Shown: piece after piece, positions 1-60,990 of the stretch
Numbering within the stretch: the stretch's first letter is position 1
How the letters are laid out: the number at the start of each line of letters is the position of its first letter
Virus record (IMG/VR): IMGVR_UViG_3300020188_000007
Coordinates: 1-60,990 of that record
Reading direction: 5' to 3' (one strand)
From: a virus
DNA length: 60,990 bases
Program-made: the position numbers and the translations under genes
Notes under the pieces: generated by a model
What the model was told of the DNA's origin: nothing
Seen by the model: only the letters and a program-made list of their open reading frames with translations
Database searches by the model: none

Positions 1-572
1 GCAACAACCATCTTTAAACCACGAGCTGTTATTTGTCTATCAAATACTGCACCATTTGAACTATTATTTGCTAAAGACGTGTCAACATAATCTGAAACGG
101 TATTTGTCTGAGCAAACTCTGGATGCGCAGGATCAATATGACCGTCTACAATTACAACATCAACATTTTTACCTGAGGAAGTAATTTCTACATCATCAAC
201 TATAAGGCTTGTCCCAGGATCACCCCAATTGCTTCTATTCAATTCTTCAACGTGCCGTAGCAAACCCCAGTTAGTGTCACCACTATCAGTATTCCAGTCC
301 TTGGCAAAATCACCGTTAGTAATTTTATATGCTGGTTTTGTTGTAAAGTCAATCAATTCTTTTAAGTCGAGATCCCAAACTCTTGGATCTTGTCGGATCA
401 AATCAACTTCATCATCTTCAAGCATATAATGCGTGTTCCGACTAATTGGCCTTTTATCAGAACACTCAACAGCGCGCCCAGGAATATAAAGTTTACCTCC
501 TGGCGTTTCCATATCATTATAGAAATCTTCAAGGTCTTCTTTATTATGAAGCGTGATAATCCACTCTTTCAT
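1..572 (-). CDS. Subtilisin-like (S8) structural protein, 3' part missing
   Basis: This frame reads from an ATG at 572 and runs off the left edge, so only the first 190 residues are present. I translated it by hand. Near residue 140 there is DVVIVDGHIDPAHPEFA, which matches the catalytic Asp region of S8 subtilases (V-x-V-x-D-x-x-I-x-x-x-H-P-E-F). The His and Ser motifs would lie outside the window. T4-type marine phages carry comparable virion proteins with an S8 fold next to fibre genes. The start is supported by a GGAGAG ribosome binding site lying over the stop codon of the upstream gene, 4 nt away. Whether it is an active protease cannot be judged from this fragment. Confidence 0.7.
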   Translation of the reverse strand, partial: MKEWIITLHNKEDLEDFYNDMETPGGKLYIPGRAVECSDKRPISRNTHYMLEDDEVDLIRQDPRVWDLDLKELIDFTTKPAYKITNGDFAKDWNTDSGDTNWGLLRHVEELNRSNWGDPGTSLIVDDVEITSSGKNVDVVIVDGHIDPAHPEFAQTNTVSDYVDTSLANNSSNGAVFDRQITARGLKMVV

Positions 573-576
573 ATTC

Positions 577-1506
577 TTAACTCTCCAATTGAAGAACAGT
601 TAATGTAACTGCGACATTTTCAGTACCACCTGATTTGTTTGTAACCGTGGCATAGATATCTGTACCTGTTGAACAATAACCAATAACTGCAGGGCCAAAA
701 TCTACTTTCTGTCCCGAGGTTGTAATTACCTCGGCAATAACCCCAGCATCTGGTGCAGGATCGGTATTGATAGTTCTAGTTGAATCTGATGAACGCGCAG
801 TCGTGTCGATATATAATCTAACCCATGCCGCGTGAGATGTTTCAATTGAGTATAATGCATAGCCTTTAAATCCACTTATAGTTAAATTTGCTGTTGCTTC
901 ATCTGCAAGTGATGATGCCGTTGCAGCTTTTGTTGTTCTTGTTTGTAGTGAACTACCGCCACCACCAAGATCTTCAGCATTTGCGAGTTCAACCCACGCA
1001 CCGGCATGAGCATAGTATGCTGCGCCTGTACCGTGTACGTGAGCAAACATACCGTGGTATGAACTTGCATTTGGTAAATCATTTACCGCATCATAGACGT
1101 TACCAAATAATACTTTGTTCCCGCCCATATCCAAATCAGCACCAACGACCGCGGCAATTGCATCAGAGTCAGTATAAGTTGAACCGCCACCACCTGTTTG
1201 GTTAACGAATGTAAATGTTCCGTTTCCATCCGTGGAAAGTACTTGGTTTGCTGTTCCGTCGGTAATACCTAAACTCAAAAGTCCCAATGTTTGGAACGTG
1301 AAATTTGCACCACCGTTTGTTGTTAATACTTGGCCGTTTGTTCCGTCAGTAATACCCAACCCTGTTAATGATGTTGGGACAACAATATCATCCAGTCCAT
1401 CATATAACTCAGTAAAGTTGCTATTAGTTTTTTGGAACGCGGTCCTTAAAATATCACCTGTTCCGTCATTGGCGCTTGCGCCGACGCCGATAATTTGCTT
1501 GACCAT
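577..1506 (-). CDS. Tail fibre-like virion protein
   Basis: The 309-aa product opens with a motif typical of T4-type phage fibre and structural proteins: VGASANDGTGDILRTAFQ followed by NFTELYDGL (residues 6-39). Such segments often precede trimeric, glycine-rich fibre repeats. Here two similar blocks, LGITDGTNGQVLTTNG and LGITDGTANQVLSTDG, follow at about residues 50-92, then glycine-rich linkers. The C-terminal half has many short beta strands and no recognised enzyme motif. It sits between the baseplate gene at 1533 and the S8-like gene, in the late minus-strand operon. The ATG at 1506 is preceded by a GGAGA site. Role in host binding is inferred from family resemblance. Confidence 0.65.
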   Translation of the reverse strand: MVKQIIGVGASANDGTGDILRTAFQKTNSNFTELYDGLDDIVVPTSLTGLGITDGTNGQVLTTNGGANFTFQTLGLLSLGITDGTANQVLSTDGNGTFTFVNQTGGGGSTYTDSDAIAAVVGADLDMGGNKVLFGNVYDAVNDLPNASSYHGMFAHVHGTGAAYYAHAGAWVELANAEDLGGGGSSLQTRTTKAATASSLADEATANLTISGFKGYALYSIETSHAAWVRLYIDTTARSSDSTRTINTDPAPDAGVIAEVITTSGQKVDFGPAVIGYCSTGTDIYATVTNKSGGTENVAVTLTVLQLES

Positions 1507-1529
1507 CTCTATCTCCTATAGCTTTATGC

Positions 1530-1537
1530 TATTTATC
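1530..1537 (-). promoter_or_regulatory. Possible variant late promoter
   Basis: The minus strand reads GATAAATA 24 nt before the ATG of the fibre-like gene. This differs from the T4 late octamer TATAAATA at the first base. It would let the fibre gene be transcribed separately from the baseplate operon, but a single mismatch in AT-rich DNA is weak evidence. Confidence 0.3.
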
Positions 1538-3797
1538 CGTTAACTATGTCAACTGTTATTACACCATTGTCTGCTGTTAGTACCGCGGTATCAACTCGAA
1601 TGCTTTGATCCCCAACAATTTGACCTGGGCCAACAACAGGATCACCGCCTGGTATATAATCTTCAGTAATGTTAAACCCAAAGCGGTGTGTTACCACTGC
1701 ACTAAATTCTTTTTGCCATGAAAACTTATCAAACATTTTTGTCCCGGCAAGATGGACAGTGTTTCTTAGTGGTTCTTCATATGTTTCCCTTGATACAACA
1801 GATTGGATCTCATATGAATATTCTTGGTAATAATCTGAATCTTGCAAACGCATTGATGAGTCAAAGTATTTTAAAGTACCTGCTTGATTTTGTTCATAAC
1901 CATTTAAGTGTGAATTCTTTTCAGCCCAGAAACCTGATGTTGTACCTTGAGTTCTTGCTGATGCTGTACCTTTTGCTTGAATAACGCCGTCATCATCTGT
2001 GATAAAGACAGACTCATTATCAACATATCCAAGGCCTGAATTATAAACATCAACCCCGGTAATTCTACCTCTTGTGAAAAATGTTTCAGTTTCCATGTCG
2101 GCGTTTTCACCAGCTTTTTCTGAATCATAATCGCGGTATACTACAAGTGGCGTATAGGTGTTACCTTTATGAGTAATAACATTTGTGCTATCAAAACCGT
2201 AATACGAATATGCTCTCACATTAAGATATGACTTTTGAGAATTAATACCAGTAATAATTCCGCTCACACCTGAAACTGCTTGTGTAATTGTATCACCGAC
2301 TGAAAACCCTGAACCAAATGTAGTAAAAGAAATAATCTGTTCAAACCTATCAAAGATATTTGTTGTGTAATCTCGAATGATTGCAAACGCATCATTGGTA
2401 TAATTTGTACCTGGGTTAATGTTGATAAATTCGTTAATCGTTCCCATTTCAAATGCTTGAAGTGCAAACGCCTGATTAATTGGTGTTGCTAATGTTACTG
2501 GATCGGCAGTACCTGACATTGGTTGTAGTGCAGGTGGTACGGTATTATAATTTGTACTATTAATTAAAACATTCGTAAAGTCACCAATAATATCAGTAAT
2601 CAGATTAGCTGTTTCTATATTTGACAATGACCCAACTTGAACATCGGTTGCAGGTGTGTTATTTTCAGGTAGGATTGGTCCAGGAGATGTTGAGTTTTTA
2701 GCAGAAACTGTAAGAACACCAGGAAGATTAAAATTAATTGCTCTATCGTTTGTTCCGATTTCTCTTGATATATCAAAACTGTCACCCGGGTTCATTCTTA
2801 CACCAACCGCGGTTGAATTTTGACCTGTAACAGTACCAACGTTTGATGCAGTATCGGTAAGTGTTTCACCTACAATAAAATCTAAATCTGGGTTTGGTAA
2901 AACAATAACTTGATCTGAAACTAACAGGCTCGTGCCTGCAATTGTATAACCCCAACCGCCGTCAGTTAAGTTATATTGTATTTCACCTTTTCCGATATCA
3001 GAAACTTCAGTAACAATAACTTTACCAGCAACACCAAGATTGCTTTCTACATTATATAACTGTCCTACTAAATTTCCTTCTGTCCCGCCATAAAGTGCAT
3101 CAATTTCAATATCGGAAAGTGACCCGTTAACACGACCGAATGAAACTTCTTCACCGTTAATTTTAGCAACAATGTCATCGTATTTTTGAAACTGTCCTTT
3201 TGGATTATTGATATAAACAATAGGAAGGATTGTTTTGTTTAATAGAATAAAGTTAATTTTATCAACAACCGCTTTAGCACCTGATACGGCACCACGAATG
3301 TTTTTATTAATAACATCAGAATAAGAATATACTAATCCTTCGGCACTTGTAAAGCTACCATTATTTGGGATCATTTGTAGATAAGTACCATTCTTCCATT
3401 GAGAGTCTGATACTTTAAACATATGCTTTGCGGGATATTCAACCTTTGCATTCTCGGCATAAAATATTCTAAAGAATAACTTAATGCCACCTTCAGTACC
3501 TTTTGCTCGGTACAGATCAAGGATATTTTTTACAATAAACCGTACCTCGGCATTTGGCATAAGAGGCAGATCTTGTAGGAATGTCTTTTGAAAAAATACC
3601 AGCATTTCCTGAATAGTTGTTGTAATATCACGGTATTCAAACATACGACGAGAATTATACGTCGCATTATTTGTTTCAGTTTCAAGGAACCTGTAATAAT
3701 CTTCAACTAATTGAATAAGTTCCGCGCCATCTTCACGATAAATGCCGGGAAACTGTTGCCTAATTCTAAATGCTATATTTTTTTCTATTTCAGACAT
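1533..3797 (-). CDS. Baseplate wedge protein, gp7-like/gpI-related
   Basis: The 754-aa protein follows gp6 with a 1-nt overlap, the position of a wedge protein in T4-type baseplate operons. Its N-terminal 150 residues (FRIRQQFPGIYREDGAEL, then LVEDYYRFLET and LYRAKGTEGGIKLFFRIFY) resemble the N-terminus of P2 gpI-type wedge proteins and the gpI-like part of T4 gp7. The rest is beta-rich with repeated short domains and no enzymatic motif. T4 gp7 is longer (about 1,030 aa). Marine T4-like genomes usually call such proteins gp7, gp8 or just structural. The wedge assignment is fairly safe; the exact gp number is inference. Confidence 0.6.
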   Translation of the reverse strand: MSEIEKNIAFRIRQQFPGIYREDGAELIQLVEDYYRFLETETNNATYNSRRMFEYRDITTTIQEMLVFFQKTFLQDLPLMPNAEVRFIVKNILDLYRAKGTEGGIKLFFRIFYAENAKVEYPAKHMFKVSDSQWKNGTYLQMIPNNGSFTSAEGLVYSYSDVINKNIRGAVSGAKAVVDKINFILLNKTILPIVYINNPKGQFQKYDDIVAKINGEEVSFGRVNGSLSDIEIDALYGGTEGNLVGQLYNVESNLGVAGKVIVTEVSDIGKGEIQYNLTDGGWGYTIAGTSLLVSDQVIVLPNPDLDFIVGETLTDTASNVGTVTGQNSTAVGVRMNPGDSFDISREIGTNDRAINFNLPGVLTVSAKNSTSPGPILPENNTPATDVQVGSLSNIETANLITDIIGDFTNVLINSTNYNTVPPALQPMSGTADPVTLATPINQAFALQAFEMGTINEFININPGTNYTNDAFAIIRDYTTNIFDRFEQIISFTTFGSGFSVGDTITQAVSGVSGIITGINSQKSYLNVRAYSYYGFDSTNVITHKGNTYTPLVVYRDYDSEKAGENADMETETFFTRGRITGVDVYNSGLGYVDNESVFITDDDGVIQAKGTASARTQGTTSGFWAEKNSHLNGYEQNQAGTLKYFDSSMRLQDSDYYQEYSYEIQSVVSRETYEEPLRNTVHLAGTKMFDKFSWQKEFSAVVTHRFGFNITEDYIPGGDPVVGPGQIVGDQSIRVDTAVLTADNGVITVDIVNG

Positions 3798-5671
3798 TAG
3801 TAACCGCTGCTCCCGCTACTTGATGAAGATGAACTTGAACTCGAGGTTGTTGTTCCTGCTGCCACGGTTGTTGCGGTTGAGCTCTCATCAATAATATTAA
3901 CTGTTACGTCAGTGTCACGGATTGTAAACAATCTACCTTTAGGTGCTTTAATATCATTTCGTTTTGTTTCCGCAATAATTTTAATTGCTGATCCTGTATA
4001 ACCATCTGTCTTAAAGCCAATTAATTTGATTTCACCTGTTGTATAATTCACTGTACCAAGGTTTGGGATAACAACTTGCGGGTTATTAACATCAGATGTA
4101 ATCATTTGAATTTTACCAGCACCGTCATCTTGTAAATAAACATTAACACTATCGTATGAAAAGGTTCCACTAATAATAGATGGTTTATAATCCGTAAATC
4201 CTGTTGCCAATTTGAAAGGATATGGTTTAATTATTTCTGCCTCAAACTTAAACACTGGGTTTTCCGAAACATTCAATGCCGGTGAATATTCAATATATGG
4301 ACAAGCAGTTACTTTATTACTCAAAATTGAAATGTCACCTGCATCAATTTCAGATGATAGCGTGGACAATCTCAACCTTTTATTAAAGTCATCAAGATTA
4401 ACTATAACGTGATTTGAGATAATATTACGGATAATAGTTTCAAGTTCACCTACTGACTTACGAGTAATCTTTGCATTGTAATAAGCATTAACAGTTACAT
4501 TTGAGTATAAGTAATTTGTTGCTACGAATACAGGTTCAACCGCAAGTGGTGTTTTATCTTTTAAGTAATCAACATATGTATTAGATAAGGTTGATGATAG
4601 CTGATCTTCACCTTGTCCTAGATAAATTGATATTGCAACTCTACCAAACTGTGGAGGATTTAATTCATCACCGCCATATGCTGCAACTGCTTGGATTTCA
4701 GGAAATCTTTGCTTTAACAAAATTTCATAATCCGACGCTGTAATAGCACGTTCTTGAATTTGAATTGATTTTGGAGCAAAGTAACGAATGCTTTCAATTG
4801 ATTCTTGTTCAGCACCACCTGTTGCTGGTGCTACCGTCGTAACTGTTGTTGTACCAGTGTTTGTAACATTAATTGAGAACAAACTTGCACCGTTAGGTTC
4901 TGATCCTGAACAAATTCTATACTTAACACGGATATCTTGTGTTTCTGTTGGTTGCATACCAAACTTATTATTACCAAAGTAAATAGTATATCGGCCATCG
5001 TAATATGGTTCAACATAAAATACTTTATCGAGCGGTCCTACACCAAAGATATTGTTTTTACGAATATATTGGTTCGCGTCATCACTTGCTTCGGCATCAA
5101 CAAACACTGAAAGTGATTCTGTATCAGCATTTTCGTTTGAAAGGATAACTCTTAGTGTTCCGTCAACATCAACAAAGTAACCTTCTCTTTCAAAGCTTGT
5201 TAGCATTTGACCTTCAAATATTTCTACATTTTCTGCAACAAAAACACCTGGTGCAGTTTTGCGAGCAACGTATGCTTTATCAGAAACGAATTCGTAATTT
5301 ACACCAAGATAAGATGTTGTAAATGCCGCATTCTCTTCAATTGTAATAGTTTGACCGATTACAGTATCATCATTAATTGTTACGTTTACAATAGCACGTG
5401 CCGATGTTCTTGAACGTGGTAAATAATTCAATTCCTTGGCGTGTGAAATAACTGAGTTTCTCAATACCGCACTGTCAATAAACATTTCATTCATTGCCAT
5501 ATTGGTATAGAAGTTATTCTGATACGTGTTATATGAAAGCACATCCATTAAGACCGATAGGTTTGACCCATCAAAGTCATAATCTTTATATCGAGTTTGA
5601 CCTTTTAAATAATTTTTGAGCTGTTGTTTTGAATTCTCAAAATCTAATTCCGTAATATTTAATTTAGCCAT
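3797..5671 (-). CDS. gp6: Baseplate wedge subunit gp6
   Basis: This 624-aa protein is a clear gp6 (baseplate J family), close in length to T4 gp6 (660 aa). The N-terminus carries the family signature: DFDGSNLSVLMDVLSYNTY, then NMAMNEMFIDSAVLRNSV and HAKELNYLPRSRTSARA (residues 32-95). gp6 dimers form the ring that links the six baseplate wedges. The C-terminal 15-20 residues are almost all serine and glycine, a low-complexity tail not needed for the fold. It lies between gp25 (1-nt gap) and the gp7-like gene (1-nt overlap), so the three wedge proteins are probably translated from one late mRNA. Confidence 0.93.
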   Translation of the reverse strand: MAKLNITELDFENSKQQLKNYLKGQTRYKDYDFDGSNLSVLMDVLSYNTYQNNFYTNMAMNEMFIDSAVLRNSVISHAKELNYLPRSRTSARAIVNVTINDDTVIGQTITIEENAAFTTSYLGVNYEFVSDKAYVARKTAPGVFVAENVEIFEGQMLTSFEREGYFVDVDGTLRVILSNENADTESLSVFVDAEASDDANQYIRKNNIFGVGPLDKVFYVEPYYDGRYTIYFGNNKFGMQPTETQDIRVKYRICSGSEPNGASLFSINVTNTGTTTVTTVAPATGGAEQESIESIRYFAPKSIQIQERAITASDYEILLKQRFPEIQAVAAYGGDELNPPQFGRVAISIYLGQGEDQLSSTLSNTYVDYLKDKTPLAVEPVFVATNYLYSNVTVNAYYNAKITRKSVGELETIIRNIISNHVIVNLDDFNKRLRLSTLSSEIDAGDISILSNKVTACPYIEYSPALNVSENPVFKFEAEIIKPYPFKLATGFTDYKPSIISGTFSYDSVNVYLQDDGAGKIQMITSDVNNPQVVIPNLGTVNYTTGEIKLIGFKTDGYTGSAIKIIAETKRNDIKAPKGRLFTIRDTDVTVNIIDESSTATTVAAGTTTSSSSSSSSSSGSSGY

Positions 5672-5672
5672 T

Positions 5673-6089
5673 TTATCTTGTCCTCTCTAGAAACACGCTT
5701 AGCGATACTGGCTGCTCGTCGTTCGTAACGTAAAATTCTATTGTGATTGCAACCTCATTTGAGTCAAGGTTTGCTGAAACGGTAACATCAATGAGTTCTG
5801 CCCGTGGTTCGTATAATTCAATAGTTGTTCTAACCTGTTCTTCCATTAACCTAACGGTTGCAGGTGTTAGATTTTCAAAAAGCATTGCTCTTATATTGCC
5901 ACCAAGGTTTGGTTGCATTAATCTTTCACCGCGATCGGTTAGTATTAAATTCCGTATTGCTTCTTTAACTGATTCATCATCTTTGTTTAATGTAATATCT
6001 GAAGATATTGGACTTAATTCAAGATTCTTTTTAAAATCCTGATAAAGCGAAATCTTTTTTGATTTTGCGGTTATTAAATTAACTACCAT
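5673..6089 (-). CDS. gp25: Baseplate wedge subunit gp25
   Basis: The 138-aa product matches the gp25/TssE-type wedge family in length (T4 gp25 is 132 aa) and motif. It has DDESVKEAIRNLILTDRGERL (residues 37-57), PNLGGNIRAMLFE, and the conserved E-P-R near YEPRAELIDVTV (about residues 92-103). gp25 anchors the sheath initiator at the baseplate wedge. The gene abuts the M15-peptidase gene upstream and gp6 downstream, so the wedge genes are translationally linked. Confidence 0.93.
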   Translation of the reverse strand: MVVNLITAKSKKISLYQDFKKNLELSPISSDITLNKDDESVKEAIRNLILTDRGERLMQPNLGGNIRAMLFENLTPATVRLMEEQVRTTIELYEPRAELIDVTVSANLDSNEVAITIEFYVTNDEQPVSLSVFLERTR

Positions 6090-7904
6090 TTATTTGTACC
6101 ATGTTGCTGCATCTTTTCGATCCCTGTGGTCTATATGTAAGAATGTACTCCCAGGCGCTTCGTATACTCCTAATCCCCAAAAACCGTTTGCTTGTGCAAT
6201 CGCCATTAATTCGTTCCTTCTAGTCGGGTAAGTTTCCCAATCTAAATCAAACGCAATCCCTGCCGTGTGCTTTGAATGTATCGCTACGTTCTCAATACCC
6301 ACCACGTCTCTTAAAAATCTGTTATATTCCGGTGTCCTATATCCGCTTACTAATTGTACTTTTGGACCATTCCATTCAATAAGTGTTCTCATTAATGCTA
6401 ACCGTTCTAATGGTTCACACCCTACCCAAAATGTATCGTAATGCGGCATTACATTATTTGCTCTCATTAGTGCATCACCGTAAAGTGCTCTTGCACTATA
6501 ATTAGCATCAATCCAAATATAACGATTTGTATTTTCAATCAAATCTTCAAACGTTGGAAAAACCTCCATTACTTCATCAAAACTAATTTGCCGATCGCCA
6601 TAACTTCTTGGTCTTGGTACAGGTCTTACGGATCCATCATATATATTTGGGTTTACTGGAGGCAAAGTCGACACTTCAGTTTGACCTGGCGGTACTGAAG
6701 CTTCGGGTGGTTGCCAAACCTGCCCATCACGTGTAGAGTCTGCTATAGATTGTTCTACCCTTTCTGTGTGTAACTGTTGTTGATTATTTATTCTTTCTTC
6801 AAGGACCTCAGGTGGTGTTCGAGTGCCATTAGCTGCAATTACTTGAGCGGTTGCAGCATTTCCTTGAACTGTTAATGCTTCTTCGGCTACTTTAAGATCA
6901 TCGGCAAATGTTGTAAGTGGTTCTTTAACTTTATTAACCTGATCTTCAACACCTGTTAGTAATCCACAGAAACGTGAGATAAGAAATTGAATTTCACCAA
7001 TACCAGGATTGGCAAACAATCCAACCGCATAATCAAACAAACCAGTTAATTTGTCTTTAATAGATTGAATATTAGTTTTTTCAAAGAAAGCCAATGCTTT
7101 ATCTCTGATTTTAAGAAATGCTCTTGTGATACCTTTTAAAGAAGGTCCTGTAATACCTTGAATTAATGAACCTAAATCAAAGTTCTTAATTGCTGATTGT
7201 ACTTGCTTTACAACAGAATCAAACATACCAACAAGTTTATTTTTAATAGCTTCAATTAATGCTTTTACTTTAATCTTTTCAAAAAGTGCCTCTGATGGAT
7301 TTTCAATGTTTTTAAGTTTTGATAAAAATGATAAAGCATCATTGAGAAGGAAACCTACTTGACCGATTTTATCAAAGAATGAATCAATAGCACCAAAGAC
7401 GTTTGGCAATGTGCCACACAACCCACCAGCAATTGCTAATGAAAAACCACCAGAAAAGAAACCGTCAAGTTGTTCTAAAAGATTTTTATAATCATTTGCA
7501 GTTGCAACACCAAAACTAAATGGTGTATAGCCTTGACTTTCAAGGAAAGATGCAAATTCAATATCAGTTATTGGACTTTTTTCTAACCGTGGGCCGAGGT
7601 ATTTAAATTTCGGCAATTCTTTAACAATGTAATCTTCTTTAATAAATGTATTATTAAAATTGTTAAGTTGCGTATATAATTGTTCACCGTATTTTTCAAC
7701 AGCCTTTGCAACAACATTGATAGGTTTACTAGTAGAATTAAAACCAGCAATATCAAATGCCATTTTATTAATTGCTTGTTTAGTATAATTACCTTTACTA
7801 TCAACAAACAATTCTACTGATGGTGAAGTTCCACCTGGCGTTAAAACGGTTGAAGCTTTTAGAGCCGATGGAATAAACGGATCTGGATCTTTACAAGCTG
7901 TCAC
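6090..7904 (-). CDS. Baseplate-associated protein with C-terminal M15 peptidase domain
   Basis: The 604-aa protein starts at GTG 7904, chosen because AAGGAG lies 7 nt upstream. Residues 1-400 are helical, with repeated F-x-K-I-x-N-x-L patterns and no clear domain match. The last 130 residues form a VanY/M15-type D-Ala-D-Ala carboxypeptidase or endolysin domain: VSGYRTPEYN, then SKHTAGIAFDLDW with Zn ligands His and Asp (about 545-555), and the final FLHIDHR (about 587-593). It sits directly downstream of gp5, which here lacks a lysozyme domain. I infer this protein supplies the peptidoglycan-cutting activity of the injection machine. It may instead be a separate virion endolysin. Confidence 0.75.
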   Translation of the reverse strand: MTACKDPDPFIPSALKASTVLTPGGTSPSVELFVDSKGNYTKQAINKMAFDIAGFNSTSKPINVVAKAVEKYGEQLYTQLNNFNNTFIKEDYIVKELPKFKYLGPRLEKSPITDIEFASFLESQGYTPFSFGVATANDYKNLLEQLDGFFSGGFSLAIAGGLCGTLPNVFGAIDSFFDKIGQVGFLLNDALSFLSKLKNIENPSEALFEKIKVKALIEAIKNKLVGMFDSVVKQVQSAIKNFDLGSLIQGITGPSLKGITRAFLKIRDKALAFFEKTNIQSIKDKLTGLFDYAVGLFANPGIGEIQFLISRFCGLLTGVEDQVNKVKEPLTTFADDLKVAEEALTVQGNAATAQVIAANGTRTPPEVLEERINNQQQLHTERVEQSIADSTRDGQVWQPPEASVPPGQTEVSTLPPVNPNIYDGSVRPVPRPRSYGDRQISFDEVMEVFPTFEDLIENTNRYIWIDANYSARALYGDALMRANNVMPHYDTFWVGCEPLERLALMRTLIEWNGPKVQLVSGYRTPEYNRFLRDVVGIENVAIHSKHTAGIAFDLDWETYPTRRNELMAIAQANGFWGLGVYEAPGSTFLHIDHRDRKDAATWYK

Positions 7905-7925
7905 AACTATTCTCCTTAAGTTTCA

Positions 7926-9314
7926 TTATGCTGGTTCCCCATCATCTGATTGAAAAATTGAAGCGGGTGTACGCATTCCAAATTTATTTGCCGCGGTTGC
8001 TTTAACGGAAGTTGATTTCTGTGGTGGCTCAGGCATTTCTGGTGTAATTGCGCCAATAGCATCTTCGGCAAATACTGCTTCTGTTGCTGTAGCGTTTCCA
8101 CCTTCTGCCATACTCACATAATCATTAATATAAACAGTACTACTTGCGGTAACACTAATGTTACCTCCTGACTCTACCTGAAGGTTTGTACCTGATAGTA
8201 TACTAACATCAGATTCACCAAATATATTTAAAACACCTTGGTTAGCTTTAATATTCATATCAGTGATGGCAGTCATATTCAAATTGTTTGCTTTAATATT
8301 CATATTAGATGCAGCTTGATCCCACATAAATGGTGCCTTGCGATACATCCCAATGCCCGCTTCAATTTGCATTTCTTTTTCGGCGCGTATTGATAATGTA
8401 CCGGCATTTGCTTCCATTCTTATATCACCGGCGCGCATTTGAATTTGCTCGCTGACATTATAATTTGATTGTCCGCCAACTGAATGACTGTGATTTCCGT
8501 GTACTATTGTTTTAAGATCACCTGTAATTTCTTCAGTTTTGTTTCCGTCAACATATACACTTGCATCACCGTCAATTGTTACAAAAGATTTGCCGCCAAT
8601 ATGAACATATTGATTTTCGTCCGTAACATCAAACCTTGTTCCTGTTGCCTTTGTTGTAAGACTACCACCACTCCCAATCTGAACATAAGATTGAGTTTGA
8701 GTATTAGTAATCGTAATTCTTTCAGAACCTGGCGTATCATCAAGTTCAACTACATGGCGTGCTGATTGGATAACACGGTTATATGGATATGCTGCCTGAT
8801 ACCCGGGATCTGGTTCATCCCAGCTTTGTCCGCCGTCAGGATCATCCGCAACAGTAACTTTGGTAACACGAGACATTTTTTGTCCATGAAGGTGTGTTTT
8901 CTGTAGCTCTTCACCACGTTCTAATCTGGAATGATGCGGTTGCCCTAAGTTTTCTGGTTGTTTTGCTCTACTGTTCAATTCAGGTTGTTCTGTTATTACA
9001 CCCCAACCTTTTGTTTCAGGATTGATTTCTTCATTATATTGAGTAGGAACTGTTCCGATAATAATTGGTTGCTGTGCATCTCTACCATCAATAAACAAAC
9101 CAAAAACGAAATCGTTTTCATCAGGAATTTGATTAAATAAGTCATTTACAAGGCAACTTGCCCATGGTAATGATTGAGTCGGAACTTTATCATTCAAACC
9201 ATGTACTCCAAATGCTCTTACTTGAACTCGTCCTTGCTTTTGTGGATCATCTCTATTCTCAATAACACCAATAAAGAATAAAGGTTCTCTTATGCCAACA
9301 CCGTATGGGAACAT
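7926..9314 (-). CDS. gp5: Baseplate central spike gp5 without lysozyme domain
   Basis: The N-terminal 110 residues form the gp5 OB-fold: FFIGVIENRDDPQKQGRVQVR, then LPWASCLVND and DENDFVFGLFIDGRDAQQPIIIG. From about residue 200 the chain turns into short repeated beta strands (KTEEITGDLKTIVHGNHSHSV and similar), the gp5C triple beta-helix that makes the membrane-piercing needle. T4 gp5 is 575 aa with a T4-lysozyme-like domain between these parts. This protein is 462 aa, and the segment between them has no lysozyme motif. The start codon overlaps the stop of the gp27-like gene (TAATG). The hub partner is that neighbour. Confidence 0.85.
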   Translation of the reverse strand: MFPYGVGIREPLFFIGVIENRDDPQKQGRVQVRAFGVHGLNDKVPTQSLPWASCLVNDLFNQIPDENDFVFGLFIDGRDAQQPIIIGTVPTQYNEEINPETKGWGVITEQPELNSRAKQPENLGQPHHSRLERGEELQKTHLHGQKMSRVTKVTVADDPDGGQSWDEPDPGYQAAYPYNRVIQSARHVVELDDTPGSERITITNTQTQSYVQIGSGGSLTTKATGTRFDVTDENQYVHIGGKSFVTIDGDASVYVDGNKTEEITGDLKTIVHGNHSHSVGGQSNYNVSEQIQMRAGDIRMEANAGTLSIRAEKEMQIEAGIGMYRKAPFMWDQAASNMNIKANNLNMTAITDMNIKANQGVLNIFGESDVSILSGTNLQVESGGNISVTASSTVYINDYVSMAEGGNATATEAVFAEDAIGAITPEMPEPPQKSTSVKATAANKFGMRTPASIFQSDDGEPA

Positions 9315-10687
9315 TAATCATTACTCCAATCATATTTAACAAGCTCAAAGTTGGTCCGTACTTTATCGTTTTCCAATGTATGCTTGGTTGTAAATACAAG
9401 ATACCTACCTGATAGCTGTTGATGGTTATTAGAAGTACCTAAAGCATCAAATCCTTGAACTGTAAGATCAATTAATTGACCAGGCATAATATCCATTCGG
9501 CCTGTTAATGATGCCGATACTTTAGTGTTGTATAAATGGTGCCTGTATGCTATTCGGTTTGAAACTAAATCATCAAGTCTTTGGTCAGATGCCAATTCAC
9601 GTGAAGTAGCATAAGGTCCGGTAAAATCACGGAATGCAAGAAACCGTGGACCGTTGTCAATTCTAAATGTTTCTTCAGCAAATTCTCTAGAATGTGGAAA
9701 ATCAATTTGGCCTCTTCGTGCCTGAACTCCTGACATATCAACAAACTCAGCTTCTTCGGTATACTTATATGTTGATTCAGTATAGTTGTGGTTTAATATA
9801 TCAACTACACAAACCGTACTTGCATATCCGCCTGATTTTATATCTTTACCAATATCACTACCTCTTGAATTAATAGTGATATATTCAATACGATTAAGTT
9901 GCTTTTCAGGTTCAGTAGGATCATATGTTGCATTAGGTGAATAAAAGAATTTTTGTATTACGTCATCTGCTTCAACTGATTCTTTAATTAAATATTCATC
10001 AGTCACAAAAAAGTAATCAGTTAAATTTTCAAAGAAACGATAAGTCTGTGAATTTGCTTCACCATAAGCACGTCGAGCAAGGAACAACATTGTTTCCGAC
10101 GGTGTGTAATGCGGGATAGCTAAATTGTTTAAACCAATTGTAGGTTGTATTGTAAACTTTCGGCTTTCATTTGTTGCAAAATTAACTAATGGAAATTTAG
10201 CAGTACCATATGGGAATGTTCTGCTTCCTTCATTTCTAACAGCAGTGCCAAGTGTTGCGAAATAATTTCTAAACGTATATTCAACAATTTGGTTTATTGA
10301 TTTATTGGCAAACCCTTCTTCAACATCCGACGCAACGGCTGCCGAATAAGTAACTGCTGATATAAAATGAATATTATACCGAACACCATTCATACTTTCA
10401 GTAGGTACTAAATTATCAATACGAATAACCTGACACGCCAAATCATATTCAGTATCAAGGTCGTGGGATACAATTTTTAAAATTAATTGTTCTTCGCCAA
10501 GTAATGGTGTCTTGTCAAGGAAACCAACGGTGTCTAGGACAGCGGCTACACCACTCCATGAAGTCATACCCATCGACTGATTGATTTCAATACCATCAAT
10601 CATCCCGGCGATATTTTCATCAAGGTTTGTGTATTTGTTTCTTAACGTAAATGAAACAATCGTATATGATGATGGATTAAATGCCAT
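9314..10687 (-). CDS. Baseplate hub protein, gp27-like
   Basis: The 457-aa product lies immediately upstream of gp5 and overlaps it by one base, matching the gp27-gp5 pairing of contractile tails. Residues 1-130 look like a tube-fold domain: SYTIVSFTLRNKYTNLDE, IDGIEINQSMGMTSWSGVAAVLD, then DLACQVIRIDNLVP. T4 gp27 (391 aa) forms the trimeric hub that holds the gp5 spike. Later residues carry no enzymatic motif. I rest the call on position, length and the tube-like N-terminus rather than on a diagnostic motif. Confidence 0.68.
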   Translation of the reverse strand: MAFNPSSYTIVSFTLRNKYTNLDENIAGMIDGIEINQSMGMTSWSGVAAVLDTVGFLDKTPLLGEEQLILKIVSHDLDTEYDLACQVIRIDNLVPTESMNGVRYNIHFISAVTYSAAVASDVEEGFANKSINQIVEYTFRNYFATLGTAVRNEGSRTFPYGTAKFPLVNFATNESRKFTIQPTIGLNNLAIPHYTPSETMLFLARRAYGEANSQTYRFFENLTDYFFVTDEYLIKESVEADDVIQKFFYSPNATYDPTEPEKQLNRIEYITINSRGSDIGKDIKSGGYASTVCVVDILNHNYTESTYKYTEEAEFVDMSGVQARRGQIDFPHSREFAEETFRIDNGPRFLAFRDFTGPYATSRELASDQRLDDLVSNRIAYRHHLYNTKVSASLTGRMDIMPGQLIDLTVQGFDALGTSNNHQQLSGRYLVFTTKHTLENDKVRTNFELVKYDWSND

Positions 10688-10942
10688 TTATAGTTTTATA
10701 CTTTTTACAAATTCTTCGGTTACTTGTGGTAAATACTTTTTATCAATTAAAAAGATCTCACGTTTGTTTTCGTTTATTGCTCGTTCGTTATCCCAAATGC
10801 GCCAAGGTTTCCATTCTTCAGGAATAATACGTTTAATAATAATTTTACGACCTTGTTCTGTTCTGATAATAACTCGGTCTTCCTTACGAAGATAAATTGT
10901 TTCAAAACTTTCAGGTGTTAATTTGACTAGATCAACTGCCAT
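10688..10942 (-). CDS. Small conserved baseplate-operon protein
   Basis: I do not recognise this 84-aa protein. It is basic and compact, beginning MAVDLVKLTPESFETIYLRK and rich in Arg, Lys and Glu, with no signal peptide or membrane segment. It fits between gp53 (3-nt gap) and the gp27-like gene (no gap), so it is expressed with the hub genes. In T4 the hub assembly genes include small proteins such as gp28, but I see no motif that ties it to one of them. Confidence 0.7.
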   Translation of the reverse strand: MAVDLVKLTPESFETIYLRKEDRVIIRTEQGRKIIIKRIIPEEWKPWRIWDNERAINENKREIFLIDKKYLPQVTEEFVKSIKL

Positions 10943-10945
10943 TTA

Positions 10946-11320
10946 TTAAACCTCCCTATACCAATAGATGATGTTTTCATCGTTATCTTCTTGTGTCCAA
11001 TCGACTACATCATCACCAATCCTACCTGATACATTACCGTATTTGTCAATTAAGAAATCTTTAAATTCTGCTTCCGACAACGGCCACTCATGGTAAGGAT
11101 CCATTATATTGTTTGCCATATAAACGAGCCAAGTATAATCAACTGAACCGTAATAAAAATTAGCAATATCCTCAGCTCTTTCACCTTCACTAATTGTATA
11201 TGGTAAATAAAGTAAAGGGTTTGTACTTACGTTACGAACAAATTGATTTCTTCGTGTAATGTCACGTACCTGTTTACCTTCGTATGTTATAATTGGAAAA
11301 TTTTCAAAATACTTTGCCAT
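10946..11320 (-). CDS. gp53: Baseplate wedge subunit gp53
   Basis: The 124-aa protein is a gp53-type wedge component. It carries the LysM-like core of the family: ISEGERAEDIANFYYGSVDYTWLVYMANNIMDPYHEWPLS (residues 43-82), with the typical pairing of G-x-x-x-Y-x-W-L-V and a D-P-Y-x-x-W-P-L tail. T4 gp53 (196 aa) joins wedges around the hub and is longer. The gene overlaps the gp48-like gene by 1 nt (ATG on its stop) and is followed by the 84-aa gene. Confidence 0.88.
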   Translation of the reverse strand: MAKYFENFPIITYEGKQVRDITRRNQFVRNVSTNPLLYLPYTISEGERAEDIANFYYGSVDYTWLVYMANNIMDPYHEWPLSEAEFKDFLIDKYGNVSGRIGDDVVDWTQEDNDENIIYWYREV

Positions 11321-12303
11321 TAAGTTTCTCCTACCGCATTAGCATCTGCACCGGCGCTAACACCATAATCATTCGCAGTTTGAATTTCGAGTTCTTGGAA
11401 GGTTAATGCTATTTGAACTGCTGATGGTTTACCACCTTTCATAATGCTTGTCAATCCGCCAACTTGATAATTAACAGTAAACTGTGTAACCATTGAAGTT
11501 TTATATTGCATCCAATGAGTAGGATCAATTCCCAATAAAAAGATATCTACTGTTGAAGGATATGACAAGAATGCCTGTGTAAGACCAGCAAAATCTCGTG
11601 CTACAGGTAATGTCTTTTGTTTGAACCTTTCAACAATCTTTTTAATCAAAATTGAATCAGATTTATTCGTTGGATATAAATCAAATGTCATATTATGAGT
11701 TCTTAAATCAACACCTTCAAACGATAGTGTTTCTCTTGGGTTAACAGTATTTCCTTGCACCGTATCAAGTGTTCTGCCAATGTCACCTGGCAATTTACTA
11801 CGCAAAAGGTATTGTGCTGACTTGGCGGTATCAGCAAGGCTTGATCCCATAATCGCCGATCCTGCTGCATTAATAGACATATCCTCAGGTGCATTTCTAC
11901 CCATACCCGCTCCTAATGACATTAGTAGTTGTGGTAGATCTGAAACTTTTGAATTGCCAAAATCACCAGATGCAGCAAATTCTCTTGCCGCAGTAGCAAG
12001 GTATTCCGTTGTTTTATTTCTTTCAAACCCATTAATTCTAAGGTTCGTATCATCCTGTAGTGTTGTGGGAAAAGGTAGTTCAATAGAATTAATTGATCTT
12101 AATTCACTACCTACAGCTCTCTGCCCAACTCTTTCACTACTTGCGTTTAATCCACCGCCTAGTGCAGTTTTAAAATCATAATCTTTAAAAACGAACAGAA
12201 CCGAATGTGGTACAGGCGATGTTGGAAACGATAAATTACCTTGAGTGTTCTTATTGCGCCATGCATTTCTGTCCAGCTCTGGGCGAGTTGATGTTTTCGC
12301 CAT
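11320..12303 (-). CDS. Baseplate-tail tube connector, gp48-like
   Basis: The 327-aa protein is the first gene of the leftward late operon. Its C-terminal half has the tail-tube-like fold seen in gp48/gp54: ETLSFEGVDLRTHNMTFDLYP, IVERFKQKTLPV, then a beta-rich end with VQIALTFQELEIQT (about residues 298-311). T4 gp48 (364 aa) caps the baseplate and starts the tube. The gp54 equivalent may be the plus-strand gene at 13432. A TATAAATA late promoter on the minus strand lies 38 nt before the ATG. Confidence 0.75.
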   Translation of the reverse strand: MAKTSTRPELDRNAWRNKNTQGNLSFPTSPVPHSVLFVFKDYDFKTALGGGLNASSERVGQRAVGSELRSINSIELPFPTTLQDDTNLRINGFERNKTTEYLATAAREFAASGDFGNSKVSDLPQLLMSLGAGMGRNAPEDMSINAAGSAIMGSSLADTAKSAQYLLRSKLPGDIGRTLDTVQGNTVNPRETLSFEGVDLRTHNMTFDLYPTNKSDSILIKKIVERFKQKTLPVARDFAGLTQAFLSYPSTVDIFLLGIDPTHWMQYKTSMVTQFTVNYQVGGLTSIMKGGKPSAVQIALTFQELEIQTANDYGVSAGADANAVGET

Positions 12304-12321
12304 TTGATTCGGTCCTTTTCT

Positions 12322-12329
12322 TATAAATA
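12322..12329 (+). promoter_or_regulatory. T4-type late promoter (rightward)
   Basis: An exact TATAAATA on the plus strand, 27 nt before the GTG of the gp4 gene. This octamer is the whole recognition element of T4 late promoters (gp55/gp33/gp45 system). It lies only 12 bp from the leftward late promoter, and the two face each other across the divergent gene pair. Confidence 0.85.
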
Positions 12330-12340
12330 GTTTATGTTCT

Positions 12341-12348
12341 TATTTATA
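12341..12348 (-). promoter_or_regulatory. T4-type late promoter (leftward)
   Basis: TATTTATA on the plus strand gives an exact TATAAATA on the minus strand, 38 nt before the ATG of the gp48-like gene. It would drive the whole baseplate operon toward the left end of the window. Transcription from it passes through the rightward promoter at 12322. Confidence 0.85.
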
Positions 12349-12355
12349 TGGAAGT

Positions 12356-12820
12356 GTGAGCAGGATATTGGCGTATAGTGGTAGGTTTCGGCCGAAAAAC
12401 CCGCAGAAATATAAAGGTGACCCCACAAAGATTATTTATCGTTCGCTGTGGGAGTTTAAATTCTTTAGACACGTAGATAAACATCCTGATGTGATTTGGT
12501 GGCAAAGTGAAGAGGTTATTGTACCTTATAGATCACCAATTGATGGGCGGTTGCATCGGTATTTTCCTGATGTGATTGTTAGGCAGAAAAAGCCTGACGG
12601 TAAGACCGAAACATTAATGATTGAAATTAAACCAAAGGCACAGACAAGGCCACCTGATATTCGTAATAAAAGTACACTCAAAGGTCGTGTATCAAAACGC
12701 TATTTGAATGAGGTTAAAACCTGGGGTGTTAATGAAGCAAAGTGGAAAGCAGCACAAAATTTCTGTGCTGACCGCGGATGGAAATTTTTGATATATACTG
12801 AAGATCATTTAGGAGTTTAA
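12356..12820 (+). CDS. gp4: Head completion nuclease gp4 (gp50)
   Basis: The 154-aa product matches T4 gp4 (150 aa), a head-completion protein with a TnsA-like nuclease fold. Key features are KIIYRSLWEFKFFRHVDKHP (residues 25-44), VIWWQSEEVIVPY, RYFPDVIV and EIKPKAQT. The Asp of FPDV and the E-x-K of EIKPK form a PD-(D/E)xK-type site. It starts at GTG 12356: the upstream ATG at 12348 is out of frame. No strong Shine-Dalgarno site is visible. The late promoter at 12322 precedes it. Confidence 0.88.
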   Translation: MSRILAYSGRFRPKNPQKYKGDPTKIIYRSLWEFKFFRHVDKHPDVIWWQSEEVIVPYRSPIDGRLHRYFPDVIVRQKKPDGKTETLMIEIKPKAQTRPPDIRNKSTLKGRVSKRYLNEVKTWGVNEAKWKAAQNFCADRGWKFLIYTEDHLGV

Positions 12821-12822
12821 AA

Positions 12823-13431
12823 ATGGTAGCAAAATTATTTGACGATATACTATTAAGAGGTATCCGTGAAGGGCAAATCCCTGCACGTACTGCAGGTGCC
12901 AGAGATTGGTATCGTCAGCAAGCCGCTACAGTTGGAAAAGGTGAAGCAAAAGGTGAAAAACTTATTCGTGAAGCCGGTAAAGAAAGATATGAAAACAGAT
13001 TTAGGTTAGGCCATATGTATATGTTTGCATATGATCCAAAGCACAAAAAGACATTACCATACTATGATAGGTTTCCACTTATATTTCCGATAAATAGAGC
13101 ACAAGGTGGTTTTCTTGGTATCAATATGCATTATTTGCCACCCACCTTAAGAGCAAAATTAATGGACCAACTATATACTGTTGCCTCCAATAAAAAATAT
13201 GATGAGACTACTAAATTGAGGATTAGTTATGACGTATTAAACGGAGCATCTAAGTTTAAGTTATTTGCACCTACGGTGAAACATTATTTAACAAAGCAGG
13301 TAAGAACGAGATTAGTATATATTAATCCTTCAGAATGGGATATTGCATTATTCTTACCGACACAAAAATTTGTTGGTGCCAAACAATCAAAAGTTTGGTC
13401 TGACTCAAGAAAAGCCGTAAGAGGAAGATAA
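12823..13431 (+). CDS. Conserved virion protein, candidate DNA end protector gp2
   Basis: The 202-aa protein is basic and contains a conserved core: GHMYMFAYDPKHKKTLPYYD, RFPLIFPINRAQGGFLGINMHYLPP (residues 63-106) and LRAKLMDQL. Proteins with this core occur in T4-type marine phages beside gp4. In T4 genes 2 and 4 are adjacent, so gp2 (the terminal DNA protector, 274 aa) is the best guess. I cannot confirm homology from motif alone. The next gene starts directly after its stop. Confidence 0.5.
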   Translation: MVAKLFDDILLRGIREGQIPARTAGARDWYRQQAATVGKGEAKGEKLIREAGKERYENRFRLGHMYMFAYDPKHKKTLPYYDRFPLIFPINRAQGGFLGINMHYLPPTLRAKLMDQLYTVASNKKYDETTKLRISYDVLNGASKFKLFAPTVKHYLTKQVRTRLVYINPSEWDIALFLPTQKFVGAKQSKVWSDSRKAVRGR

Positions 13432-14199
13432 ATGTCTTTTAACATATCAAAATTTAAATCAAATATGGACCGTTACGGTGGACCTGCTCATACCTCATTA
13501 TTTGAAGTTCAAATCATACCACCTGGTGTTAGAATTGAATCAGGATTAACACCAAGAGAACTTACATTCTTTTGTAAAACTGCCGCGGTACCAGGTTTAA
13601 CTGTAAGAACAGAAACACTTGAACAGATTGGCCAATTGCCAAAACAGTTTCCCGTAGGAATGGATAACCAACAATTTAATACAATCTTTATGCTTGACTC
13701 CGACCATGCTGTTGTGAGTTATTTCCATTCATGGATACAGTCAGTTGTAAATTACGGTTCAAAAGGTGGAAGCTTTGCCGAGGTTGATGGGCAACTGCCG
13801 TATGAGGTGGGATACAAAGATGAGTATTCATGCCGAATGATTATCAAATATTATTCAACACGTGGCAAAATTGAAACTTATTATGAAACAATTCTTGACG
13901 GATGTTATCCAACAATCATTGGTGATATTGATTTGGCGTGGGAAAACAATGACAGCTTTGGCACATTACCTGTTGCGTTTGCATACGATCGCATTGCATT
14001 TAGTGGAGAAAAGGTTGGTTTGGTTGGAACACTTGAACGGTTTGGACGAGGTGCAGGATTGTTATCATTACTCGAATCAGTAGGAAGCATTGGTCAAACA
14101 ATTCAACAAGGTTTAAGACCTGTTGGTATTCAAGATGCAATTAATAAGTTTACTAAAGTAAGAAGCGATTTCGATAATATATCAAAAATATTTAGATAA
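13432..14199 (+). CDS. Tube-fold baseplate protein, gp54-like
   Basis: The 255-aa protein begins FNISKFKSNMDRYGGPAHTS, resembling the N-terminus of T4-type tail tube proteins, and continues with beta strands such as ELTFFCKTAAVPGLTVRTE and QFNTIFMLDSDHAVVSYFHSW (about residues 44-105). These are the hallmarks of the gp19/gp54 tube fold. T4 gp54 (320 aa) starts tube polymerisation on the baseplate. A tail tube paralogue is the alternative. It lies between the gp2-like gene and the tail chaperone. Confidence 0.62.
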   Translation: MSFNISKFKSNMDRYGGPAHTSLFEVQIIPPGVRIESGLTPRELTFFCKTAAVPGLTVRTETLEQIGQLPKQFPVGMDNQQFNTIFMLDSDHAVVSYFHSWIQSVVNYGSKGGSFAEVDGQLPYEVGYKDEYSCRMIIKYYSTRGKIETYYETILDGCYPTIIGDIDLAWENNDSFGTLPVAFAYDRIAFSGEKVGLVGTLERFGRGAGLLSLLESVGSIGQTIQQGLRPVGIQDAINKFTKVRSDFDNISKIFR

Positions 14200-14216
14200 T
14201 AAGAGAGAGATAAATT

Positions 14217-14918
14217 ATGACACTACCAAAAATTGATTTGCCGATTTATGAGATGGAATTGCCATCAACCGGTGAAACTATCAAGTACCGTCCCTTCACG
14301 GTTAAAGAAGAAAAGATTCTATTAGTTGCTCAAGCATCTAAAGATAGTACACAAGAAATGGTTGCATCAAAGCAAATTGTAAATAACTGTTTGATTGACT
14401 ATGATGTTAATAAATTAGCAATGTTTGATCTTGAGCTTATTCTATTAACATTGAGATCAAAATCCGTTGATAACTTAATTGAAATGCAGATCACTGATCC
14501 TGAGACAGAAGAAACTGTTGATATTTCAATTGATTTAATGGACACTGAAATTATTAAAAATGATAAGCATACTAACAAAGTTAGGATCAATGAAGATTAC
14601 ACATTAATTTTAAAGTATCCTTCGATTGATGAGTATATTAAGATTACTGAAATGGACGAAGAGGATCCATTGGTATCATATCAAATTATGGTTTCCTGTT
14701 TGGATAAAGTTGCATCGGAAGATGAAGTTTATGAGTTTTCAAAGTATTCACAAAAAGAAATAGATCAATTCATGGAAGATGTGACAACCCCGGTCGTTGA
14801 CGGTATTAGACTATTTTTTGAAACAATGCCAAAAATAAGACACACTAAAACATACAAGAATAAAAACGGTGACACTAAAAACTTTGTAATAGAAGGAATG
14901 CGAAGTTTTTTTACATAA
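14217..14918 (+). CDS. gp26: Tail assembly chaperone / gp26-like
   Basis: The 233-aa protein resembles T4 gp26 (208 aa) in length, acidity and order. Typical segments are IYEMELPSTGETIKYRPFTV, KEEKILLVAQASKDS (about residues 9-44) and LKYPSIDEYIKI. It precedes the tape measure gene, where tail assembly chaperones sit in long-tailed phages. A start at 14217 has GAGAGA upstream. Its final codons pass over a T7 run and its stop overlaps the next ORF in the -1 frame, so a fused longer product is likely. Confidence 0.75.
   Translation: MTLPKIDLPIYEMELPSTGETIKYRPFTVKEEKILLVAQASKDSTQEMVASKQIVNNCLIDYDVNKLAMFDLELILLTLRSKSVDNLIEMQITDPETEETVDISIDLMDTEIIKNDKHTNKVRINEDYTLILKYPSIDEYIKITEMDEEDPLVSYQIMVSCLDKVASEDEVYEFSKYSQKEIDQFMEDVTTPVVDGIRLFFETMPKIRHTKTYKNKNGDTKNFVIEGMRSFFT
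14906..14912 (+). promoter_or_regulatory. Slippery T7 site for -1 ribosomal frameshift
   Basis: Seven T residues fall in the zero frame as T TTT TTT, an ideal X-XXY-YYZ heptamer, two codons before the gp26 stop. Slipping back one base joins gp26 (232 codons) to the ORF that otherwise starts at 14918, giving about 288 residues. Frameshifted chaperone pairs upstream of the tape measure are common in long-tailed phages. Confidence 0.6.
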
Positions 14919-15082
14919 TGTTGTGCCATTCATCACTGAGCGAATATTACCAAACGATGTTTGCTCTGGTACAACATCATAAGTATTCTATATCAGATAT
15001 TGAAAGTTTGGTACCGTATGAAAAAGAATTATATTTTACAATGTTAATTGAGTTCATGGAAAAGCAAAACGAGAATAGGTAA
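14918..15082 (+). CDS. Small chaperone extension, gp51-like (54 aa)
   Basis: This ORF lies in the -1 frame of the gp26 gene and starts at an ATG that shares one base with the gp26 stop (TAATG). Its 54 residues include YYQTMFALVQHHKYSISDIE and VPYEKELYFTMLIEFMEKQ, like the C-terminal half of frameshifted tail chaperones. It can be made either by reinitiation or by the -1 shift at 14906. T4 gp51 (249 aa) is the positional equivalent. The tape measure gene starts 5 nt later. Confidence 0.7.
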   Translation: MLCHSSLSEYYQTMFALVQHHKYSISDIESLVPYEKELYFTMLIEFMEKQNENR

Positions 15083-15087
15083 GAAAC

Positions 15088-17214
15088 ATGGCTAGAGAAT
15101 ATTCCAAAGATACAGAAGCAATCATTCAAAGGCTTAGGGATGAAGGTGACCTGATCCGTAATAGTGGAACAAATTCATTAAAATCAGTCAGTTCAAAACT
15201 CGACAAGTTTGGTGATGTTTTCAAATCAATTAACAATGGAATACAAGCTCAAAGCGTAATGCTAAAGCAAGCACAAGGTATTGCGGAAGAACAATACGAG
15301 TACACAAAAAGACAACAGGAATTTGATGATTTAAAATCAGAAAAGCTTTCTGATGATACTCGTAAGAATGCCGAAGCCCGTGACGCAAAATTAATTGACG
15401 GTGTTACAAAAGCATTTAACTTAGGTAACCTTACCAAATTACTTGCAGGTGGTGCAGGACTTGCTGCCGCAGGCCTTATAGGTAAAGGGTTTATGGATGA
15501 AAGATTTCCTAATGCATTTGACGGTATCAAAGATACAGTAGCGGACTTGCGAGGAACTATTGACGGTATGAACCAGGCAGCCGCTGAATTAACACGAACC
15601 GTTAATGAAATAAAAACAGATATTCAAAAATTTAAAGATGCTGTACCATGGGAAGCCCTTGCGATCACACTTGCAGGACTTGCCCTTCTTCCATCAAGAG
15701 CAGGTCGGTTTGGCTTTGGTCTTGCCGCAGGTGCTGCTACTGGTGCATATAGAGTATTTAAGGGTGCAAGGCAAGGTGATGCTGGTTTAGCACAAGCGAA
15801 GGCAATTAAAGAAGCACAAGAGCGAGCAGCGAAAGAAGCAGCAGAAGCAGCGGCAAAAGAAGCAGCAGAAGTTGCAGCAAAGCAAGCAGCGGAAGCGGCG
15901 GCTAAGAAAGCAGCTCAAACTGCTGCATCTGATGATAAGTTAATTGCTATCGCGGCGGAGCAGGCAGCAAAAGTTGCAAGTGAAGAAGCAGCAGAAGCAG
16001 CGGCAAAACGTACGGCGGCAATCTCAGCATCAGTCGCATTGCAACAAGCAGCATATGCTGATGCCGCTGGTCCTAATAGATATAGAATTCAACCACCGTC
16101 ATTACCTCACCCTGGCAAAATGTTTACAGCACCGGGTCAAATGGCCGCGCCTAATATTAATATTACAGAAACACCTTCTGGTTTTATTTATCAAGATATG
16201 GATAATAATAATAGGTTTATGCCAAGGGATGTGGCGCAACAACGATTATCAGCTGCAGGATTTGGACCTGACGGTTTACCAAATTATGGTAAGGCGCCTC
16301 GACAACCACGTGTCGGCCCAAGGGGTGGGGATGCTGGTTTAGCAGAGGCACGAAGAATGTTGCAAGTTGGAGAAAAGCAGGGTGCAGAACTTTTAGCAAA
16401 TGCTGACCGAGGTTTGATGAAAAAAATGGTAGCATCTGAAACCACTAAAATCGCGGTAAAATGGATTCCCGCTGTTGGTGCAGTTATAGGTCTTGGGTTT
16501 GTAGCATATAGTCTTATAATAGGAGATTATACAACCGCCGGTTTAGAATCAGTCGGTGTGGCAATGCCTAGTATTACTGGTATTGCTGCTGATATCGCCG
16601 CAGCTACTACTTCAATATTTTTCCATGTTGGAGGAGTAGGTCCTTATAACCAATTCAACCCAGCACACCGTGCACTGTATATGGAAATTGCTGCGATGTT
16701 ACGAGATTCAGTTGATAAGTATATGGAAGATAAAGCAAGGGCAAGAGCAGAACGAGCAGCACAACCTTCCCAATGGGAACTCTTAGCAAGAGAAGCAGAA
16801 ATTAAAGGTGGCAATGCTCGTATTGCAAGTCAAGCAACTTATTATGAAAAAAATGAAAGTGGAGGATTTTTGGGATTGCGCCGTTATTCAGTATTTAATG
16901 CTGCAGGACAATTTGTTCGTTATTCACGTACAAAACCTGAAGGTACTACATCTATGGATGGTTTCCGTATTAATCAAGCAAGGAATACTAGTTACCCATC
17001 AGCACAGCGCCAAATGGCACGAGCACAAATGGTTGCAGCAGGTGCAATAGGCACAGGCGGACAATATAACATCCATATGGGTGATACCGTTAACGCCCCA
17101 ATGAATTATACTGAAGGTTCTAAGTCACAGGCAAATGTTAGAATGAACGGTACAAGTCTGCACGGCGGTGCTACCGATGATCCGTTTAATAATTTGCCAC
17201 CAGGTATTAACTAA
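15088..17214 (+). CDS. Tail length tape measure protein (gp29 position)
   Basis: The 708-aa protein starts with a helical, Lys/Glu-rich segment and has hydrophobic patches (for example LAGGAGLAAAGLIGKGF, about residues 119-135; VPWEALAITLAGLALLP; and WIPAVGAVIGLGFVAYSLII). Residues 230-315 are a low-complexity Ala/Lys/Glu coiled region encoded by GCA/GAA repeats at about 15.78-16.03 kb. This architecture and the place after the tail chaperone fit a tape measure. T4 gp29 has 590 aa. The stop overlaps the convergent minus-strand gene by 8 nt, with no terminator between. Confidence 0.75.
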   Translation: MAREYSKDTEAIIQRLRDEGDLIRNSGTNSLKSVSSKLDKFGDVFKSINNGIQAQSVMLKQAQGIAEEQYEYTKRQQEFDDLKSEKLSDDTRKNAEARDAKLIDGVTKAFNLGNLTKLLAGGAGLAAAGLIGKGFMDERFPNAFDGIKDTVADLRGTIDGMNQAAAELTRTVNEIKTDIQKFKDAVPWEALAITLAGLALLPSRAGRFGFGLAAGAATGAYRVFKGARQGDAGLAQAKAIKEAQERAAKEAAEAAAKEAAEVAAKQAAEAAAKKAAQTAASDDKLIAIAAEQAAKVASEEAAEAAAKRTAAISASVALQQAAYADAAGPNRYRIQPPSLPHPGKMFTAPGQMAAPNINITETPSGFIYQDMDNNNRFMPRDVAQQRLSAAGFGPDGLPNYGKAPRQPRVGPRGGDAGLAEARRMLQVGEKQGAELLANADRGLMKKMVASETTKIAVKWIPAVGAVIGLGFVAYSLIIGDYTTAGLESVGVAMPSITGIAADIAAATTSIFFHVGGVGPYNQFNPAHRALYMEIAAMLRDSVDKYMEDKARARAERAAQPSQWELLAREAEIKGGNARIASQATYYEKNESGGFLGLRRYSVFNAAGQFVRYSRTKPEGTTSMDGFRINQARNTSYPSAQRQMARAQMVAAGAIGTGGQYNIHMGDTVNAPMNYTEGSKSQANVRMNGTSLHGGATDDPFNNLPPGIN

Positions 17215-18604
17215 ATATCTTTTTAATTTGGTTATCAATTGCAGTTTGCGGATCATTAATATATTGGTTTATATTAAATAGATCTTTAAGCTCATTCAGG
17301 ATTTCAATCCTTACTGAATCATTATCGTTAAAGTATTTAATTCTTTCATCAATATCCCACGCATTAGCGACTAACAATTTTTCTTGAATATGTTTAGGTA
17401 TTTGTAAACAATCAGGATCATATTGTGGATCAAGAAATGGTACAATATCGGAATAGGCATATAGTACAGGTCTAAAGTTTAGTGAGTCATTAATTGACAC
17501 GCATCTAAAAATCATTCCATACTTATATCTTTTTGTTTTATCATTGACCTCGGACGGAAGCAATGCTTCTTTATAATTTTTATGTTCTATAACATTATTA
17601 TATAGTTCTGTAAATGCAGCAGTTTCTTTAAGAGTTGTTTCCGCTCGTTCTGATCTACCGTCCTTTGATTTATTAACACCATTCTTTCTTAATGGAATAT
17701 AATAAGAACAATCATCGGATTTGACATCCTTTAGAAACTTATCCCAAATAAATCTCCTACTGCCTTTGTCCTGAAATAACGTACCGGCAAAAAACATATT
17801 ATGAGTTTTCTTAACTTCATCATCAAAGAAACTATCGAGTGTTTTTGGTTTAAATTTTTCATCATAGATAATATGCTGTAATTGTGATATATCAAGTTGT
17901 TGAAAGTTTCTTGTACCACGTGTATCATCGGCAAAATAAAACAGTTTCGTTTTAATTCCCATTTTATCAAAGTACGGTGTATAGATTGCAGGATCAATTG
18001 AAAAGGCAATCAATTCTTTATTCAATTTATTTACTTTATTGATATATCCAATACACTCCATAAACCAAAAGTAATCTTTTGTACTAAACGCATATGGTGA
18101 TACACGCTTATCCCAATTAGAAGTCATATCGGTATTCATTTCATCAATTTTTTGCATTATATCAGAATCAGTACCAATATAATCAAAGAATTCGTTTTGC
18201 ATATTATGTAGGAATTCAGAATAATCTTTACCACAAAACTTTTGTAATGGCAGCCTAAAGAAATCATCAGTACCTAAAATGATGTGGTCAACAACAGGTA
18301 AATCAACAAAACTATCATCCAACCAAGAACGCATTGTAATCGCATTCTTTTCCTTATAGTCAGGTCCGTTACCTTCTTTTCTTAAAAGACTATCGGTAGC
18401 ACCACGTTGGAGTTCATAGTAATTATCAGTGAGGCCGCAACCTGCACCGATTGTAATAATATTATATTTGTCTTTAATGTTTTCTTTTACAATACGAGCT
18501 GGGCCGTAGATGTGCGTATAGGAATTATGATTTCCTTTATCCATAAAAATAACGGTTGGTTTACTCTCATCAATAATAAGATTACCCATCAATTTAAAAA
18601 TCAT
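17207..18604 (-). CDS. GT-B-like glycosyltransferase, candidate DNA glucosyltransferase
   Basis: The 465-aa protein is unlike the standard GT-A enzymes. Its C-terminal part has SINDSLNFRPVLYAYSDIVP then FLDPQYD (about residues 364-390), which parallels YIEMIHAGVIPFLHPSYD in the GT-B-like gene at 27546 and the WETMASDAVMLIDEEFD segment of T4 beta-glucosyltransferase. The N-terminus has a Rossmann-like start (KPTVIFMDKGNHNSYTHIYG). A GAGGTGAT site precedes the ATG. Together with dCMP hydroxymethylase elsewhere this suggests transfer of sugar to hydroxymethylcytosine. Substrate is inference; it could act on another acceptor. Confidence 0.5.
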   Translation of the reverse strand: MIFKLMGNLIIDESKPTVIFMDKGNHNSYTHIYGPARIVKENIKDKYNIITIGAGCGLTDNYYELQRGATDSLLRKEGNGPDYKEKNAITMRSWLDDSFVDLPVVDHIILGTDDFFRLPLQKFCGKDYSEFLHNMQNEFFDYIGTDSDIMQKIDEMNTDMTSNWDKRVSPYAFSTKDYFWFMECIGYINKVNKLNKELIAFSIDPAIYTPYFDKMGIKTKLFYFADDTRGTRNFQQLDISQLQHIIYDEKFKPKTLDSFFDDEVKKTHNMFFAGTLFQDKGSRRFIWDKFLKDVKSDDCSYYIPLRKNGVNKSKDGRSERAETTLKETAAFTELYNNVIEHKNYKEALLPSEVNDKTKRYKYGMIFRCVSINDSLNFRPVLYAYSDIVPFLDPQYDPDCLQIPKHIQEKLLVANAWDIDERIKYFNDNDSVRIEILNELKDLFNINQYINDPQTAIDNQIKKIFS

Positions 18605-18621
18605 TTATCACCTCACATAGT

Positions 18622-18647
18622 AAAAGAAAGGGACCGAAGCCCCTTTC
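18622..18647 (-). terminator. Rho-independent terminator
   Basis: The minus strand forms GAAAGGG-loop-CCCTTTC (18626-18647) followed by TTTT. It lies just after the stop of the 72-aa gene and 18 nt before the ATG of the GT-B-like gene, so it would separate the early run from that gene. Confidence 0.75.
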
Positions 18648-18656
18648 AGTCATTTT

Positions 18657-18875
18657 TTAATCTTTATTTGAGACAAACGAGTACATTTCTGTAGCTTTTT
18701 TCGTAAGTTCCTCGACTGAATATAACTCAGTCATTTTTTGATATTCTTCAAATTGAATTTGTCCTAATTCAAACATCTTAGCTGCGTAATGATGGTTAGT
18801 TTCATGGATTTGATCCATATACTCTTTAGCCATTTGCAACATATCGGCACGAATTTCAAAAGGATTTTTACTCAT
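18657..18875 (-). CDS. Conserved small phage protein (72 aa)
   Basis: The protein is helical and acidic: NPFEIRADMLQMAKEYMDQI, then YQKMTELYSVEELTKKATEMY. Sequences of this type recur among T4-like marine phages, function unknown to me. It has no membrane segment. Its start overlaps the stop of the 69-aa phasin-like gene by 1 nt, so the two are probably translated together, and a terminator follows it. Confidence 0.75.
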   Translation of the reverse strand: MSKNPFEIRADMLQMAKEYMDQIHETNHHYAAKMFELGQIQFEEYQKMTELYSVEELTKKATEMYSFVSNKD

Positions 18876-19084
18876 TATTTCATTACCTTAGCTGCGGTTT
18901 CACCAGACGCATTCATAAAATCAGCCATTGATTTCATAGCAACCTTTGAAAAAGCTGTTTGAGCTTCAATAAAAGCATGCAGTGGCGCAGACAATTTTTC
19001 GTCTTTTACCAATGTATCAACCATTGTTTTCTTTGTAGACTGAACATGGTCAATCCAGTAGTTAGTTGTAAAGTCGTTAAACAT
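18875..19084 (-). CDS. Phasin-like small protein (69 aa)
   Basis: I chose the ATG at 19084 because AGGAGA stands 7 nt before it; the longer reading from 19141 would start inside the leader. The product is one long amphipathic helix pair: NYWIDHVQSTKKTMVDTLV and FIEAQTAFSKVAMKSMADFM. This pattern resembles phasin-type granule coat proteins and the short phasin-like proteins of some marine phages. No motif is decisive. Linked with the next gene (1-nt overlap). Confidence 0.6.
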   Translation of the reverse strand: MFNDFTTNYWIDHVQSTKKTMVDTLVKDEKLSAPLHAFIEAQTAFSKVAMKSMADFMNASGETAAKVMK

Positions 19085-19122
19085 TTTTGTTCTCCTGTGT
19101 GTGTTAAAAGGGCGACAAAGGT

Positions 19123-19341
19123 TCATCCTCCACCTGCCCACTTTTTACTTGAACGATACCAATTTTTTTGGTTATGAATGCGTCCAAGTAATTCTTGTAT
19201 CTCATGCATTTCAGCACGAGATTGTTCTGATGCATTACCTTGAGCAATAGCTAATCCTCTACGACCAGCCTTTGCTCTTAGTGCTTGTTCTATTACTTCA
19301 ATGTCTCTGACCGACAAATCAAATTTTTTGTTGGGTTTCAT
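19123..19341 (-). CDS. Hypothetical basic protein (72 aa)
   Basis: I do not recognise it. The sequence MKPNKKFDLSVRDIEVIEQA, with RAKAGRRGLAIAQGN following, is helical and basic and ends in a Gly-rich tail. Its start lies inside the last codons of the upstream gene (23-nt overlap), so it is probably coupled to it. No signal peptide or membrane segment. Confidence 0.6.
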   Translation of the reverse strand: MKPNKKFDLSVRDIEVIEQALRAKAGRRGLAIAQGNASEQSRAEMHEIQELLGRIHNQKNWYRSSKKWAGGG

Positions 19342-19555
19342 TTAATATCTCTTTTGTAATTTTGTTTGCTGGCATACAAGCAACATTTAATATTGTATCG
19401 TTAAATCCTGCAACGTCAATTACCTCTATTGCAAGCCTATCACTATTAGCAGGATTGTTGATATATTGTTTACATACGTTTTGCGTTTCAAAAGGTAAGC
19501 TCTTTAATGCAAAAGGTTCTGCTTCTAACATTGTAAAAACTATTAACCATTTCAT
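19319..19555 (-). CDS. Small protein with N-terminal signal-like segment (78 aa)
   Basis: The first 18 residues (MKWLIVFTMLEAEPFALK) are short and only partly hydrophobic, so export is uncertain. Residues 27-60 contain two Cys residues (NVCKQYINNP and NVACMPANK) that could pair if the protein reaches the periplasm. Function unknown. The 72-aa gene downstream overlaps its end. Confidence 0.6.
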   Translation of the reverse strand: MKWLIVFTMLEAEPFALKSLPFETQNVCKQYINNPANSDRLAIEVIDVAGFNDTILNVACMPANKITKEILNETQQKI

Positions 19556-19584
19556 GTCCTGTTACCTCTTAGCATTATCGGTAC

Positions 19585-19770
19585 TTATCTACTGGGCGTC
19601 ACATACCCATAATAAGAGCGATAAATTTCAGCAAGTTCTTGTTGGTCAGTTGACTCTTGAATAATATAGTCTTCTTTATCAACTCGAGATCCGTCTGCGA
19701 TTGCAATAGCATCCTCTAAACGTGATGCTAATGCAATAACTTCACCATCTTTTGATCTTATAATATGCAT
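19585..19770 (-). CDS. Hypothetical protein (61 aa)
   Basis: The ATG at 19770 shares a base with the stop of the upstream membrane-protein gene (TGATG), so I prefer it to the longer reading from 19788. The product (MHIIRSKDGEVIALASRLED, then DGSRVDKEDYIIQ) is acidic and soluble. It is not recognised and is likely coupled to its neighbour. Confidence 0.6.
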   Translation of the reverse strand: MHIIRSKDGEVIALASRLEDAIAIADGSRVDKEDYIIQESTDQQELAEIYRSYYGYVTPSR

Positions 19771-19940
19771 CAGTTCAGCCCAAAGCAAGGTAAGATATTA
19801 ACATTACAATAACGACCATATTCTTCAAGGCCAACCATTGCCATTAGCATTAGTACCGGTAATACCGCAATCATAAAAATAATAATTGCAAACGCCCAGC
19901 CTAATCCTTTAGTTGTGCAATATTGTGTTTGTTCACTCAT
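19770..19940 (-). CDS. Small membrane protein (56 aa)
   Basis: Residues 13-36 (WAFAIIIFMIAVLPVLMLMAM) form a single strong membrane helix, with Cys residues on both sides. I take the ATG at 19940, which overlaps the stop of the 119-aa gene as ATGAGTGA; the longer reading would start inside that gene. Function unknown. It is the second of two adjacent membrane proteins. Confidence 0.7.
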   Translation of the reverse strand: MSEQTQYCTTKGLGWAFAIIIFMIAVLPVLMLMAMVGLEEYGRYCNVNILPCFGLN

Positions 19941-20292
19941 GCTCGCCACCATTCGCACGGCCATCATATTTACGGCCTGATTTTAAAATGTTGTTAAATG
20001 ACTTAGGATTGTTTTCAGCTTGACGGAATGTCACGGCTGTGATTGTAATACCACTAATAAGTAATAGGTGAAACGTGGCACTAAGACCGAAAGCAATATA
20101 GCTTCCTACCATTAGGGCAAAAATACCAGACCAAATAAAGAATAGACTCTGGAAGATCATATGTGCTACCATGGGGTCTAAGTTGCGTAGTGGTGATTTT
20201 TCGACTGTCATTACGCTGTCCCACATGTCTTTGGGAATAGCAGCTAGTGTTGAGATAGTAGTTGCCCAACCAATGGGTTTTACTTTTTTCAT
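19933..20292 (-). CDS. Membrane protein with two helices (119 aa)
   Basis: Two hydrophobic helices, FIWSGIFALMVGSYIAF and ATFHLLLISGITITAVTF (about residues 53-90), follow a 45-residue cytoplasmic-looking start. I do not recognise a family. It is the first gene after a sigma70-like promoter and a terminator-like hairpin in its leader, and an 8-nt overlap couples it to the next membrane protein. Confidence 0.72.
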   Translation of the reverse strand: MKKVKPIGWATTISTLAAIPKDMWDSVMTVEKSPLRNLDPMVAHMIFQSLFFIWSGIFALMVGSYIAFGLSATFHLLLISGITITAVTFRQAENNPKSFNNILKSGRKYDGRANGGEHE

Positions 20293-20311
20293 ATTATTCT
20301 CCGTGTGTGTT

Positions 20312-20338
20312 AAAAGTCAAACCCAGTTAGGGTTTGAC
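20312..20338 (-). promoter_or_regulatory. Terminator-like hairpin in the 5' leader
   Basis: GTCAAACCC and GGGTTTGAC (20316-20338) form a perfect 9-bp hairpin with a 5-nt loop; on the minus strand it is followed by TTTT. It lies between the promoter at 20352 and the start codon at 20292, so it could be an attenuator, or a terminator for the Hsp20 transcript. Confidence 0.6.
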
Positions 20339-20351
20339 CGTTATTAGAATC

Positions 20352-20379
20352 AATATAACATAGTTTATTATTTTGTCAA
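20352..20379 (-). promoter_or_regulatory. Sigma70-like promoter
   Basis: TTGACA, 16-bp spacer and TATATT on the minus strand, with the extension TTATATTGATTC shared with other promoters in this window. It lies directly after the Hsp20 stop and would serve the two membrane proteins and the genes below. Confidence 0.72.
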
Positions 20380-20385
20380 TAGTAA

Positions 20386-20838
20386 TTATCCGTTGAGTTG
20401 TTCAACTGCAGATGCAGCATTATTAATAGCAATTTTACGAGGCTTCTTTTCTTCGGGAATTACATTTTCTAACGAAATAGTTAGAATGCCGCTATCAAGT
20501 GTTGCACCGTTTACTACAATCGTATCCGATAATGTAAAGGTCCTGCGGAAGTTACGTGCGGAAATACCGCGGTGCAGGTAATCAGGTTCATCTTCTTTGG
20601 GAGATTGATTTCCATCAATAGTGAGTGTTCCATCTCTCAATTCAATGTCCAAATCATCATAAGTAAAGCCTGCAATTGCTAACTGCAATTCATAGGTTTC
20701 ATCTGACGTTTTGATAATATTATAAGGGGGATAGTTTGCTTGACTCGGTGTTTCTTGTCTCATCCTTTCAATCATTCGGTCAAAGCCGATGAAGAATGGA
20801 TCATTTAACATAGACGTATCTAATCTGCGTGTATTCAT
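20386..20838 (-). CDS. hsp20: Small heat shock protein Hsp20
   Basis: The 150-aa protein has a full alpha-crystallin domain: YNIIKTSDETYELQLAIAGF, then LDIELRDGTLTIDG, FRRTFTLSDTIVVNGATLDSG and ILTISLENVIPEEKKPRKI (residues 43-136). The closing motif is the usual hydrophobic patch plus I-x-I/V. Hsp20 genes are common in marine T4-type phages; they are thought to protect phage proteins or assembly scaffolds. It has its own promoter 60 nt upstream and AAGGAG before the ATG. Confidence 0.92.
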   Translation of the reverse strand: MNTRRLDTSMLNDPFFIGFDRMIERMRQETPSQANYPPYNIIKTSDETYELQLAIAGFTYDDLDIELRDGTLTIDGNQSPKEDEPDYLHRGISARNFRRTFTLSDTIVVNGATLDSGILTISLENVIPEEKKPRKIAINNAASAVEQLNG

Positions 20839-20901
20839 TTTGTTTCTCCTTAAATAAGCAAGATTAATATAAGGAACCCTTTACGGCATTCCTATACAGT
20901 A

Positions 20902-20929
20902 TATATAATACATTTTTCTAAAATGTCAA
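20902..20929 (-). promoter_or_regulatory. Sigma70-like promoter for hsp20
   Basis: TTGACA at 20924-20929, then a 16-bp spacer to TATATA at 20902-20907 on the minus strand. It lies in the 100-nt gap between hsp20 and the gene at 20939. Alternating TA gives an 18-bp register as well. Confidence 0.7.
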
Positions 20930-20938
20930 TGGTTTTAA

Positions 20939-21259
20939 TTAATTATTTTCAGTATAAGGCTGAAAATTACTTCCATTGGCAACCATGCAGGCAATACCAT
21001 TAGGATATAATGAAACTAAAGTCCATGAACCTGTATCCTGATTAACCGTGAAAACAAATTCAGTTTTGATGGTTTGTCCTGAGGCATGAATATTCAATAT
21101 TTGTCCATTAAACAATACCGGTTCATTATGCCTTTGAGAAATTGCGGCAATCTCTTGCATCGTGGCACAAGATTGCATTGCATAAAATGGTGGGTAATTT
21201 GATTCTTGGGCAACAGCGGGTGCCGCAAGTAGTGCTGTAAGTAGTGTTAGATATTTCAT
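20939..21259 (-). CDS. Secreted small protein (106 aa)
   Basis: The N-terminus (MKYLTLLTALLAAPAVAQES) is a clear type I signal peptide with cleavage after A-V-A. The mature part has Cys residues (SCATMQEI and IACMVANG) that could bond in the periplasm and a beta-rich middle (FVFTVNQDTGSWTLVS). I do not recognise a family. It lies between dUTPase and hsp20 in the early operon, an unusual location for an exported protein. Confidence 0.75.
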   Translation of the reverse strand: MKYLTLLTALLAAPAVAQESNYPPFYAMQSCATMQEIAAISQRHNEPVLFNGQILNIHASGQTIKTEFVFTVNQDTGSWTLVSLYPNGIACMVANGSNFQPYTENN

Positions 21260-21268
21260 ATCATCTTC

Positions 21269-21778
21269 CTATTCTCCAGTACTACCAAACCCTCCGTCTC
21301 TTTCGGTTTTTTGTTCTGGACGTTCTGTGGTTTCATTTAATTCAATGTTTGTTGTTGGTTCAATTAAACATTGAGCTAATCGCTCACCGTGCTCAATAGT
21401 AATAAGACTATCACTAAAATTCGTGAGCATTATAAACGACTCCTCGACATAATCAGAATCAATTATGCCAACACCATTTGCCATGGCTAAACCTTTTTTA
21501 AGTGCAGTACCTGACCTAATATACATCTTCATAACGTGACCTTTTGGTACGTCAAAGATTAAACCTGTAGGGACGAGTACTCTCATCTCTGGTGGTAGTT
21601 GAAAGGCATCAGGTTTTTGTCCAACACCTTTCACTACAATATCCAACTTCTTGTTCCATGTATTGTAACCAACAAGTCTTTGTTTTTGTTCAATACAGGC
21701 TGCTATATCAAAACATGCCGATCCTTCTGTTGCGTATTCAGGCATCGTAGCACGCTCATTCATTTTATAAACATTCAT
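21269..21778 (-). CDS. dut: dUTPase
   Basis: The 169-aa protein has the five dUTPase motifs: PEYATEGSACFDIAA (I), MYIRSGTAL (II), NGVGIIDSDY (III), GERLAQCLIEP (IV) and the C-terminal GGFGSTG (V) that closes over the uracil. It hydrolyses dUTP to dUMP, feeding TMP and hydroxymethyl-dCMP supply. I use the ATG at 21778 since GGAAAG precedes it and RegA ends at 21780; the longer reading would overlap RegA. Confidence 0.95.
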   Translation of the reverse strand: MNVYKMNERATMPEYATEGSACFDIAACIEQKQRLVGYNTWNKKLDIVVKGVGQKPDAFQLPPEMRVLVPTGLIFDVPKGHVMKMYIRSGTALKKGLAMANGVGIIDSDYVEESFIMLTNFSDSLITIEHGERLAQCLIEPTTNIELNETTERPEQKTERDGGFGSTGE

Positions 21779-21779
21779 A

Positions 21780-22187
21780 TTATTTCTTTCCAATATTATA
21801 TTTTGCTTCAAGTATCCAATTATCTTTTTCTTTATGTGAAAGAATTTTGATTTGGTTTAAAGGTGCAATTGGGTCTTGCGCCTTTTCAGTGTTCACAATA
21901 TTAACCAAACCCCATTCTTCCAATAAGTTAACTATTGTATTACGTCTTGCATTATCTTCTTCGATAAACGTGTCCTTTTTACCATCTAGGATAAACAATT
22001 CTTTAAAATGTAGAATTGCATAGCGACCTTGTTTATGTAGGATGTGGCAAGATTGGTATAATTTCTTTTCTTTACGAGATGAAATACCAATACGTGTGAG
22101 TGTTTCTTTGATTTTTAGAAAGCTGTCCTGCGTTGGTAGGGAAATTTCAATGCCTACTCCTCTAAAAATGTTTTCTTCAATTTGCAT
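21780..22187 (-). CDS. regA: Translational repressor RegA
   Basis: The 135-aa product resembles T4 RegA (122 aa), which binds early mRNAs near their start codons. Characteristic parts are FLKIKETLTRIGISSRKEKK (residues 25-44), YQSCHILHKQGRYAILHFKELF and DNARRNTIVNLLEEWGLV. In T4 regA also sits directly below gp62. The 71-nt leader before its ATG is AU-rich (AATAATAACAATAATAAAG), a plausible site for the known self-repression. Confidence 0.93.
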   Translation of the reverse strand: MQIEENIFRGVGIEISLPTQDSFLKIKETLTRIGISSRKEKKLYQSCHILHKQGRYAILHFKELFILDGKKDTFIEEDNARRNTIVNLLEEWGLVNIVNTEKAQDPIAPLNQIKILSHKEKDNWILEAKYNIGKK

Positions 22188-22258
22188 AACGATAGCACCT
22201 TTATTATTGTTATTATTTAGGCGATGCTCTCATGACCATCCGAATATTTATCATTTTC

Positions 22259-22654
22259 TTACCCTCCTGTGCTCAATTTGGAATGTACCTCTTTGAGATC
22301 AGCGGTTGATAATGCTTTGAGATAGAGTTTAGCAATTGTTCTATTGCATTGGTATACTTCTTGAATGGCATCAAGGTCTTTGCTTTTATCAGCTTTTGGC
22401 CATTTGCTAAACCGTTTACGTTTACGCAATACACCTCGGTAATATTGAAATTGCGCATCTTTGAATAAGTGTGCTCTTTGATTCATTTCGTTTGCGTGAA
22501 GAATGGAATCCTCAAAGTTAGTGAACCCACGGTTAACAATATATGGAACATATAGATTTTCCGCCATCTCAGGGTTTTCATGGTTTGCAATCAAATCATC
22601 TTTTGAAAATGAGGCTGCGTTCATAAAATCAAAAGGTGTTATTTCTTTGACCAT
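22259..22654 (-). CDS. gp62: Clamp loader small subunit gp62
   Basis: The 131-aa protein fits T4 gp62 in order and motif, though it is shorter than T4's 187 aa. Conserved pieces are TPFDFMNAASFSKDDLIA, VPYIVNRGFTNFEDSILHANEMN and FQYYRGVLRKRKRFSKWPK (residues 6-86). It binds four gp44 subunits and opens the gp45 clamp. The start overlaps the zinc-ribbon gene by 26 nt. Its context gp45-gp44-gp62-regA is conserved. Confidence 0.93.
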   Translation of the reverse strand: MVKEITPFDFMNAASFSKDDLIANHENPEMAENLYVPYIVNRGFTNFEDSILHANEMNQRAHLFKDAQFQYYRGVLRKRKRFSKWPKADKSKDLDAIQEVYQCNRTIAKLYLKALSTADLKEVHSKLSTGG

Positions 22655-22838
22655 TTAGGTTCTCCTCAAGGTCTTTAAGCATATCATCAAAGTCATCGGC
22701 ACAATTTTGACATAGCTTTAGGTGTAACGGTCCATCCGCGGTATCAATGTCAACACTGTAAATGTCTTTCTTATTAACAGTGCTTTCACAATTAAAACAA
22801 GTGTGCATACCTATAAGTTTTTTAATCCATTCACTCAT
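22629..22838 (-). CDS. Small zinc-ribbon-like protein (69 aa)
   Basis: Four cysteines in two pairs (HTCFNCEST at residues 12-20 and KLCQNCADD at about 42-50) suggest one zinc site. The rest is acidic. It sits between gp44 (ATG overlap of 4 nt) and gp62 (26-nt overlap) and is thus expressed with the clamp loader. I do not recognise a named family. Confidence 0.75.
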   Translation of the reverse strand: MSEWIKKLIGMHTCFNCESTVNKKDIYSVDIDTADGPLHLKLCQNCADDFDDMLKDLEENLNGQRNNTF

Positions 22839-23788
22839 TTGAAACTCGTTTCTATCATAATTTCGGTTAAGAATGCAACCATGTTAACTTCAAGGTCAGC
22901 AACAAAGTTGGCCTTATACATATAGTCAGCAAGTGTTACAACAAAACCTGGCATTGATCTCATTTCAATTTTATCGTTTGACATATCATAGATACGACGG
23001 AACATCTCATTCATATCCTGGTCACTGTTTTTAGCAACCCATTTACGCATATTGGTAAAATCTTTTGCTTTGAGTAATTCAAACAGTGCATCCATTGATT
23101 CTTGTTTAAGATTAATAAAAATACCTTCATCAATTTTACCCGAAGCTGCATATGATTGCAATTCAGTTAAAACACGACGGAAGTCAGGAAAATGTTTTTG
23201 GATTACTTTTGCAACTACCGCTTTATCGTGAGCGACGTTTTCAGTTTCAAGAATTGCCTCTACTCGTTTCATAAATTGCATCGCAAGTTTAGGACGGTCA
23301 CTGGTTTCAATACTGAAATCAACTTCTGATAAACGAGAACGGAGTGGTGCAATGATACGGTTTTTGAAGTTACACGTAAAGATGAAACCACAATTGGATG
23401 AGAATTCCTCAATAAAATTACGGAGTGCGGGTTGCACGTTAGCAGCATTTAGGTAATCTGCTTCATCAAAGATAACATATTTACGGCCGCCTTGAAGTGA
23501 TACCGCTGACGCATATGTTGAAATATCATAGCGGAGGGTATCAATGTTTACGTTCAATGATCCGTTCTTAACAATATAGTCACAACCCATTTCTTCGAGC
23601 ATTGCTTTTGCAATTGTTGTTTTACCAACACCTGGTCCACCACTCAATAACAGATTAGGAATACTATCATCAGATACGAATTTTTTAAACATATCTTTAG
23701 TTTTTTGCGGAAGGATTGTGTCTTCGATAACCTGAGGTCTATATCGTTCAACCCACAATACTTCATTTGCTTTTGCATCTACAGCCAT
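22835..23788 (-). CDS. gp44: Clamp loader ATPase gp44
   Basis: The 317-aa AAA+ ATPase (T4 gp44 is 319 aa) has a Walker A motif GGPGVGKT at residues 50-57, Walker B FDEAD at 107-111, and the arginine-finger segment RSRLSEVDF. It opens with VERYRPQVIEDTILP, typical of gp44/RFC-type subunits. It works with gp62 to load the gp45 clamp. A hairpin terminator lies just upstream in the 57-nt gap before it, so it may have its own regulation. Confidence 0.97.
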   Translation of the reverse strand: MAVDAKANEVLWVERYRPQVIEDTILPQKTKDMFKKFVSDDSIPNLLLSGGPGVGKTTIAKAMLEEMGCDYIVKNGSLNVNIDTLRYDISTYASAVSLQGGRKYVIFDEADYLNAANVQPALRNFIEEFSSNCGFIFTCNFKNRIIAPLRSRLSEVDFSIETSDRPKLAMQFMKRVEAILETENVAHDKAVVAKVIQKHFPDFRRVLTELQSYAASGKIDEGIFINLKQESMDALFELLKAKDFTNMRKWVAKNSDQDMNEMFRRIYDMSNDKIEMRSMPGFVVTLADYMYKANFVADLEVNMVAFLTEIMIETSFK

Positions 23789-23805
23789 TTAATCACCATT
23801 TCATA

Positions 23806-23838
23806 ATATAAAAAATAAGGTGGGGGCATTTCACCCCC
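23806..23838 (-). terminator. Rho-independent terminator
   Basis: The minus strand makes a GGGGG-TGAAATG-CCCCC hairpin (23822-23838) followed by TTATTTTTT. It lies between the 86-aa gene and gp44, so it could reduce transcription into the clamp loader genes. Confidence 0.65.
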
Positions 23839-23845
23839 GAAGTTT

Positions 23846-24106
23846 TTACTGAACTTTGTCAGCGAGCGGTGCATCTGCTGGAACATTAGCAGGCGCATCC
23901 ATAGGCATTTGGCCTTGAGGTGCTTCACCTTGTGGAGCGTTCTGTTGCAAAAACATTTCCAACTTGTTGCGGAGCATGCCTACTCCTGCCAATTCACGGC
24001 CTTCAATGCCGCCGCGGCGTGATACAACATCAATCATTTGAACAACTGTTGCGATATCTTGTAGCGAGAGTTGTACCTTCTCTTGCTCTTGATTTTCGTT
24101 TTCCAT
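23846..24106 (-). CDS. Conserved small protein between clamp and loader (86 aa)
   Basis: The helical first half has DIATVVQMIDVVSRRGGIEG followed by RELAGVGMLRNKLEMFLQQ, and the second half is a Pro/Ala-rich tail. Marine T4-type phages often carry a protein of this form between gp45 and gp44; its job is unknown to me. A 1-nt spacing to gp45 suggests coupled translation. Confidence 0.75.
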   Translation of the reverse strand: MENENQEQEKVQLSLQDIATVVQMIDVVSRRGGIEGRELAGVGMLRNKLEMFLQQNAPQGEAPQGQMPMDAPANVPADAPLADKVQ

Positions 24107-24772
24107 TTAGGATCCTTTCTTATAAGTCGACTTTGTGTCAATTGCTACGTAATATGTAGCTTCATTACCTTTGAACTCAGAGATACCTTTACTTGAAAGC
24201 GTAACTTTGTAGTCCTGAGGTAGGAGTTTCAAATTATCAGTCTTGATGATAATTTTGAATGTGTCGGGTGTTACACCGATTTCTACACCATAATCATCAG
24301 CTCTTTCGCTAGATGAGTCAATGGCTTTAAGATAGCATTTGCCATCTTGTCCAACAAATGCAACTTCAGAGAACTGAAGCACACCTGCTGCTTTCACCAC
24401 TGATTGGATATCTTCCCACGATACCGCCACTTCAACGTCAGCGTCTGTGATCTGAATTTCTTTCTCAGGTGGTGTATGAATCATAGAGATATCAGCAAAC
24501 GCATAACGTGTGCGCTGTTTACCTTCTGTGATAATAAAGTATTTATCATGGAATTCTACATCCGGATTTGAATGAAGTGACAAAATTGATAGAAATCTTG
24601 ACAAATCATAGATACAAGCCTGTGATGGAATTTGATCTGGAATTGTTGCTGATGCAAGCAATGTTTTCTCAGGTGTGATTGTTTTCAATACACTACCTGG
24701 TTGCATCAAAATTGATTTATTAATAGTAGAGAAACTCTTCAGAATAGTCAGAGTACGGTCAGAAAATTGCAT
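24107..24772 (-). CDS. gp45: Sliding clamp gp45
   Basis: The 221-aa protein (T4 gp45 is 228 aa) carries gp45 landmarks: LKSFSTINKSILMQPGSVLK, EFHDKYFIITEGKQRTRYAFAD and a C-terminal TYYVAIDTK segment. It forms the trimeric clamp for replication and, in T4, also the activator of late promoters. This is relevant here because TATAAATA promoters occur in the window. Its own promoter (TTGACA, 17 bp, TAAAAT) lies inside the end of the preceding gene. Confidence 0.95.
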   Translation of the reverse strand: MQFSDRTLTILKSFSTINKSILMQPGSVLKTITPEKTLLASATIPDQIPSQACIYDLSRFLSILSLHSNPDVEFHDKYFIITEGKQRTRYAFADISMIHTPPEKEIQITDADVEVAVSWEDIQSVVKAAGVLQFSEVAFVGQDGKCYLKAIDSSSERADDYGVEIGVTPDTFKIIIKTDNLKLLPQDYKVTLSSKGISEFKGNEATYYVAIDTKSTYKKGS

Positions 24773-24795
24773 TATATAAGACTCCTGTCATTGTG

Positions 24796-25689
24796 TTATC
24801 TGTTTATTTTATTACGCTTTTGCCTTTTTGTCAATGGCTTTTTTGCTTTTTGAGATGTTTTATCAGCAGTTAGTGGTGCACCGAGTGAACCGATGTGTGC
24901 CATTGAACCTTTGAATACATATGCTCCAATATGTTGCAACTGCATCCATGGGCAAGTCCAAATTCTTAATCCAATATCACGTGCTTTACGGCAGAAGAAG
25001 TAATCTTCCGATAGATACCGTTTTGATACTGGGTCAATCATACAATCAAAGAATGCGTGGATCATTGTTTTACCATCAAAGTTTTCAGTACGAACATGGT
25101 CAGGTTTATAACTCATCTCAGGATATGCTTCTTTCCATTTAATAAGTGTTTCACGTGGGATGAGCATAAATCCTGTACCTGCTTCTGCAACCTCCATTGG
25201 TTCACCGACATTAAATGTTGCCTGTCCTTGAACCGGGTTCATAACATAATCAGCAGTATAGTTTTCTAATTCAAACGGATCTTTATCAGCACGACCTTCT
25301 TTGGCAGCACGTGCTACCTTTTCCCAAGCAATTGTTTTCTTTGGGTAAGGACCTGTTACGATATTATAATTCTCAGGATCTGAAATGTTAACCGCAAGCA
25401 TTGCAAGAATATCTTTTGCATTGAAACCAATATCAGAATCAATAAAGACCATGTGGGTGCATTCTGACCTTAGGAATTCATCAACACAATAGTTACGTGC
25501 TCGCTGTACAAGGCTTTCATTAAACAAATAATAAAACTTTACGGTGATGCCATTTGCAGCACACATCATAGCCAAATCTGTTGAAGCCTTTGTATATGAG
25601 CCAGCACATTGGGCACCATACATCGGACTTGCTATGAAGAGGGAAAACTTTCGTAATTCCTCAACTGTTACTTCTATTTTATTACTCAT
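24796..25689 (-). CDS. GT-A-type glycosyltransferase
   Basis: The 297-aa protein has a GT-A nucleotide-sugar domain: FLFNESLVQRARNYCVDEFL-like region and VFIDSDIGF (about residues 81-89) with the D-x-D metal motif. TGFMLIPRETLIKW and EDYFFCRKARDIGLRIW follow, as in GT2-like enzymes. The last 20 residues are basic. It stands next to DexA and a methyltransferase, and could glycosylate surface sugars or DNA; the acceptor is unknown. The gp45 promoter is inside its 3' end. Confidence 0.8.
   Translation of the reverse strand: MSNKIEVTVEELRKFSLFIASPMYGAQCAGSYTKASTDLAMMCAANGITVKFYYLFNESLVQRARNYCVDEFLRSECTHMVFIDSDIGFNAKDILAMLAVNISDPENYNIVTGPYPKKTIAWEKVARAAKEGRADKDPFELENYTADYVMNPVQGQATFNVGEPMEVAEAGTGFMLIPRETLIKWKEAYPEMSYKPDHVRTENFDGKTMIHAFFDCMIDPVSKRYLSEDYFFCRKARDIGLRIWTCPWMQLQHIGAYVFKGSMAHIGSLGAPLTADKTSQKAKKPLTKRQKRNKINR
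24806..24834 (-). promoter_or_regulatory. Sigma70-like promoter for gp45
   Basis: TTGACA (24829-24834), exactly 17 bp, then TAAAAT (24806-24811) on the minus strand. It lies within the 3' coding part of the glycosyltransferase gene, 34 nt before the gp45 ATG, which lets the clamp be made apart from the upstream genes. Confidence 0.72.
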
Positions 25690-26312
25690 ATCATCTCCAT
25701 ATCATTTTCAGCTCGATGGATTGCCTGCAAACGCATAACATCCGCAAGAATATCCCATGAGCTATCGTGTTCTTTAAAATTATTTTCCCACACTTCTGTA
25801 CTATTGATTGGACAAAAACCATTGATCTTTGGGAAATCCAATTTTGCATCAATATAAGTACGTGTATCTCGTATTCTCCAAAACTTTAGGTATTCTTCCA
25901 TGTGTAGAAGTTTGTTTTGTGATTTAAACAAACGACCTAGAATAATAGGATCAAACGTATTTGATCTTGACCACCAATATGTAATGTTTGGTTGGCTAAT
26001 CAAATAATCCATAAACTCTGAACAGAACATTTCAACAGTTAAATCATTGGGTGTTGGTTTGATATGCCTACGCACCTCAGGACCTAGTGACTCCCACCAA
26101 TTAACTGTTGATGCATCAACTTCATATCCATACTTTTTAACCTGATTAACAACATCAAGTTTAAACCGTTTTGCTTTTACAACATCGTTGAAGTTGTATG
26201 GCTCATCAAGAAACTTATCCCAATTGAATACCATAACCGAACAGTCGATTACAGCACATTTATTAGCATCCTTTCCGAATGTTTCGAAGTCAATTATAAG
26301 ATCGTTTCTCAC
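25686..26312 (-). CDS. dexA: Exonuclease A (DexA-like, DEDDh)
   Basis: The 208-aa protein has the DnaQ/DexA exonuclease motifs: IIDFETFG (ExoI, residues 6-13), NTFDPIILGRLF (ExoII) and HDSSWDILADVMRL near the end (ExoIII with the His of the DEDDh class). T4 DexA has 227 aa and is a 3'-5' DNA exonuclease. The gene overlaps the methyltransferase gene by 4 nt. Confidence 0.92.
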   Translation of the reverse strand: MRNDLIIDFETFGKDANKCAVIDCSVMVFNWDKFLDEPYNFNDVVKAKRFKLDVVNQVKKYGYEVDASTVNWWESLGPEVRRHIKPTPNDLTVEMFCSEFMDYLISQPNITYWWSRSNTFDPIILGRLFKSQNKLLHMEEYLKFWRIRDTRTYIDAKLDFPKINGFCPINSTEVWENNFKEHDSSWDILADVMRLQAIHRAENDMEMI

Positions 26313-27532
26313 GCAAAGAACTCCTCTAATGTAGGTTGATTACTTGTACCTCGGACATCCATTTCTGTCTTTTCAGTATGATTATTCTGACGCAAATAGT
26401 TTGTTTCAGACATAGGTAGTTCACCGTTAAGGAATTTTGCAATCTGCAAGTGCATATCACGAGATGTTGGTACAGGAACATTTTGGGCAATGTGGTTCAT
26501 AGAAGTCATTCCATTAAGCAACTCAAAATCATCAGGGAAACCCATCAAATACAATGCTTCACGGATTGTTAGTGAACGGTCATAGTGCGGATGTACTGTG
26601 TCTGCAAGGTTACGTCCAATAACAGCATTCATACAATCATCAAACACATGGACTGATGCATCCCAAACGCCCAAACCTTGAGCAAACTTTTTGATGGCAT
26701 GGTCAGTTACGTGTATCCCACGTGTATGTCCTGTCTCGTGCATCCATTTATTTGCCTCTTGAATTTTACCTGATTTGTTTACATATCCAAATGCCGTTGC
26801 CGCAATCTCACGGATAACTTGACGTGCTGTCATATTTGATCCTGGTGGTAGCATTGCTTCAACAAAATTATAATAAGGTTCATCCATTAGGTTTTTGTTT
26901 ACAATCAAATCTTGGTGTAGTGCATCATCTTTGACATCGTTTACATATTCATCAAATCTACGACGTGGGCGTTTATGCCAATCCATAATAGGTGCAGTTT
27001 CTGATTTCCAACCAATAGCAAAGGTACGGTCACGTGCTTGTGGAATACCATGATATTTTGTTGATGTTTTATATAATGTCATACTATAACCTGCTTTGCT
27101 GCAAATGTCAAATAGTTTATCTGCTACAGGTCGACCTTTATTAGTAAATAGTGCAGGAGCGTTTTCAACAATAATAGCTTTGGCTTCAAACCTATTAATA
27201 CCTTCTTTAAAAACTTCGTACATCCATTCGTTCTTTTCACAACCTGCACCTTTTGCGTCAGGCGCTTTTGCAGTATTCAATTGTGACAATGCAGCACAAG
27301 GTGGTGTACCGCTGACAACATCAAGTGATCTTTTTGCGGCTTCAGGAATCATTGTATAGGCAATATCTCGACCTTTTGTTACATTCTGATAGTTAACATA
27401 GTGACTATCGTTTGCTCCAAAGTCAGGATAGGAATAGATTGTTTCAGGTGGCTTGCCGAATGCTTTTTCCGCTCCTAGCATTTGACCGCCGATTAGTGGA
27501 ATGATTGGAGCCCAGGTAATTTCTTTGTTCAT
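26309..27532 (-). CDS. C5-cytosine DNA methyltransferase
   Basis: The 407-aa protein has the standard order of C5 methyltransferase motifs: IIPLIGGQMLGAEKAF (I, variant of F-x-G-x-G), PPCAALSQ with catalytic Cys at 79 (IV), ENAPAL (VI) and QARDRTF (VIII), then target domain and REALYLMGFPDDF near the end. It may protect phage DNA or mark host DNA. Its presence beside a dCMP hydroxymethylase is odd, because hydroxymethylated cytosine would not be a normal substrate. Confidence 0.9.
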   Translation of the reverse strand: MNKEITWAPIIPLIGGQMLGAEKAFGKPPETIYSYPDFGANDSHYVNYQNVTKGRDIAYTMIPEAAKRSLDVVSGTPPCAALSQLNTAKAPDAKGAGCEKNEWMYEVFKEGINRFEAKAIIVENAPALFTNKGRPVADKLFDICSKAGYSMTLYKTSTKYHGIPQARDRTFAIGWKSETAPIMDWHKRPRRRFDEYVNDVKDDALHQDLIVNKNLMDEPYYNFVEAMLPPGSNMTARQVIREIAATAFGYVNKSGKIQEANKWMHETGHTRGIHVTDHAIKKFAQGLGVWDASVHVFDDCMNAVIGRNLADTVHPHYDRSLTIREALYLMGFPDDFELLNGMTSMNHIAQNVPVPTSRDMHLQIAKFLNGELPMSETNYLRQNNHTEKTEMDVRGTSNQPTLEEFFA

Positions 27533-27545
27533 AATATATCCTTAT

Positions 27546-28796
27546 TTAAAAAAATGCTTCGAGTGTTGCTGGTTTTTGAACTTCATATCCAGTTAAATCA
27601 GGTCTCTTATAGTTACTGTCAAATGCGGTGAAGATTTTATCATTAATAAAACTACCATCATAATATTCAGGTTTAAGAACAGCTTTACGCAATTCGTAGA
27701 TTGTTTGCTCATATGCCAATTTGTTATCAATAAGATATTGAAGATTTTTATGGAATTCTTCAGGTGTTTTTGGGCGCAAGATCTCAGGAATAGGTGTGTG
27801 ACCTTGCATATCATATGACGGATGTAAGAATGGAATAACACCAGCATGGATCATTTCAATATACTTTGACGTTACCCAACCTTCTTTAATAGGAATGATA
27901 AATGTAAACTTAACATCCTGTAGTTTGTTCTGCAATTGTTTTAGATGCATTGATCCTTTAAAACGATTATCTCCTTTTGCATTATTACCCCATTTGCCAT
28001 AGATCTCAACATCATCAAATTTGTCGAGTACCCATTCCTTCAGGAGTTTATAACGTGATGGTTTGCCTTCATTAAGAACAACCATGAAGTCAGTGTTACG
28101 ATTAGTATTTACTTCTTCTGTATATTCGTAATCAACACAGAATGCTGTTTCCATTGCAGCGTATTCACAGTTAACAGGAATGTCTTGCCGTGATTGATCT
28201 TCAATGCTTTTAATTGGATGAGCAGTATAGGTATAGTCATATTGGCTCAAACCTTTAAACGGTAGGTGCATAAAGTCACGTGCTTGCCGCATTGTGTATC
28301 GAGGATCATTGATAACTTCAACATAATGTGGCTTACATTCATTTAGCCAAAAAGTCAACGGTGTAACATACCATTTTGTCATATCAAGAACAAATGCTGG
28401 TTTGCCATCATCGTTTTCTTCACGAACCTTTTTCATCTTTTCGGGAATACTTACGTTACCGATTTGACCTACCATCATTACCGTGGCATCAAGCGTGATA
28501 TTATTTTCTTCAAAATATGTTTTAATCCACCAAAAATACCGATCAGTTGGTACTCTTTCAATTTTCATTTCTGCCCAAATATCAATAACATTATTATAAG
28601 GAAACAGATCTGCTTTATCCGTTTCAGTTAATGAAGCGAAGTCAGATCTTCCTACAATATAAAATATTTTATCAGGGTTGTTGTTTGCAATAGCACGAAG
28701 AACACAAGATGCCTCATTGTCACCACCGACAGGAGAATATTTGTTTGTCCTTAGCTTTACTGATTTACCAATTTTGGCAAAGGCAATATGTTTCAT
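27546..28796 (-). CDS. GT-B-like glycosyltransferase, candidate DNA glucosyltransferase
   Basis: I start at ATG 28796; the longer reading overlaps the HAD gene. The 416-aa protein begins HIAFAKIGKSVKL and has DFMVVLNEGKPSRYK, FDDVEIYGKW and, near residue 340, YIEMIHAGVIPFLHPSYD, a typical C-terminal GT-B nucleotide-sugar region. The same element occurs in the gene at 17207. Between a C5 methyltransferase and other DNA-modification genes, a role in glycosylating hydroxymethylcytosine is plausible; the protein could instead be a cell-surface enzyme. Confidence 0.55.
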   Translation of the reverse strand: MKHIAFAKIGKSVKLRTNKYSPVGGDNEASCVLRAIANNNPDKIFYIVGRSDFASLTETDKADLFPYNNVIDIWAEMKIERVPTDRYFWWIKTYFEENNITLDATVMMVGQIGNVSIPEKMKKVREENDDGKPAFVLDMTKWYVTPLTFWLNECKPHYVEVINDPRYTMRQARDFMHLPFKGLSQYDYTYTAHPIKSIEDQSRQDIPVNCEYAAMETAFCVDYEYTEEVNTNRNTDFMVVLNEGKPSRYKLLKEWVLDKFDDVEIYGKWGNNAKGDNRFKGSMHLKQLQNKLQDVKFTFIIPIKEGWVTSKYIEMIHAGVIPFLHPSYDMQGHTPIPEILRPKTPEEFHKNLQYLIDNKLAYEQTIYELRKAVLKPEYYDGSFINDKIFTAFDSNYKRPDLTGYEVQKPATLEAFF

Positions 28797-28798
28797 AA

Positions 28799-29161
28799 TT
28801 AAGTCCATTCCATAGTTTTAACGAATTGCTCGGGAGTTATTGCTTTATCGTCAATATAGTAAACACCGTATGGTTTACCCCAAACAATTTCATCATAAGG
28901 AACGTCGTACTTTTTTAGCCAATCGACTGTAATCTGTCCGACGTCTTCAATAATTTTATTTATGTCACCGCCATGAGTTAACATTCTGCGTGCTGTATGT
29001 AGCACAATCCGATAACCTTTTGACTTTGCCTTTTGCAGACTTTTAATCATAGGTTCATTTGGTAGAGCCATAGCATACTTCTGTTCTGATTCTTTTTGGT
29101 TATGTCTAGGGTAACATATAGTATCGTCTATGTCAACTACAATTGTTTCTTGCGTACTCAT
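28799..29161 (-). CDS. HAD-family phosphatase
   Basis: The 120-aa protein has the HAD nucleophile motif near its N-terminus: VVDIDDTICYP (residues 8-18), the T-A/S loop in VLHTARRML and a C-terminal DDKAI acid pair. It resembles short sugar-phosphate phosphatases linked to polysaccharide genes. It overlaps the end of the nucleotidyltransferase-kinase gene by 29 nt. Confidence 0.85.
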   Translation of the reverse strand: MSTQETIVVDIDDTICYPRHNQKESEQKYAMALPNEPMIKSLQKAKSKGYRIVLHTARRMLTHGGDINKIIEDVGQITVDWLKKYDVPYDEIVWGKPYGVYYIDDKAITPEQFVKTMEWT

Positions 29162-30608
29162 TAATATAATCTCTCATTCTTTGTTGTCTGTCTTCGCAGT
29201 CATAATGAAGTTTAATACAAGTTGCGATTAACAGTGCACCGCCATCTATGATTTCGTCATAATCATTAGGAAAGTACTCTTTAATTAATTCAGAAAAACA
29301 TTCCCGAACCGCTGTGGGGTATTTATGCCCCGTAACTAGTTCGTTATATCCATGATATAGGTCGTGTGACAATTTGCACATATCATAAAGGTAATCACCA
29401 CCGATACCTATATAATCACCATAAGATCCTCGTGGATCCAATAATGTAAAAGCATCATTATATGGGTTATACAGAATGTTGCCAAAGTGCAAATCACCGT
29501 GCATAGCATCAACAGGTTTTGCCTTTTTCAGACAGCGTTCCGCAACATTTCGGTAATACGGACTATCAGTTTCTAATCGTTCTTCTGTTTTATCAATCCA
29601 CATCTTTTTTGCATTGTCAGGAAAATTGGCAGTAAACTCAAGAGTTGGCTTACGATGAAAATGGTTTGACATTGTAACTATAACTCTTTCAATCAAATAC
29701 CGTATAGTACTTTTTGATATGTCCTCATGAGCAAATAGATCAGATAGCAGAATGCCTGACTCATAGGACATGGTCAGGGAATAATCATCTTTTAATACTT
29801 TAGGAATGAGCATGCTTTGAATAGGTGACAGTGATGTATACCAATTCTTTTCATTCATAATAGTTCTTGTGGCAAAACTGTTATTTGCATTTGGAATCTT
29901 TGTAATCATATTGAGATCGGCATGATATTCAAACGAATTAAACTCACGTGCCTTTAGTGTCAACAATGTAGCACAAGTTTTATGGTATGAGGCAATATCA
30001 CCAATATCATACCACAATTCTGTACTTACGTTATTAAAGTTACCATAATCTTCAAGTGCATCCGAGATATCATATCCTTTGCTATCACAAAAAGCAATGG
30101 ATGCAGTTTGCCCACACTTAAAGCTGTATAGACCTACGAGTGCGGTTGCGTTATCAATGTTTTCTTTTGGTTTATTGTAATATTTTTCACCATCCCACAT
30201 ACACCAAGCAAAGTGATCTTCAACTTGTTTTGTTAAAAGGAAGTCTGTACCCAACGGCATATTTTCTTCAAGGATAATTGCGTCACCCAACCAAACAACA
30301 AGAGGACATTCCCAATTACCCAAATTTTCAATACCAACAGCAATAGCGTCACGAGGTCCATTTAGTGATCCTTGTTTTACACATTTAATATTTTTATATT
30401 TTGATTTTTCAACCCAGTCACGAATATCATTATGCTTACCATCAACAATAACGATCTGCCCAACTTGATCAGCATTCTTATAAATTGATTCAATAATATA
30501 TTCAATAGTAGGTTTACCGTGGACACGGATCATAGCCTTGCTACAATTTGCTGTTAGCGGTTTAAGGCGTGTTGCTTCTCCTGCCGCTGGTATCACTACA
30601 TTTATCAT
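29133..30608 (-). CDS. Fused nucleotidyltransferase and APH-like kinase
   Basis: The 491-aa protein joins two domains. Residues 1-230 are a sugar or choline-type nucleotidyltransferase: VVIPAAGEATRLKPLT (3-18) with the G-x-x-x-R-x-x-x-L loop, then SKAMIRVHGKPTIEY. Residues 245-491 form an aminoglycoside/choline kinase fold: HGDLHFGN (370-377) and the metal-binding DPRG (392-395). Such a pair can phosphorylate and then activate a small molecule. It is followed by a HAD phosphatase, a second activation-type enzyme. The substrate is unknown. Confidence 0.82.
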   Translation of the reverse strand: MINVVIPAAGEATRLKPLTANCSKAMIRVHGKPTIEYIIESIYKNADQVGQIVIVDGKHNDIRDWVEKSKYKNIKCVKQGSLNGPRDAIAVGIENLGNWECPLVVWLGDAIILEENMPLGTDFLLTKQVEDHFAWCMWDGEKYYNKPKENIDNATALVGLYSFKCGQTASIAFCDSKGYDISDALEDYGNFNNVSTELWYDIGDIASYHKTCATLLTLKAREFNSFEYHADLNMITKIPNANNSFATRTIMNEKNWYTSLSPIQSMLIPKVLKDDYSLTMSYESGILLSDLFAHEDISKSTIRYLIERVIVTMSNHFHRKPTLEFTANFPDNAKKMWIDKTEERLETDSPYYRNVAERCLKKAKPVDAMHGDLHFGNILYNPYNDAFTLLDPRGSYGDYIGIGGDYLYDMCKLSHDLYHGYNELVTGHKYPTAVRECFSELIKEYFPNDYDEIIDGGALLIATCIKLHYDCEDRQQRMRDYINEYARNNCS

Positions 30609-31242
30609 AATTTAATCTCCACTCGTCGTATTCATCTTCAAGGTTAACCCATTGTGGTTTACATAGACCTGACCAACTATGTCTCTTGTCCCAAACAAAC
30701 CACGCATATGCAATCATACCACCAATCTGATGTTTCTTTTCAATCGGCTCAATAGAATCCTTTTTGAATTGAACTCGGTCCGATAAAAATATTATATCAC
30801 TAGGAGGGTGGTTTGTAAACAACTTTTTTCGTTTTTTTCCTTCTAAAAAGGTTAAACGTAGAAACATTGCTACATAATCATATTCACCTATCCATTTTTC
30901 CGCCATCTTTCGTGGTAAGTCTTTATGATATGGTGGGTTTGTCACTACTCCATCAAAACCTGTTGGCTTTTGCAATTCCATTGCGTCATAAGAAGTATTT
31001 ATGCTACATAAAGAATCGGAATATTCATTGAGATCATAACTTAAAACATTGTGACCATTCCGCGCAAGCTCAACCGAAATGTTACCACGACCTGCGCATG
31101 GTTCAACTATATCTCTTGGTGGTTTACAATACTTTGTGAGAACGAATGTTGCAAGTGGAGGTGTTGGGTAAAAATCATTCGTTCTTCGGTTAGGGTCATC
31201 TTTCTTGACCCCAACATAGACATCGGTTAAACTATTAGCCAA
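30562..31242 (-). CDS. N6-adenine-type DNA methyltransferase
   Basis: The 226-aa protein opens with NDFYPTPPLAT and has VEPCAGRGN (residues 46-54, SAM site) and TNPPYHKD with the catalytic NPPY at 102-105. This layout fits small stand-alone adenine methyltransferases. No recognition domain is evident. It overlaps the next gene by 47 nt, a long overlap for this operon. Confidence 0.85.
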   Translation of the reverse strand: MANSLTDVYVGVKKDDPNRRTNDFYPTPPLATFVLTKYCKPPRDIVEPCAGRGNISVELARNGHNVLSYDLNEYSDSLCSINTSYDAMELQKPTGFDGVVTNPPYHKDLPRKMAEKWIGEYDYVAMFLRLTFLEGKKRKKLFTNHPPSDIIFLSDRVQFKKDSIEPIEKKHQIGGMIAYAWFVWDKRHSWSGLCKPQWVNLEDEYDEWRLNYDKCSDTSGRRSNTP

Positions 31243-31738
31243 GGTGTGTTACCAAAATACCTGCCTCTTTAAACATAGGCGCAGATTGCGTGGTCCATAA
31301 GTCAACCCATTTCTCGGGTGTGTTGTATGTTGCTTCGCGGATTACAACTCGGCGAATACCGGATTGAATAATAAGTTTAGTACAGTCAGGACACACTGGC
31401 AATCCGTGGACATATATTGTTGCATTCTTTAATGAAACACCAGAATACAAAGCATTCATCAAAGCATTAGTTTCCGCATGGACAATCCGCGGGTATTTTT
31501 CATCTCGGTTTTCTAAACGCTCAATACTATCTTCAATACCTTTTGGAAAACCATTATAACCAGTAGCAAGAATACGTCGTTCGTCATTTACACAAACAGC
31601 ACCAATCTGACTCGACGGATCTTTACTCCATTTAGAAATTGTTTCAGCCAATTCCATAAATCGCTTATCCCATTTGAGTTGACGTTCATCTTCCTCACGG
31701 TATTTTCGACTTATAAATCTATCATATGGTTCTTGCAT
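31235..31738 (-). CDS. dCMP deaminase
   Basis: The 167-aa protein has the zinc deaminase motifs: HAETNAL (with His and the catalytic Glu) and PVCPDCTKLI (P-C-x-x-C). It fits T4 dCMP deaminase (193 aa) and supplies dUMP for TMP synthesis. The ATG overlaps the stop of the FabF gene (TAATG), and its end overlaps the methyltransferase gene by 8 nt. Confidence 0.93.
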   Translation of the reverse strand: MQEPYDRFISRKYREEDERQLKWDKRFMELAETISKWSKDPSSQIGAVCVNDERRILATGYNGFPKGIEDSIERLENRDEKYPRIVHAETNALMNALYSGVSLKNATIYVHGLPVCPDCTKLIIQSGIRRVVIREATYNTPEKWVDLWTTQSAPMFKEAGILVTHLG

Positions 31739-32973
31739 TACATACCTCGAATAGCAATAGTTGAATTTAAACCACCAAACGCAAAGTTATTACTGATTGC
31801 AACATCAACCTTCTTTTTCTTTGCGGTATTTGGTACGACGTCAAGATCACATTCAGGATCAGGTTCTTCATAATTAATTGTTGGTGCAATAATGCCATCG
31901 TTTACTGCCATAATTGCCGCAAGTAATTCAACTGCACCTGTTCCGCCAATACAATGTCCGTGCATAGATTTGGTTGAACTTACACTCAATTTATGAGCAT
32001 GGTCACCGAATGTTTGTTTGATAGCATCAATTTCAGTTCTATCATTTGGAACTGTGCCTGTACCATGAGCATTTATATAATCAACTTGTTCTGGGTTAAT
32101 TGATGCATCTTTGAGGCATTTTTTCATTGATCTAATCAATCCTGAAACTTCAGGCATCACAAGATCACTTGAGTCTGCAGTACACGCCGCACCTAATACT
32201 TCACAGATGATATTTGCACCACGATTTTTAGCATGCCAATATTCTTCAAAGACAAATACACCTGCGCCTTCACCGTGAACAATACCTTGACGCCCAAGAG
32301 AAAACGGTCGACAGTAACCTGGGCTTACAACGCGCAAACCTTCCCATGCTTTCATTCCTGATAGATTTAGAATTGCTTCTGAACCACCTGTCAGCATAAC
32401 AGGAGCCATACCGTATTTAACCATATGGAATGCTTGTGTCATTGCGTGGTTAGCAGAAGCACATCCTGACGTTACAGTAAATGATGGACCTTTGATATTA
32501 TGTTCCATTGAGATATGGCAAACAGGAGCATTACCCATAACACGTGGAATAATAAAAGGATTAGCACGGCGTTTTGGATTATCAGATGCAAAGTAATTAT
32601 GATATGTCCGTTCCCAGGTTTCAGCGCCACCACTACCGTTACCCATAATAATACCTGCTTCCTCAGCAAGTTCACCATCAAATTCTAAACCTGATTGTTC
32701 TACTGCCTCGCGGGCTGCAAGTATATTGAGTTGTGTAAACCTATCAAAGATTGCAATTTGCATTCTTGTCCAATGGTCTTTTTCATCATAGCCTTTAATT
32801 TGGCCACCACGAGTGTAGCGCATATTTTGAATTTCTATGATGTTTTGGAGTTCGCTAATGCCGTCGGTGCCTTCGGCCATTGCTTTCATTGTATCTTGGG
32901 CAGTCCATCCTAAAGAATTTATAGTGCCCATGCCTGTAATAACAACACGGTTAGTCTGTCTTGTTGAGCTCAT
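31738..32973 (-). CDS. fabF: Beta-ketoacyl-ACP synthase (FabF-like)
   Basis: The 411-aa protein is a ketosynthase with the Cys-His-His triad of condensing enzymes: C171 in TSGCASAN, H303 in NAHGTGT and H340 in KSMHGHCIGGTGAVE. FabF normally has K-S-M-T-G-H-L-x-G-A-A-G, so the phage version differs at the third motif but keeps the catalytic His. It starts at the ATG 32973 rather than an upstream TTG. A fatty acid elongation enzyme among nucleotide and DNA-modification genes is unusual. I see no acyl carrier protein in the window. Confidence 0.9.
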   Translation of the reverse strand: MSSTRQTNRVVITGMGTINSLGWTAQDTMKAMAEGTDGISELQNIIEIQNMRYTRGGQIKGYDEKDHWTRMQIAIFDRFTQLNILAAREAVEQSGLEFDGELAEEAGIIMGNGSGGAETWERTYHNYFASDNPKRRANPFIIPRVMGNAPVCHISMEHNIKGPSFTVTSGCASANHAMTQAFHMVKYGMAPVMLTGGSEAILNLSGMKAWEGLRVVSPGYCRPFSLGRQGIVHGEGAGVFVFEEYWHAKNRGANIICEVLGAACTADSSDLVMPEVSGLIRSMKKCLKDASINPEQVDYINAHGTGTVPNDRTEIDAIKQTFGDHAHKLSVSSTKSMHGHCIGGTGAVELLAAIMAVNDGIIAPTINYEEPDPECDLDVVPNTAKKKKVDVAISNNFAFGGLNSTIAIRGM

Positions 32974-33154
32974 CAATTAATGTTTTCCTTTTTTCACTAC
33001 CCATTGCTCCATCAAAAAGTGATTTGGCAGAAGTCATAAGACAACTGCCGAGCATTAGGATTTCTTCATTATCATCACACATCATAATAAGCCGATCTAT
33101 TTCAGAATTAAAATAAGTCATTCTTTTTACAACGTGGCGTACGGAATGTGGCAT
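32951..33154 (-). CDS. Small protein upstream of FabF (67 aa)
   Basis: The 67-aa product (HSVRHVVKRMTYFNSEIDRL and MLGSCLMTSAKSLFDGAMG) is helical. It lacks the D-S-L site of acyl carrier proteins, so it is not an ACP. It ends inside the fabF gene by 23 nt and begins on the stop of the WYL_2-type gene, so the three are linked. Function unknown. Confidence 0.68.
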   Translation of the reverse strand: MPHSVRHVVKRMTYFNSEIDRLIMMCDDNEEILMLGSCLMTSAKSLFDGAMGSEKRKTLIDELNKTD

Positions 33155-33426
33155 TACTCTTCAACGAGCTCCACTGAAATAACTTTCTTTACTTTAATAC
33201 CATCCCACCGATCCTTGCGGATATCGTAACAACCAGTATGAGAAGGTGTCAACACAGGTGGATTGTTTATGCGGCCGCGCTTGTTTGGCATATCAGGAAT
33301 TAGTTCAGGCTTGAGTGTGTAATGCTTACTGCGTGTACCAGTTTTATCATTACGTTCCCAGGTGACAAGGCATTCGCCTTCCTGTAATTTAGCTTTAAAT
33401 GCTGCTTTACTCCATGTCCCTAGCAT
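33154..33426 (-). CDS. DUF2693/WYL_2-type SH3-like protein (90 aa)
   Basis: The start MLGTWSKAAFKAKLQEGECLVTWER (in two parts, residues 1-25) and the following TRSKHYTLKPE match small phage proteins of the DUF2693 group, which are predicted SH3-like barrels. They occur in many phages; their function is unknown. It overlaps its upstream neighbour by 20 nt and its downstream neighbour by 1 nt. Confidence 0.68.
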   Translation of the reverse strand: MLGTWSKAAFKAKLQEGECLVTWERNDKTGTRSKHYTLKPELIPDMPNKRGRINNPPVLTPSHTGCYDIRKDRWDGIKVKKVISVELVEE

Positions 33427-33643
33427 CGGATTCTCCTATCATTCGTTTTTCCATATTTTCTTTTACGTCCATTACTTTTTCATTTTCAATTATATTAATA
33501 ATGATATTAGTAATGTCTAAATCTTTTTGTAGGAAAGACATTTTGGTTTTTATTTTTTCAATCTGTGCTCGATAAAATTCAAGCTCTTTTTCTTTTCTGA
33601 GTTTTGTCTCGATAACATCTGATATTCGTATTAATTTACTCAT
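33407..33643 (-). CDS. Coiled-coil protein (78 aa)
   Basis: The product is mostly one charged helix: ETKLRKEKELEFYRAQIEKI and KTKMSFLQKDLDITNIIINI. No other domain is visible. Its gene begins right after the end of the dCMP hydroxymethylase gene and overlaps the next gene by 20 nt. It is probably a small oligomeric or binding protein; function unknown. Confidence 0.65.
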   Translation of the reverse strand: MSKLIRISDVIETKLRKEKELEFYRAQIEKIKTKMSFLQKDLDITNIIINIIENEKVMDVKENMEKRMIGESDARDME

Positions 33644-33651
33644 GGATATAT

Positions 33652-34350
33652 TTATACAACAAGATCAAAATGACGTTCGTATACGTGCAAGTTCATCACT
33701 TGCCATGTCAGCATGCCTTTTTCAATAGTAAAGTGTTTATTACCAGGAAGCTCACAACGGCTGTTCCATCGAGTAACAAGTTGATCCATTAGGTATTGAG
33801 CCCATGCGTAATCATTCTTGTAACCAAATACAACATCATTAGAACGCATTTGCGATACCATATGTAGAATACCATCACGGATATAGAATGTTTGAGCGTT
33901 GGTACAAATGAAATCAGACTTACCGTTTTCATCAAACTCAACCCAGATAGATGGACGATTGTAAACCATTTGAGCACGACGGCTGTCAGGATTACGCCAC
34001 AGTTCATCAAAAGCATTTTCAAATTGATTGAAATACTTTGGTGAATTTACAAGGTGACCGTAGTTTGAATTGATTTCACCGTTTGGATCAGCAGCATATT
34101 GCCATGCCGCAGGTGGTTCTTTAGATGGTCCGTAAATATCATTAATATTTGTTGAACCTGATTTGTACCATTCCAATTCTGATTCAATATAACTTTGACT
34201 TGGTTTACCAAAGATTGCTGGTTCAGTTGCAAGAAAGTTTGCACCGATTAATTCAATAGTACGTTGGCCTGTTTTATCAATAGTGAATGCTTCATCTTTA
34301 AGCTCACCTTTGAAAAACTCACGGATATCATATACGCTATCAATTCTCAT
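33652..34350 (-). CDS. gp42: dCMP hydroxymethylase gp42
   Basis: The 232-aa protein is a close match to T4 gp42 (246 aa), a thymidylate synthase relative that makes 5-hydroxymethyl-dCMP. Matching parts are DKTGQRTIELIGANF, ESELEWYKSGS, GEINSNYG, NPDSRRAQMVYNRPS and MRSNDVVFGYKNDYAW. The catalytic Cys is C149 (SDFICTN). Asp180 in KNDYAW takes the place of the Asn that reads dUMP in thymidylate synthase, so dCMP is the expected substrate. It has its own strong promoter at 34395. Confidence 0.95.
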   Translation of the reverse strand: MRIDSVYDIREFFKGELKDEAFTIDKTGQRTIELIGANFLATEPAIFGKPSQSYIESELEWYKSGSTNINDIYGPSKEPPAAWQYAADPNGEINSNYGHLVNSPKYFNQFENAFDELWRNPDSRRAQMVYNRPSIWVEFDENGKSDFICTNAQTFYIRDGILHMVSQMRSNDVVFGYKNDYAWAQYLMDQLVTRWNSRCELPGNKHFTIEKGMLTWQVMNLHVYERHFDLVV

Positions 34351-34847
34351 GCGAATGTCCTTTTATAGTTTGACTTGTCTATTTCTTTAATTCTATTATA
34401 CAACGGTTCGTTATTAATGTCAATAATTTTATTAAATGTTTCGAGCGCAAATCCTGCGGTATGCCTATTGTCTCGTTTGTTTTGAATAACTCTAAACCTA
34501 CGTTGACCAGGTGGAGGTGCTTCCCATAATGTAACAAGCTTTGATCCAGGCCGTGGGTTTTGAACAATAATCCATCGGTCGGCATTTAAACACTTATCAA
34601 GTTGATTACTTACGGCACCACCTTTAGTTGTTGTAATCGGAACAGTAAATGCCTCATACGTTTCCATGTTAGGTACTTTAAAATGGTAATAAATTGTTTG
34701 GAATTTAACTTCGGTATGTCTGCCGTCAATCATCATATCCTTTGACATATCAAACGGATCTTCCGACATTTCAACTTTGCAATTTTGCATTTCAAAGTAT
34801 TCTTTTACAATACGTTCACCTAATTTACCTAACCGTTCTATGCTCAT
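34347..34847 (-). CDS. PD-(D/E)xK nuclease-like protein
   Basis: The 166-aa protein has LGKLGERIVKEYFEMQNCKV (helix before the active site, residues 6-25) and DMMIDGRHTEVKFQ (about residues 37-50), which fits the D-(x)n-E-x-K nuclease site. Such phage enzymes cut or repair DNA. The substrate is not evident. Its end contains the gp42 promoter. Confidence 0.6.
   Translation of the reverse strand: MSIERLGKLGERIVKEYFEMQNCKVEMSEDPFDMSKDMMIDGRHTEVKFQTIYYHFKVPNMETYEAFTVPITTTKGGAVSNQLDKCLNADRWIIVQNPRPGSKLVTLWEAPPPGQRRFRVIQNKRDNRHTAGFALETFNKIIDINNEPLYNRIKEIDKSNYKRTFA
34395..34423 (-). promoter_or_regulatory. Consensus sigma70 promoter for gp42
   Basis: TTGACA (34418-34423), exactly 17 bp, TATAAT (34395-34400) on the minus strand: a perfect consensus. 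It is inside the 3' end of the nuclease-like gene, about 45 nt before the gp42 ATG, and would make hydroxymethylase early and strongly. Confidence 0.82.
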
Positions 34848-35155
34848 TTTTTAAACCTATCATCAGTATCAATTGGATCAGACTCAATTGTTGTCATAAC
34901 AAGAATCATCATTTGAGTTAAGGCATGAGACAAATGTGGCAAACCTGATTCAGGATCTTGATCTTCACCTGACATATATGCTAACAAATGACGCTGAATA
35001 GATGAGTAATGACGAGAGACAGGAAACTTTTCAATGTCTTGTCGCCAATTGTTTTCACCGTACTTTTCAGCACCAAAACCAAATACCTTTGCTGCTTCGA
35101 TAATAGCTTCAGGTGGAACTAAATGGATTTTGGGTTTGTCATTATCATACTTCAT
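34844..35155 (-). CDS. dATP/dGTP diphosphohydrolase-like (MazG-type, DUF5664)
   Basis: The 103-aa protein matches the DUF5664 group: DKPKIHLVPPEAIIEAAKVF, FGAEKYGENNW, RHYSSIQRHLLAYMSGED and SGLPHLSHALTQMM (residues 6-87). Some members, such as MazZ in base-Z phages, hydrolyse dATP and dGTP. It may balance the dNTP pool. It overlaps the nuclease-like gene by 4 nt and the GIY-YIG gene by 11 nt. Confidence 0.75.
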   Translation of the reverse strand: MKYDNDKPKIHLVPPEAIIEAAKVFGFGAEKYGENNWRQDIEKFPVSRHYSSIQRHLLAYMSGEDQDPESGLPHLSHALTQMMILVMTTIESDPIDTDDRFKK

Positions 35156-35675
35156 TACGAGAGCCTCTGCCTTTTATTTGAGAATTGAGTAGTGGCTGAT
35201 AATGGTCAATAGATGCATCTTCAATTAATGGAGCAATCTTTAAGTCATAATCAGCGGTGTTAATGTATTTTATCACAACATCCATAGTTTGTAAACCATT
35301 TTCTTTTAGATATTGTCTATATTTTCTACCTGTTACTTCATGGTGTGAGTCAGGTTTAGTAAACGAACTGCGGTGATTGCCTATCCGTGCATGGATTGAA
35401 GAAGTCTTACCATCCGTTTTGCCAATATAAAGTATTTTACCTGTGGATTTTTCTTGCCACATATAAACACCTTTATGTTCAAATGCAGCTATGCGCCTAC
35501 CGTGATTACAGCGACGCAATGGAGTTACAATATCAGCTTTATATTCTGTCTTATAACCATGCTCTATGATTTGTAAACAGACTTCACCGTATTCTATGGC
35601 TTCCTCCCAATACTCTTCAATATTGGAAAGAATTTTATCTTGCAGCAAAGCCGCAAGGTCATCAAGTTTTGACAT
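35145..35675 (-). CDS. GIY-YIG endonuclease
   Basis: The 176-aa protein has a GIY-YIG domain at residues 69-130: GVYMWQ, then ILYIGKTDGKTSSIHARIGNH and, later, the Glu of PLIEDASIDHYQPLLN. It could be a free-standing homing or repair enzyme. The N-terminal 60 residues are a helical extension without a recognised family. Confidence 0.85.
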   Translation of the reverse strand: MSKLDDLAALLQDKILSNIEEYWEEAIEYGEVCLQIIEHGYKTEYKADIVTPLRRCNHGRRIAAFEHKGVYMWQEKSTGKILYIGKTDGKTSSIHARIGNHRSSFTKPDSHHEVTGRKYRQYLKENGLQTMDVVIKYINTADYDLKIAPLIEDASIDHYQPLLNSQIKGRGSRNEV

Positions 35676-35687
35676 AACGTCAGTCCT

Positions 35688-35849
35688 TTATGATTTGTGG
35701 TTACGATCCTGTAACCCAATCTTTTTAGCACCTTTATTCCAGGCACCTGATTTACCACGCCATGTTTTGAAGCGTTTCTTTGACGGTTCACATTTTGTAA
35801 TGGAACCGCCTTCAGAGACAAACTTTTTTACAAGATCTTTATAATCCAT
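35688..35849 (-). CDS. Small basic protein (53 aa)
   Basis: I found this by translation; its ATG at 35849 shares a base with the stop of the upstream gene (TAATG). The product (MDYKDLVKKFVSEGGSITKC, then KSGAWNKGAKKIGLQDRN) is Lys-rich, like short DNA- or RNA-binding phage proteins. Function unknown. Coupled translation with the 88-aa gene is likely. Confidence 0.72.
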   Translation of the reverse strand: MDYKDLVKKFVSEGGSITKCEPSKKRFKTWRGKSGAWNKGAKKIGLQDRNHKS

Positions 35850-36115
35850 TATGAATAATCCCGGATGTAAACGTCGTAATGAGTTGCATTTTCAGCAGGT
35901 GTGTCATAAGCCCAAGAATTTTTGCGAGGACCGCGAGGACGAATACGAAGTCCTTGTGTTTTTTGGTTAAAAATACAAAATCTGCGGGCACGTTTGATAA
36001 AACCGTTGCGTTCAACAAGTATTTTTTTAAGGTTTGCAATCTCAGGATCATCAAGAGATTTACAAGTAAAACGATAGTCAGAAGAAGAGCGGTTTTTGTA
36101 AGTTACATAAGCCAT
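35849..36115 (-). CDS. Hypothetical basic protein (88 aa)
   Basis: I place the start at 36115 (MAYVTYKNRSSSDYRF) because an AAGGA site lies before it, and because the promoter at 36145 would start RNA near 36138, downstream of the earlier ATG at 36142. The protein is Arg-rich (FIKRARRFCIF, LRIRPRGPRKNSW). No family is recognised. It heads a short early unit. Confidence 0.7.
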   Translation of the reverse strand: MAYVTYKNRSSSDYRFTCKSLDDPEIANLKKILVERNGFIKRARRFCIFNQKTQGLRIRPRGPRKNSWAYDTPAENATHYDVYIRDYS

Positions 36116-36144
36116 GATATAGTTCCTTTTCATTTGATACAATC

Positions 36145-36173
36145 AATATAACTGATTCTAAAGCATTTGTCAA
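36145..36173 (-). promoter_or_regulatory. Sigma70-like early promoter
   Basis: TTGACA (36168-36173), 17 bp, TATATT (36145-36150) on the minus strand. Its spacer end and -10 region, TAGAATCAGTTATATTG, are identical to those of the promoters at 37010 and 51117. Confidence 0.85.
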
Positions 36174-36187
36174 TAGTTAATTTGAAA

Positions 36188-36349
36188 TTAAATCAAATTA
36201 AGTAGACCTGCTGTACCTAAAAACAAAATTAAACCTGTTAATGACCATGCCAATACTTCTAACTCAGCACCAACTTTTTTGTCATCCACAATATATGCAC
36301 CAAACAGTCCACCTGCAATCATACCTGCTATAATAAAAACTACTTCCAT
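36188..36349 (-). CDS. Small two-helix membrane protein (53 aa)
   Basis: I translated this ORF by hand; AGGAG stands 7 nt before its ATG. Residues 2-20 (EVVFIIAGMIAGGLFGAYI) and 34-52 (VLAWSLTGLILFLGTAGLL) are two membrane helices with a short polar loop between. It ends before the promoter at 36145. No family recognised; short phage membrane proteins of this shape sometimes act in lysis or exclusion. Confidence 0.72.
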   Translation of the reverse strand: MEVVFIIAGMIAGGLFGAYIVDDKKVGAELEVLAWSLTGLILFLGTAGLLNLI

Positions 36350-36352
36350 CGC

Positions 36353-36592
36353 TTACTCCTTAAGTTGGAATTTTGAACTAAATCCAACCGCGTCTTGTTT
36401 ATATTCAAAAAAGAATGTATCTTCATATACATCTGTAAATTTTCGGTGCACCCATTGCTGTTTATGCAATTGCACTTTGCACCATTGAGTGGCTGCCCAC
36501 CTATTATCCGAATGAATGGCAACGGCGTAAAAATTACCGCTGCTCATCCATCGTTGTTTATGATCTGCTATTTCTTGTGGCGTCATACCCAT
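36353..36592 (-). CDS. Conserved hypothetical protein (79 aa)
   Basis: The product begins MGMTPQEIADHKQRWM, and continues with NRWAATQWCKVQLHKQQW. It is Trp- and His-rich and looks soluble. I do not recognise a family. It overlaps the upstream gene by 10 nt and is followed by the two-helix protein. Confidence 0.62.
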   Translation of the reverse strand: MGMTPQEIADHKQRWMSSGNFYAVAIHSDNRWAATQWCKVQLHKQQWVHRKFTDVYEDTFFFEYKQDAVGFSSKFQLKE

Positions 36593-36984
36593 TCCTTATA
36601 TTCAACAATACCCAACAGATCTTCAATTAATTTCTTACCATATTTAGTAAACAAAATTCCTTGTTCCCATACAAAATGCTCAACATCTTGACTATGATAA
36701 AAGGTTTCTTGACCAGTAATCCAACTTAATGCTGTTTTACGGTCACCGGCACCAAGGCTGATAACATCTTGAACGCGTGCTTCAAACTTTGCAACATCTC
36801 GTTCTTCCTGAGATTTTGTTTCAGCCATTTGGATATCAAGGGCACGGCAATACTCATCCCACGTTTTTTGTTTTTCCGCAGGTGTACAGTTATTCCAATC
36901 ATCCCAATATGCACCACGAGGTCTATAACCATAAACTTCTTTGTGTAAATCTGAAATACAATCATCTGAATATGTATAAGTCAT
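36583..36984 (-). CDS. Conserved hypothetical protein (133 aa)
   Basis: I start at ATG 36984 (MTYTYSDDCISDLHKEVYG), with AAAGGAG 7 nt before it; the upstream promoter starts RNA near 37003, so the longer reading from 37038 cannot be made. The protein is acidic with Trp residues (RPRGAYWDDWNNCTPAEKQK). Function unknown. Confidence 0.7.
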   Translation of the reverse strand: MTYTYSDDCISDLHKEVYGYRPRGAYWDDWNNCTPAEKQKTWDEYCRALDIQMAETKSQEERDVAKFEARVQDVISLGAGDRKTALSWITGQETFYHSQDVEHFVWEQGILFTKYGKKLIEDLLGIVEYKEWV

Positions 36985-37009
36985 TGTTTGCTCCTTTGTT
37001 GATGATTCC

Positions 37010-37038
37010 AATATAACTGATTCTAAACCAAATGTCAA
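37010..37038 (-). promoter_or_regulatory. Sigma70-like early promoter
   Basis: TTGACA (37033-37038), 17 bp, TATATT (37010-37015) on the minus strand, with the same TAGAATCAGTTATATTG stretch as the promoters at 36145 and 51117. Confidence 0.85.
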
Positions 37039-37069
37039 TAGGAAACATCATTTTTTAGTAGATAAATCT

Positions 37070-37098
37070 ATGATAACACAGCTATGATAGTCTGTCAA
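37070..37098 (-). promoter_or_regulatory. Second, weaker sigma70-like promoter in tandem
   Basis: TTGACA (37093-37098), 17 bp, TATCAT (37070-37075) on the minus strand, 60 bp upstream of the promoter at 37010. It would serve the same 36.9 kb genes. Confidence 0.5.
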
Positions 37099-37125
37099 CA
37101 AAATAAATAAGACATGGAGGAGTAA

Positions 37126-37227
37126 ATGAAACTAAAGTATAGAATCAAGTTCTTTATGTCTAAATTAAAGTTTTGGAAAAAAGGAAGTTACGGTAAAGGT
37201 ACGTTCATCTACGAAGATGATGATTAG
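37126..37227 (+). CDS. Small basic/acidic-tailed protein (33 aa)
   Basis: This short ORF is read rightward, preceded by GGAGGAG and an AT-rich AAATAAATAAG stretch. The product (MKLKYRIKFFMSKLKFWKKG) is strongly basic in its first 20 residues, then ends in EDDD. A perfect ribosome site and the lack of any other gene here support it. Its end overlaps the stop of the sulfotransferase gene by 23 nt in the opposite direction. Function unknown. Confidence 0.6.
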   Translation: MKLKYRIKFFMSKLKFWKKGSYGKGTFIYEDDD

Positions 37228-37819
37228 GTTCATAATTAAATGTTTTGATATCTCTTTCATACCAATCTCCTATATCATTTATAAGCTTAGGAGTCCAAAG
37301 ATTAGGGTAATCGCCTGTGACATTATACTTTTCTTGTAGTTCAACGCTGAAATAGTTTTTTACATCTTTCTTTAAAGTCTCAGTTTTCATCACATGGCAC
37401 ATTATTTTCCCATCATCGTTAGTAATGTGGTCTAATTGATTATGCCAATGAAGATGTGGTCTGTGCCATGTGAACGGCATTTCTATAAGTCTGTGCCTAT
37501 CTTCAATAAATGCCTCAAAGCTTGAAAGATCAGTACCATGAACCTCATAATCTCTTGTCTTTGCATGCCAATAGCGAGAAGCTGTTCTCTGCCATGGATT
37601 TCTTACAACAGCAAATGCTTCAAACTTATCTCTATATTCTGGGTAAAGGTCTTTCCATCTACTATGCTCAGCTCCTGGATATCCAATAACTTTTAAGCCC
37701 TGAATATAATCATAGTCTTTTAATTTATCTACAGTGTTAATGATAATTTGAGACTTTAGTGCGTTGCAATATCTTATAGAGAACCCACCTGTCTTTGGAA
37801 TATGAATAAAAATTTTCAT
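37205..37819 (-). CDS. Sulfotransferase family protein
   Basis: The 204-aa protein has the PAPS-binding motifs of sulfotransferases: FIHIPKTGG (residues 4-12, 5'-phosphosulfate loop) and VVRNPWQR (71-78, 3'-phosphate loop). It probably moves sulfate from PAPS to a sugar or small molecule. It is the last gene of the biosynthetic cassette; the start overlaps the GNAT gene by 4 nt. Confidence 0.85.
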   Translation of the reverse strand: MKIFIHIPKTGGFSIRYCNALKSQIIINTVDKLKDYDYIQGLKVIGYPGAEHSRWKDLYPEYRDKFEAFAVVRNPWQRTASRYWHAKTRDYEVHGTDLSSFEAFIEDRHRLIEMPFTWHRPHLHWHNQLDHITNDDGKIMCHVMKTETLKKDVKNYFSVELQEKYNVTGDYPNLWTPKLINDIGDWYERDIKTFNYEPNHHLRR

Positions 37820-38271
37820 AATCTATATACTGCGTATGCATTCTCTCCGTGTTTAAATGTCATCCACTCAGTCATACGAATGAACCCAAACTCTTCAGCA
37901 TGAGAAAATGTAGGCCTACGAGGTAAACACCATAAAAACTCACAACCTTCTCTTCTTCCTTGGTCTGCCACAGCTTGCCACATTATTTGAGATAACTTTT
38001 GTCTTCTATAATCTTCATCTACCCACACTCCACGTCCTCTATAATAAGTTTCTGAAGTCTTGTGTCCTGAGTTTGAAGCTATAAGTTTATCTCCGTCATA
38101 CAAGCCCCAGTAGGTGGCTTTATATTTTGTAAATATTTCTTTATTGTTTCCAAGTTCAGGAAAAGTCATATCAGAAATATAATAGTGCTCATTCCCAGGC
38201 CACAACTTGTCCCAGGCTTCTTTAATCTGTTCTTTGGTTATTTCTCTAAGCTGATAATTCTGCATAGTCAT
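37816..38271 (-). CDS. GNAT-family N-acetyltransferase
   Basis: The 151-aa protein has the GNAT acetyl-CoA fold: YRGRGVWVDEDYRRQKLSQIM around residues 74-94 (motif A with R-x-x-x-x-x-I/L), and FLWCLPRRPTFSHAEEFGFI after it. It should acetylate an amine, perhaps on a sugar made by the neighbours. Its start lies 26 nt inside the hydroxylase gene, and no clear ribosome site precedes it. Confidence 0.78.
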   Translation of the reverse strand: MTMQNYQLREITKEQIKEAWDKLWPGNEHYYISDMTFPELGNNKEIFTKYKATYWGLYDGDKLIASNSGHKTSETYYRGRGVWVDEDYRRQKLSQIMWQAVADQGRREGCEFLWCLPRRPTFSHAEEFGFIRMTEWMTFKHGENAYAVYRL

Positions 38272-38794
38272 TCAGTACATTTACTACAAGGTGTATTCTA
38301 TCTTCTTTACTTGAATTGAAGGCAGTGTGCTTTAACATAGTATTGGTTAAATACCACGTGTCTTGTTTGAGATGCATAATCTCATCATCTATAACCATAA
38401 AGCATCCTTCCTGTGTTTTTACAGGATAGTGTATTCTTATTTGAGAATCAGTATGCCATGATAAACAAGTAAACGGTAAAGATTTCATTAATCTGACTCT
38501 ACCGATTTTATATCTTTCATTCAACATATTATAAACAGTTTCAAGTACGGTGCCACGGAACACTGAGCACACGGTGTTGAAATCTTGTTCCTTGAGTTCT
38601 GTTTCTCGCAATGGTACTATAGTCTGACCATTTTTATAAACCTTTTTTGACCAATCATATTTCAAACTACCACATGCCATCTTTGTGTTATCAGGTGCAT
38701 CCGATGTAGTTGTAATACCGATCTGTGTTTGACCATCCCATTCAATATGATCTAATGTAAATGGCGGTAATTCTAATTCAGTAAAATTTTTCAT
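38246..38794 (-). CDS. Aspartyl/asparaginyl hydroxylase-like oxygenase
   Basis: The 182-aa protein has a cupin/2OG-Fe oxygenase core: LSWHTDSQIRIHYPV (about residues 112-126, H-x-D metal ligands), GCFMVIDDEIMHLKQDTWYL and DRIHLVVNV. This matches the aspartyl/asparaginyl beta-hydroxylase group often found in phages. It likely hydroxylates a peptide or small molecule. It overlaps both neighbours, so it is in one transcript with them. Confidence 0.78.
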   Translation of the reverse strand: MKNFTELELPPFTLDHIEWDGQTQIGITTTSDAPDNTKMACGSLKYDWSKKVYKNGQTIVPLRETELKEQDFNTVCSVFRGTVLETVYNMLNERYKIGRVRLMKSLPFTCLSWHTDSQIRIHYPVKTQEGCFMVIDDEIMHLKQDTWYLTNTMLKHTAFNSSKEDRIHLVVNVLNDYAELSA

Positions 38795-39483
38795 GGTTCA
38801 ATCACAAGAAAAGGATATTCTAATTCGTGTACGATTTGAATAGTACCACCAAGATGGCCTAATACGAACGGTGGTCTATACATTGTCAAAAATGTTTGGC
38901 ATGGAGTATTATTTGCTTGTATCTGATCTCGTATCAATACATTGTTATCGGTAAGATAAGCTATGTTTGTATCGGTCTCATTCTCTAAGTTACGTATATC
39001 AATACTTGACCCATCTCTTTCAACACGTGCCTTATAAAACCTATCAAGTAATTTTGTACTATTCGTTCCGATAAGACTGATGATGATTTTCTTATAGGTA
39101 AATGTTTCTTTCATCCACCGAACGGTTTGTTTGAACTCATTAAAATCTGTATGGGTAAATACACTAAACGCAAAAATAATATCTTGCTTTGTATTGATAT
39201 TGGGAAACGGTTCGTCGAGATTACCAGTCTGATTATAAACTTTATTATATTTGTTATAGTGAAAAAAGTTAGCATCAGGATAATTTTTTGCACCAACATC
39301 CAATGCACCTTTATCAACATCAACACAAGTATAGTTACTTTGTTTGATTGGAAAATTATCAAACGATAATAGGTTACCTTGATTGCCACCCCAATCTAAA
39401 AATGTTGTTGTACTTGATAAATCATCAACCTCTAAAAGGCTGTTAAGACTGATTACCGATTTTTCTACCGGGTATAAATCCAT
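38791..39483 (-). CDS. SAM-dependent methyltransferase (class I)
   Basis: The 230-aa protein has FLDWGGNQGNLL (residues 28-39), the SAM-binding glycine loop, then NYTCVDVDKGAL and DIIFAFSVFTHTDFNEF. This is a Rossmann methyltransferase like those acting on sugars or small molecules. The substrate is unknown. It overlaps the PP-loop gene by 41 nt at its start. Confidence 0.8.
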   Translation of the reverse strand: MDLYPVEKSVISLNSLLEVDDLSSTTTFLDWGGNQGNLLSFDNFPIKQSNYTCVDVDKGALDVGAKNYPDANFFHYNKYNKVYNQTGNLDEPFPNINTKQDIIFAFSVFTHTDFNEFKQTVRWMKETFTYKKIIISLIGTNSTKLLDRFYKARVERDGSSIDIRNLENETDTNIAYLTDNNVLIRDQIQANNTPCQTFLTMYRPPFVLGHLGGTIQIVHELEYPFLVIEP

Positions 39484-40174
39484 AATCCCAATCTCCCCAT
39501 ATTAATTTGCGTTCACCACAAGACCAACATACACCACACGGTTTTTCTGTGTCAGGTATATTAGTACAGCATGACCTCGTTTCCTGCAACAAATCAAATA
39601 AATCAAATCTCCTGTAGATTGACGCAACAAACCTTTTATCAACATTTGCAAATGGAGAATAGTATGGATATCCAAATCTATCAATTGTAATAGGAATATC
39701 GTTTTCATTCCGTATACCAATCATTGGATCACATTCTTTCCAAAGATTAATATGCGTACCATCTTTTAATTCAATGTCAACATCAAATCGAGGGTTAGCT
39801 GTATTACCGCCAATAAGCATATCATACTCACCACGGCCAAACACTTCTTTTTGATATTTATGTAGGTGAGAGTCGTTATAATCATCACCGTAGACTGTAT
39901 GGTGAGACAAGATGTTGTGGTAATCAAACTTGCTAATCATATATTCAATGATGTTGGCAGACCTTCGTGCCTGCCATCTATACCGCTTGTCAAAGGCTAG
40001 AGTAAGGCATCCAATCGTTGTATCGTGTCGGTTATTTTCCGTTAAGTATTTGATTAGTAAATAAAAAACCAATGCCGAATCAGCACCACCGCTTAAATTA
40101 AAAAGTATTCTTTTACATTCTAACGGTATTTCAAAGCTTATAGATTGACCAAACTCATCCTCAAGATACATCAT
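39443..40174 (-). CDS. PP-loop ATPase, QueC-like
   Basis: The 243-aa protein has the PP-loop motif LSGGADSA (about residues 27-34) and a C-terminal zinc site, TEKPCGVCWSCGERK, with a further Cys-Cys before it, as in 7-cyano-7-deazaguanine synthase (QueC). The other queuosine genes are not here, so a different amidation or adenylation in the cassette is possible. Two ATGs (40174 and 40171) are usable; the true start may be three bases later. Confidence 0.7.
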   Translation of the reverse strand: MMYLEDEFGQSISFEIPLECKRILFNLSGGADSALVFYLLIKYLTENNRHDTTIGCLTLAFDKRYRWQARRSANIIEYMISKFDYHNILSHHTVYGDDYNDSHLHKYQKEVFGRGEYDMLIGGNTANPRFDVDIELKDGTHINLWKECDPMIGIRNENDIPITIDRFGYPYYSPFANVDKRFVASIYRRFDLFDLLQETRSCCTNIPDTEKPCGVCWSCGERKLIWGDWDYGFIPGRKIGNQS

Positions 40175-40994
40175 CAATCCACTTGTTTATCGCTGCACCG
40201 AGGTTTATTTGTCCTTTTGCATCAGGATGAGAGTCAAGTTCTGAAATTTTACTTTTTGCTAATATCCATTTACCACCAATCTCTTTCCATACAGGCCAAC
40301 CATATACTTCAACAGGTTTGATCTTTTCAACTTTTGCAAATGCCTCGCCTGAGATTAATTCGTTTAAAATTGCCTTAGTTAAAAAACAATTCTCAACTCT
40401 TTCATCAATCATTAAGTTAAAAACTTTCCATTCCTTGGGGTGCTTTTGTCTAAAGTTATCGAGGTACCACCACCAGTAATCGGATGTAAACGGCCATATT
40501 GGGACATCAGATTGAAATATATTTAATTTAATATTAAGTTTACGGCATAACATAATTACCTTCTCAATATAAAACAACGTGTTTTCTAATATAGGTATAG
40601 GTCCGTCGAGTGCTAATGGCAATGTATGTAAACCCATTAAGTATTCAGCGCTTGAGTTATCTTTTCTGAATTTCTTTTCAGAATTAGATTCCATTGCAAA
40701 CACCTCCCACCTTTTACAAGGCATTATTCTGCGCCTACCTAATTGCAATCTTGACCAATCGGTAAGTTGCCAACAAATGTGTGATGGAGGATCATCTGAT
40801 AATACCGCGTCCATTATTTCAATATAAGCATACTCATTTGAACTACCAGATCTACCTTTATTAACGGCAGGCAATCCCAAATGCTTTCCAACATATTCTG
40901 GCCATTTCGGCCATGAGCAATCAAGTTCTTCATGCTGAAAAGAAAAGTAATTGTGGTCAGTCCAACTACATCCTACTGCAAGCAAATAACTCAT
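40161..40994 (-). CDS. SGNH-type hydrolase
   Basis: The 277-aa protein has GCSWT (residues 8-12, nucleophile Ser block), NKGRSGSSNEY and a C-terminal D-S-H (ELDSHPDAKG, about 250-260), the Ser-Asp-His arrangement of SGNH/GDSL enzymes. Such proteins remove acyl groups from sugars or lipids. It overlaps its neighbours by 1 nt and 14 nt. Confidence 0.72.
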   Translation of the reverse strand: MSYLLAVGCSWTDHNYFSFQHEELDCSWPKWPEYVGKHLGLPAVNKGRSGSSNEYAYIEIMDAVLSDDPPSHICWQLTDWSRLQLGRRRIMPCKRWEVFAMESNSEKKFRKDNSSAEYLMGLHTLPLALDGPIPILENTLFYIEKVIMLCRKLNIKLNIFQSDVPIWPFTSDYWWWYLDNFRQKHPKEWKVFNLMIDERVENCFLTKAILNELISGEAFAKVEKIKPVEVYGWPVWKEIGGKWILAKSKISELDSHPDAKGQINLGAAINKWIDDVS

Positions 40995-42703
40995 TACATT
41001 ATCAACCCAAAGTTTTTAGAAATAAAGTGTATGAATTGAAGTTCTTTAAACTTTATGTTTGTTTCTAACTCATGCTTTCTTTGTTTAAAATGGCGGTTGG
41101 TTGGATCATAGGCAGCCAGCTTAGTAGTATCGTGTTTGAAATGCCATTTCTCTTGTAGGCGCATTACAGGTACATTATTGATCTTAGTCTTATATGACAT
41201 TATAGTTTCATTATCGTGTCCAAATGATCTACGGATCTCCTCAGTATACATTGAGAATTCCTTAACCTCATCCATTAAATCTAACAATTCATCAATGCCA
41301 CCAAAATAATCAAGTTGTTCCATAATCTTTCGGCTTGACATCATAATCCCAGTATTGAATACCCAATTGTCACCATCAAGATCTTCCTCTGCCAACAATG
41401 CGTGCGCATTCCAATACTTTGCTTGGGGATTACGGAAATCTTTATTATAATTTTTGAAATATAATGGATCTCTTACATTAACTCCTGCTTCATACGCGGT
41501 GTTTACATCACAACAAAATCCTTGTTCTGCTCTCAAATAATTAAACGCATCAAACTTATCAGCAAAATATACATCGTAATCAATATACAAAACTAAATCA
41601 TAATCGTGAGTTAATTTATCAAGTAACCAAACTTTATATAGATTAATAATATTGTATTCTGTTAGTTGTGGAAATCTTGCCGCAAATGTTTCGTATTGCT
41701 CATCACGCCCAAACTGAATAAATTCTGCACCGCATAGATCTGCATAATCTCGGTGGTTTTTATCTAACTTATCTTTAAATTCTGCAAGCCGTTGTTTAAC
41801 ACGGAGACTTTTCGGAACATCATCATCGGATGGACCACGAGGATTGTCAAGACGTTCGTCAGGTATTTCAATATAAATTGAATAGATACATTTAGTTTTA
41901 TCGTTAAAGAAATGATTGAACTTTTTATTAATAAAATGAGCAACCTTAATCTCATCCCAATCAACAGTTATAAGATCATCGGATACAATGTAATGCCATT
42001 CTCTATCCATCAAAACATACGGGATATTGAATTCTTCCATAATCCATGAAAACAATGATTCGTTGTTTGGATAATAATACATTCTCAAATAAGTACTATT
42101 AACACCCATAAGATTATCGTGCTTTATTTGATTAATCTTTTTTATGCCTTTTTTAATTCTTGCGATATACTTGATCTTTTTGATGTGTTCAGACTTGCCA
42201 ACCATAATACCTGTATTCATCACATGGCAATCAAACTTATCATTAAGTAGATCTCTTGTGATATGGTATTTTAATGTTGGGTTACGCACGCCAATTTCTT
42301 GAAAGACAACTTCATTAATGTTTCTATTCAATATCTTTTCATCTTGATCTTTAATATGAATGCCTTTACTCAAATCCAATTCATCAAACATATTCTCATC
42401 GGTATTGAATACCACATCCATATCAATATACATTACTTCATCATATTCTTCAGCAAGTTTGGCAAATAAGTGATGTTTATATAAGTTAACCTTTGTAAAC
42501 TCAACGTCGTGCTCGACAACAAAGTCTTTCATTGTGTTATGGAATAATTTAAATTCTACACCAATTTTATCGGCATAATCTTTTTTGTTGTCAATCAGTT
42601 TATCCCAATAATCTTTTTGCTGTTCGTGTGACCAATGATTAACATTCCATGCATCATCTTCACGACTAATATCATCCCAAACTGTAAATATAATTCGTTT
42701 CAT
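40994..42703 (-). CDS. Tandem GT-A glycosyltransferase
   Basis: I start at 42703, since the longer reading overlaps the gene before it; here the start overlaps its stop as ATGA. The 569-aa protein has two similar halves, each with a D-x-D metal motif: VMYIDMDVVFN in the first and LVLYIDYDVYF in the second, and each with VMNTGIMVGKS or VFNTGIMMSSR. Both are GT8-like. It probably adds two sugars or acts as one large enzyme. The acceptor is unknown. Confidence 0.78.
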   Translation of the reverse strand: MKRIIFTVWDDISREDDAWNVNHWSHEQQKDYWDKLIDNKKDYADKIGVEFKLFHNTMKDFVVEHDVEFTKVNLYKHHLFAKLAEEYDEVMYIDMDVVFNTDENMFDELDLSKGIHIKDQDEKILNRNINEVVFQEIGVRNPTLKYHITRDLLNDKFDCHVMNTGIMVGKSEHIKKIKYIARIKKGIKKINQIKHDNLMGVNSTYLRMYYYPNNESLFSWIMEEFNIPYVLMDREWHYIVSDDLITVDWDEIKVAHFINKKFNHFFNDKTKCIYSIYIEIPDERLDNPRGPSDDDVPKSLRVKQRLAEFKDKLDKNHRDYADLCGAEFIQFGRDEQYETFAARFPQLTEYNIINLYKVWLLDKLTHDYDLVLYIDYDVYFADKFDAFNYLRAEQGFCCDVNTAYEAGVNVRDPLYFKNYNKDFRNPQAKYWNAHALLAEEDLDGDNWVFNTGIMMSSRKIMEQLDYFGGIDELLDLMDEVKEFSMYTEEIRRSFGHDNETIMSYKTKINNVPVMRLQEKWHFKHDTTKLAAYDPTNRHFKQRKHELETNIKFKELQFIHFISKNFGLIM

Positions 42704-43371
42704 ATACCAATCACCATATATCTTTGATATTGAGCATTCTCCGGTGTAGTAAATCCTGACCAAAATACTCTTGTTAAACCCAATGATTTTTCAAATTCTT
42801 CAATACTGTTATGAGTATTAATGTGCTCAGCTTCATTATGAAAGTTATTACTTTGAAAGCATACAATGCAATTTGGTTTCTTAAGGCGGATAATCATTTC
42901 AATATCCTCCTGTTCCATATGCTCACAACTTGTATTAATAATGAGTTGAAAATTTTCTGCGCGTTCAATAAAATAATCTATTGCATCATCATGCTTCCAA
43001 TGAATATTTTGGCAATGCTCAATATCTTTGTGTAGCATAGGACCGTATATTTCACATTGGTAATCTGAATCAACATTCCATACCGCAACATCATTATCGA
43101 GATGTTCTTTCATTAATAATCCGGCAATACCATACCATGCACCCATAACTAAAACGTGCTCAATCGGCCCGTCTCGTAGAAAGGTTTCATCGTTTACAAA
43201 TTCTTTGAGGTTTTCAACCAGCCATTGCTTACTTGTTGTTTGGCTAGGATTAACGGCAGTCATAATATCGAGTGAACGGTATAAATCTACATTAGGATTA
43301 TACTTTGACTCAACATATATTTCTTCAATTATTTTAAGAGCATTTTTATAAAGTGTTTCTAGGTAATTCAT
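42700..43371 (-). CDS. SAM-dependent methyltransferase-like protein
   Basis: The 223-aa protein has HVLVMGAWYGIAGLL (residues 70-84), resembling the SAM glycine loop, followed by VWNVDSDYQCEIYG and FQLIINTSCEHMEQEDIEM. The order is that of class I methyltransferases. The start overlaps the glycosyltransferase gene by 26 nt (43346-43371). Confidence 0.68.
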   Translation of the reverse strand: MNYLETLYKNALKIIEEIYVESKYNPNVDLYRSLDIMTAVNPSQTTSKQWLVENLKEFVNDETFLRDGPIEHVLVMGAWYGIAGLLMKEHLDNDVAVWNVDSDYQCEIYGPMLHKDIEHCQNIHWKHDDAIDYFIERAENFQLIINTSCEHMEQEDIEMIIRLKKPNCIVCFQSNNFHNEAEHINTHNSIEEFEKSLGLTRVFWSGFTTPENAQYQRYMVIGI

Positions 43372-43954
43372 ATTTCATTCCATTATACATATCAATTGGT
43401 GCAGTGCCATTATAAGGATTGGCAATTGAGTTTACTAATCCGTGTTCAAACGTATTAAATTCAATACCTTCATGGACAAGAAAACGATCTATACCTGCGT
43501 ACTTTCTCATAAAGTAATCTTTATTTGACATAAAGTGATCCCAGATATGATTCTGTTCACCAGCAGTCCATGTGATTACTGAACTATTTATGTGAACATC
43601 ATAAGCATGAGGTGCCATGTATAAATCGTCTTTCCAATAATCTTTAATGATTGTTAACCCATCCCAATTCAACCATGGGCGCGGATCAGCTTTAATATCC
43701 ATGTCTAAATCAAAGAATAAACATTTACCTCTGACTGGAAAATCTTTACTAAACATTGCAAGTTTATTCCACCAAAATCTAAGTGATGGTTTTTTGAAAC
43801 ATGGAATACACTCAATCTCAACATTCAACGGATTATCAGTATAGCACAAGTATTGAGAATTAGGATAGTATTCTCGTAGCTGATCTCTCAATCTGTTAAC
43901 GTGTTCAGGGTCGTACTTGTCACCATGTTTCACAAATATAATATTATCGGTCAT
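43346..43954 (-). CDS. GT-A-like glycosyltransferase
   Basis: The 202-aa protein starts at ATG 43954, supported by GAGGAA 8 nt upstream. It has CLFFDLDMDIKADPRPW (D-x-D near residue 80) and RFWWNKLAMFSKDF. It is a compact GT-A-like domain. It likely belongs to the same sugar pathway as the tandem enzyme. Confidence 0.7.
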   Translation of the reverse strand: MTDNIIFVKHGDKYDPEHVNRLRDQLREYYPNSQYLCYTDNPLNVEIECIPCFKKPSLRFWWNKLAMFSKDFPVRGKCLFFDLDMDIKADPRPWLNWDGLTIIKDYWKDDLYMAPHAYDVHINSSVITWTAGEQNHIWDHFMSNKDYFMRKYAGIDRFLVHEGIEFNTFEHGLVNSIANPYNGTAPIDMYNGMKYELPRNTL

Positions 43955-45044
43955 TAATTGCATTCCTCAATAAGTTCATAATTTTTGTAACTGCATTCCT
44001 GCTATTACGGTTAGACAGGTTTAATATTTTTAGTCTATTCATTATATCTTCTAATACATCTTTTGATAACAAATTAATATTCCAATTTTCAGTATGCTGC
44101 CGTCCTGCTCTATCATATGCATTTATAAACGCGCCAAAACCATTCCACTCCGCATATTTAAAAAACAAATCAATATTTTCGGCATTGACTTTCATAAGAG
44201 TTGAATTAACTTTAATGTTTTCAGGACCTAATACATCTTTAAACTTTTGAATGTTATCCATTGTTTCATTATACTTACCGCCAATTCTAATCATATCATA
44301 TTCCGATTCAACAACAGTATCTAATGAAACTGAAAGACTAATGTTGTTTTCTTGGCACATCCTTAAAACTTTTTTATTAAATACACTACCGTTAGTACAG
44401 ATTTGTACTCTCATCTCAGGATTAATGTCGGCAATCAACGCACAAAGTTTATATAATGCTTTATGAGAAAACGGTTCTCCACCAACAAATCTTATCTCTT
44501 TTAGGTGTGGAATAAACTCGACAAACTGTTCAAGCAATTGTTCTAGGTTTTCATCATTATCAAACACGTTTGGATCATATTGTTTAAGATCTTTATCGCG
44601 TCCTAACATATGTTTTGATGATAATTCGCCAAAGCACATTGGGCACGCCATATTACACAGATTACTAATTTCAAATTCAAAAACTCTAGGCCATGAGTTA
44701 GCATCCATTGCGTGTTCTAATCTATCTCTGCCAACATTATAATCATATTCAATAATAGGTGGTGTTTCACCTTTATCAATTCTTTTTTGACAAGCAGCCT
44801 GACAACCTGCACTTAATTTATTCTCAAGGAAGTCATCTTTATAAGTGTTGTTTAATTCACCAAACCAATAATCTTTTAAACCAAACTGATCTTTTTTCCA
44901 TATTTTCATTTTACGGCTAAAGCAGCAAGGATGCATCCCGCCGTTTCTTCTTATTCGCATATGATTAAATGCGGCATAGCATGAGATAATTTTATGTTCT
45001 TCGGGTATAGTTCGTTTACTTTGAAATAAATCCCACTTATTCAT
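43944..45044 (-). CDS. Radical SAM protein (SPASM/twitch type) I
   Basis: The 366-aa protein has the CxxxCxxC iron-sulfur motif CNMACPMC (C130, C134, C137), EIRFVGGEPFSHKAL (GGEPF) and further Cys pairs in the N-terminal part (HPCC and CQAAC) that may hold a second cluster. Such enzymes mature peptides or modify small molecules with radicals. The second radical SAM gene is immediately upstream with an 8-nt overlap. Confidence 0.88.
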   Translation of the reverse strand: MNKWDLFQSKRTIPEEHKIISCYAAFNHMRIRRNGGMHPCCFSRKMKIWKKDQFGLKDYWFGELNNTYKDDFLENKLSAGCQAACQKRIDKGETPPIIEYDYNVGRDRLEHAMDANSWPRVFEFEISNLCNMACPMCFGELSSKHMLGRDKDLKQYDPNVFDNDENLEQLLEQFVEFIPHLKEIRFVGGEPFSHKALYKLCALIADINPEMRVQICTNGSVFNKKVLRMCQENNISLSVSLDTVVESEYDMIRIGGKYNETMDNIQKFKDVLGPENIKVNSTLMKVNAENIDLFFKYAEWNGFGAFINAYDRAGRQHTENWNINLLSKDVLEDIMNRLKILNLSNRNSRNAVTKIMNLLRNAINDR

Positions 45045-46248
45045 TATCTTTGTATTCCTTCAAATATGGAGCCAAATCCCATATGTCTTCATTATTTTCA
45101 CGTGCCACTAAACAAAAGTCAATCCATTCAACCATTCTTTCTTGTATCTCTGCCTTTTCGCCATTCCATTCTTCTTCTTGTGGTACAACACTTAATACGT
45201 TATTAGTATTACTCAAATCAAGTTTTGGGTTTCGCCAATAAAATTTATCGACTTGTTCAAATTTAGAATTAAGATATTCAAATAGTTTATCAATACCTTC
45301 TTTTTGGTGATGATCCTCTAACCAAACAGGTGAACAATATTTTGGAAATGTAACAAGGTTTGCCATACTTACACGAGGCACACCAGGTACATCAATAAAG
45401 TAATCAATCAATTCTGGTAAGTGCATCCAATTATAAATTGAGACCGTTGCAACAACTATTACGATGCGTCCTTCGACAGCGTGGTACCGATTGATATTAT
45501 TTATTGTGCGTTCAAAGTTACCGCCACGGATCCAATCATATGTTTCGTGTACTCCATCAATACTTGCTTGAATGTGTACTTCTTCAATCTGATGTAAAAT
45601 ATCAATAACAGTATTAGTAACCAATTGAAAGTTAGTACAAATCTCAACACGGCATTTAGGATTTGTTTCCGCAACCTTTTTCAATATTTTTATATTGTTT
45701 GGGTCAGCAAATGGTTCACCACCTTTAATGGTTAGGTGCTGTAAATGTGGAACAAGATCAAGTACCTTATCAACATCGGCGTCAGTCATCTTATACATAT
45801 CAGTGTGGAATTTATGATTTTGGTTTCGCCAATCTAAACCAGACTCCACCGCCATTTTTTCATATGGTGCCCACTTTGACGAATACTTACCTGAACAGGT
45901 TACGCACATTTGGTTACAGATATTACTTGTTGTAAGCTCAAGAAACCTTATTGGTGTTACCTCAGCGGCAACGTCTTCTTCATATGTTGGAAATTTAAAA
46001 CGGTTGTAAGTATCAAACCGAGCAAGGCGCCCTGCATCCCAATGGCGCCAACAGACATCACATTGAGGCGGGAATTTCTTTTCTTTAAAATCTGCACGGA
46101 TTTGGTTGTATATATCACCGTTAAAGAACTCAGTTAAATCAGGAACATCTTTAATATGTGATACCGCAGTGTTATCACCGGCACAGCATAAGACAATTTC
46201 TCCAATAGGATTGATTGTCAATCCAGTTTCAGGTACCATACATTTCAT
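45037..46248 (-). CDS. Radical SAM protein (SPASM/twitch type) II
   Basis: The 403-aa protein has CNQMCVTC (C111, C115, C118) and HLTIKGGEPFADPN. N-terminal Cys pairs (LCCAG and QCDVCWRH) form the likely auxiliary cluster. It is a paralogue of the next gene in layout, though the sequences are distinct. Two radical SAM enzymes in a row suggest a multi-step modification of one substrate. It is the first gene of the cassette. Confidence 0.88.
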   Translation of the reverse strand: MKCMVPETGLTINPIGEIVLCCAGDNTAVSHIKDVPDLTEFFNGDIYNQIRADFKEKKFPPQCDVCWRHWDAGRLARFDTYNRFKFPTYEEDVAAEVTPIRFLELTTSNICNQMCVTCSGKYSSKWAPYEKMAVESGLDWRNQNHKFHTDMYKMTDADVDKVLDLVPHLQHLTIKGGEPFADPNNIKILKKVAETNPKCRVEICTNFQLVTNTVIDILHQIEEVHIQASIDGVHETYDWIRGGNFERTINNINRYHAVEGRIVIVVATVSIYNWMHLPELIDYFIDVPGVPRVSMANLVTFPKYCSPVWLEDHHQKEGIDKLFEYLNSKFEQVDKFYWRNPKLDLSNTNNVLSVVPQEEEWNGEKAEIQERMVEWIDFCLVARENNEDIWDLAPYLKEYKDNE

Positions 46249-46253
46249 AATAA

Positions 46254-46823
46254 TTAATCCAATACTGTGTTGATAATAGAGATTGCCTCAGTAATTTTAG
46301 TTGAGCGTCGGATTTTAGATTTGATTTCTTTTGGTGCCTTTTTAATTATATCTTGTTCTAATGACCATAGTTTAAATTTAAATACTGCTTCTTTATTAGT
46401 ATTGTTATCAAGGATATATTCAAACGCAACATTATCAACCTTATTCGTTTTCATTTTAAATGCTTGGTCCAACGTTGTCAAGTCATCTTTTGTTTTCTCA
46501 AGGTCCACACGTTTTGTATGTAGATCTTTAAGTACACGTGCCTTTTCTTTTTCAAGTTCTTCAATACCAAGGATCTCCCTTGCCCTCATATTAACACGTG
46601 TATTGAACTCACGAGAATAACGACGTTTAAATTCTACCGTGTCATCAAGAATTGATTCTTCATCCCATCCTTCTTCAATCAATGCTTTATAATCTGCGCT
46701 ATCGGGATTGTTTTCAATAACGTGAGCAACTTTAGTGTCGCCATCCTCGAATATAATCTCAATTGTATTATAACCTTCATCTATATAATGTGCTTCAATT
46801 ACCTTACCACTAAACACTGACAT
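46254..46823 (-). CDS. Conserved phage protein, paralogue of the next gene (189 aa)
   Basis: I choose the ATG at 46823 (MSVFSGKVIEAHYIDEGYNT), which aligns with MAVFSKRIVTAYYISNNYDT of the 46810 gene. Both then have EEGW, YSREFNTRVNMRA or TSREFATFVNAQA, and FKFKLWSLE or FKVKLWALE. The middle here has a 30-residue charged helix insertion. Such proteins occur near tail fibre genes in T4-type phages. Function unknown to me. Confidence 0.72.
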   Translation of the reverse strand: MSVFSGKVIEAHYIDEGYNTIEIIFEDGDTKVAHVIENNPDSADYKALIEEGWDEESILDDTVEFKRRYSREFNTRVNMRAREILGIEELEKEKARVLKDLHTKRVDLEKTKDDLTTLDQAFKMKTNKVDNVAFEYILDNNTNKEAVFKFKLWSLEQDIIKKAPKEIKSKIRRSTKITEAISIINTVLD

Positions 46824-47319
46824 CTTCATCACCCTCATCAATAGCTTGTTGGATTATACCTAACGTGCTCAAAATTGTTTTACTTTTACGAATATCTCGT
46901 TTTAATTTTGAATCACTGTCTTTAATAAAAGGCAATTCCAACGCCCATAATTTAACTTTAAATATTTCTTCTTTACTTGTATTGTTATCCATAATAGCTT
47001 CATACTTATCAAGACCCATTGTTTTGAGTTTTTTCTCAGCCTTCATACTTTGACTAATAATTAAATGCTTTGCCTGGGCATTAACAAATGTTGCAAATTC
47101 TCTACTTGTTCTCTGTTTATATTCTGCAGTTGAATCGAGGAGTCTATCTTTTGTCCATCCTTCTTCAACCAGATCAATATAATCAGGATTATCGGTATCA
47201 TCTGCGGGAAGGTGGAATACGTGCTCTTTGCCATCATCGTCAAGCCATTTGACAAAAATAGTATCGTAGTTGTTACTGATATAATACGCTGTAACTATGC
47301 GTTTGCTAAATACTGCCAT
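46810..47319 (-). CDS. Conserved phage protein, paralogue of the previous gene (169 aa)
   Basis: The 169-aa protein is the shorter of the pair. It begins MAVFSKRIVTAYYISNNYD, carries EEGWTKDRLLDSTAEYKQR and ends with FKVKLWALELPFIKD and STLGIIQQAI. The 14-nt overlap with the previous start codon and their shared layout indicate a tandem duplication. It sits between structural modules and the biosynthetic cassette. Confidence 0.72.
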   Translation of the reverse strand: MAVFSKRIVTAYYISNNYDTIFVKWLDDDGKEHVFHLPADDTDNPDYIDLVEEGWTKDRLLDSTAEYKQRTSREFATFVNAQAKHLIISQSMKAEKKLKTMGLDKYEAIMDNNTSKEEIFKVKLWALELPFIKDSDSKLKRDIRKSKTILSTLGIIQQAIDEGDEDVSV

Positions 47320-47334
47320 AATATATTCACTTTC

Positions 47335-48378
47335 TTATGATTTTACAATTCTTAAATAATATGTTTCTCTTGTTTGTGTTACACCGCTTGGAAATTCTTG
47401 AGTACGATAATCATCGGTATTGACAAATCTTGTTTGGTAACCGTCATCTGATTCACCTGATAGATATGTATCCGCCATACCCGTACCACGTTGCAGCCCA
47501 TCACCTGTATATGTCGAGTCAGTGATTTCATATGTGATCTTATAACCATCAACAGTACGAGCAACAAGGTTGATTTCATATGAAAGCATATCTTGGAATT
47601 CTTCCAACGTATATGTTTGCACTGATCCATCGGCGGCGGCGTAACATGGAATTTTTACACCAAATTCTGTCCCATCACTCGAGACATTAATTTCGCTAAC
47701 GGCATTCTTTATGTATAGATAATAAGTGTTTACAATAAAATAAATGTCACGGTCATAAAAAGGTTCGCCAATCTGATCTCCAGGTGTGACATCATAACCG
47801 CCAGTTATATCATATTTTGAATCTTGGAAAACTGAACGTGTTCCTACTTGAGTAAAACCAGATTCAGCACCTGTACCAATTTTATATGTGCCTTGCTGAT
47901 TATCGCCAACAGCTTGGAATGCCATTTCGTTAATCGTAGGATAAATGTATGTGTCACGGAAATCCTCACGAGACATAGAACGCAAATTAGCATCACTATC
48001 AACGTATAACGGATATCGGTGTGTTTCTTCTGATATTGGATATGTTGGCTCAGTTATAGAATTAAATCTTTGTTTAATACCACGCCAAGGTGTTGTAACT
48101 AATTCAATGTCAGGTGTTTCCGCAGGAGTGTCAAAATTTGTTATGTCGGTGGTATCTTCGCCTGCTTTATAACGTGTATCCGTAATAGTACCAATAATAT
48201 CAGGATCATTAGCAAACTGTGTAAACGGGTTTAATACATATAACTCAACTGCGGGGTTTAGTGCATATTGCCGTGCTGCTTCACGTCGCCAAAACGATTG
48301 TTCTAGGGATGGTGATTCTCGAAACGATAACACACCGTTAGTGTCAACTGAAACATAGGCTGCTGTGCGTGCGGTCAT
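47335..48378 (-). CDS. Tail fibre-type structural protein, paralogue A (347 aa)
   Basis: It starts MTARTAAYVSVDTNGVLSF and has MSREDFRDTYIYPTINEM (about residues 134-151) and EEFQDMLSYEINLVART, then a C-terminal TQEFPSGVTQTRETYYLRIV. The same landmarks appear in the gene at 48612 (MTKADFRDTFIIPTIDAL; TQEFPVGSPTN). Beta-rich and without enzymatic motifs, so a virion or fibre protein is likely. The small gene above it shares the stop/start base. Confidence 0.7.
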   Translation of the reverse strand: MTARTAAYVSVDTNGVLSFRESPSLEQSFWRREAARQYALNPAVELYVLNPFTQFANDPDIIGTITDTRYKAGEDTTDITNFDTPAETPDIELVTTPWRGIKQRFNSITEPTYPISEETHRYPLYVDSDANLRSMSREDFRDTYIYPTINEMAFQAVGDNQQGTYKIGTGAESGFTQVGTRSVFQDSKYDITGGYDVTPGDQIGEPFYDRDIYFIVNTYYLYIKNAVSEINVSSDGTEFGVKIPCYAAADGSVQTYTLEEFQDMLSYEINLVARTVDGYKITYEITDSTYTGDGLQRGTGMADTYLSGESDDGYQTRFVNTDDYRTQEFPSGVTQTRETYYLRIVKS

Positions 48379-48590
48379 TAATCATCACTTCCACAGTAAA
48401 ATGTTTTAAGAACGGTACCGTCTGAAGCTTTAACTTCAAACTTGTGATCCTTGGCAACCACACCAGAGTTAATTGTCGCGGTTGTAATTTTTTGGTTAAT
48501 GATGGTAGACGTTCCTGCGTCAATATCGGCAATGTTTTCTAAATGCCGAGTATCATCAATAACTATGCTAGTTCCTACTTTTAATGGCAT
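48378..48590 (-). CDS. Small virion protein, paralogue A (70 aa)
   Basis: The product begins MPLKVGTSIVIDDTRHLENI and ends VLKTFYCGSDD. Its twin at 49620 begins MAIQVAGTEVIDNALQLKN and ends AAYYCAL. AGGAGG stands 6 nt before the ATG. It is the first gene after a late promoter at 48609 and overlaps the next gene by a base, so it is expressed as a pair with the 347-aa protein. Confidence 0.72.
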   Translation of the reverse strand: MPLKVGTSIVIDDTRHLENIADIDAGTSTIINQKITTATINSGVVAKDHKFEVKASDGTVLKTFYCGSDD

Positions 48591-48608
48591 CCTTGCCTCC
48601 TATGAATT

Positions 48609-48616
48609 TATTTATA
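48609..48616 (-). promoter_or_regulatory. T4-type late promoter
   Basis: An exact TATAAATA on the minus strand, 18 nt before the ATG of the 70-aa gene and inside the last codons of the 331-aa gene. Its place is right for a leader carrying the AGGAGG site. Confidence 0.8.
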
Positions 48617-49607
48617 TTTTTCTAATACGAAGACCATATGAAATTAGATTTGTCGGTGAACCAACCGGGAATTCTTGAGTACGATATAAGTCATTACCTG
48701 TTGTTCCAACTTGTCTTGTTGTATAACCTGCTGCTGATGTTCCGTCAAGAATCGTGTCATTCATCAATGTACCTTTGAGTGTAAGAGGACTTGAACTACT
48801 TGTAAGGCTATATTGAATTTCATTTCCTGTAGAATCAGACGCAATGTGTTTTAACTCACCGAGAATTAAAGCATCAAATGCCGCAACAGTATATTGTCTA
48901 ATATCTCCATTTGTGTCAATATAAAAAGGTGGTTCATATGCTACCGCCGACGTATTAACTTTATGTAAGTAATACTGATTAACAATGATTGGCTGATCTT
49001 CATTCTCAGGAATACCACCTGACGTATAAACTGCAGAATCAGCACGCCTATCAATAAACACGGGGTTGGCATTTTGGAGTGTTGCACCTGTAACACTATT
49101 TGTTGCCGCAATAAAATATGTACCACCTTGGTCCGCGGTTTCACCTGAAGAAACAAGTGCATCAATTGTAGGAATAATAAACGTATCTCTAAAATCAGCT
49201 TTGGTCATTGCTCTAATTCCGAGTGATCCTGTCCCAACTGCATATACAGGAAACGCAAGGTTTTCATCAGTATACGTAGGTGCTGCTGCTAAAGTATAAT
49301 CAACTTGTAATGTAGTATAGGTAACTTCTTCACTACCTGTATCAGGTGTGGCTGCCTCAGATGCATAGTTAGCAACAGTAGAAGGACCGTTTTCTGTTGC
49401 CGCTCCAGCTGTCCTACGAGTATCAATCATACTACCCATATTACCACCACTTGCAACACGAGAAACTGTAACTACTTCATCGTTTGCTAATAGGTGTGCT
49501 GCATTTTGAAATATGGCTTGCAGATCTGTACTTGACATTTCAGTAAGTCTTGTCACTGCAGTATTGGAATTTGCTTCATCCCAATATAATGGTAACCTTG
49601 CTGTCAT
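48612..49607 (-). CDS. Tail fibre-type structural protein, paralogue B (331 aa)
   Basis: The paralogue of the 347-aa protein starts MTARLPLYWDEANSNTAVTR, has MTKADFRDTFIIPTIDAL and AAFDALILGELKHIASD, and ends YRTQEFPVGSPTNLISYGLR. It is beta-rich, as expected of a fibre or adhesin part. The small paralogue B lies directly upstream (12-nt gap). Two copies of a two-gene unit are thus present. Confidence 0.7.
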   Translation of the reverse strand: MTARLPLYWDEANSNTAVTRLTEMSSTDLQAIFQNAAHLLANDEVVTVSRVASGGNMGSMIDTRRTAGAATENGPSTVANYASEAATPDTGSEEVTYTTLQVDYTLAAAPTYTDENLAFPVYAVGTGSLGIRAMTKADFRDTFIIPTIDALVSSGETADQGGTYFIAATNSVTGATLQNANPVFIDRRADSAVYTSGGIPENEDQPIIVNQYYLHKVNTSAVAYEPPFYIDTNGDIRQYTVAAFDALILGELKHIASDSTGNEIQYSLTSSSSPLTLKGTLMNDTILDGTSAAGYTTRQVGTTGNDLYRTQEFPVGSPTNLISYGLRIRKI

Positions 49608-49619
49608 TTTATTGTCCTT

Positions 49620-49799
49620 TTATAAGGCGCAATAATACGCAGCAATAATTGTGCCTGCCGCATTATAAACTGTTAGAACATTTGCTTGGTTTTTAATTGA
49701 GTTATTAATCGCGGTATCAGTTGTTGTATCTGTGCTTGCCACGTTTTTTAACTGTAACGCATTATCAATTACTTCGGTGCCTGCTACTTGAATCGCCAT
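49620..49799 (-). CDS. Small virion protein, paralogue B (59 aa)
   Basis: I start at ATG 49799 (MAIQVAGTEVIDN), since GGAG sits 6 nt before it; the ATG two codons earlier lies too near the ribosome site. Its pattern with V-I-D near the start, repeated Thr/Asn and Y-Y-C near the end matches the 70-aa protein. It follows the late promoter at 49837. Confidence 0.7.
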   Translation of the reverse strand: MAIQVAGTEVIDNALQLKNVASTDTTTDTAINNSIKNQANVLTVYNAAGTIIAAYYCAL

Positions 49800-49836
49800 C
49801 TTCATCTCCTTTGACTATTAGCAATCTTATTAGTTT

Positions 49837-49848
49837 TATTTATAAATA
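49837..49848. promoter_or_regulatory. Palindromic bidirectional late promoter
   Basis: TATTTATAAATA reads TATAAATA on both strands (minus at 49837-49844, plus at 49841-49848), overlapping by four bases. It would start transcription of the leftward fibre module (ATG 49799) and the rightward EF-hand gene (ATG 49900). The two polymerases cannot bind at once. Confidence 0.82.
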
Positions 49849-49899
49849 TTCTCAGTGAGTTATTTGCTATGTTACTGATTTTTTCACAGGAGCTATTAT

Positions 49900-50271
49900 A
49901 TGGCTTATGTCAACGCCTTTGGAGTGGAGATGAAAACTATGGCAAAGAAAGAAATAACAGTTGATGCTGAAGCAGCAGCTGCACTCGACACAAATAATGA
50001 CGGTCATATCTCGGCAGAAGAGCTGAGTATGGAGTTGGAATTTAAACGCAAGCGCCTTGAAGATCAAGATGCTCAACGAGATGCAATGCGTAAAATGACT
50101 TGGTTTGCATTGTTTGGAATGTTATTGTACCCAGTAGGTATTGCTATAACATCATGGTTAGGATTAGATGAAGCATCAGGATTAATTGGAGATATTGCAC
50201 CGACATATTTTGTTGCAATTTCTGCACTTGTTTCTGTTTTCTTTGGTGCTAACGCATACAGTAGTAAGTAA
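49900..50271 (+). CDS. EF-hand membrane protein (123 aa)
   Basis: Residues 30-41 (DTNNDGHISAEE) form a canonical 12-residue EF-hand calcium loop with D, N, D, H, S and E at positions 1, 3, 5, 7, 9 and 12. A charged helix (FKRKRLEDQDAQRDAM) follows, then two hydrophobic helices (WFALFGMLLYPVGIAI and YFVAISALVSVFFGA). AGGAGC precedes the ATG by 7 nt. A late promoter drives it. A holin-like or calcium-gated role is possible; no homologue is recognised. Confidence 0.75.
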   Translation: MAYVNAFGVEMKTMAKKEITVDAEAAAALDTNNDGHISAEELSMELEFKRKRLEDQDAQRDAMRKMTWFALFGMLLYPVGIAITSWLGLDEASGLIGDIAPTYFVAISALVSVFFGANAYSSK

Positions 50272-50307
50272 AACAAAAATAGGGAGGCTAACTTAATAAC
50301 CTCCCTA
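50270..50307 (-). terminator. Rho-independent terminator of the RNA operon
   Basis: TAGGGAGG and CCTCCCTA (50280-50307) pair perfectly, and the minus strand continues with ATTTTTGTTTT. It closes the tRNA and structured RNA operon, whose promoter lies at 51117. On the plus strand the sequence after the hairpin is not T-rich. Confidence 0.85.
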
Positions 50308-50311
50308 TTAC

Positions 50312-50400
50312 TCGGGTCTTGTATGTGGACTTCGGGCTGTGTGTTACACCTCTCCCAGGCTGTCCCTACCTATCTGGTTTTCACGTCACCAGAATTCCTT
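50312..50400 (-). ncRNA. Structured trailer RNA after tRNA-Pro (candidate)
   Basis: The region downstream of tRNA-Pro and before the terminator has no ORF but has pairing potential: TCTGGT with ACCAGA (50373-50393), GGAC with GTCC, and GTGT with ACAC. It contains the motif AGATAGGTAGGGAC, akin to the AGGTAGGTAGGTG of the upstream RNA. It may be a processed 3' piece of the same RNA. Evidence is folding by eye only. Confidence 0.4.
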
Positions 50401-50467
<67 letters not shown>

Positions 50468-50477
<10 letters not shown>

Positions 50478-50635
50478 TTTCTTGTTATAAGATCAAGAAC
50501 AATGCTCAACTCATATATTGATTTATCTAAAACTAAATGAGCAGTTTTATCATCATTCTTTTTCTTTTCTTCGCGAAGAAACTCTAACCTTACCTTTATA
50601 TAGTTTTCTGCTTCAGGTTTGTTTCCTCTACGCAT
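50468..50635 (-). CDS. Small protein between two tRNAs (55 aa)
   Basis: I translated this ORF by hand: it runs from ATG at 50635 (AAGGA upstream) to a TAG that overlaps the 5' end of tRNA-Pro by 10 nt. The product (MRRGNKPEAENYIKVRLEFL, then KNDDKTAHLVLDKSIYELS) is a charged helix. The same transcript carries the structured RNA and tRNAs, so processing must spare or cut this message. Function unknown. Confidence 0.65.
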
Positions 50636-50652
50636 AATATATCCTTTTTATT

Positions 50653-50726
50653 TGGCAAGGGTGGTAGGAATCGAACCCACACCAACGGGTTTGGAATCCG
50701 TTGTACTGCCATTATACTACACCCTA
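50653..50726 (-). tRNA. tRNA-Trp (anticodon CCA)
   Basis: The minus strand folds with acceptor TAGGGTG against CACCCTT (one U-U mismatch at the end), D-arm GTATAATGGCAGTAC, anticodon loop TTCCAAA with CCA (Trp, UGG), T-loop TTCGATT and an encoded G-CCA. The anticodon stem has one A-C mismatch next to the loop. The D and T loops are intact, so the gene looks functional. Confidence 0.85.
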
Positions 50727-50734
50727 TCAAACTC

Positions 50735-51110
50735 CTTAATACTGAATAGTAGTCTTAACTTAGTCCCTCACCAGGATTTTACGGGTTCGGTTGCTAGCAC
50801 CTACCTACCTGTTACGTTTCTTTGCTCGTACTATGCAGTATTAAGAAGTTTTCGTGGGAGGGACTTTCTGCAGTGCCCCTCCCCTTATTTGCATTTTACG
50901 TATGCAACAACCGACTGGGTTTTTTTACGGTACCAGTTCTTTTTACCGACCTATATGTCCGACGCGCCTCGAACCACATATAGGGTTTGCTTGGGTACGT
51001 TCGACGTGATTGTCAGGCTTTCCCCGTGTGCCTAATAAAGAATGAGTTCGTTACCGTCATGCTTTTTTACCCGAAGGTGATAGCGTCGTGGCCTATTCCT
51101 CATTCCTTAT
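50735..51110 (-). ncRNA. Large structured RNA (about 375 nt)
   Basis: No credible ORF on either strand. The minus-strand RNA, starting near 51110, shows nested stems: GAATGAG/CTCATTC (51105-51040), a C(UUCG)G tetraloop hairpin (51078-51069), AGGC/GCCT (51033-51015), ACGT/ACGT (51007-50997), a 9-bp ACATATAGG/CCTATATGT stem (50984-50950), ACTGG/CCAGT, TTGCAT/ATGCAA, a 7-bp GGGAGGG/CCCTCCC stem with a CTGCAG loop, and a 10-bp CTTAATACTG/CAGTATTAAG helix that encloses a 91-nt domain. It is flanked by a promoter and tRNA-Trp. Long ornate RNAs such as GOLLD and ROOL occur near phage tRNAs; I cannot test membership. Confidence 0.7.
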
Positions 51111-51116
51111 ATAAAC

Positions 51117-51145
51117 AATATAACTGATTCTATAGTAAATGTCAA
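51117..51145 (-). promoter_or_regulatory. Sigma70-like early promoter for the RNA operon
   Basis: TTGACA (51140-51145), 17 bp, TATATT (51117-51122) on the minus strand, with TAGAATCAGTTATATTG as in the promoters at 36145 and 37010. The next coding gene leftward is far away, so it must serve the structured RNA and tRNAs. Confidence 0.87.
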
Positions 51146-51148
51146 TAG

Positions 51149-51859
51149 TTATTTGAAGTTTTTTTGTTTCCAAAACATTTTTTTGTACCGATCTACCCAC
51201 ATTGTTGCTAGTTTATTAACAAACTTTTTATGTGCGGATTGGTCTATATGATGTTGTTCAGATTTCCATGATTCTCTTTTAAAAGGAATAACTTGTACAA
51301 GTGGTGTTCCTTTTTTAATTATAACAGGTCGACCTGTAAAGTTTCTAAAAAAGAATGGCAAGTTAACTTGATTGTTTTTATACTCATCGGTATCAACAAT
51401 TGCTGTTTGGAAATAAACACCACTTAATTGTAACGTAGGATCATTTAACATTGGTGTAAATAAACAACTATAACCTGGTGGTGTTTCAATTATAAAATGT
51501 TGATTGTATTTGAGTACCATTGCAGGTTCAGTGAAATACGGATGGCCGTTAACTTGATTAGTATTGTGGTCGGTAATTAAATTTTCCAAACCGTCATTTG
51601 ACCATGAGGCTTCCCATTTGGGTTTATCATTTTCAATAGAACCGACAAGCATAAGATCACAGTGTGCAGTAATGGTATAACCTGCAGTCATTGCGTCAAG
51701 AAACGGAATACATTTTTTGACGGACCCAATTTGTACTCCTTCTATAACAGGAGATATCTTTTTAAACCAACTTGGTATTGTTTTGACTGCAGGTTTCGGA
51801 TATTCACTTGCATCGGATAAAAACTCATCAACTGAAAATTTAATCCGTTTATCTTTCAT
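51149..51859 (-). CDS. Conserved phage protein of unknown function (236 aa)
   Basis: The product has GYTITAHCDLMLVGSIEN (about residues 60-77), TPPGYSCLFTPMLNDPTLQLSG and a beta-rich middle ending VIIKKGTPLVQVIPFKRESW. The shape is cupin-like, and I recall such conserved proteins in marine phages, without a known role. Its stop lies 4 nt before the promoter of the RNA operon. Confidence 0.65.
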   Translation of the reverse strand: MKDKRIKFSVDEFLSDASEYPKPAVKTIPSWFKKISPVIEGVQIGSVKKCIPFLDAMTAGYTITAHCDLMLVGSIENDKPKWEASWSNDGLENLITDHNTNQVNGHPYFTEPAMVLKYNQHFIIETPPGYSCLFTPMLNDPTLQLSGVYFQTAIVDTDEYKNNQVNLPFFFRNFTGRPVIIKKGTPLVQVIPFKRESWKSEQHHIDQSAHKKFVNKLATMWVDRYKKMFWKQKNFK

Positions 51860-51872
51860 AATATAATATCCT

Positions 51873-52337
51873 TTATTTTTTCATTTTAGCGGCTGCTTTA
51901 TCAACTTCCTCTTGTGATACAACACCTTCAGATAACAGACGTGCTCGGTTTGTGTTATGAGCTGCTTGTGTGTCATCTTTTGATCCACCTGTATATGGTA
52001 CAGCATGACCTTCACTAATCATAATAGCAGTTACCATACGACCATCTTCAGCAATAAAATCACCGAGGATACGACCAAACTTACCCTTCATATCTTCACC
52101 GTCTTTTGCAGCAAATGTTTTAAGTGTAGTTGTTTTGCCAAGGATGCCTTTTAGTCTATTCTTTGCGGCTAATCCAAATACCTTTTCAACCTTATCGGAT
52201 GTGCGTGACTCAGGAGTATCAATACCCATAATACGTACTCGCTCATCTTTCATCCAAATACCAAATCCTAGATCAATGTCTACATCCACTGTATCACCGT
52301 CCACGATTTTAGTTACGTGTGCTTTATATTCATACAT
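51873..52337 (-). CDS. Staphylococcal nuclease-like protein
   Basis: The 154-aa protein has the SNase fold: KIVDGDTVDVDIDLGF (residues 10-25), ERVRIMGIDTPES with R35 and E43, and GKFGRILGDFI with R90. These correspond to R35, E43 and R87 of staphylococcal nuclease, and the calcium-binding Asp residues are present. It has no signal peptide, so it acts inside the cell, perhaps on host DNA or RNA. Confidence 0.9.
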   Translation of the reverse strand: MYEYKAHVTKIVDGDTVDVDIDLGFGIWMKDERVRIMGIDTPESRTSDKVEKVFGLAAKNRLKGILGKTTTLKTFAAKDGEDMKGKFGRILGDFIAEDGRMVTAIMISEGHAVPYTGGSKDDTQAAHNTNRARLLSEGVVSQEEVDKAAAKMKK

Positions 52338-52373
52338 TCTTTGATTCCTTTTATGATTTAAGAGCTCAAAGAA
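52337..52373 (-). promoter_or_regulatory. Leader hairpin around the SNase ribosome site
   Basis: On the minus strand TTCTTTGA (52366-52373) pairs with TCAAAGAA (52337-52344), which ends at the start codon. The AAGGAA ribosome site lies in the 21-nt loop. The stem touches the ATG, so it could tune translation. Confidence 0.45.
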
Positions 52374-52396
52374 TTATAATATAAGTTGCTCAGGTA

Positions 52397-52687
52397 TTAT
52401 TTATTAAGTTCAAACCGTTCTTCGACGTGCTCAATACAAGCAGCAATGATATGGCCGATAGTCGGTTCACTATCAATCCACAATCTAACCGCATAGTTAT
52501 CAATATCAACGTCAGGAAAGAACTTCTCCTCAGCTGCCATGATGAAATATAGTACACCCATAGAATCCATAATATCATCAAGTGCTGATTCTAAAGTAAT
52601 GTCATCACGTCTGTAGTCATCTTTCAAGTATTCAAGTGCCCAATCATACATTTGTTCAAGAGGTGGGCCGCCATATTTTGTAACCAT
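52397..52687 (-). CDS. Conserved hypothetical protein (96 aa)
   Basis: I place the start at ATG 52687 (MVTKYGGPPLEQMYDWALEY). The promoter at 52714 would begin RNA near 52707, leaving only two bases before the earlier ATG at 52705, while AAGGA sits correctly before the inner ATG. The protein is acidic (DDIMDSMGVLYFIMAAEEKFF). No family recognised. Confidence 0.7.
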   Translation of the reverse strand: MVTKYGGPPLEQMYDWALEYLKDDYRRDDITLESALDDIMDSMGVLYFIMAAEEKFFPDVDIDNYAVRLWIDSEPTIGHIIAACIEHVEERFELNK

Positions 52688-52713
52688 ATCCAATTCCTTA
52701 TTCATCTGTATCT

Positions 52714-52742
52714 ACTATATCAAACTTTATTTACTTTGTCAA
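52714..52742 (-). promoter_or_regulatory. Sigma70-like early promoter
   Basis: TTGACA (52737-52742), 17 bp, TATAGT (52714-52719) on the minus strand. It lies 13 bp from the late promoter of the rightward curli operon, so an early leftward unit and a late rightward unit start back to back here. Confidence 0.82.
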
Positions 52743-52754
52743 CAACTTTTGCCT

Positions 52755-52762
52755 TATAAATA
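52755..52762 (+). promoter_or_regulatory. T4-type late promoter of the curli operon
   Basis: An exact TATAAATA on the plus strand, 21 nt before the ATG at 52783, with GAGGAG in between. No other strong promoter is visible from here to 60155, so the whole rightward run is probably late. Confidence 0.87.
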
Positions 52763-52782
52763 ACCGTAGAGGAGTATTAATT

Positions 52783-53061
52783 ATGGATTTTTTAACGCTT
52801 GTTGGTGATGTAGGTTTCCCTATTGCTGGTGCCCTAGCTGCCGGTGTATTTGTATTTATCACACTTAAGTTTATCCTTGCAAGCGTTACTGACACTGTAA
52901 ATTCCCTCAAAAATATTATGACGGGTTTGGACAACCGAGTTCAGACTATGAATAACGATTTAGTGAAAATTGATGCCCTTTTAAGTTATGCTCTAAATGT
53001 TAAACCAAACATTGACCGCATAGCTGCAAATGAAGGCAAGGATGATGCAAGGAGAGATTAA
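52783..53061 (+). CDS. One-helix membrane protein, holin-like A (92 aa)
   Basis: Residues 11-33 (GFPIAGALAAGVFVFITLKFIL) form a membrane helix, followed by a coiled region (TVNSLKNIMTGLDNRVQTMN) and a charged tail. The shape, TM plus coiled coil, is that of BhlA/UviB-type holins. The gene at 53421 is a diverged copy. Its stop shares a base with the next ATG. Confidence 0.7.
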   Translation: MDFLTLVGDVGFPIAGALAAGVFVFITLKFILASVTDTVNSLKNIMTGLDNRVQTMNNDLVKIDALLSYALNVKPNIDRIAANEGKDDARRD

Positions 53062-53231
53062 TGCTTTGGAAAGATTTACTATTAATGAAATTTAAAAATG
53101 GTTTTCGCATTCTCAATAACGACGATGATAAATTTTTTGTTATTGACGACGTGAAACTAAATATCGGTGACATTTATCGAGTTGGCCCAAACGGTTACTT
53201 CGAGTTAATTGAAGAAGGACCGCCGCTATGA
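53061..53231 (+). CDS. Small acidic protein (56 aa)
   Basis: I found this ORF by translation; its start overlaps the holin-like stop (TAATG). The product (MLWKDLLLMKFKNGFRILNN, then VGPNGYFELIEEG) resembles the next 63-aa protein near PGDKFIVNEDGWL. Small soluble protein, function unknown, translated in the same chain of overlapping genes. Confidence 0.65.
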   Translation: MLWKDLLLMKFKNGFRILNNDDDKFFVIDDVKLNIGDIYRVGPNGYFELIEEGPPL

Positions 53232-53419
53232 TGTGGATGGAATATGCGATTAATCAAGCTGGAAAAAACTTTGAAATAAAAGGTGACTGGCCCGGAGAGG
53301 TTATGGGAAAACTAAAAGACGGTACGGATAAAGAATATTATCTATACAAACCAGGCGATAAGTTTATAGTTAATGAAGATGGTTGGTTGATGCATCACGG
53401 AAACATTAACGAGGAATAA
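53228..53419 (+). CDS. Small acidic protein (63 aa)
   Basis: The gene begins with ATGATG overlapping the previous stop. The product (MMWMEYAINQAGKNFEIKG, then YLYKPGDKFIVNEDGWLMHH) has beta-strand character. Its C-terminal motif is like the previous small gene. No family is recognised. The next gene starts 1 nt after its stop. Confidence 0.62.
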   Translation: MMWMEYAINQAGKNFEIKGDWPGEVMGKLKDGTDKEYYLYKPGDKFIVNEDGWLMHHGNINEE

Positions 53420-53420
53420 T

Positions 53421-53801
53421 ATGGAATTTGACATTGCAGGAGCCATAAGTGAATATGGATTTCCTATAGTTGCGGCTTTTGGAATGGGCTATTTTATATT
53501 TTTTATATGGAAATGGGTTACGGAAGTAATTGATCCGGTCCTAGGTGAAGCGATGTTTACTTTGATTAAATTAGTAGATCGTGTACGTATGCTTGATAAT
53601 GATATGATTAGACTTAATAGCAAGTTATCTATGGTACTTGAATATAGGTCAAAACTAAATCCTAAGCGACAAGATGAGTTGCATAGGTTGGTTGCCGAAT
53701 ATCAGGCAGGTAGTAAAGCGTTTAATTCAACTGGGGTTGTAGATGAAGAAAATATTAACAATAGTGGCGGTGATGATGCCGGCACAGGTAATAGCAAGTG
53801 A
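53421..53801 (+). CDS. One-helix membrane protein, holin-like B (126 aa)
   Basis: Residues 12-32 (YGFPIVAAFGMGYFIFFIWKW) form a membrane helix, then a coiled region VDRVRMLDNDMIRLNSKLSM, and a Gly/Asp-rich tail. It shares the order of the 92-aa protein: GFPI then D-N/DR-V then N-D. The two look like a duplicated holin or spanin-like pair. Its last 59 nt also encode the CsgF signal peptide. Confidence 0.7.
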   Translation: MEFDIAGAISEYGFPIVAAFGMGYFIFFIWKWVTEVIDPVLGEAMFTLIKLVDRVRMLDNDMIRLNSKLSMVLEYRSKLNPKRQDELHRLVAEYQAGSKAFNSTGVVDEENINNSGGDDAGTGNSK

Positions 53802-54204
53802 ATTAGTTTGGGGATTTAAATCTCCCGCTTTTCATTATGGTAATGGATATTCAACTCACGTTTTGTCGGTTGAACAACTTTCTCACAACAGAAAACAAGA
53901 TTATAAAGACGAGCAACAACGTATTGCCGATGAACTTGAGCGAGAAGCAGAAAATACTACTTTAGCCAAATTCCTTCGCAACGTAGAGTCAAGAATTTAC
54001 GCTACGTTATCCAAACAAATGGTTGATGCTATGTTTGCCGATTGTGGCGACAGTTGTTCCAACAGCGGTTCAACTGACCTTGAAGATAATACGATTGCTT
54101 GGTTAAGAGACCCGGTAACAGGTTCTATCACATTAACGATTACCGAAGCAGATGGTAGTACTACTGAAATCACAATACCAGGTGCTGGGGAGTTTAATTT
54201 CTAA
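53743..54204 (+). CDS. csgF: Curli assembly factor CsgF
   Basis: The 153-aa protein has a signal peptide (MKKILTIVAVMMPAQVIAS) and a mature start ELVWGFKSPAFHYGNG, which fits the CsgF start T-F-Q-F-R-N-P-N-F-G-G. Its end, GSITLTITEADGSTTEITIP, matches the D-x-x-T-G-Q-x-S-T-I-Q-V end. CsgF binds CsgG and anchors the nucleator at the cell surface. It overlaps the preceding gene by 59 nt and is followed by csgG with no gap. Confidence 0.82.
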   Translation: MKKILTIVAVMMPAQVIASELVWGFKSPAFHYGNGYSTHVLSVEQLSHNRKQDYKDEQQRIADELEREAENTTLAKFLRNVESRIYATLSKQMVDAMFADCGDSCSNSGSTDLEDNTIAWLRDPVTGSITLTITEADGSTTEITIPGAGEFNF

Positions 54205-55017
54205 ATGAGATTTTTACCCTTCATACTAATATTCTTTTTAAGTGCCTGCGCAACACCCGGAAGTTTGAAAGTTTTAGGTGACCTTGATAAATCTCCAACA
54301 TTATCAGGAAGTCCTATTGATGATAGATTACTCGCCGTTCCTGAACTGTCAGGTCCAAAGATTACAATTGCAGTTTATGAATTTGCCGATAAGACAGGTC
54401 AAAGAAAGACGAGTTCCAACTCATCATTATCAAGTGCCGTAACTCAAGGTGCTGAGGTTTGGGTAATTAAAGCATTACAAGATGTGGGCAATCAAACATG
54501 GTTTGAGGTAGTTGAAAGAGTTGGCATTGATAATCTAATTAAAGAAAGACAGCTTATTCGCCAAACGCGTGAAGTATATGAAAAAGAAAAAGAAAAAGGC
54601 CCGACACCTTTACAGCCAATGTTATTTGCCGGCTTATTACTTGAAGGTGGTGTTGTAGGTTATGACTCCGATACCGCGGCCGGTGGAGTAGGTGCAAGAT
54701 TCCTAGGAGTCGGAGCCTCAACAGAATATAGAGTTGATACAGTAACAGTTGTTATGAGACTTGTGAGTGTTAATTCAGGAAAGGTGTTAATGAGTATCGC
54801 AACTGAGAAATCAATTGCAAGTTACAGATCTTCAACCGATGTATTTAAATTTATTGATTTAGGACAAGAAAATATTGAGGTTGAAAATGGGTATTCCGTA
54901 AATGAACCTGTGAACTATGCAGTAAGGGCTGCAATAGAACAGGGTGTGATAGAATTGGTTAAAGACGGGGTCGATAAGGGATTATGGTCGTATAAAATAA
55001 AAGAGATAAGAGGATAG
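54205..55017 (+). CDS. csgG: Curli secretion channel CsgG (lipoprotein)
   Basis: The 270-aa protein opens with a lipoprotein signal ending in LSAC (lipidated Cys at 15) and keeps CsgG-family parts: ITIAVYEFADKTGQRK, WFEVVERVGIDNLIKERQLI, GPTPLQPMLFAGLLLEGGVVGYD and RVDTVTVVMRLVSVNSGKVL. E. coli CsgG (277 aa) forms a nonameric outer-membrane pore. Length and motif order are normal, so a working channel is plausible. It is coupled to csgF on one side and to a curlin-like gene on the other. Confidence 0.93.
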   Translation: MRFLPFILIFFLSACATPGSLKVLGDLDKSPTLSGSPIDDRLLAVPELSGPKITIAVYEFADKTGQRKTSSNSSLSSAVTQGAEVWVIKALQDVGNQTWFEVVERVGIDNLIKERQLIRQTREVYEKEKEKGPTPLQPMLFAGLLLEGGVVGYDSDTAAGGVGARFLGVGASTEYRVDTVTVVMRLVSVNSGKVLMSIATEKSIASYRSSTDVFKFIDLGQENIEVENGYSVNEPVNYAVRAAIEQGVIELVKDGVDKGLWSYKIKEIRG

Positions 55018-55019
55018 AA

Positions 55020-55757
55020 ATGAAGCATTTCATATTTTTGATTATGATGATGTTTGGTTCTGCAGCCTATGCCAACGATATCTACATTACACAAAGCGGT
55101 GACAATTTAGATTTAGACATAACACAAGATGGGCAAGATAACGAATTCGGTGATAGTACCACTGATGCAACTTTGACGGGTGATACAATGACTTTTAATA
55201 TCACCCAAACAGGTGATTTTAACAAGATTGACGTTATCATTGATGGTAACAACTACACAGGTACTTGGGCATTTACAGGTGACGATAACACTGTTGATAT
55301 GACTTGTGATTCCGCATCAGGTTTGAATTGTGAAACAGTTCAGGTTGATGTTACTGTTATAGGTGATGATTCTGACTTTAAGATTTACATTGGTGAAACA
55401 GCAGATGCCGATAGTTTAGTTGCTGACTTTACTGTTACAGGTGATGGTAACGCATTTTATCTTGATGCTGATGGCACAAATCAGAATTTTGATGTTAATG
55501 TTAATTCAAGCGCAACATTACTTACAGCAGGTACAGATCGTACACATTTAACTTACGATGTTAATGCTGATAGTGCCGGTAACTTGATTGCTATTGACAG
55601 CACAGGAGATGGTGATGTTAATGGGCATGAAGTAGATCTTACAGTTACTGGTGGCGGCGGAGATTTTATTATTGTTCAAAGCGGTATTTACGATAATCTC
55701 GTAAACGCAACTTTCAGTGGAGATTCAGCAAATGTTCAAATTACACAATCTGATTAA
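55020..55757 (+). CDS. Curlin-like secreted protein A (245 aa)
   Basis: A signal peptide (MKHFIFLIMMMFGSAAYAND) is followed by curlin-type repeats with N and Q at fixed steps: YITQSGDNLDLDITQDGQDNE, then FNITQTGDFNKIDVII, VTVIGDDSDFKIYI, and FIIVQSGIYDN. The last residues, VQITQSD, echo the first. The repeats are less regular than in CsgA, so it may be a CsgB-like nucleator. Lies just after csgG and its stop overlaps the FecR gene start. Confidence 0.75.
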   Translation: MKHFIFLIMMMFGSAAYANDIYITQSGDNLDLDITQDGQDNEFGDSTTDATLTGDTMTFNITQTGDFNKIDVIIDGNNYTGTWAFTGDDNTVDMTCDSASGLNCETVQVDVTVIGDDSDFKIYIGETADADSLVADFTVTGDGNAFYLDADGTNQNFDVNVNSSATLLTAGTDRTHLTYDVNADSAGNLIAIDSTGDGDVNGHEVDLTVTGGGGDFIIVQSGIYDNLVNATFSGDSANVQITQSD

Positions 55758-56902
55758 TGAAATTTCATACTATTGGCTTCATTGCCATTCTGCTGATACC
55801 GAGCTTATGCTTTGGCGCTGTAGATGAAGATGCGGGGGCAATCGGTGAATTTTCAGGATCAGGAGTCATTGAGCGTGGGAGAGATGTTATTGATGGTGGC
55901 CAAGGTGTTGGGGTGCAACCCATGGATACCGCCGTCACAGCAAAAGGCCGAATGCGAATCGACTTTATTGATGATACGAGAGTCGATATTACCGAACACG
56001 CAAGGTTAGTAATTGATGATTTCGTTTATGACCCAAATGCTGGGACTGGTAAGCTGGGATTACGTGCGACATTGGGAACAGTACGCTATGCGTCTGGAGC
56101 AATTGCAAAGAACAGCAGAAGAAACGTCAGCATCAAAACACCGTCAGCAACGATAGGTGTACGTGGTACTGATTTCGTTATGGTGGTTGATGAAATAGGT
56201 GGCACGATGGTGACATTATTACCATCGTGTTCCATCGACTCCCTCGGAAAAACCAATTGCGTGACCGGTGAAATTTCAGTTGAGTCTGACACCGGGTTTG
56301 TTATTATGAATAAAGCATTTCAGGCAACAATAGTAAAAAGCAGATGGACAAAACCAACTAAGCCATTATTATTGGCGCTTAATGAAAGTGACATAACAAA
56401 CCTTTTGATTTTAAGAAAGAAAAAACCTTTATTTGAAGAAGATGGGCAACCATTAGAACAAATGACGGATTTCCTAGATATAGATTTCTTAAATTTTGAC
56501 GGTTTGGATGTTGATATTTTATCCGATAGTATTAAAGACATATGGTTAACAGAGTTTGATTTAAGAGATAGTGATTATTATCTCGGTGAACTACTACACG
56601 ACATGGTTGAACAATTAAACATTGCTTTAATGCGAAGACTTATGGGTGAATTAGATGCACAGAATGCCGAGTTCTTTAATTTCAGAGAAGAAGGTTATGA
56701 TCCTGTAACAAGAATTACTTTAAACAGAGAAGATCCTAGTTGGATTTTTGAAAGAGACGATAGTGGTTATTATCACCACCTAAGAATATATGTGGAGCAG
56801 CAATATGGATATACGATTAATATCCAACAACAGGACGAGTATGTTTGGGATTACCGTCTTGGCGTTGGTAATAATAATATTGACATCATCCAAATCAAAT
56901 AG
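55757..56902 (+). CDS. FecR-domain envelope protein (381 aa)
   Basis: After a signal peptide (MKFHTIGFIAILLIPSLCFG) the protein has a FecR domain: VQPMDTAVTAKGRMRIDFI, then VRGTDFVMVVDE (residues 136-147) as in FecR proteins with the G-V-R-G-T-x-F core. The C-terminal half has a long charged region (YYLGELLHDMVEQLNIALM). FecR domains can bind polymers or transmit signals. Its final 98 nt encode the signal peptide of the next gene in another frame. Confidence 0.85.
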   Translation: MKFHTIGFIAILLIPSLCFGAVDEDAGAIGEFSGSGVIERGRDVIDGGQGVGVQPMDTAVTAKGRMRIDFIDDTRVDITEHARLVIDDFVYDPNAGTGKLGLRATLGTVRYASGAIAKNSRRNVSIKTPSATIGVRGTDFVMVVDEIGGTMVTLLPSCSIDSLGKTNCVTGEISVESDTGFVIMNKAFQATIVKSRWTKPTKPLLLALNESDITNLLILRKKKPLFEEDGQPLEQMTDFLDIDFLNFDGLDVDILSDSIKDIWLTEFDLRDSDYYLGELLHDMVEQLNIALMRRLMGELDAQNAEFFNFREEGYDPVTRITLNREDPSWIFERDDSGYYHHLRIYVEQQYGYTINIQQQDEYVWDYRLGVGNNNIDIIQIK

Positions 56903-57683
56903 TGGACCAAATGAAGTTTATATGTATCAAACAGGTGACGACTTTACGTTAACTATCACCCAAGATGGCAGTCAGAATTATATAACTGGTGTAAGTGGAC
57001 AGACTAAAGGTATTGAAGGTGACAACAATACGGTTGATATGGTACAAATAGGACAGTATCATGGTATCGCAGGAATGTTAGATGGTGATAACAATAACAT
57101 AGATTTTTATCAAGGTGGCGGTGGTGACAGCGGAATGATTACTGCAATGGTAACAGGTAATAATAATGACCTGGTGGTGTGGCAAGGTAAGCATCCTGAT
57201 GGTACAACTGACTTGTCAGAAGGCGGTGACCACACTGCAACGGTTACCATTACTGGTGATTATAATGATATTAAGGCCGGACAAACTGATCAAGGACAAA
57301 TTAATCAAACTTATGGTAGGCATGAATTAACCGCAGAAATTACCGGTGATAGCAATGATGTTGGAATGACACAAAAAGGAAATCAAAAGCATACATTGGA
57401 CCTTGATATTTCTGGTGATGGTAATGATGTTACAACTTATCAGCGTGGTGATGGCGGACAAAAAACTGCAACCATTGAAGTTTCTGGCAACTATAACGTA
57501 ATTGATGTAAACCAACGTGGAACAAATTCAGCGTCAGCAACCATTTCAGTAGAAAGCATATATGGTCCTGCCTATAATGTAACACTTAGCCAACAAACCG
57601 ACACTTCTGCTAAATCATTTTCTTTAAGTGGTGTATGTAATGATCCAAATGGATGTGTCGTAAGTGTCGAGCAACACAACTAG
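56805..57683 (+). CDS. Curlin-like secreted protein B (292 aa)
   Basis: I start at ATG 56805 because GGAG lies 7 nt before it and it gives a signal anchor (MFGITVLALVIIILTSS). The rest is a row of about eight G-D/N-x-N-x-V repeats with a Q some residues later, for example NDVGMTQKGNQ, GDGNDVTTYQRGDGGQ and NYNVIDVNQRGTN. This is a good curlin pattern. It may be the major subunit exported by CsgG. It overlaps the FecR gene by 98 nt. Confidence 0.82.
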   Translation: MDIRLISNNRTSMFGITVLALVIIILTSSKSNSGPNEVYMYQTGDDFTLTITQDGSQNYITGVSGQTKGIEGDNNTVDMVQIGQYHGIAGMLDGDNNNIDFYQGGGGDSGMITAMVTGNNNDLVVWQGKHPDGTTDLSEGGDHTATVTITGDYNDIKAGQTDQGQINQTYGRHELTAEITGDSNDVGMTQKGNQKHTLDLDISGDGNDVTTYQRGDGGQKTATIEVSGNYNVIDVNQRGTNSASATISVESIYGPAYNVTLSQQTDTSAKSFSLSGVCNDPNGCVVSVEQHN

Positions 57684-57691
57684 GAGAAGTA

Positions 57692-57802
57692 ATGGATACA
57701 GTCGTCGCGTTTTTCATAGCAGGATTTTTTACAGCATTCGGTTGGTGGGCAGCAAACAAAATAACAACCCAAATTGATACACATATTGAGCAGGCTGAGT
57801 AA
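57692..57802 (+). CDS. Tiny membrane protein (36 aa)
   Basis: Read from ATG 57692 with AGGAGA upstream; the product (MDTVVAFFIAGFFTAFGWWA) is one hydrophobic helix with a short polar tail. Its stop overlaps the start of the next gene (TAATG). Small late membrane peptides of phages often help lysis; I have no specific match. Confidence 0.6.
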   Translation: MDTVVAFFIAGFFTAFGWWAANKITTQIDTHIEQAE

Positions 57803-58164
57803 TGGATTTAATTTTAAGTTTGGCTTTGTCAACACATTTGGGTCTTTCTCAAGATTATAATGAAATTCATCCTCATATAAGATTAACTAATGATAAATAT
57901 ATCGCAGGCGCATATTATAACAGCGTCGAAAAATTGAGTGTATACTCAGGAATAAAATATAGTTATGGTGATATTGCAATAGAAGGAGGTGTGGCTACAG
58001 GCTATAGGCCACATCCAATAGCTCCTTATGGTAGGGTAACCTACGATTACGTGGATAATATAAGATTATTTGGGACTACGGCATTTGAATCCGACGGCTC
58101 TGCAGCTCGAGGAGGAATTGTATTAGGAATAGAATTTATACTAAATCCACGGGAGAAGCAATGA
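57802..58164 (+). CDS. Outer-membrane-like small protein (120 aa)
   Basis: The N-terminus (MDLILSLALSTHLGLSQDYN) may be a short signal. The rest alternates hydrophobic and polar residues in strands (HIRLTNDKYIAGAYYNS, SVYSGIKYSYGDIAIEGGV, RLFGTTAFESDG), as in a small beta barrel. No match to a named family. It overlaps the next gene by 4 nt (ATGA). Confidence 0.6.
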   Translation: MDLILSLALSTHLGLSQDYNEIHPHIRLTNDKYIAGAYYNSVEKLSVYSGIKYSYGDIAIEGGVATGYRPHPIAPYGRVTYDYVDNIRLFGTTAFESDGSAARGGIVLGIEFILNPREKQ

Positions 58165-60155
58165 AACATTTACTATTAACAACTGCATTAGTCATACCAA
58201 GCTGGGCTATTGCTGATACTTCGAGTTTACAAACATCATCTCACGGTTTACTTGAGAACCAATGGGTTAAAGCTGGCATTAATAAAGACTCAGGCACATT
58301 TGGCTCTGGCGGAAGTACATCACCGGGCCTGTTATTTGATCCTGAAGGTTCGGGTACATTTAATTCTAGTTATGATTATCTGACGCCTGGCTCGCCGTTT
58401 GACGGACAAGCACTAAAGGTAGATGGCACAAATAAAGCAAATAATAATACAGGCTCAAAAACTATCGTTGACTCTGACGGTTTAACAGACGGCACAGACA
58501 GCATGACTTGGAGTGGTGATGTTGATGTTGATGGCGGTACATGGAATGTTGAAAATACATTTACATTAGAAGATAATAAACCATACATTGATGTTGAAAC
58601 AAAAATTACCGCAGGTTCTGATGCTGATACTGTAGCATATGGTAAATTTATTGACCCAGACTCACAAGGTATGCCGGGAGATAGTTCATCAACAGATAAC
58701 GTACTTGGGTATTCAGGTGTTCCTGATACAAACATTGCCTTTTCAGAAGCAACTGTTTCAAAGTATGCATTAGGTGTTTATTCAACGGATACAAACACTA
58801 CTGCAGGCGTCAATGGTTGGTCATCAGAAGCAGATGGATATAACGGAACAAGTTATACAGATGCCGAAGGCAATGCTGTCAATTACGGCAATTCAGATGA
58901 TACTATTGGTATTAGTTGGTCTTGGACTGGTGTATCAACAGGCGACATTCTTACAGCAAAATATGCTTATATCTTCGGCCCATCAGCGTTTGATGCACTT
59001 GATGATGCAGTAGATGGTGGAGCAGGCGGTGGTACTCCTGGCGAATTACCTACAGGGTGGTCACTTGATGATGTTGGATCAGCAACAGATGCTGCCGAAA
59101 GCGGCGGAGCACCAACAGTTGTAAGTACCGCAACCGAAACTATTACTTCAACATCAGAAGCAATAAGCACAACACTACCTGTTTTAACTGGTGCAATCAC
59201 AACGCATGACTCATCTACAGCTGACGGTGTTCAAACTATTGACCGTGAAACTACTACGACTGTAACAACACCGATGGATGTAACAACCACAAGCTTTGTT
59301 AGAACTACTGATACTATGAGTGACGGCAGCGAAGTTGTTACAGACGGTACTCCAACATCAACTACAGTTGTTCGTAATGATGCTGTTGTAACTGTAACTG
59401 ATCCAGGTTCATTCGTTGGACGTATGGATCAAGCATCGCAATTAATCGGATTAAATACTCATCGCAATTTAAATATAGCTGATGGCGTATCAGTAGGTCG
59501 CATTAACCATTCGATGGGTGATAACTACGAAGCAACATCAACGGTGGTTGGTCTTGGTCACACACTTGTAACCGACGATGCGTTAAGACTAAGCCTAGGT
59601 ATTAATAGAATTGATACTGAAATGTCAGAAGGCGGCGATGGTGAAATAATAACAAACGCTGTGTCTGCTGAATTAGGAAAGGCAATAGAAGATAAAGACA
59701 TTACCGTCGTAGGACGAGTAAACATGGCTAAATCTGATATTGAATATTCAAGAACAATCGGTACTTTTTCTGCGGCAGGTGAAACATCAGCTTCTGACGT
59801 TTCTGCTGGGCTAACAATTGAAAAATCAACTGGTTCTGTTAGACCTTTCGGTGGATTAACTATCGGAAAATCAAGCACTGATGGATGGACTGAAACCGGA
59901 GATGTTCAAGCTGTTTTAACTCATGATGAAGCAGACGCTACATACAGATATGGTACAATAGGTTTCAATATTGATGAAGGACCAATTACCGCTACATTTA
60001 GTAAAAACATTGGCGACAATGATGCCACTAATATAAGAATTGGTTTTGAACAAGAAATAAATGAATATGCTATTGTCGGTGTAGATTATAATAGAACTTT
60101 GGATGAAGATAATTCAAGCAATTATTTCTCAGCAGGTATCAAGATACGGTTTTAA
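58161..60155 (+). CDS. Autotransporter-like protein with C-terminal barrel (664 aa)
   Basis: The protein has a signal peptide (MKHLLLTTALVIPSWAIADT), a Gly/Ser/Asp-rich passenger, a Thr-rich linker (TTTTVTTPMDVTTTSF region, about residues 350-400) and a 12-strand-like C-terminal half that ends in YFSAGIKIRF. A terminal Phe in an outer-membrane barrel is the usual BAM recognition signal. I read it as a phage-encoded autotransporter or barrel adhesin. Its place at the end of the curli operon links it to the outer membrane. It is late by context. Confidence 0.72.
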   Translation: MKHLLLTTALVIPSWAIADTSSLQTSSHGLLENQWVKAGINKDSGTFGSGGSTSPGLLFDPEGSGTFNSSYDYLTPGSPFDGQALKVDGTNKANNNTGSKTIVDSDGLTDGTDSMTWSGDVDVDGGTWNVENTFTLEDNKPYIDVETKITAGSDADTVAYGKFIDPDSQGMPGDSSSTDNVLGYSGVPDTNIAFSEATVSKYALGVYSTDTNTTAGVNGWSSEADGYNGTSYTDAEGNAVNYGNSDDTIGISWSWTGVSTGDILTAKYAYIFGPSAFDALDDAVDGGAGGGTPGELPTGWSLDDVGSATDAAESGGAPTVVSTATETITSTSEAISTTLPVLTGAITTHDSSTADGVQTIDRETTTTVTTPMDVTTTSFVRTTDTMSDGSEVVTDGTPTSTTVVRNDAVVTVTDPGSFVGRMDQASQLIGLNTHRNLNIADGVSVGRINHSMGDNYEATSTVVGLGHTLVTDDALRLSLGINRIDTEMSEGGDGEIITNAVSAELGKAIEDKDITVVGRVNMAKSDIEYSRTIGTFSAAGETSASDVSAGLTIEKSTGSVRPFGGLTIGKSSTDGWTETGDVQAVLTHDEADATYRYGTIGFNIDEGPITATFSKNIGDNDATNIRIGFEQEINEYAIVGVDYNRTLDEDNSSNYFSAGIKIRF

Positions 60156-60591
60156 ATCTCGGTAACACCACACCGCATTGTTCCATAATCTTATAGAGTG
60201 TAAGTAATGCTTCGCACTCAAATTCATGGTAGGTTTTTTGATTTAAAACAATTGTATCTAATTCAGGAATGTCCATAGGGGCTATTACAATCTTATGAGG
60301 TAATAGCCCGCCGACATTAACAAGTCCTTCGACAATAGGAGAGTTTGCTCTTGTTGTAATACCGATGATACAGTCAGCAAAAGTTCCGTATTCATATATC
60401 CATCTTTTATGCCAACCCTCATCACCACCCAAGGCGGTTAGGTGAATAGCATCAGGTGCAAAGCAATGTTTGCCAAGATGCCTTGTCATATCAGATGCAG
60501 CGTGTTGAGCAATAGCAAGGTTTCCGCCATTGCCTACAATAGCAATCTTTGGTGAATGAGATATTTTTTTAATAAGATTAAGATCTATCAA
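60139..60591 (-). CDS. SIS-domain sugar isomerase, GmhA-like
   Basis: The 150-aa protein has a SIS domain: AIVGNGGNLAIAQHAASDM (residues 17-35) and CIIGITTRANSPIVEGL. It resembles phosphoheptose isomerase GmhA, though shorter (E. coli GmhA has 192 aa), so the product may act on another sugar phosphate. It overlaps the KdsB-like gene by 14 nt. Its stop lies inside the 3' end of the barrel gene on the other strand. Confidence 0.78.
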   Translation of the reverse strand: MIDLNLIKKISHSPKIAIVGNGGNLAIAQHAASDMTRHLGKHCFAPDAIHLTALGGDEGWHKRWIYEYGTFADCIIGITTRANSPIVEGLVNVGGLLPHKIVIAPMDIPELDTIVLNQKTYHEFECEALLTLYKIMEQCGVVLPRFKTVS

Positions 60592-60990
60592 GGTATTCCT
60601 CCACTAATTTTATATCGTCTGGTACATCAACCGCAGGTGTACGTTCATTAATCATATATGGTATAACATCAACCATTCCTATGAATGCTAATGTGTCTAG
60701 TCCTTTATGTGCATATACTAATTCTTGATCATATTCTGGAAAATGCATAATTGTACCAAGATCATATGCATATAAGCCATTAATACCAACAAGATTAGGA
60801 CTATCAATTAATTCACGGTCAGGTGTTCGTGTTAAGTAAACAATTTTCCCATTGCTGATAACAGCCTTAACTACGTTTACATTACTTCTTTCTTCATCGG
60901 TTAATGGATAACAACACTGAACCATTTCAGCATTTGTTTCAAACATTTTACGAATGATTCCAGATATCATTTCAGGTGTAACACACGGTT
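60578..60990 (-). CDS. KdsB/NeuA-like sugar nucleotidyltransferase, 5' end missing
   Basis: The frame stays open to the right edge, so the N-terminus lies outside. The present part reads CVTPEMISGIIRKMFETNAE, then NVVKAVISNGKIVYLTRTP and GINGLYAYD, which match the C-terminal half of CMP-sugar synthetases such as KdsB. With the SIS gene it suggests making an activated acidic sugar, perhaps for surface glycan. Confidence rests on order of motifs. Confidence 0.75.
   Translation of the reverse strand, partial: PCVTPEMISGIIRKMFETNAEMVQCCYPLTDEERSNVNVVKAVISNGKIVYLTRTPDRELIDSPNLVGINGLYAYDLGTIMHFPEYDQELVYAHKGLDTLAFIGMVDVIPYMINERTPAVDVPDDIKLVEEYLDRS

Follow-up and report, generated by a model that had tools for sequence, protein, structure and literature searches.

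Positions 52755 to 60155 of the window (the whole stretch of 60,990 nt that was analysed, virus record IMGVR_UViG_3300020188_000007) carry what we read as a late-transcribed phage type VIII (curli) secretion operon, in which a FecR-domain protein would act as fibre tether, the small membrane proteins TM1 and TM2 as partners and an adenylate cyclase as reporter, the whole serving adhesion near lysis. We give this reading in its entirety a probability of roughly 45%. Late export of fibres, taken by itself, is probable. The analysis itself shows gene content, homology, conservation, the promoter core and predicted folds for two of the proteins; we infer that the infected host would export two curlin-like proteins via CsgG, CsgF sitting at the outer opening of the pore, and that the curlin-like proteins would assemble into beta-solenoid, amyloid-type fibres. 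The folded N-terminal domain of the FecR-domain protein would be kept in the periplasm, like the retention domain of large adhesins, while its linker would thread the CsgG pore and its external curlin-like tail would seed or cap the fibre. TM1 and TM2 may be partners of the module in the inner membrane, possibly of holin origin, and the CHASE2-adenylate cyclase may report the state of the envelope or the fibre through cAMP. The likeliest use would be that infected cells or their remains adhere to other cells near lysis; such a benefit to the phage is nonetheless doubtful, and cultures infected with phage Melnitz did not clump according to the accessible text of PMC9004378, a point against our reading.

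All reading frames previously listed for this region were present, all on the + strand, and Pfam recovered CsgF, CsgG, a curlin-like protein, a FecR-domain protein and a second curlin-like protein in the order given by the initial annotation, with the holin-like pair ahead of them. CsgF (53743..54204) was found at E 1.5e-11 and is 48% identical to CsgF of the cultured pelagiphage HTVC008M. CsgG (54205..55017), with a lipobox-like cysteine recognized by eye, was found at E 5.7e-50, and a profile matched the solved CsgG at E 5.1e-69, in agreement with the identity proposed for it. The solved CsgF was reached by profile at E 0.46 only, over profile positions 7-38, and was absent from the phmmer matches of the window CsgF alone; the entry 7ong, top row for a 7-row CsgF profile, is a designed repeat protein that was apparently hit by chance. 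CsgE and CsgC had been described as lacking, and a scan of the ten operon proteins gave no match to either Pfam family; nor was CsgD, likewise expected of a curli set of the E. coli type, found among these ten. The missing CsgE counts against our reading. TM1, TM2, CsgF, CsgG, both curlin-like proteins (Cur1 and Cur2) and the FecR-domain protein are under purifying selection wherever dS could be estimated (dN/dS ~0.03-0.28).

The T4-type late-promoter core TATAAATA is present in exact form at 52755..52762, as annotated, and begins 28 nt ahead of the first start codon. Its count over the window was dropped as promoter evidence, since it is not enriched there (7 found, 8.29 expected). Comparative placement is the better evidence: TAAATA, a pattern picked only after the upstream stretches had been inspected, occurs in the 60 nt that precede TM1 in 31 of 47 distinct stretches, and it likewise precedes csgF in 20 of the 25 cases where csgF comes first. 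In the controls it was seen ahead of csgG in 0/57, ahead of Cur1-labelled frames in 2/70 and in 3.1% of random 60-mers. This supports a conserved late-promoter core. Together with the protein families, the structural model of Cur1 and a gene order shared with cultured marine phages, it supports the initial annotation of a late operon encoding curli secretion proteins.

Cur1 (55020..55757) carries a curlin repeat that is weak by Pfam (E 0.0014, 19.0 bits against a cut-off of 20.7) and is 44% identical to an HTVC008M protein annotated CsgB. Structure prediction, which had been proposed for the curlin-like chains, gave a continuous beta-solenoid for Cur1 (pLDDT 82.5); the CsgA fibril 8enq is among its structural matches with Z 9.7, but with an rmsd of 9.0 Å. 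Cur2 (56790..57683) has clear curlin repeats in five stretches (Pfam E 3.9e-13), and translation probably begins at one of the later ATGs in the frame. The identity to HTVC008M and the Cur1 model rule out that the curlins of the window are chance low-complexity sequence. Of the 84 entries in our relative set (which includes the window itself and one piece of it), 83 have a curlin-like frame alongside csgG; the exception, L057, ends in csgG. Fibre export is therefore more likely than permeabilisation of the outer membrane by the pore alone, one of the functions first suggested. The genes of the module also stay together when FecR is the starting point: csgG was found in 74 and a curlin in all of the 75 newly numbered loci.

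The FecR-domain protein (55757..56902, 381 aa, Pfam E 1.1e-8) appears to be secreted and to consist of two parts: after a signal peptide (by eye) comes a domain resembling both FecR signalling domains and adhesin anchors, followed by a linker and a curlin-like C-terminal tail. The Pfam domain was present in all 39 dereplicated phage proteins. All 39 also end in a phi-x-phi-x-Q motif no more than 4 residues from the C-terminus; among 563 other phage frames, 2 do so. This pattern was chosen once the tails had been viewed. HHalign scored the tail against curlin at 25.4 and 23.7, where column shuffles (60 each) reached at most 14.4 and 12.0 and reversed controls 14.8 and 15.8; the corresponding probabilities are low (18% and 10%), the Pfam curlin repeat matched 0 of the 39 phage FecR proteins at E up to 1, and no structural match covered the tail. 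The N-terminal domain, in its predicted fold, superimposes on the cell-surface anchoring domain 5ix9 (Z 10.7, 2.2 Å, 73 of 76 residues), which is also its best sequence match, at E 0.1 only. This is the likeness to the retention module of large RTX adhesins of the LapA type, for which we rely on the accessible part of PMC13090378. FecR-related domains stand in RTX-repeat proteins of Alphaproteobacteria: such proteins made up 4 of the 8 scanned among the 20 best bacterial relatives examined. Unlike RTX adhesins, the phage protein is only 381 aa long, has a curlin-like tail and appears to be exported by a signal peptide (by eye), and its pore would be CsgG, whereas RTX adhesins use a TolC-like channel. 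A role as fibre anchor or nucleator is our tentative assignment, slightly short of an even chance; labelled until now as an iron regulator, the protein resembles a fibre anchor more closely. It is possible, though we would not call it probable, that the phage has re-engineered the type VIII system with an anchor of its own, the CsgG pore holding the fibre by a periplasmic FecR/retention plug. If so, TM1, TM2 and a CHASE2 cyclase sensing the envelope would complete a machine peculiar to phages, with which dying cells present tethered amyloid. In the parts of the openly licensed literature that were searched, no prior statement of such an anchor plug was found for phage curli modules.

The same domain invites another explanation, that FecR works with the CHASE2-adenylate cyclase as its sensor or signalling partner in the periplasm and that the operon combines curli with a cAMP arm; the accessible text of PMC9599517 comes close to this in proposing FecR as a regulator. 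The strongest fold matches of the FecR domain are indeed signalling domains, the cell-surface signalling domain of PupR (Z 15.4) and a putative anti-sigma factor (Z 14.0), both above 5ix9, and the phage protein has the Pfam domain and the outer-domain fold in common with PupR and FecR. Of the 84 entries, 58 have the cyclase alongside the module. In the near-identical contig L003 it starts ~1.26 kb past the right edge of the window (CHASE2 E 5.3e-32, cyclase domain E 1e-16), and in L003-L005 it lies ~2.1 kb after the large gene Bar, outside the window, as the last known gene of the operon. However, unlike in PupR and FecR, the N-terminus ahead of the domain is short by alignment and the signal peptide (by eye) runs straight into the domain, which would leave no space for a cytosolic anti-sigma segment; the operon has no sigma factor among its noted genes, and the curlin-like tail would be left without explanation. 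We consider this sensor reading unlikely, if worth keeping in mind. The leading pair brings in lysis instead, with CsgG as a pinholin-like pore, as in the accessible text of PMC9004378, or TM1/TM2 as a holin pair setting the time of release. TM1 (52783..53061, 92 aa, 48% identical to HTVC008M gp011) and TM2 (53421..53801, 126 aa, 54% to gp012 over 72 aa) both belong to phrog_18771 (E 3.5e-30 and 5.8e-28) and are paralogs. Of these two proteins, described as holin-like, only TM1 gave a match to a holin family, and a weak one (E 0.008). In L071, TM1 is preceded by an endolysin and an Rz/Rz1 pair; L042, L046 and L050 have an Rz1-like frame a short distance upstream of TM1, and in record G009 a cell-wall-hydrolase match lies ~2 kb from it. 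In G005, the contig of L003, on the other hand, the single hydrolase match was found ~70 kb away, and in the phage collection TM1 occurs in six records, all of HTVC008M or Melnitz. TM1 thus tracks the curli module, and we have downgraded TM1/TM2 as ordinary holins. The pinholin argument rests on missing curlins, yet the Melnitz record annotates two curlin-repeat proteins. Overall, a lysis function seems quite improbable.

Two further proposals concern the cell surface and the pore. Fibres or barrel proteins might change the surface of the infected cell and so exclude or slow other phages, a benefit named in the accessible text of PMC9599517. Both a PagP-like and a large barrel-like gene are part of the module in the window and its near relatives: a small envelope protein with a match to the PagP family (57802..58164; phrog_3600, E 1.2e-8, residues 8-86) and Bar (58161..60155), a large secreted protein (664 aa) whose C-terminus resembles an outer-membrane barrel (by eye). 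Bar, which stands in or beside the curli module in relatives, gave no Pfam, PHROG or NCBIfam match and reached solved structures at E 0.1 only. Late timing is late for exclusion, however, and Bar and the PagP-like gene were seen in only 6 and 4 of the 84 entries (9/77 and 12/77 in one locus set, 9/75 and 17/75 in another), so we regard exclusion as improbable, albeit a little less so than lysis. The infected cell might also import larger nutrients or cofactors through CsgG. This idea, suggested in the accessible texts of PMC7029224 and PMC9599517, would suit the absence of the CsgE gate among the ten operon proteins; it leaves two conserved curlins, CsgF and the FecR tail unexplained and is very improbable.

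As a kind, the operon is not new, since phage curli operons are in print for marine phages. The initial annotation had correctly named a link to pelagimyophages, and had suggested looking for the same gene order elsewhere: it is found in the cultured phages HTVC008M and Melnitz. The accessible parts of PMC7029224, PMC9599517 and PMC9004378 describe such type VIII modules (T8SS) in HTVC008M, uncultured pelagimyophages, HTVC023P-type podophages and the OM43 phage Melnitz, and novelty is therefore much below the first estimate. The order TM1, TM2, CsgF, CsgG, curlin, FecR, curlin, cyclase is common to these modules and the window phage; in HTVC008M six genes are 43-54% identical and the second curlin 31%. 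CsgF, CsgG and curlin repeats occur together, FecR stands between two curlins, a membrane pair leads and a cyclase is nearby (L003-L005), as expected for a viral T8SS. The window phage differs by the PagP-like gene, Bar and further genes between the second curlin and the cyclase. Alphaproteobacterial curli operons, too, have CsgF-CsgG followed by curlin-repeat proteins, but models for FecR, TM1/TM2 and the cyclase found no match near csgFG within the examined stretches of 73 bacterial loci, unlike in phages. Curli genes are put at ~0.1% of assembled viral proteins in GOV2.0, and as widespread in ocean phages, in the accessible text of PMC9599517. With parts assigned (FecR as anchor, curlins as cargo, the TM pair and cyclase as phage-specific partners), annotations become testable constructs. 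Three readings in the accessible published texts are also put in question: the assignment of FecR as an iron regulator; the histidine-kinase label given by position to the leading genes in PMC9599517, although TM1/TM2 of neither the window nor HTVC008M matched a histidine-kinase family; and the absence of curlins in Melnitz reported in PMC9004378, which the two curlin-repeat proteins annotated in its record contradict.

A bacterial contaminant was ruled out: the sequence is a virus record with a T4-type baseplate wedge protein, which is nearest to that of Sinorhizobium phages and less close to that of pelagimyophages, and three viral contigs (L003-L005) carry a CsgG 100% identical to that of the window. 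Smaller frames complete the region, two of 56 and 63 aa at 53061..53419, with related frames in 24 and 30 of the 84 entries, and a single-TM frame of 49 aa or shorter at 57653..57802. The loop between TGQ and AV in the phage CsgG differs from that of E. coli. A phage-altered pore was nevertheless rejected, because alphaproteobacterial loops differ likewise, in a comparison of 46 phage with 69 bacterial loops (4 further bacterial ones did not match the pattern); the one phage-specific trait in this loop is the residue directly after TGQ, R in almost all phage loops and F in most bacterial ones.

The operon at 52755-60155 is a real, conserved and phage-specific form of curli (type VIII) secretion, of a kind already known from other marine phages. 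The frames and families named by the initial annotation were present where it had placed them in the window. At the sequence level CsgG could be assigned beyond doubt, with a Pfam match at E 5.7e-50 and a match of the solved CsgG to a 12-row profile at E 5.1e-69, covering profile positions 3-259 of 261. CsgF was a member of its Pfam family (E 1.5e-11); a profile from seven phage CsgFs matched solved CsgF weakly (E 0.46) and only at the N-terminal end (positions 7-38), where one proline, one phenylalanine and two glycines are invariant. The second curlin-like protein, Cur2, showed five curlin-repeat stretches in Pfam, and the first, Cur1, one under the Pfam cut-off. A curlin-like chain had been expected to form a beta-solenoid, and the AlphaFold2 model of Cur1 (35 sequences; mean pLDDT 82.5, pTM 0.81) was predicted as a continuous one. 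Its top structural matches, at Z about 15, were Suf proteins, which are likewise beta-helical; the E. coli CsgA fibril 8enq aligned at Z 9.7, though with 109 residues superposed the rmsd was a poor 9.0 A. The probable kinship of Cur1 to curlins rests on repeats and synteny.

The cultured pelagiphage HTVC008M had the same gene order, with CsgF, CsgG and CsgB annotated. The paired holin-like paralogs at the operon front (TM1, TM2), CsgF, CsgG, Cur1 and the FecR protein, encoded between the two curlins, were 43-54% identical to their HTVC008M counterparts, and Cur2 31% over 201 residues. HTVC008M Cur2 (L001 10638-11963) has an additional PA14 domain (E 2.7e-6), which could bind sugars. The link of curli-like genes to pelagimyophages is borne out in print: PMC7029224 describes a curli-associated protein alongside CsgF and CsgG in such phages. 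PMC9599517 describes a fuller set in podo- and myophages (CsgA/B, FecR, 'histidine kinase', adenylate cyclase), and PMC9004378 describes CsgG and CsgF in the OM43 phage Melnitz, for which it proposes a pinholin or secretin function. The carrier, FecR as candidate fibre anchor, doubt about the histidine-kinase label, and the Melnitz curlins are new here.

The module behaved largely as a unit. In a set of 84 entries, made up of 80 viral loci plus HTVC008M, Melnitz, the window and a piece of the window, many of which stop inside the module, csgF and a curlin-like frame were each present in 83, FecR in 77, the TM pair in 72 and the CHASE2-adenylate cyclase, the operon's last known gene, in 58. TM1-TM2 and the cyclase were sometimes inverted or displaced, still near the rest. 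With FecR as anchor, csgG was found in 74/75 loci and a curlin-like frame in 75/75. With TM1 as anchor, csgG was visible in 54 of 77 newly numbered loci, and 22 of the other 23 run out, on one side or both, at most about 1.7 kb from the visible module. L239 carries TM1, TM2 and cyclase at 9998-14221 and no csgG anywhere in its 31.8 kb contig, the sole visible case of these genes apart from curli genes. In the phage collection (E up to 1), TM1 matched six records, all HTVC008M or Melnitz. At 53061-53419, TM1 and TM2 are separated by two small conserved frames, which have kin in 24 and 30 of the 84 entries and matched no known family.

A search with phage CsgG as query supplied a further 80 loci from assemblies of bacteria and archaea. 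Seven (L084-L089, L126) resemble phage contigs within genome bins; six of these have a match to TM, FecR or the cyclase, and L086 was separated by high scores alone. These contigs, from bins named Rhodobacteraceae, Pirellulales, Pelagibacter, Flavobacteriaceae and Flavobacteriales, encode the phage-type set or else a closely related CsgG, and curli genes assigned to bins like these may belong to viruses. The remaining 73 loci had csgF and csgG, and almost all of them curlin-repeat frames as well; within the stretches covered the TM1, TM2, FecR and cyclase models found no match at E 1e-3.

The baseplate wedge protein (3797-5671) was nearest to that of Sinorhizobium phages phiN3, phiM12 and kin (40.8%). 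Next came Caulobacter phage Cr30 at 33.3% and Melnitz at 32.7%, with HTVC008M lower in the ranking at 31.2%. The module thus also occurs in a phage of the T4 superfamily that, judged by this one gene, is not close to the pelagimyophages. A CsgG search of the phage collection (E 1e-5) returned 12 records (HTVC008M two, Melnitz four, Brevundimonas five, Salmonella one), none from the Sinorhizobium phages or Cr30. The CsgG-like genes of the large Brevundimonas phages Bambus, Domovoi, Papperlapapp, Marchewka and Kabachok are distant (26-28%); that of Salmonella phage record OR851715 (1.5 kb) reaches 42%. A contig of jumbo-phage size (L228, 357,559 bases) holds the entire module at 9713-18277. By eye, the window also encodes a putative ketoacyl-ACP synthase (31738-32976) and a putative small heat-shock protein (20386-20838).

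With start codons assigned mechanically, we counted TAAATA, a pattern picked after the exact-motif counts, in the 60 nt before each gene. It preceded TM1 in 31 of 47 distinct upstream stretches, and csgF, when first, in 20/25. Frequencies were 12/32 for csgF not in first place, 7/45 for TM2, 0/57 for csgG, 2/70 for Cur1-labelled frames, 1/50 for FecR, 4/34 for Cur2 and 14/43 for the cyclase (random 60-mers, 3.1%). The exact TATAAATA occurred within 120 nt of TM1 in 10/48 (random 0.9%). This distribution supports, without proving, late transcription of the module. Between the window and up to five relatives (L084, L241, L242, L023, L006), dN/dS was about 0.03-0.28 for TM1, TM2, CsgF, CsgG, Cur1, FecR and Cur2 where dS was estimable, rough values as many dS were infinite or above 1; a PagP-like gene gave 0.18-0.41 (81-82 codons, three relatives). 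The large secreted barrel-like protein (58161-60155) matched no counterpart in these five.

PMC9599517 labels FecR an iron-dependent regulator. In the window protein a signal peptide (by eye) is directly followed by the FecR domain. Its model (mean pLDDT 77.5, pTM 0.51) has a well-predicted N-terminal beta domain, followed by a poorly predicted segment at 217-276 and a long helix; from 313 to 379 there are strands, at a block pLDDT of mostly 82-90 that falls to 67 at the extreme end. The N-domain matched the PupR outer domain at Z 15.4 and a putative anti-sigma factor at Z 14.0; a match to 5ix9 followed at Z 10.7, with 73 of 76 residues aligned at 2.2 A. Named 'Antifreeze protein' and 'Cell surface anchoring domain' in database entries, 5ix9 is the part of an ice-binding RTX adhesin that anchors it. 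The nearest NCBIfam names, far under cut-off, were Leptospira surface adhesin and lipoprotein models. The FecR profile matched 101 of 289 alphaproteobacterial genomes at E 1e-5, and among the matches listed none extended past position 216 of 366, so that none of these bacterial matches took in the tail. At the best 20 loci, about 105-160 residues of open frame preceded the domain in 18, and the frame stayed open to the locus end in 17, partly due to contig end; of eight scanned, all had the FecR domain and four RTX repeats.

The 77 loci gave 68 full-length FecR proteins, of which 39 remained after dereplication, and all 39 carried phi-x-phi-x-Q within four residues of the C-terminus, as did 45/56 first-position curlins, 28/46 other phage curlins and 126/224 bacterial curlin-repeat frames, against 2/563 other phage frames and 58/2047 other bacterial-locus frames. 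In HHalign the tail scored 25.4 with Cur1, where 60 column shuffles averaged 8.6 and peaked at 14.4 and the reversed control reached 14.8, and 23.7 with Cur2 (shuffles highest 12.0; reversed 15.8), at low probabilities (18% and 10%). The Pfam curlin repeat matched 0/39 FecR proteins, and a structural search of the model gave no match for the tail. The FecR protein likely ends in a curlin-like tail, and an anchor or nucleator of the fibre is a better guess than an iron regulator; the main rival is a sensor paired with the cyclase. According to PMC10133297, E. coli CsgF helps anchor the nucleator CsgB, and according to PMC13090378 large adhesins are held by a periplasmic retention module; by analogy, the phage protein could join CsgB-like nucleation or anchoring with adhesin-type retention.

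By position, we infer that TM1/TM2 are the 'histidine kinases' of PMC9599517, yet neither matched histidine-kinase families. A holin pair is possible: L071 has an endolysin and Rz/Rz1 pair, then TM1, and in L042, L046 and L050 TM1 has an Rz1-like frame a short way upstream. Among five large virus records, the match to the Melnitz cell-wall hydrolase lay about 2 kb from the module in G009, 9-11 kb in G008 and G006, 70 kb in G005 and far away in G010. The pair tracks the curli module, however, which is not expected of a general holin, and a partner of that module is likelier. A pore-only reading loses its main ground because the Melnitz record, for which PMC9004378 states csgA and csgB to be absent, has annotated curlin-repeat proteins on both sides of FecR; our models labelled both as curlins too. 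The same paper saw no clumping with Melnitz, which speaks against simple aggregation of cells.

The cyclase would start about 1.26 kb beyond the window's right edge, provided that L003, a piece of a 221 kb contig with CsgG 100% identical to the window's, is collinear. There it combines a CHASE2 domain with a class III cyclase domain (18049-20091) and reads GDAVSTAARI, with S where the canonical motif has N. Among 44 distinct full-length cyclases, 18 had S and 8 had N by the pattern, which missed the other 18. Relatives of the window have a class 3 lipase close to the module (L021 261-1025, Pfam E 6.9e-22), and L003 has a similar frame at 20390-20809.
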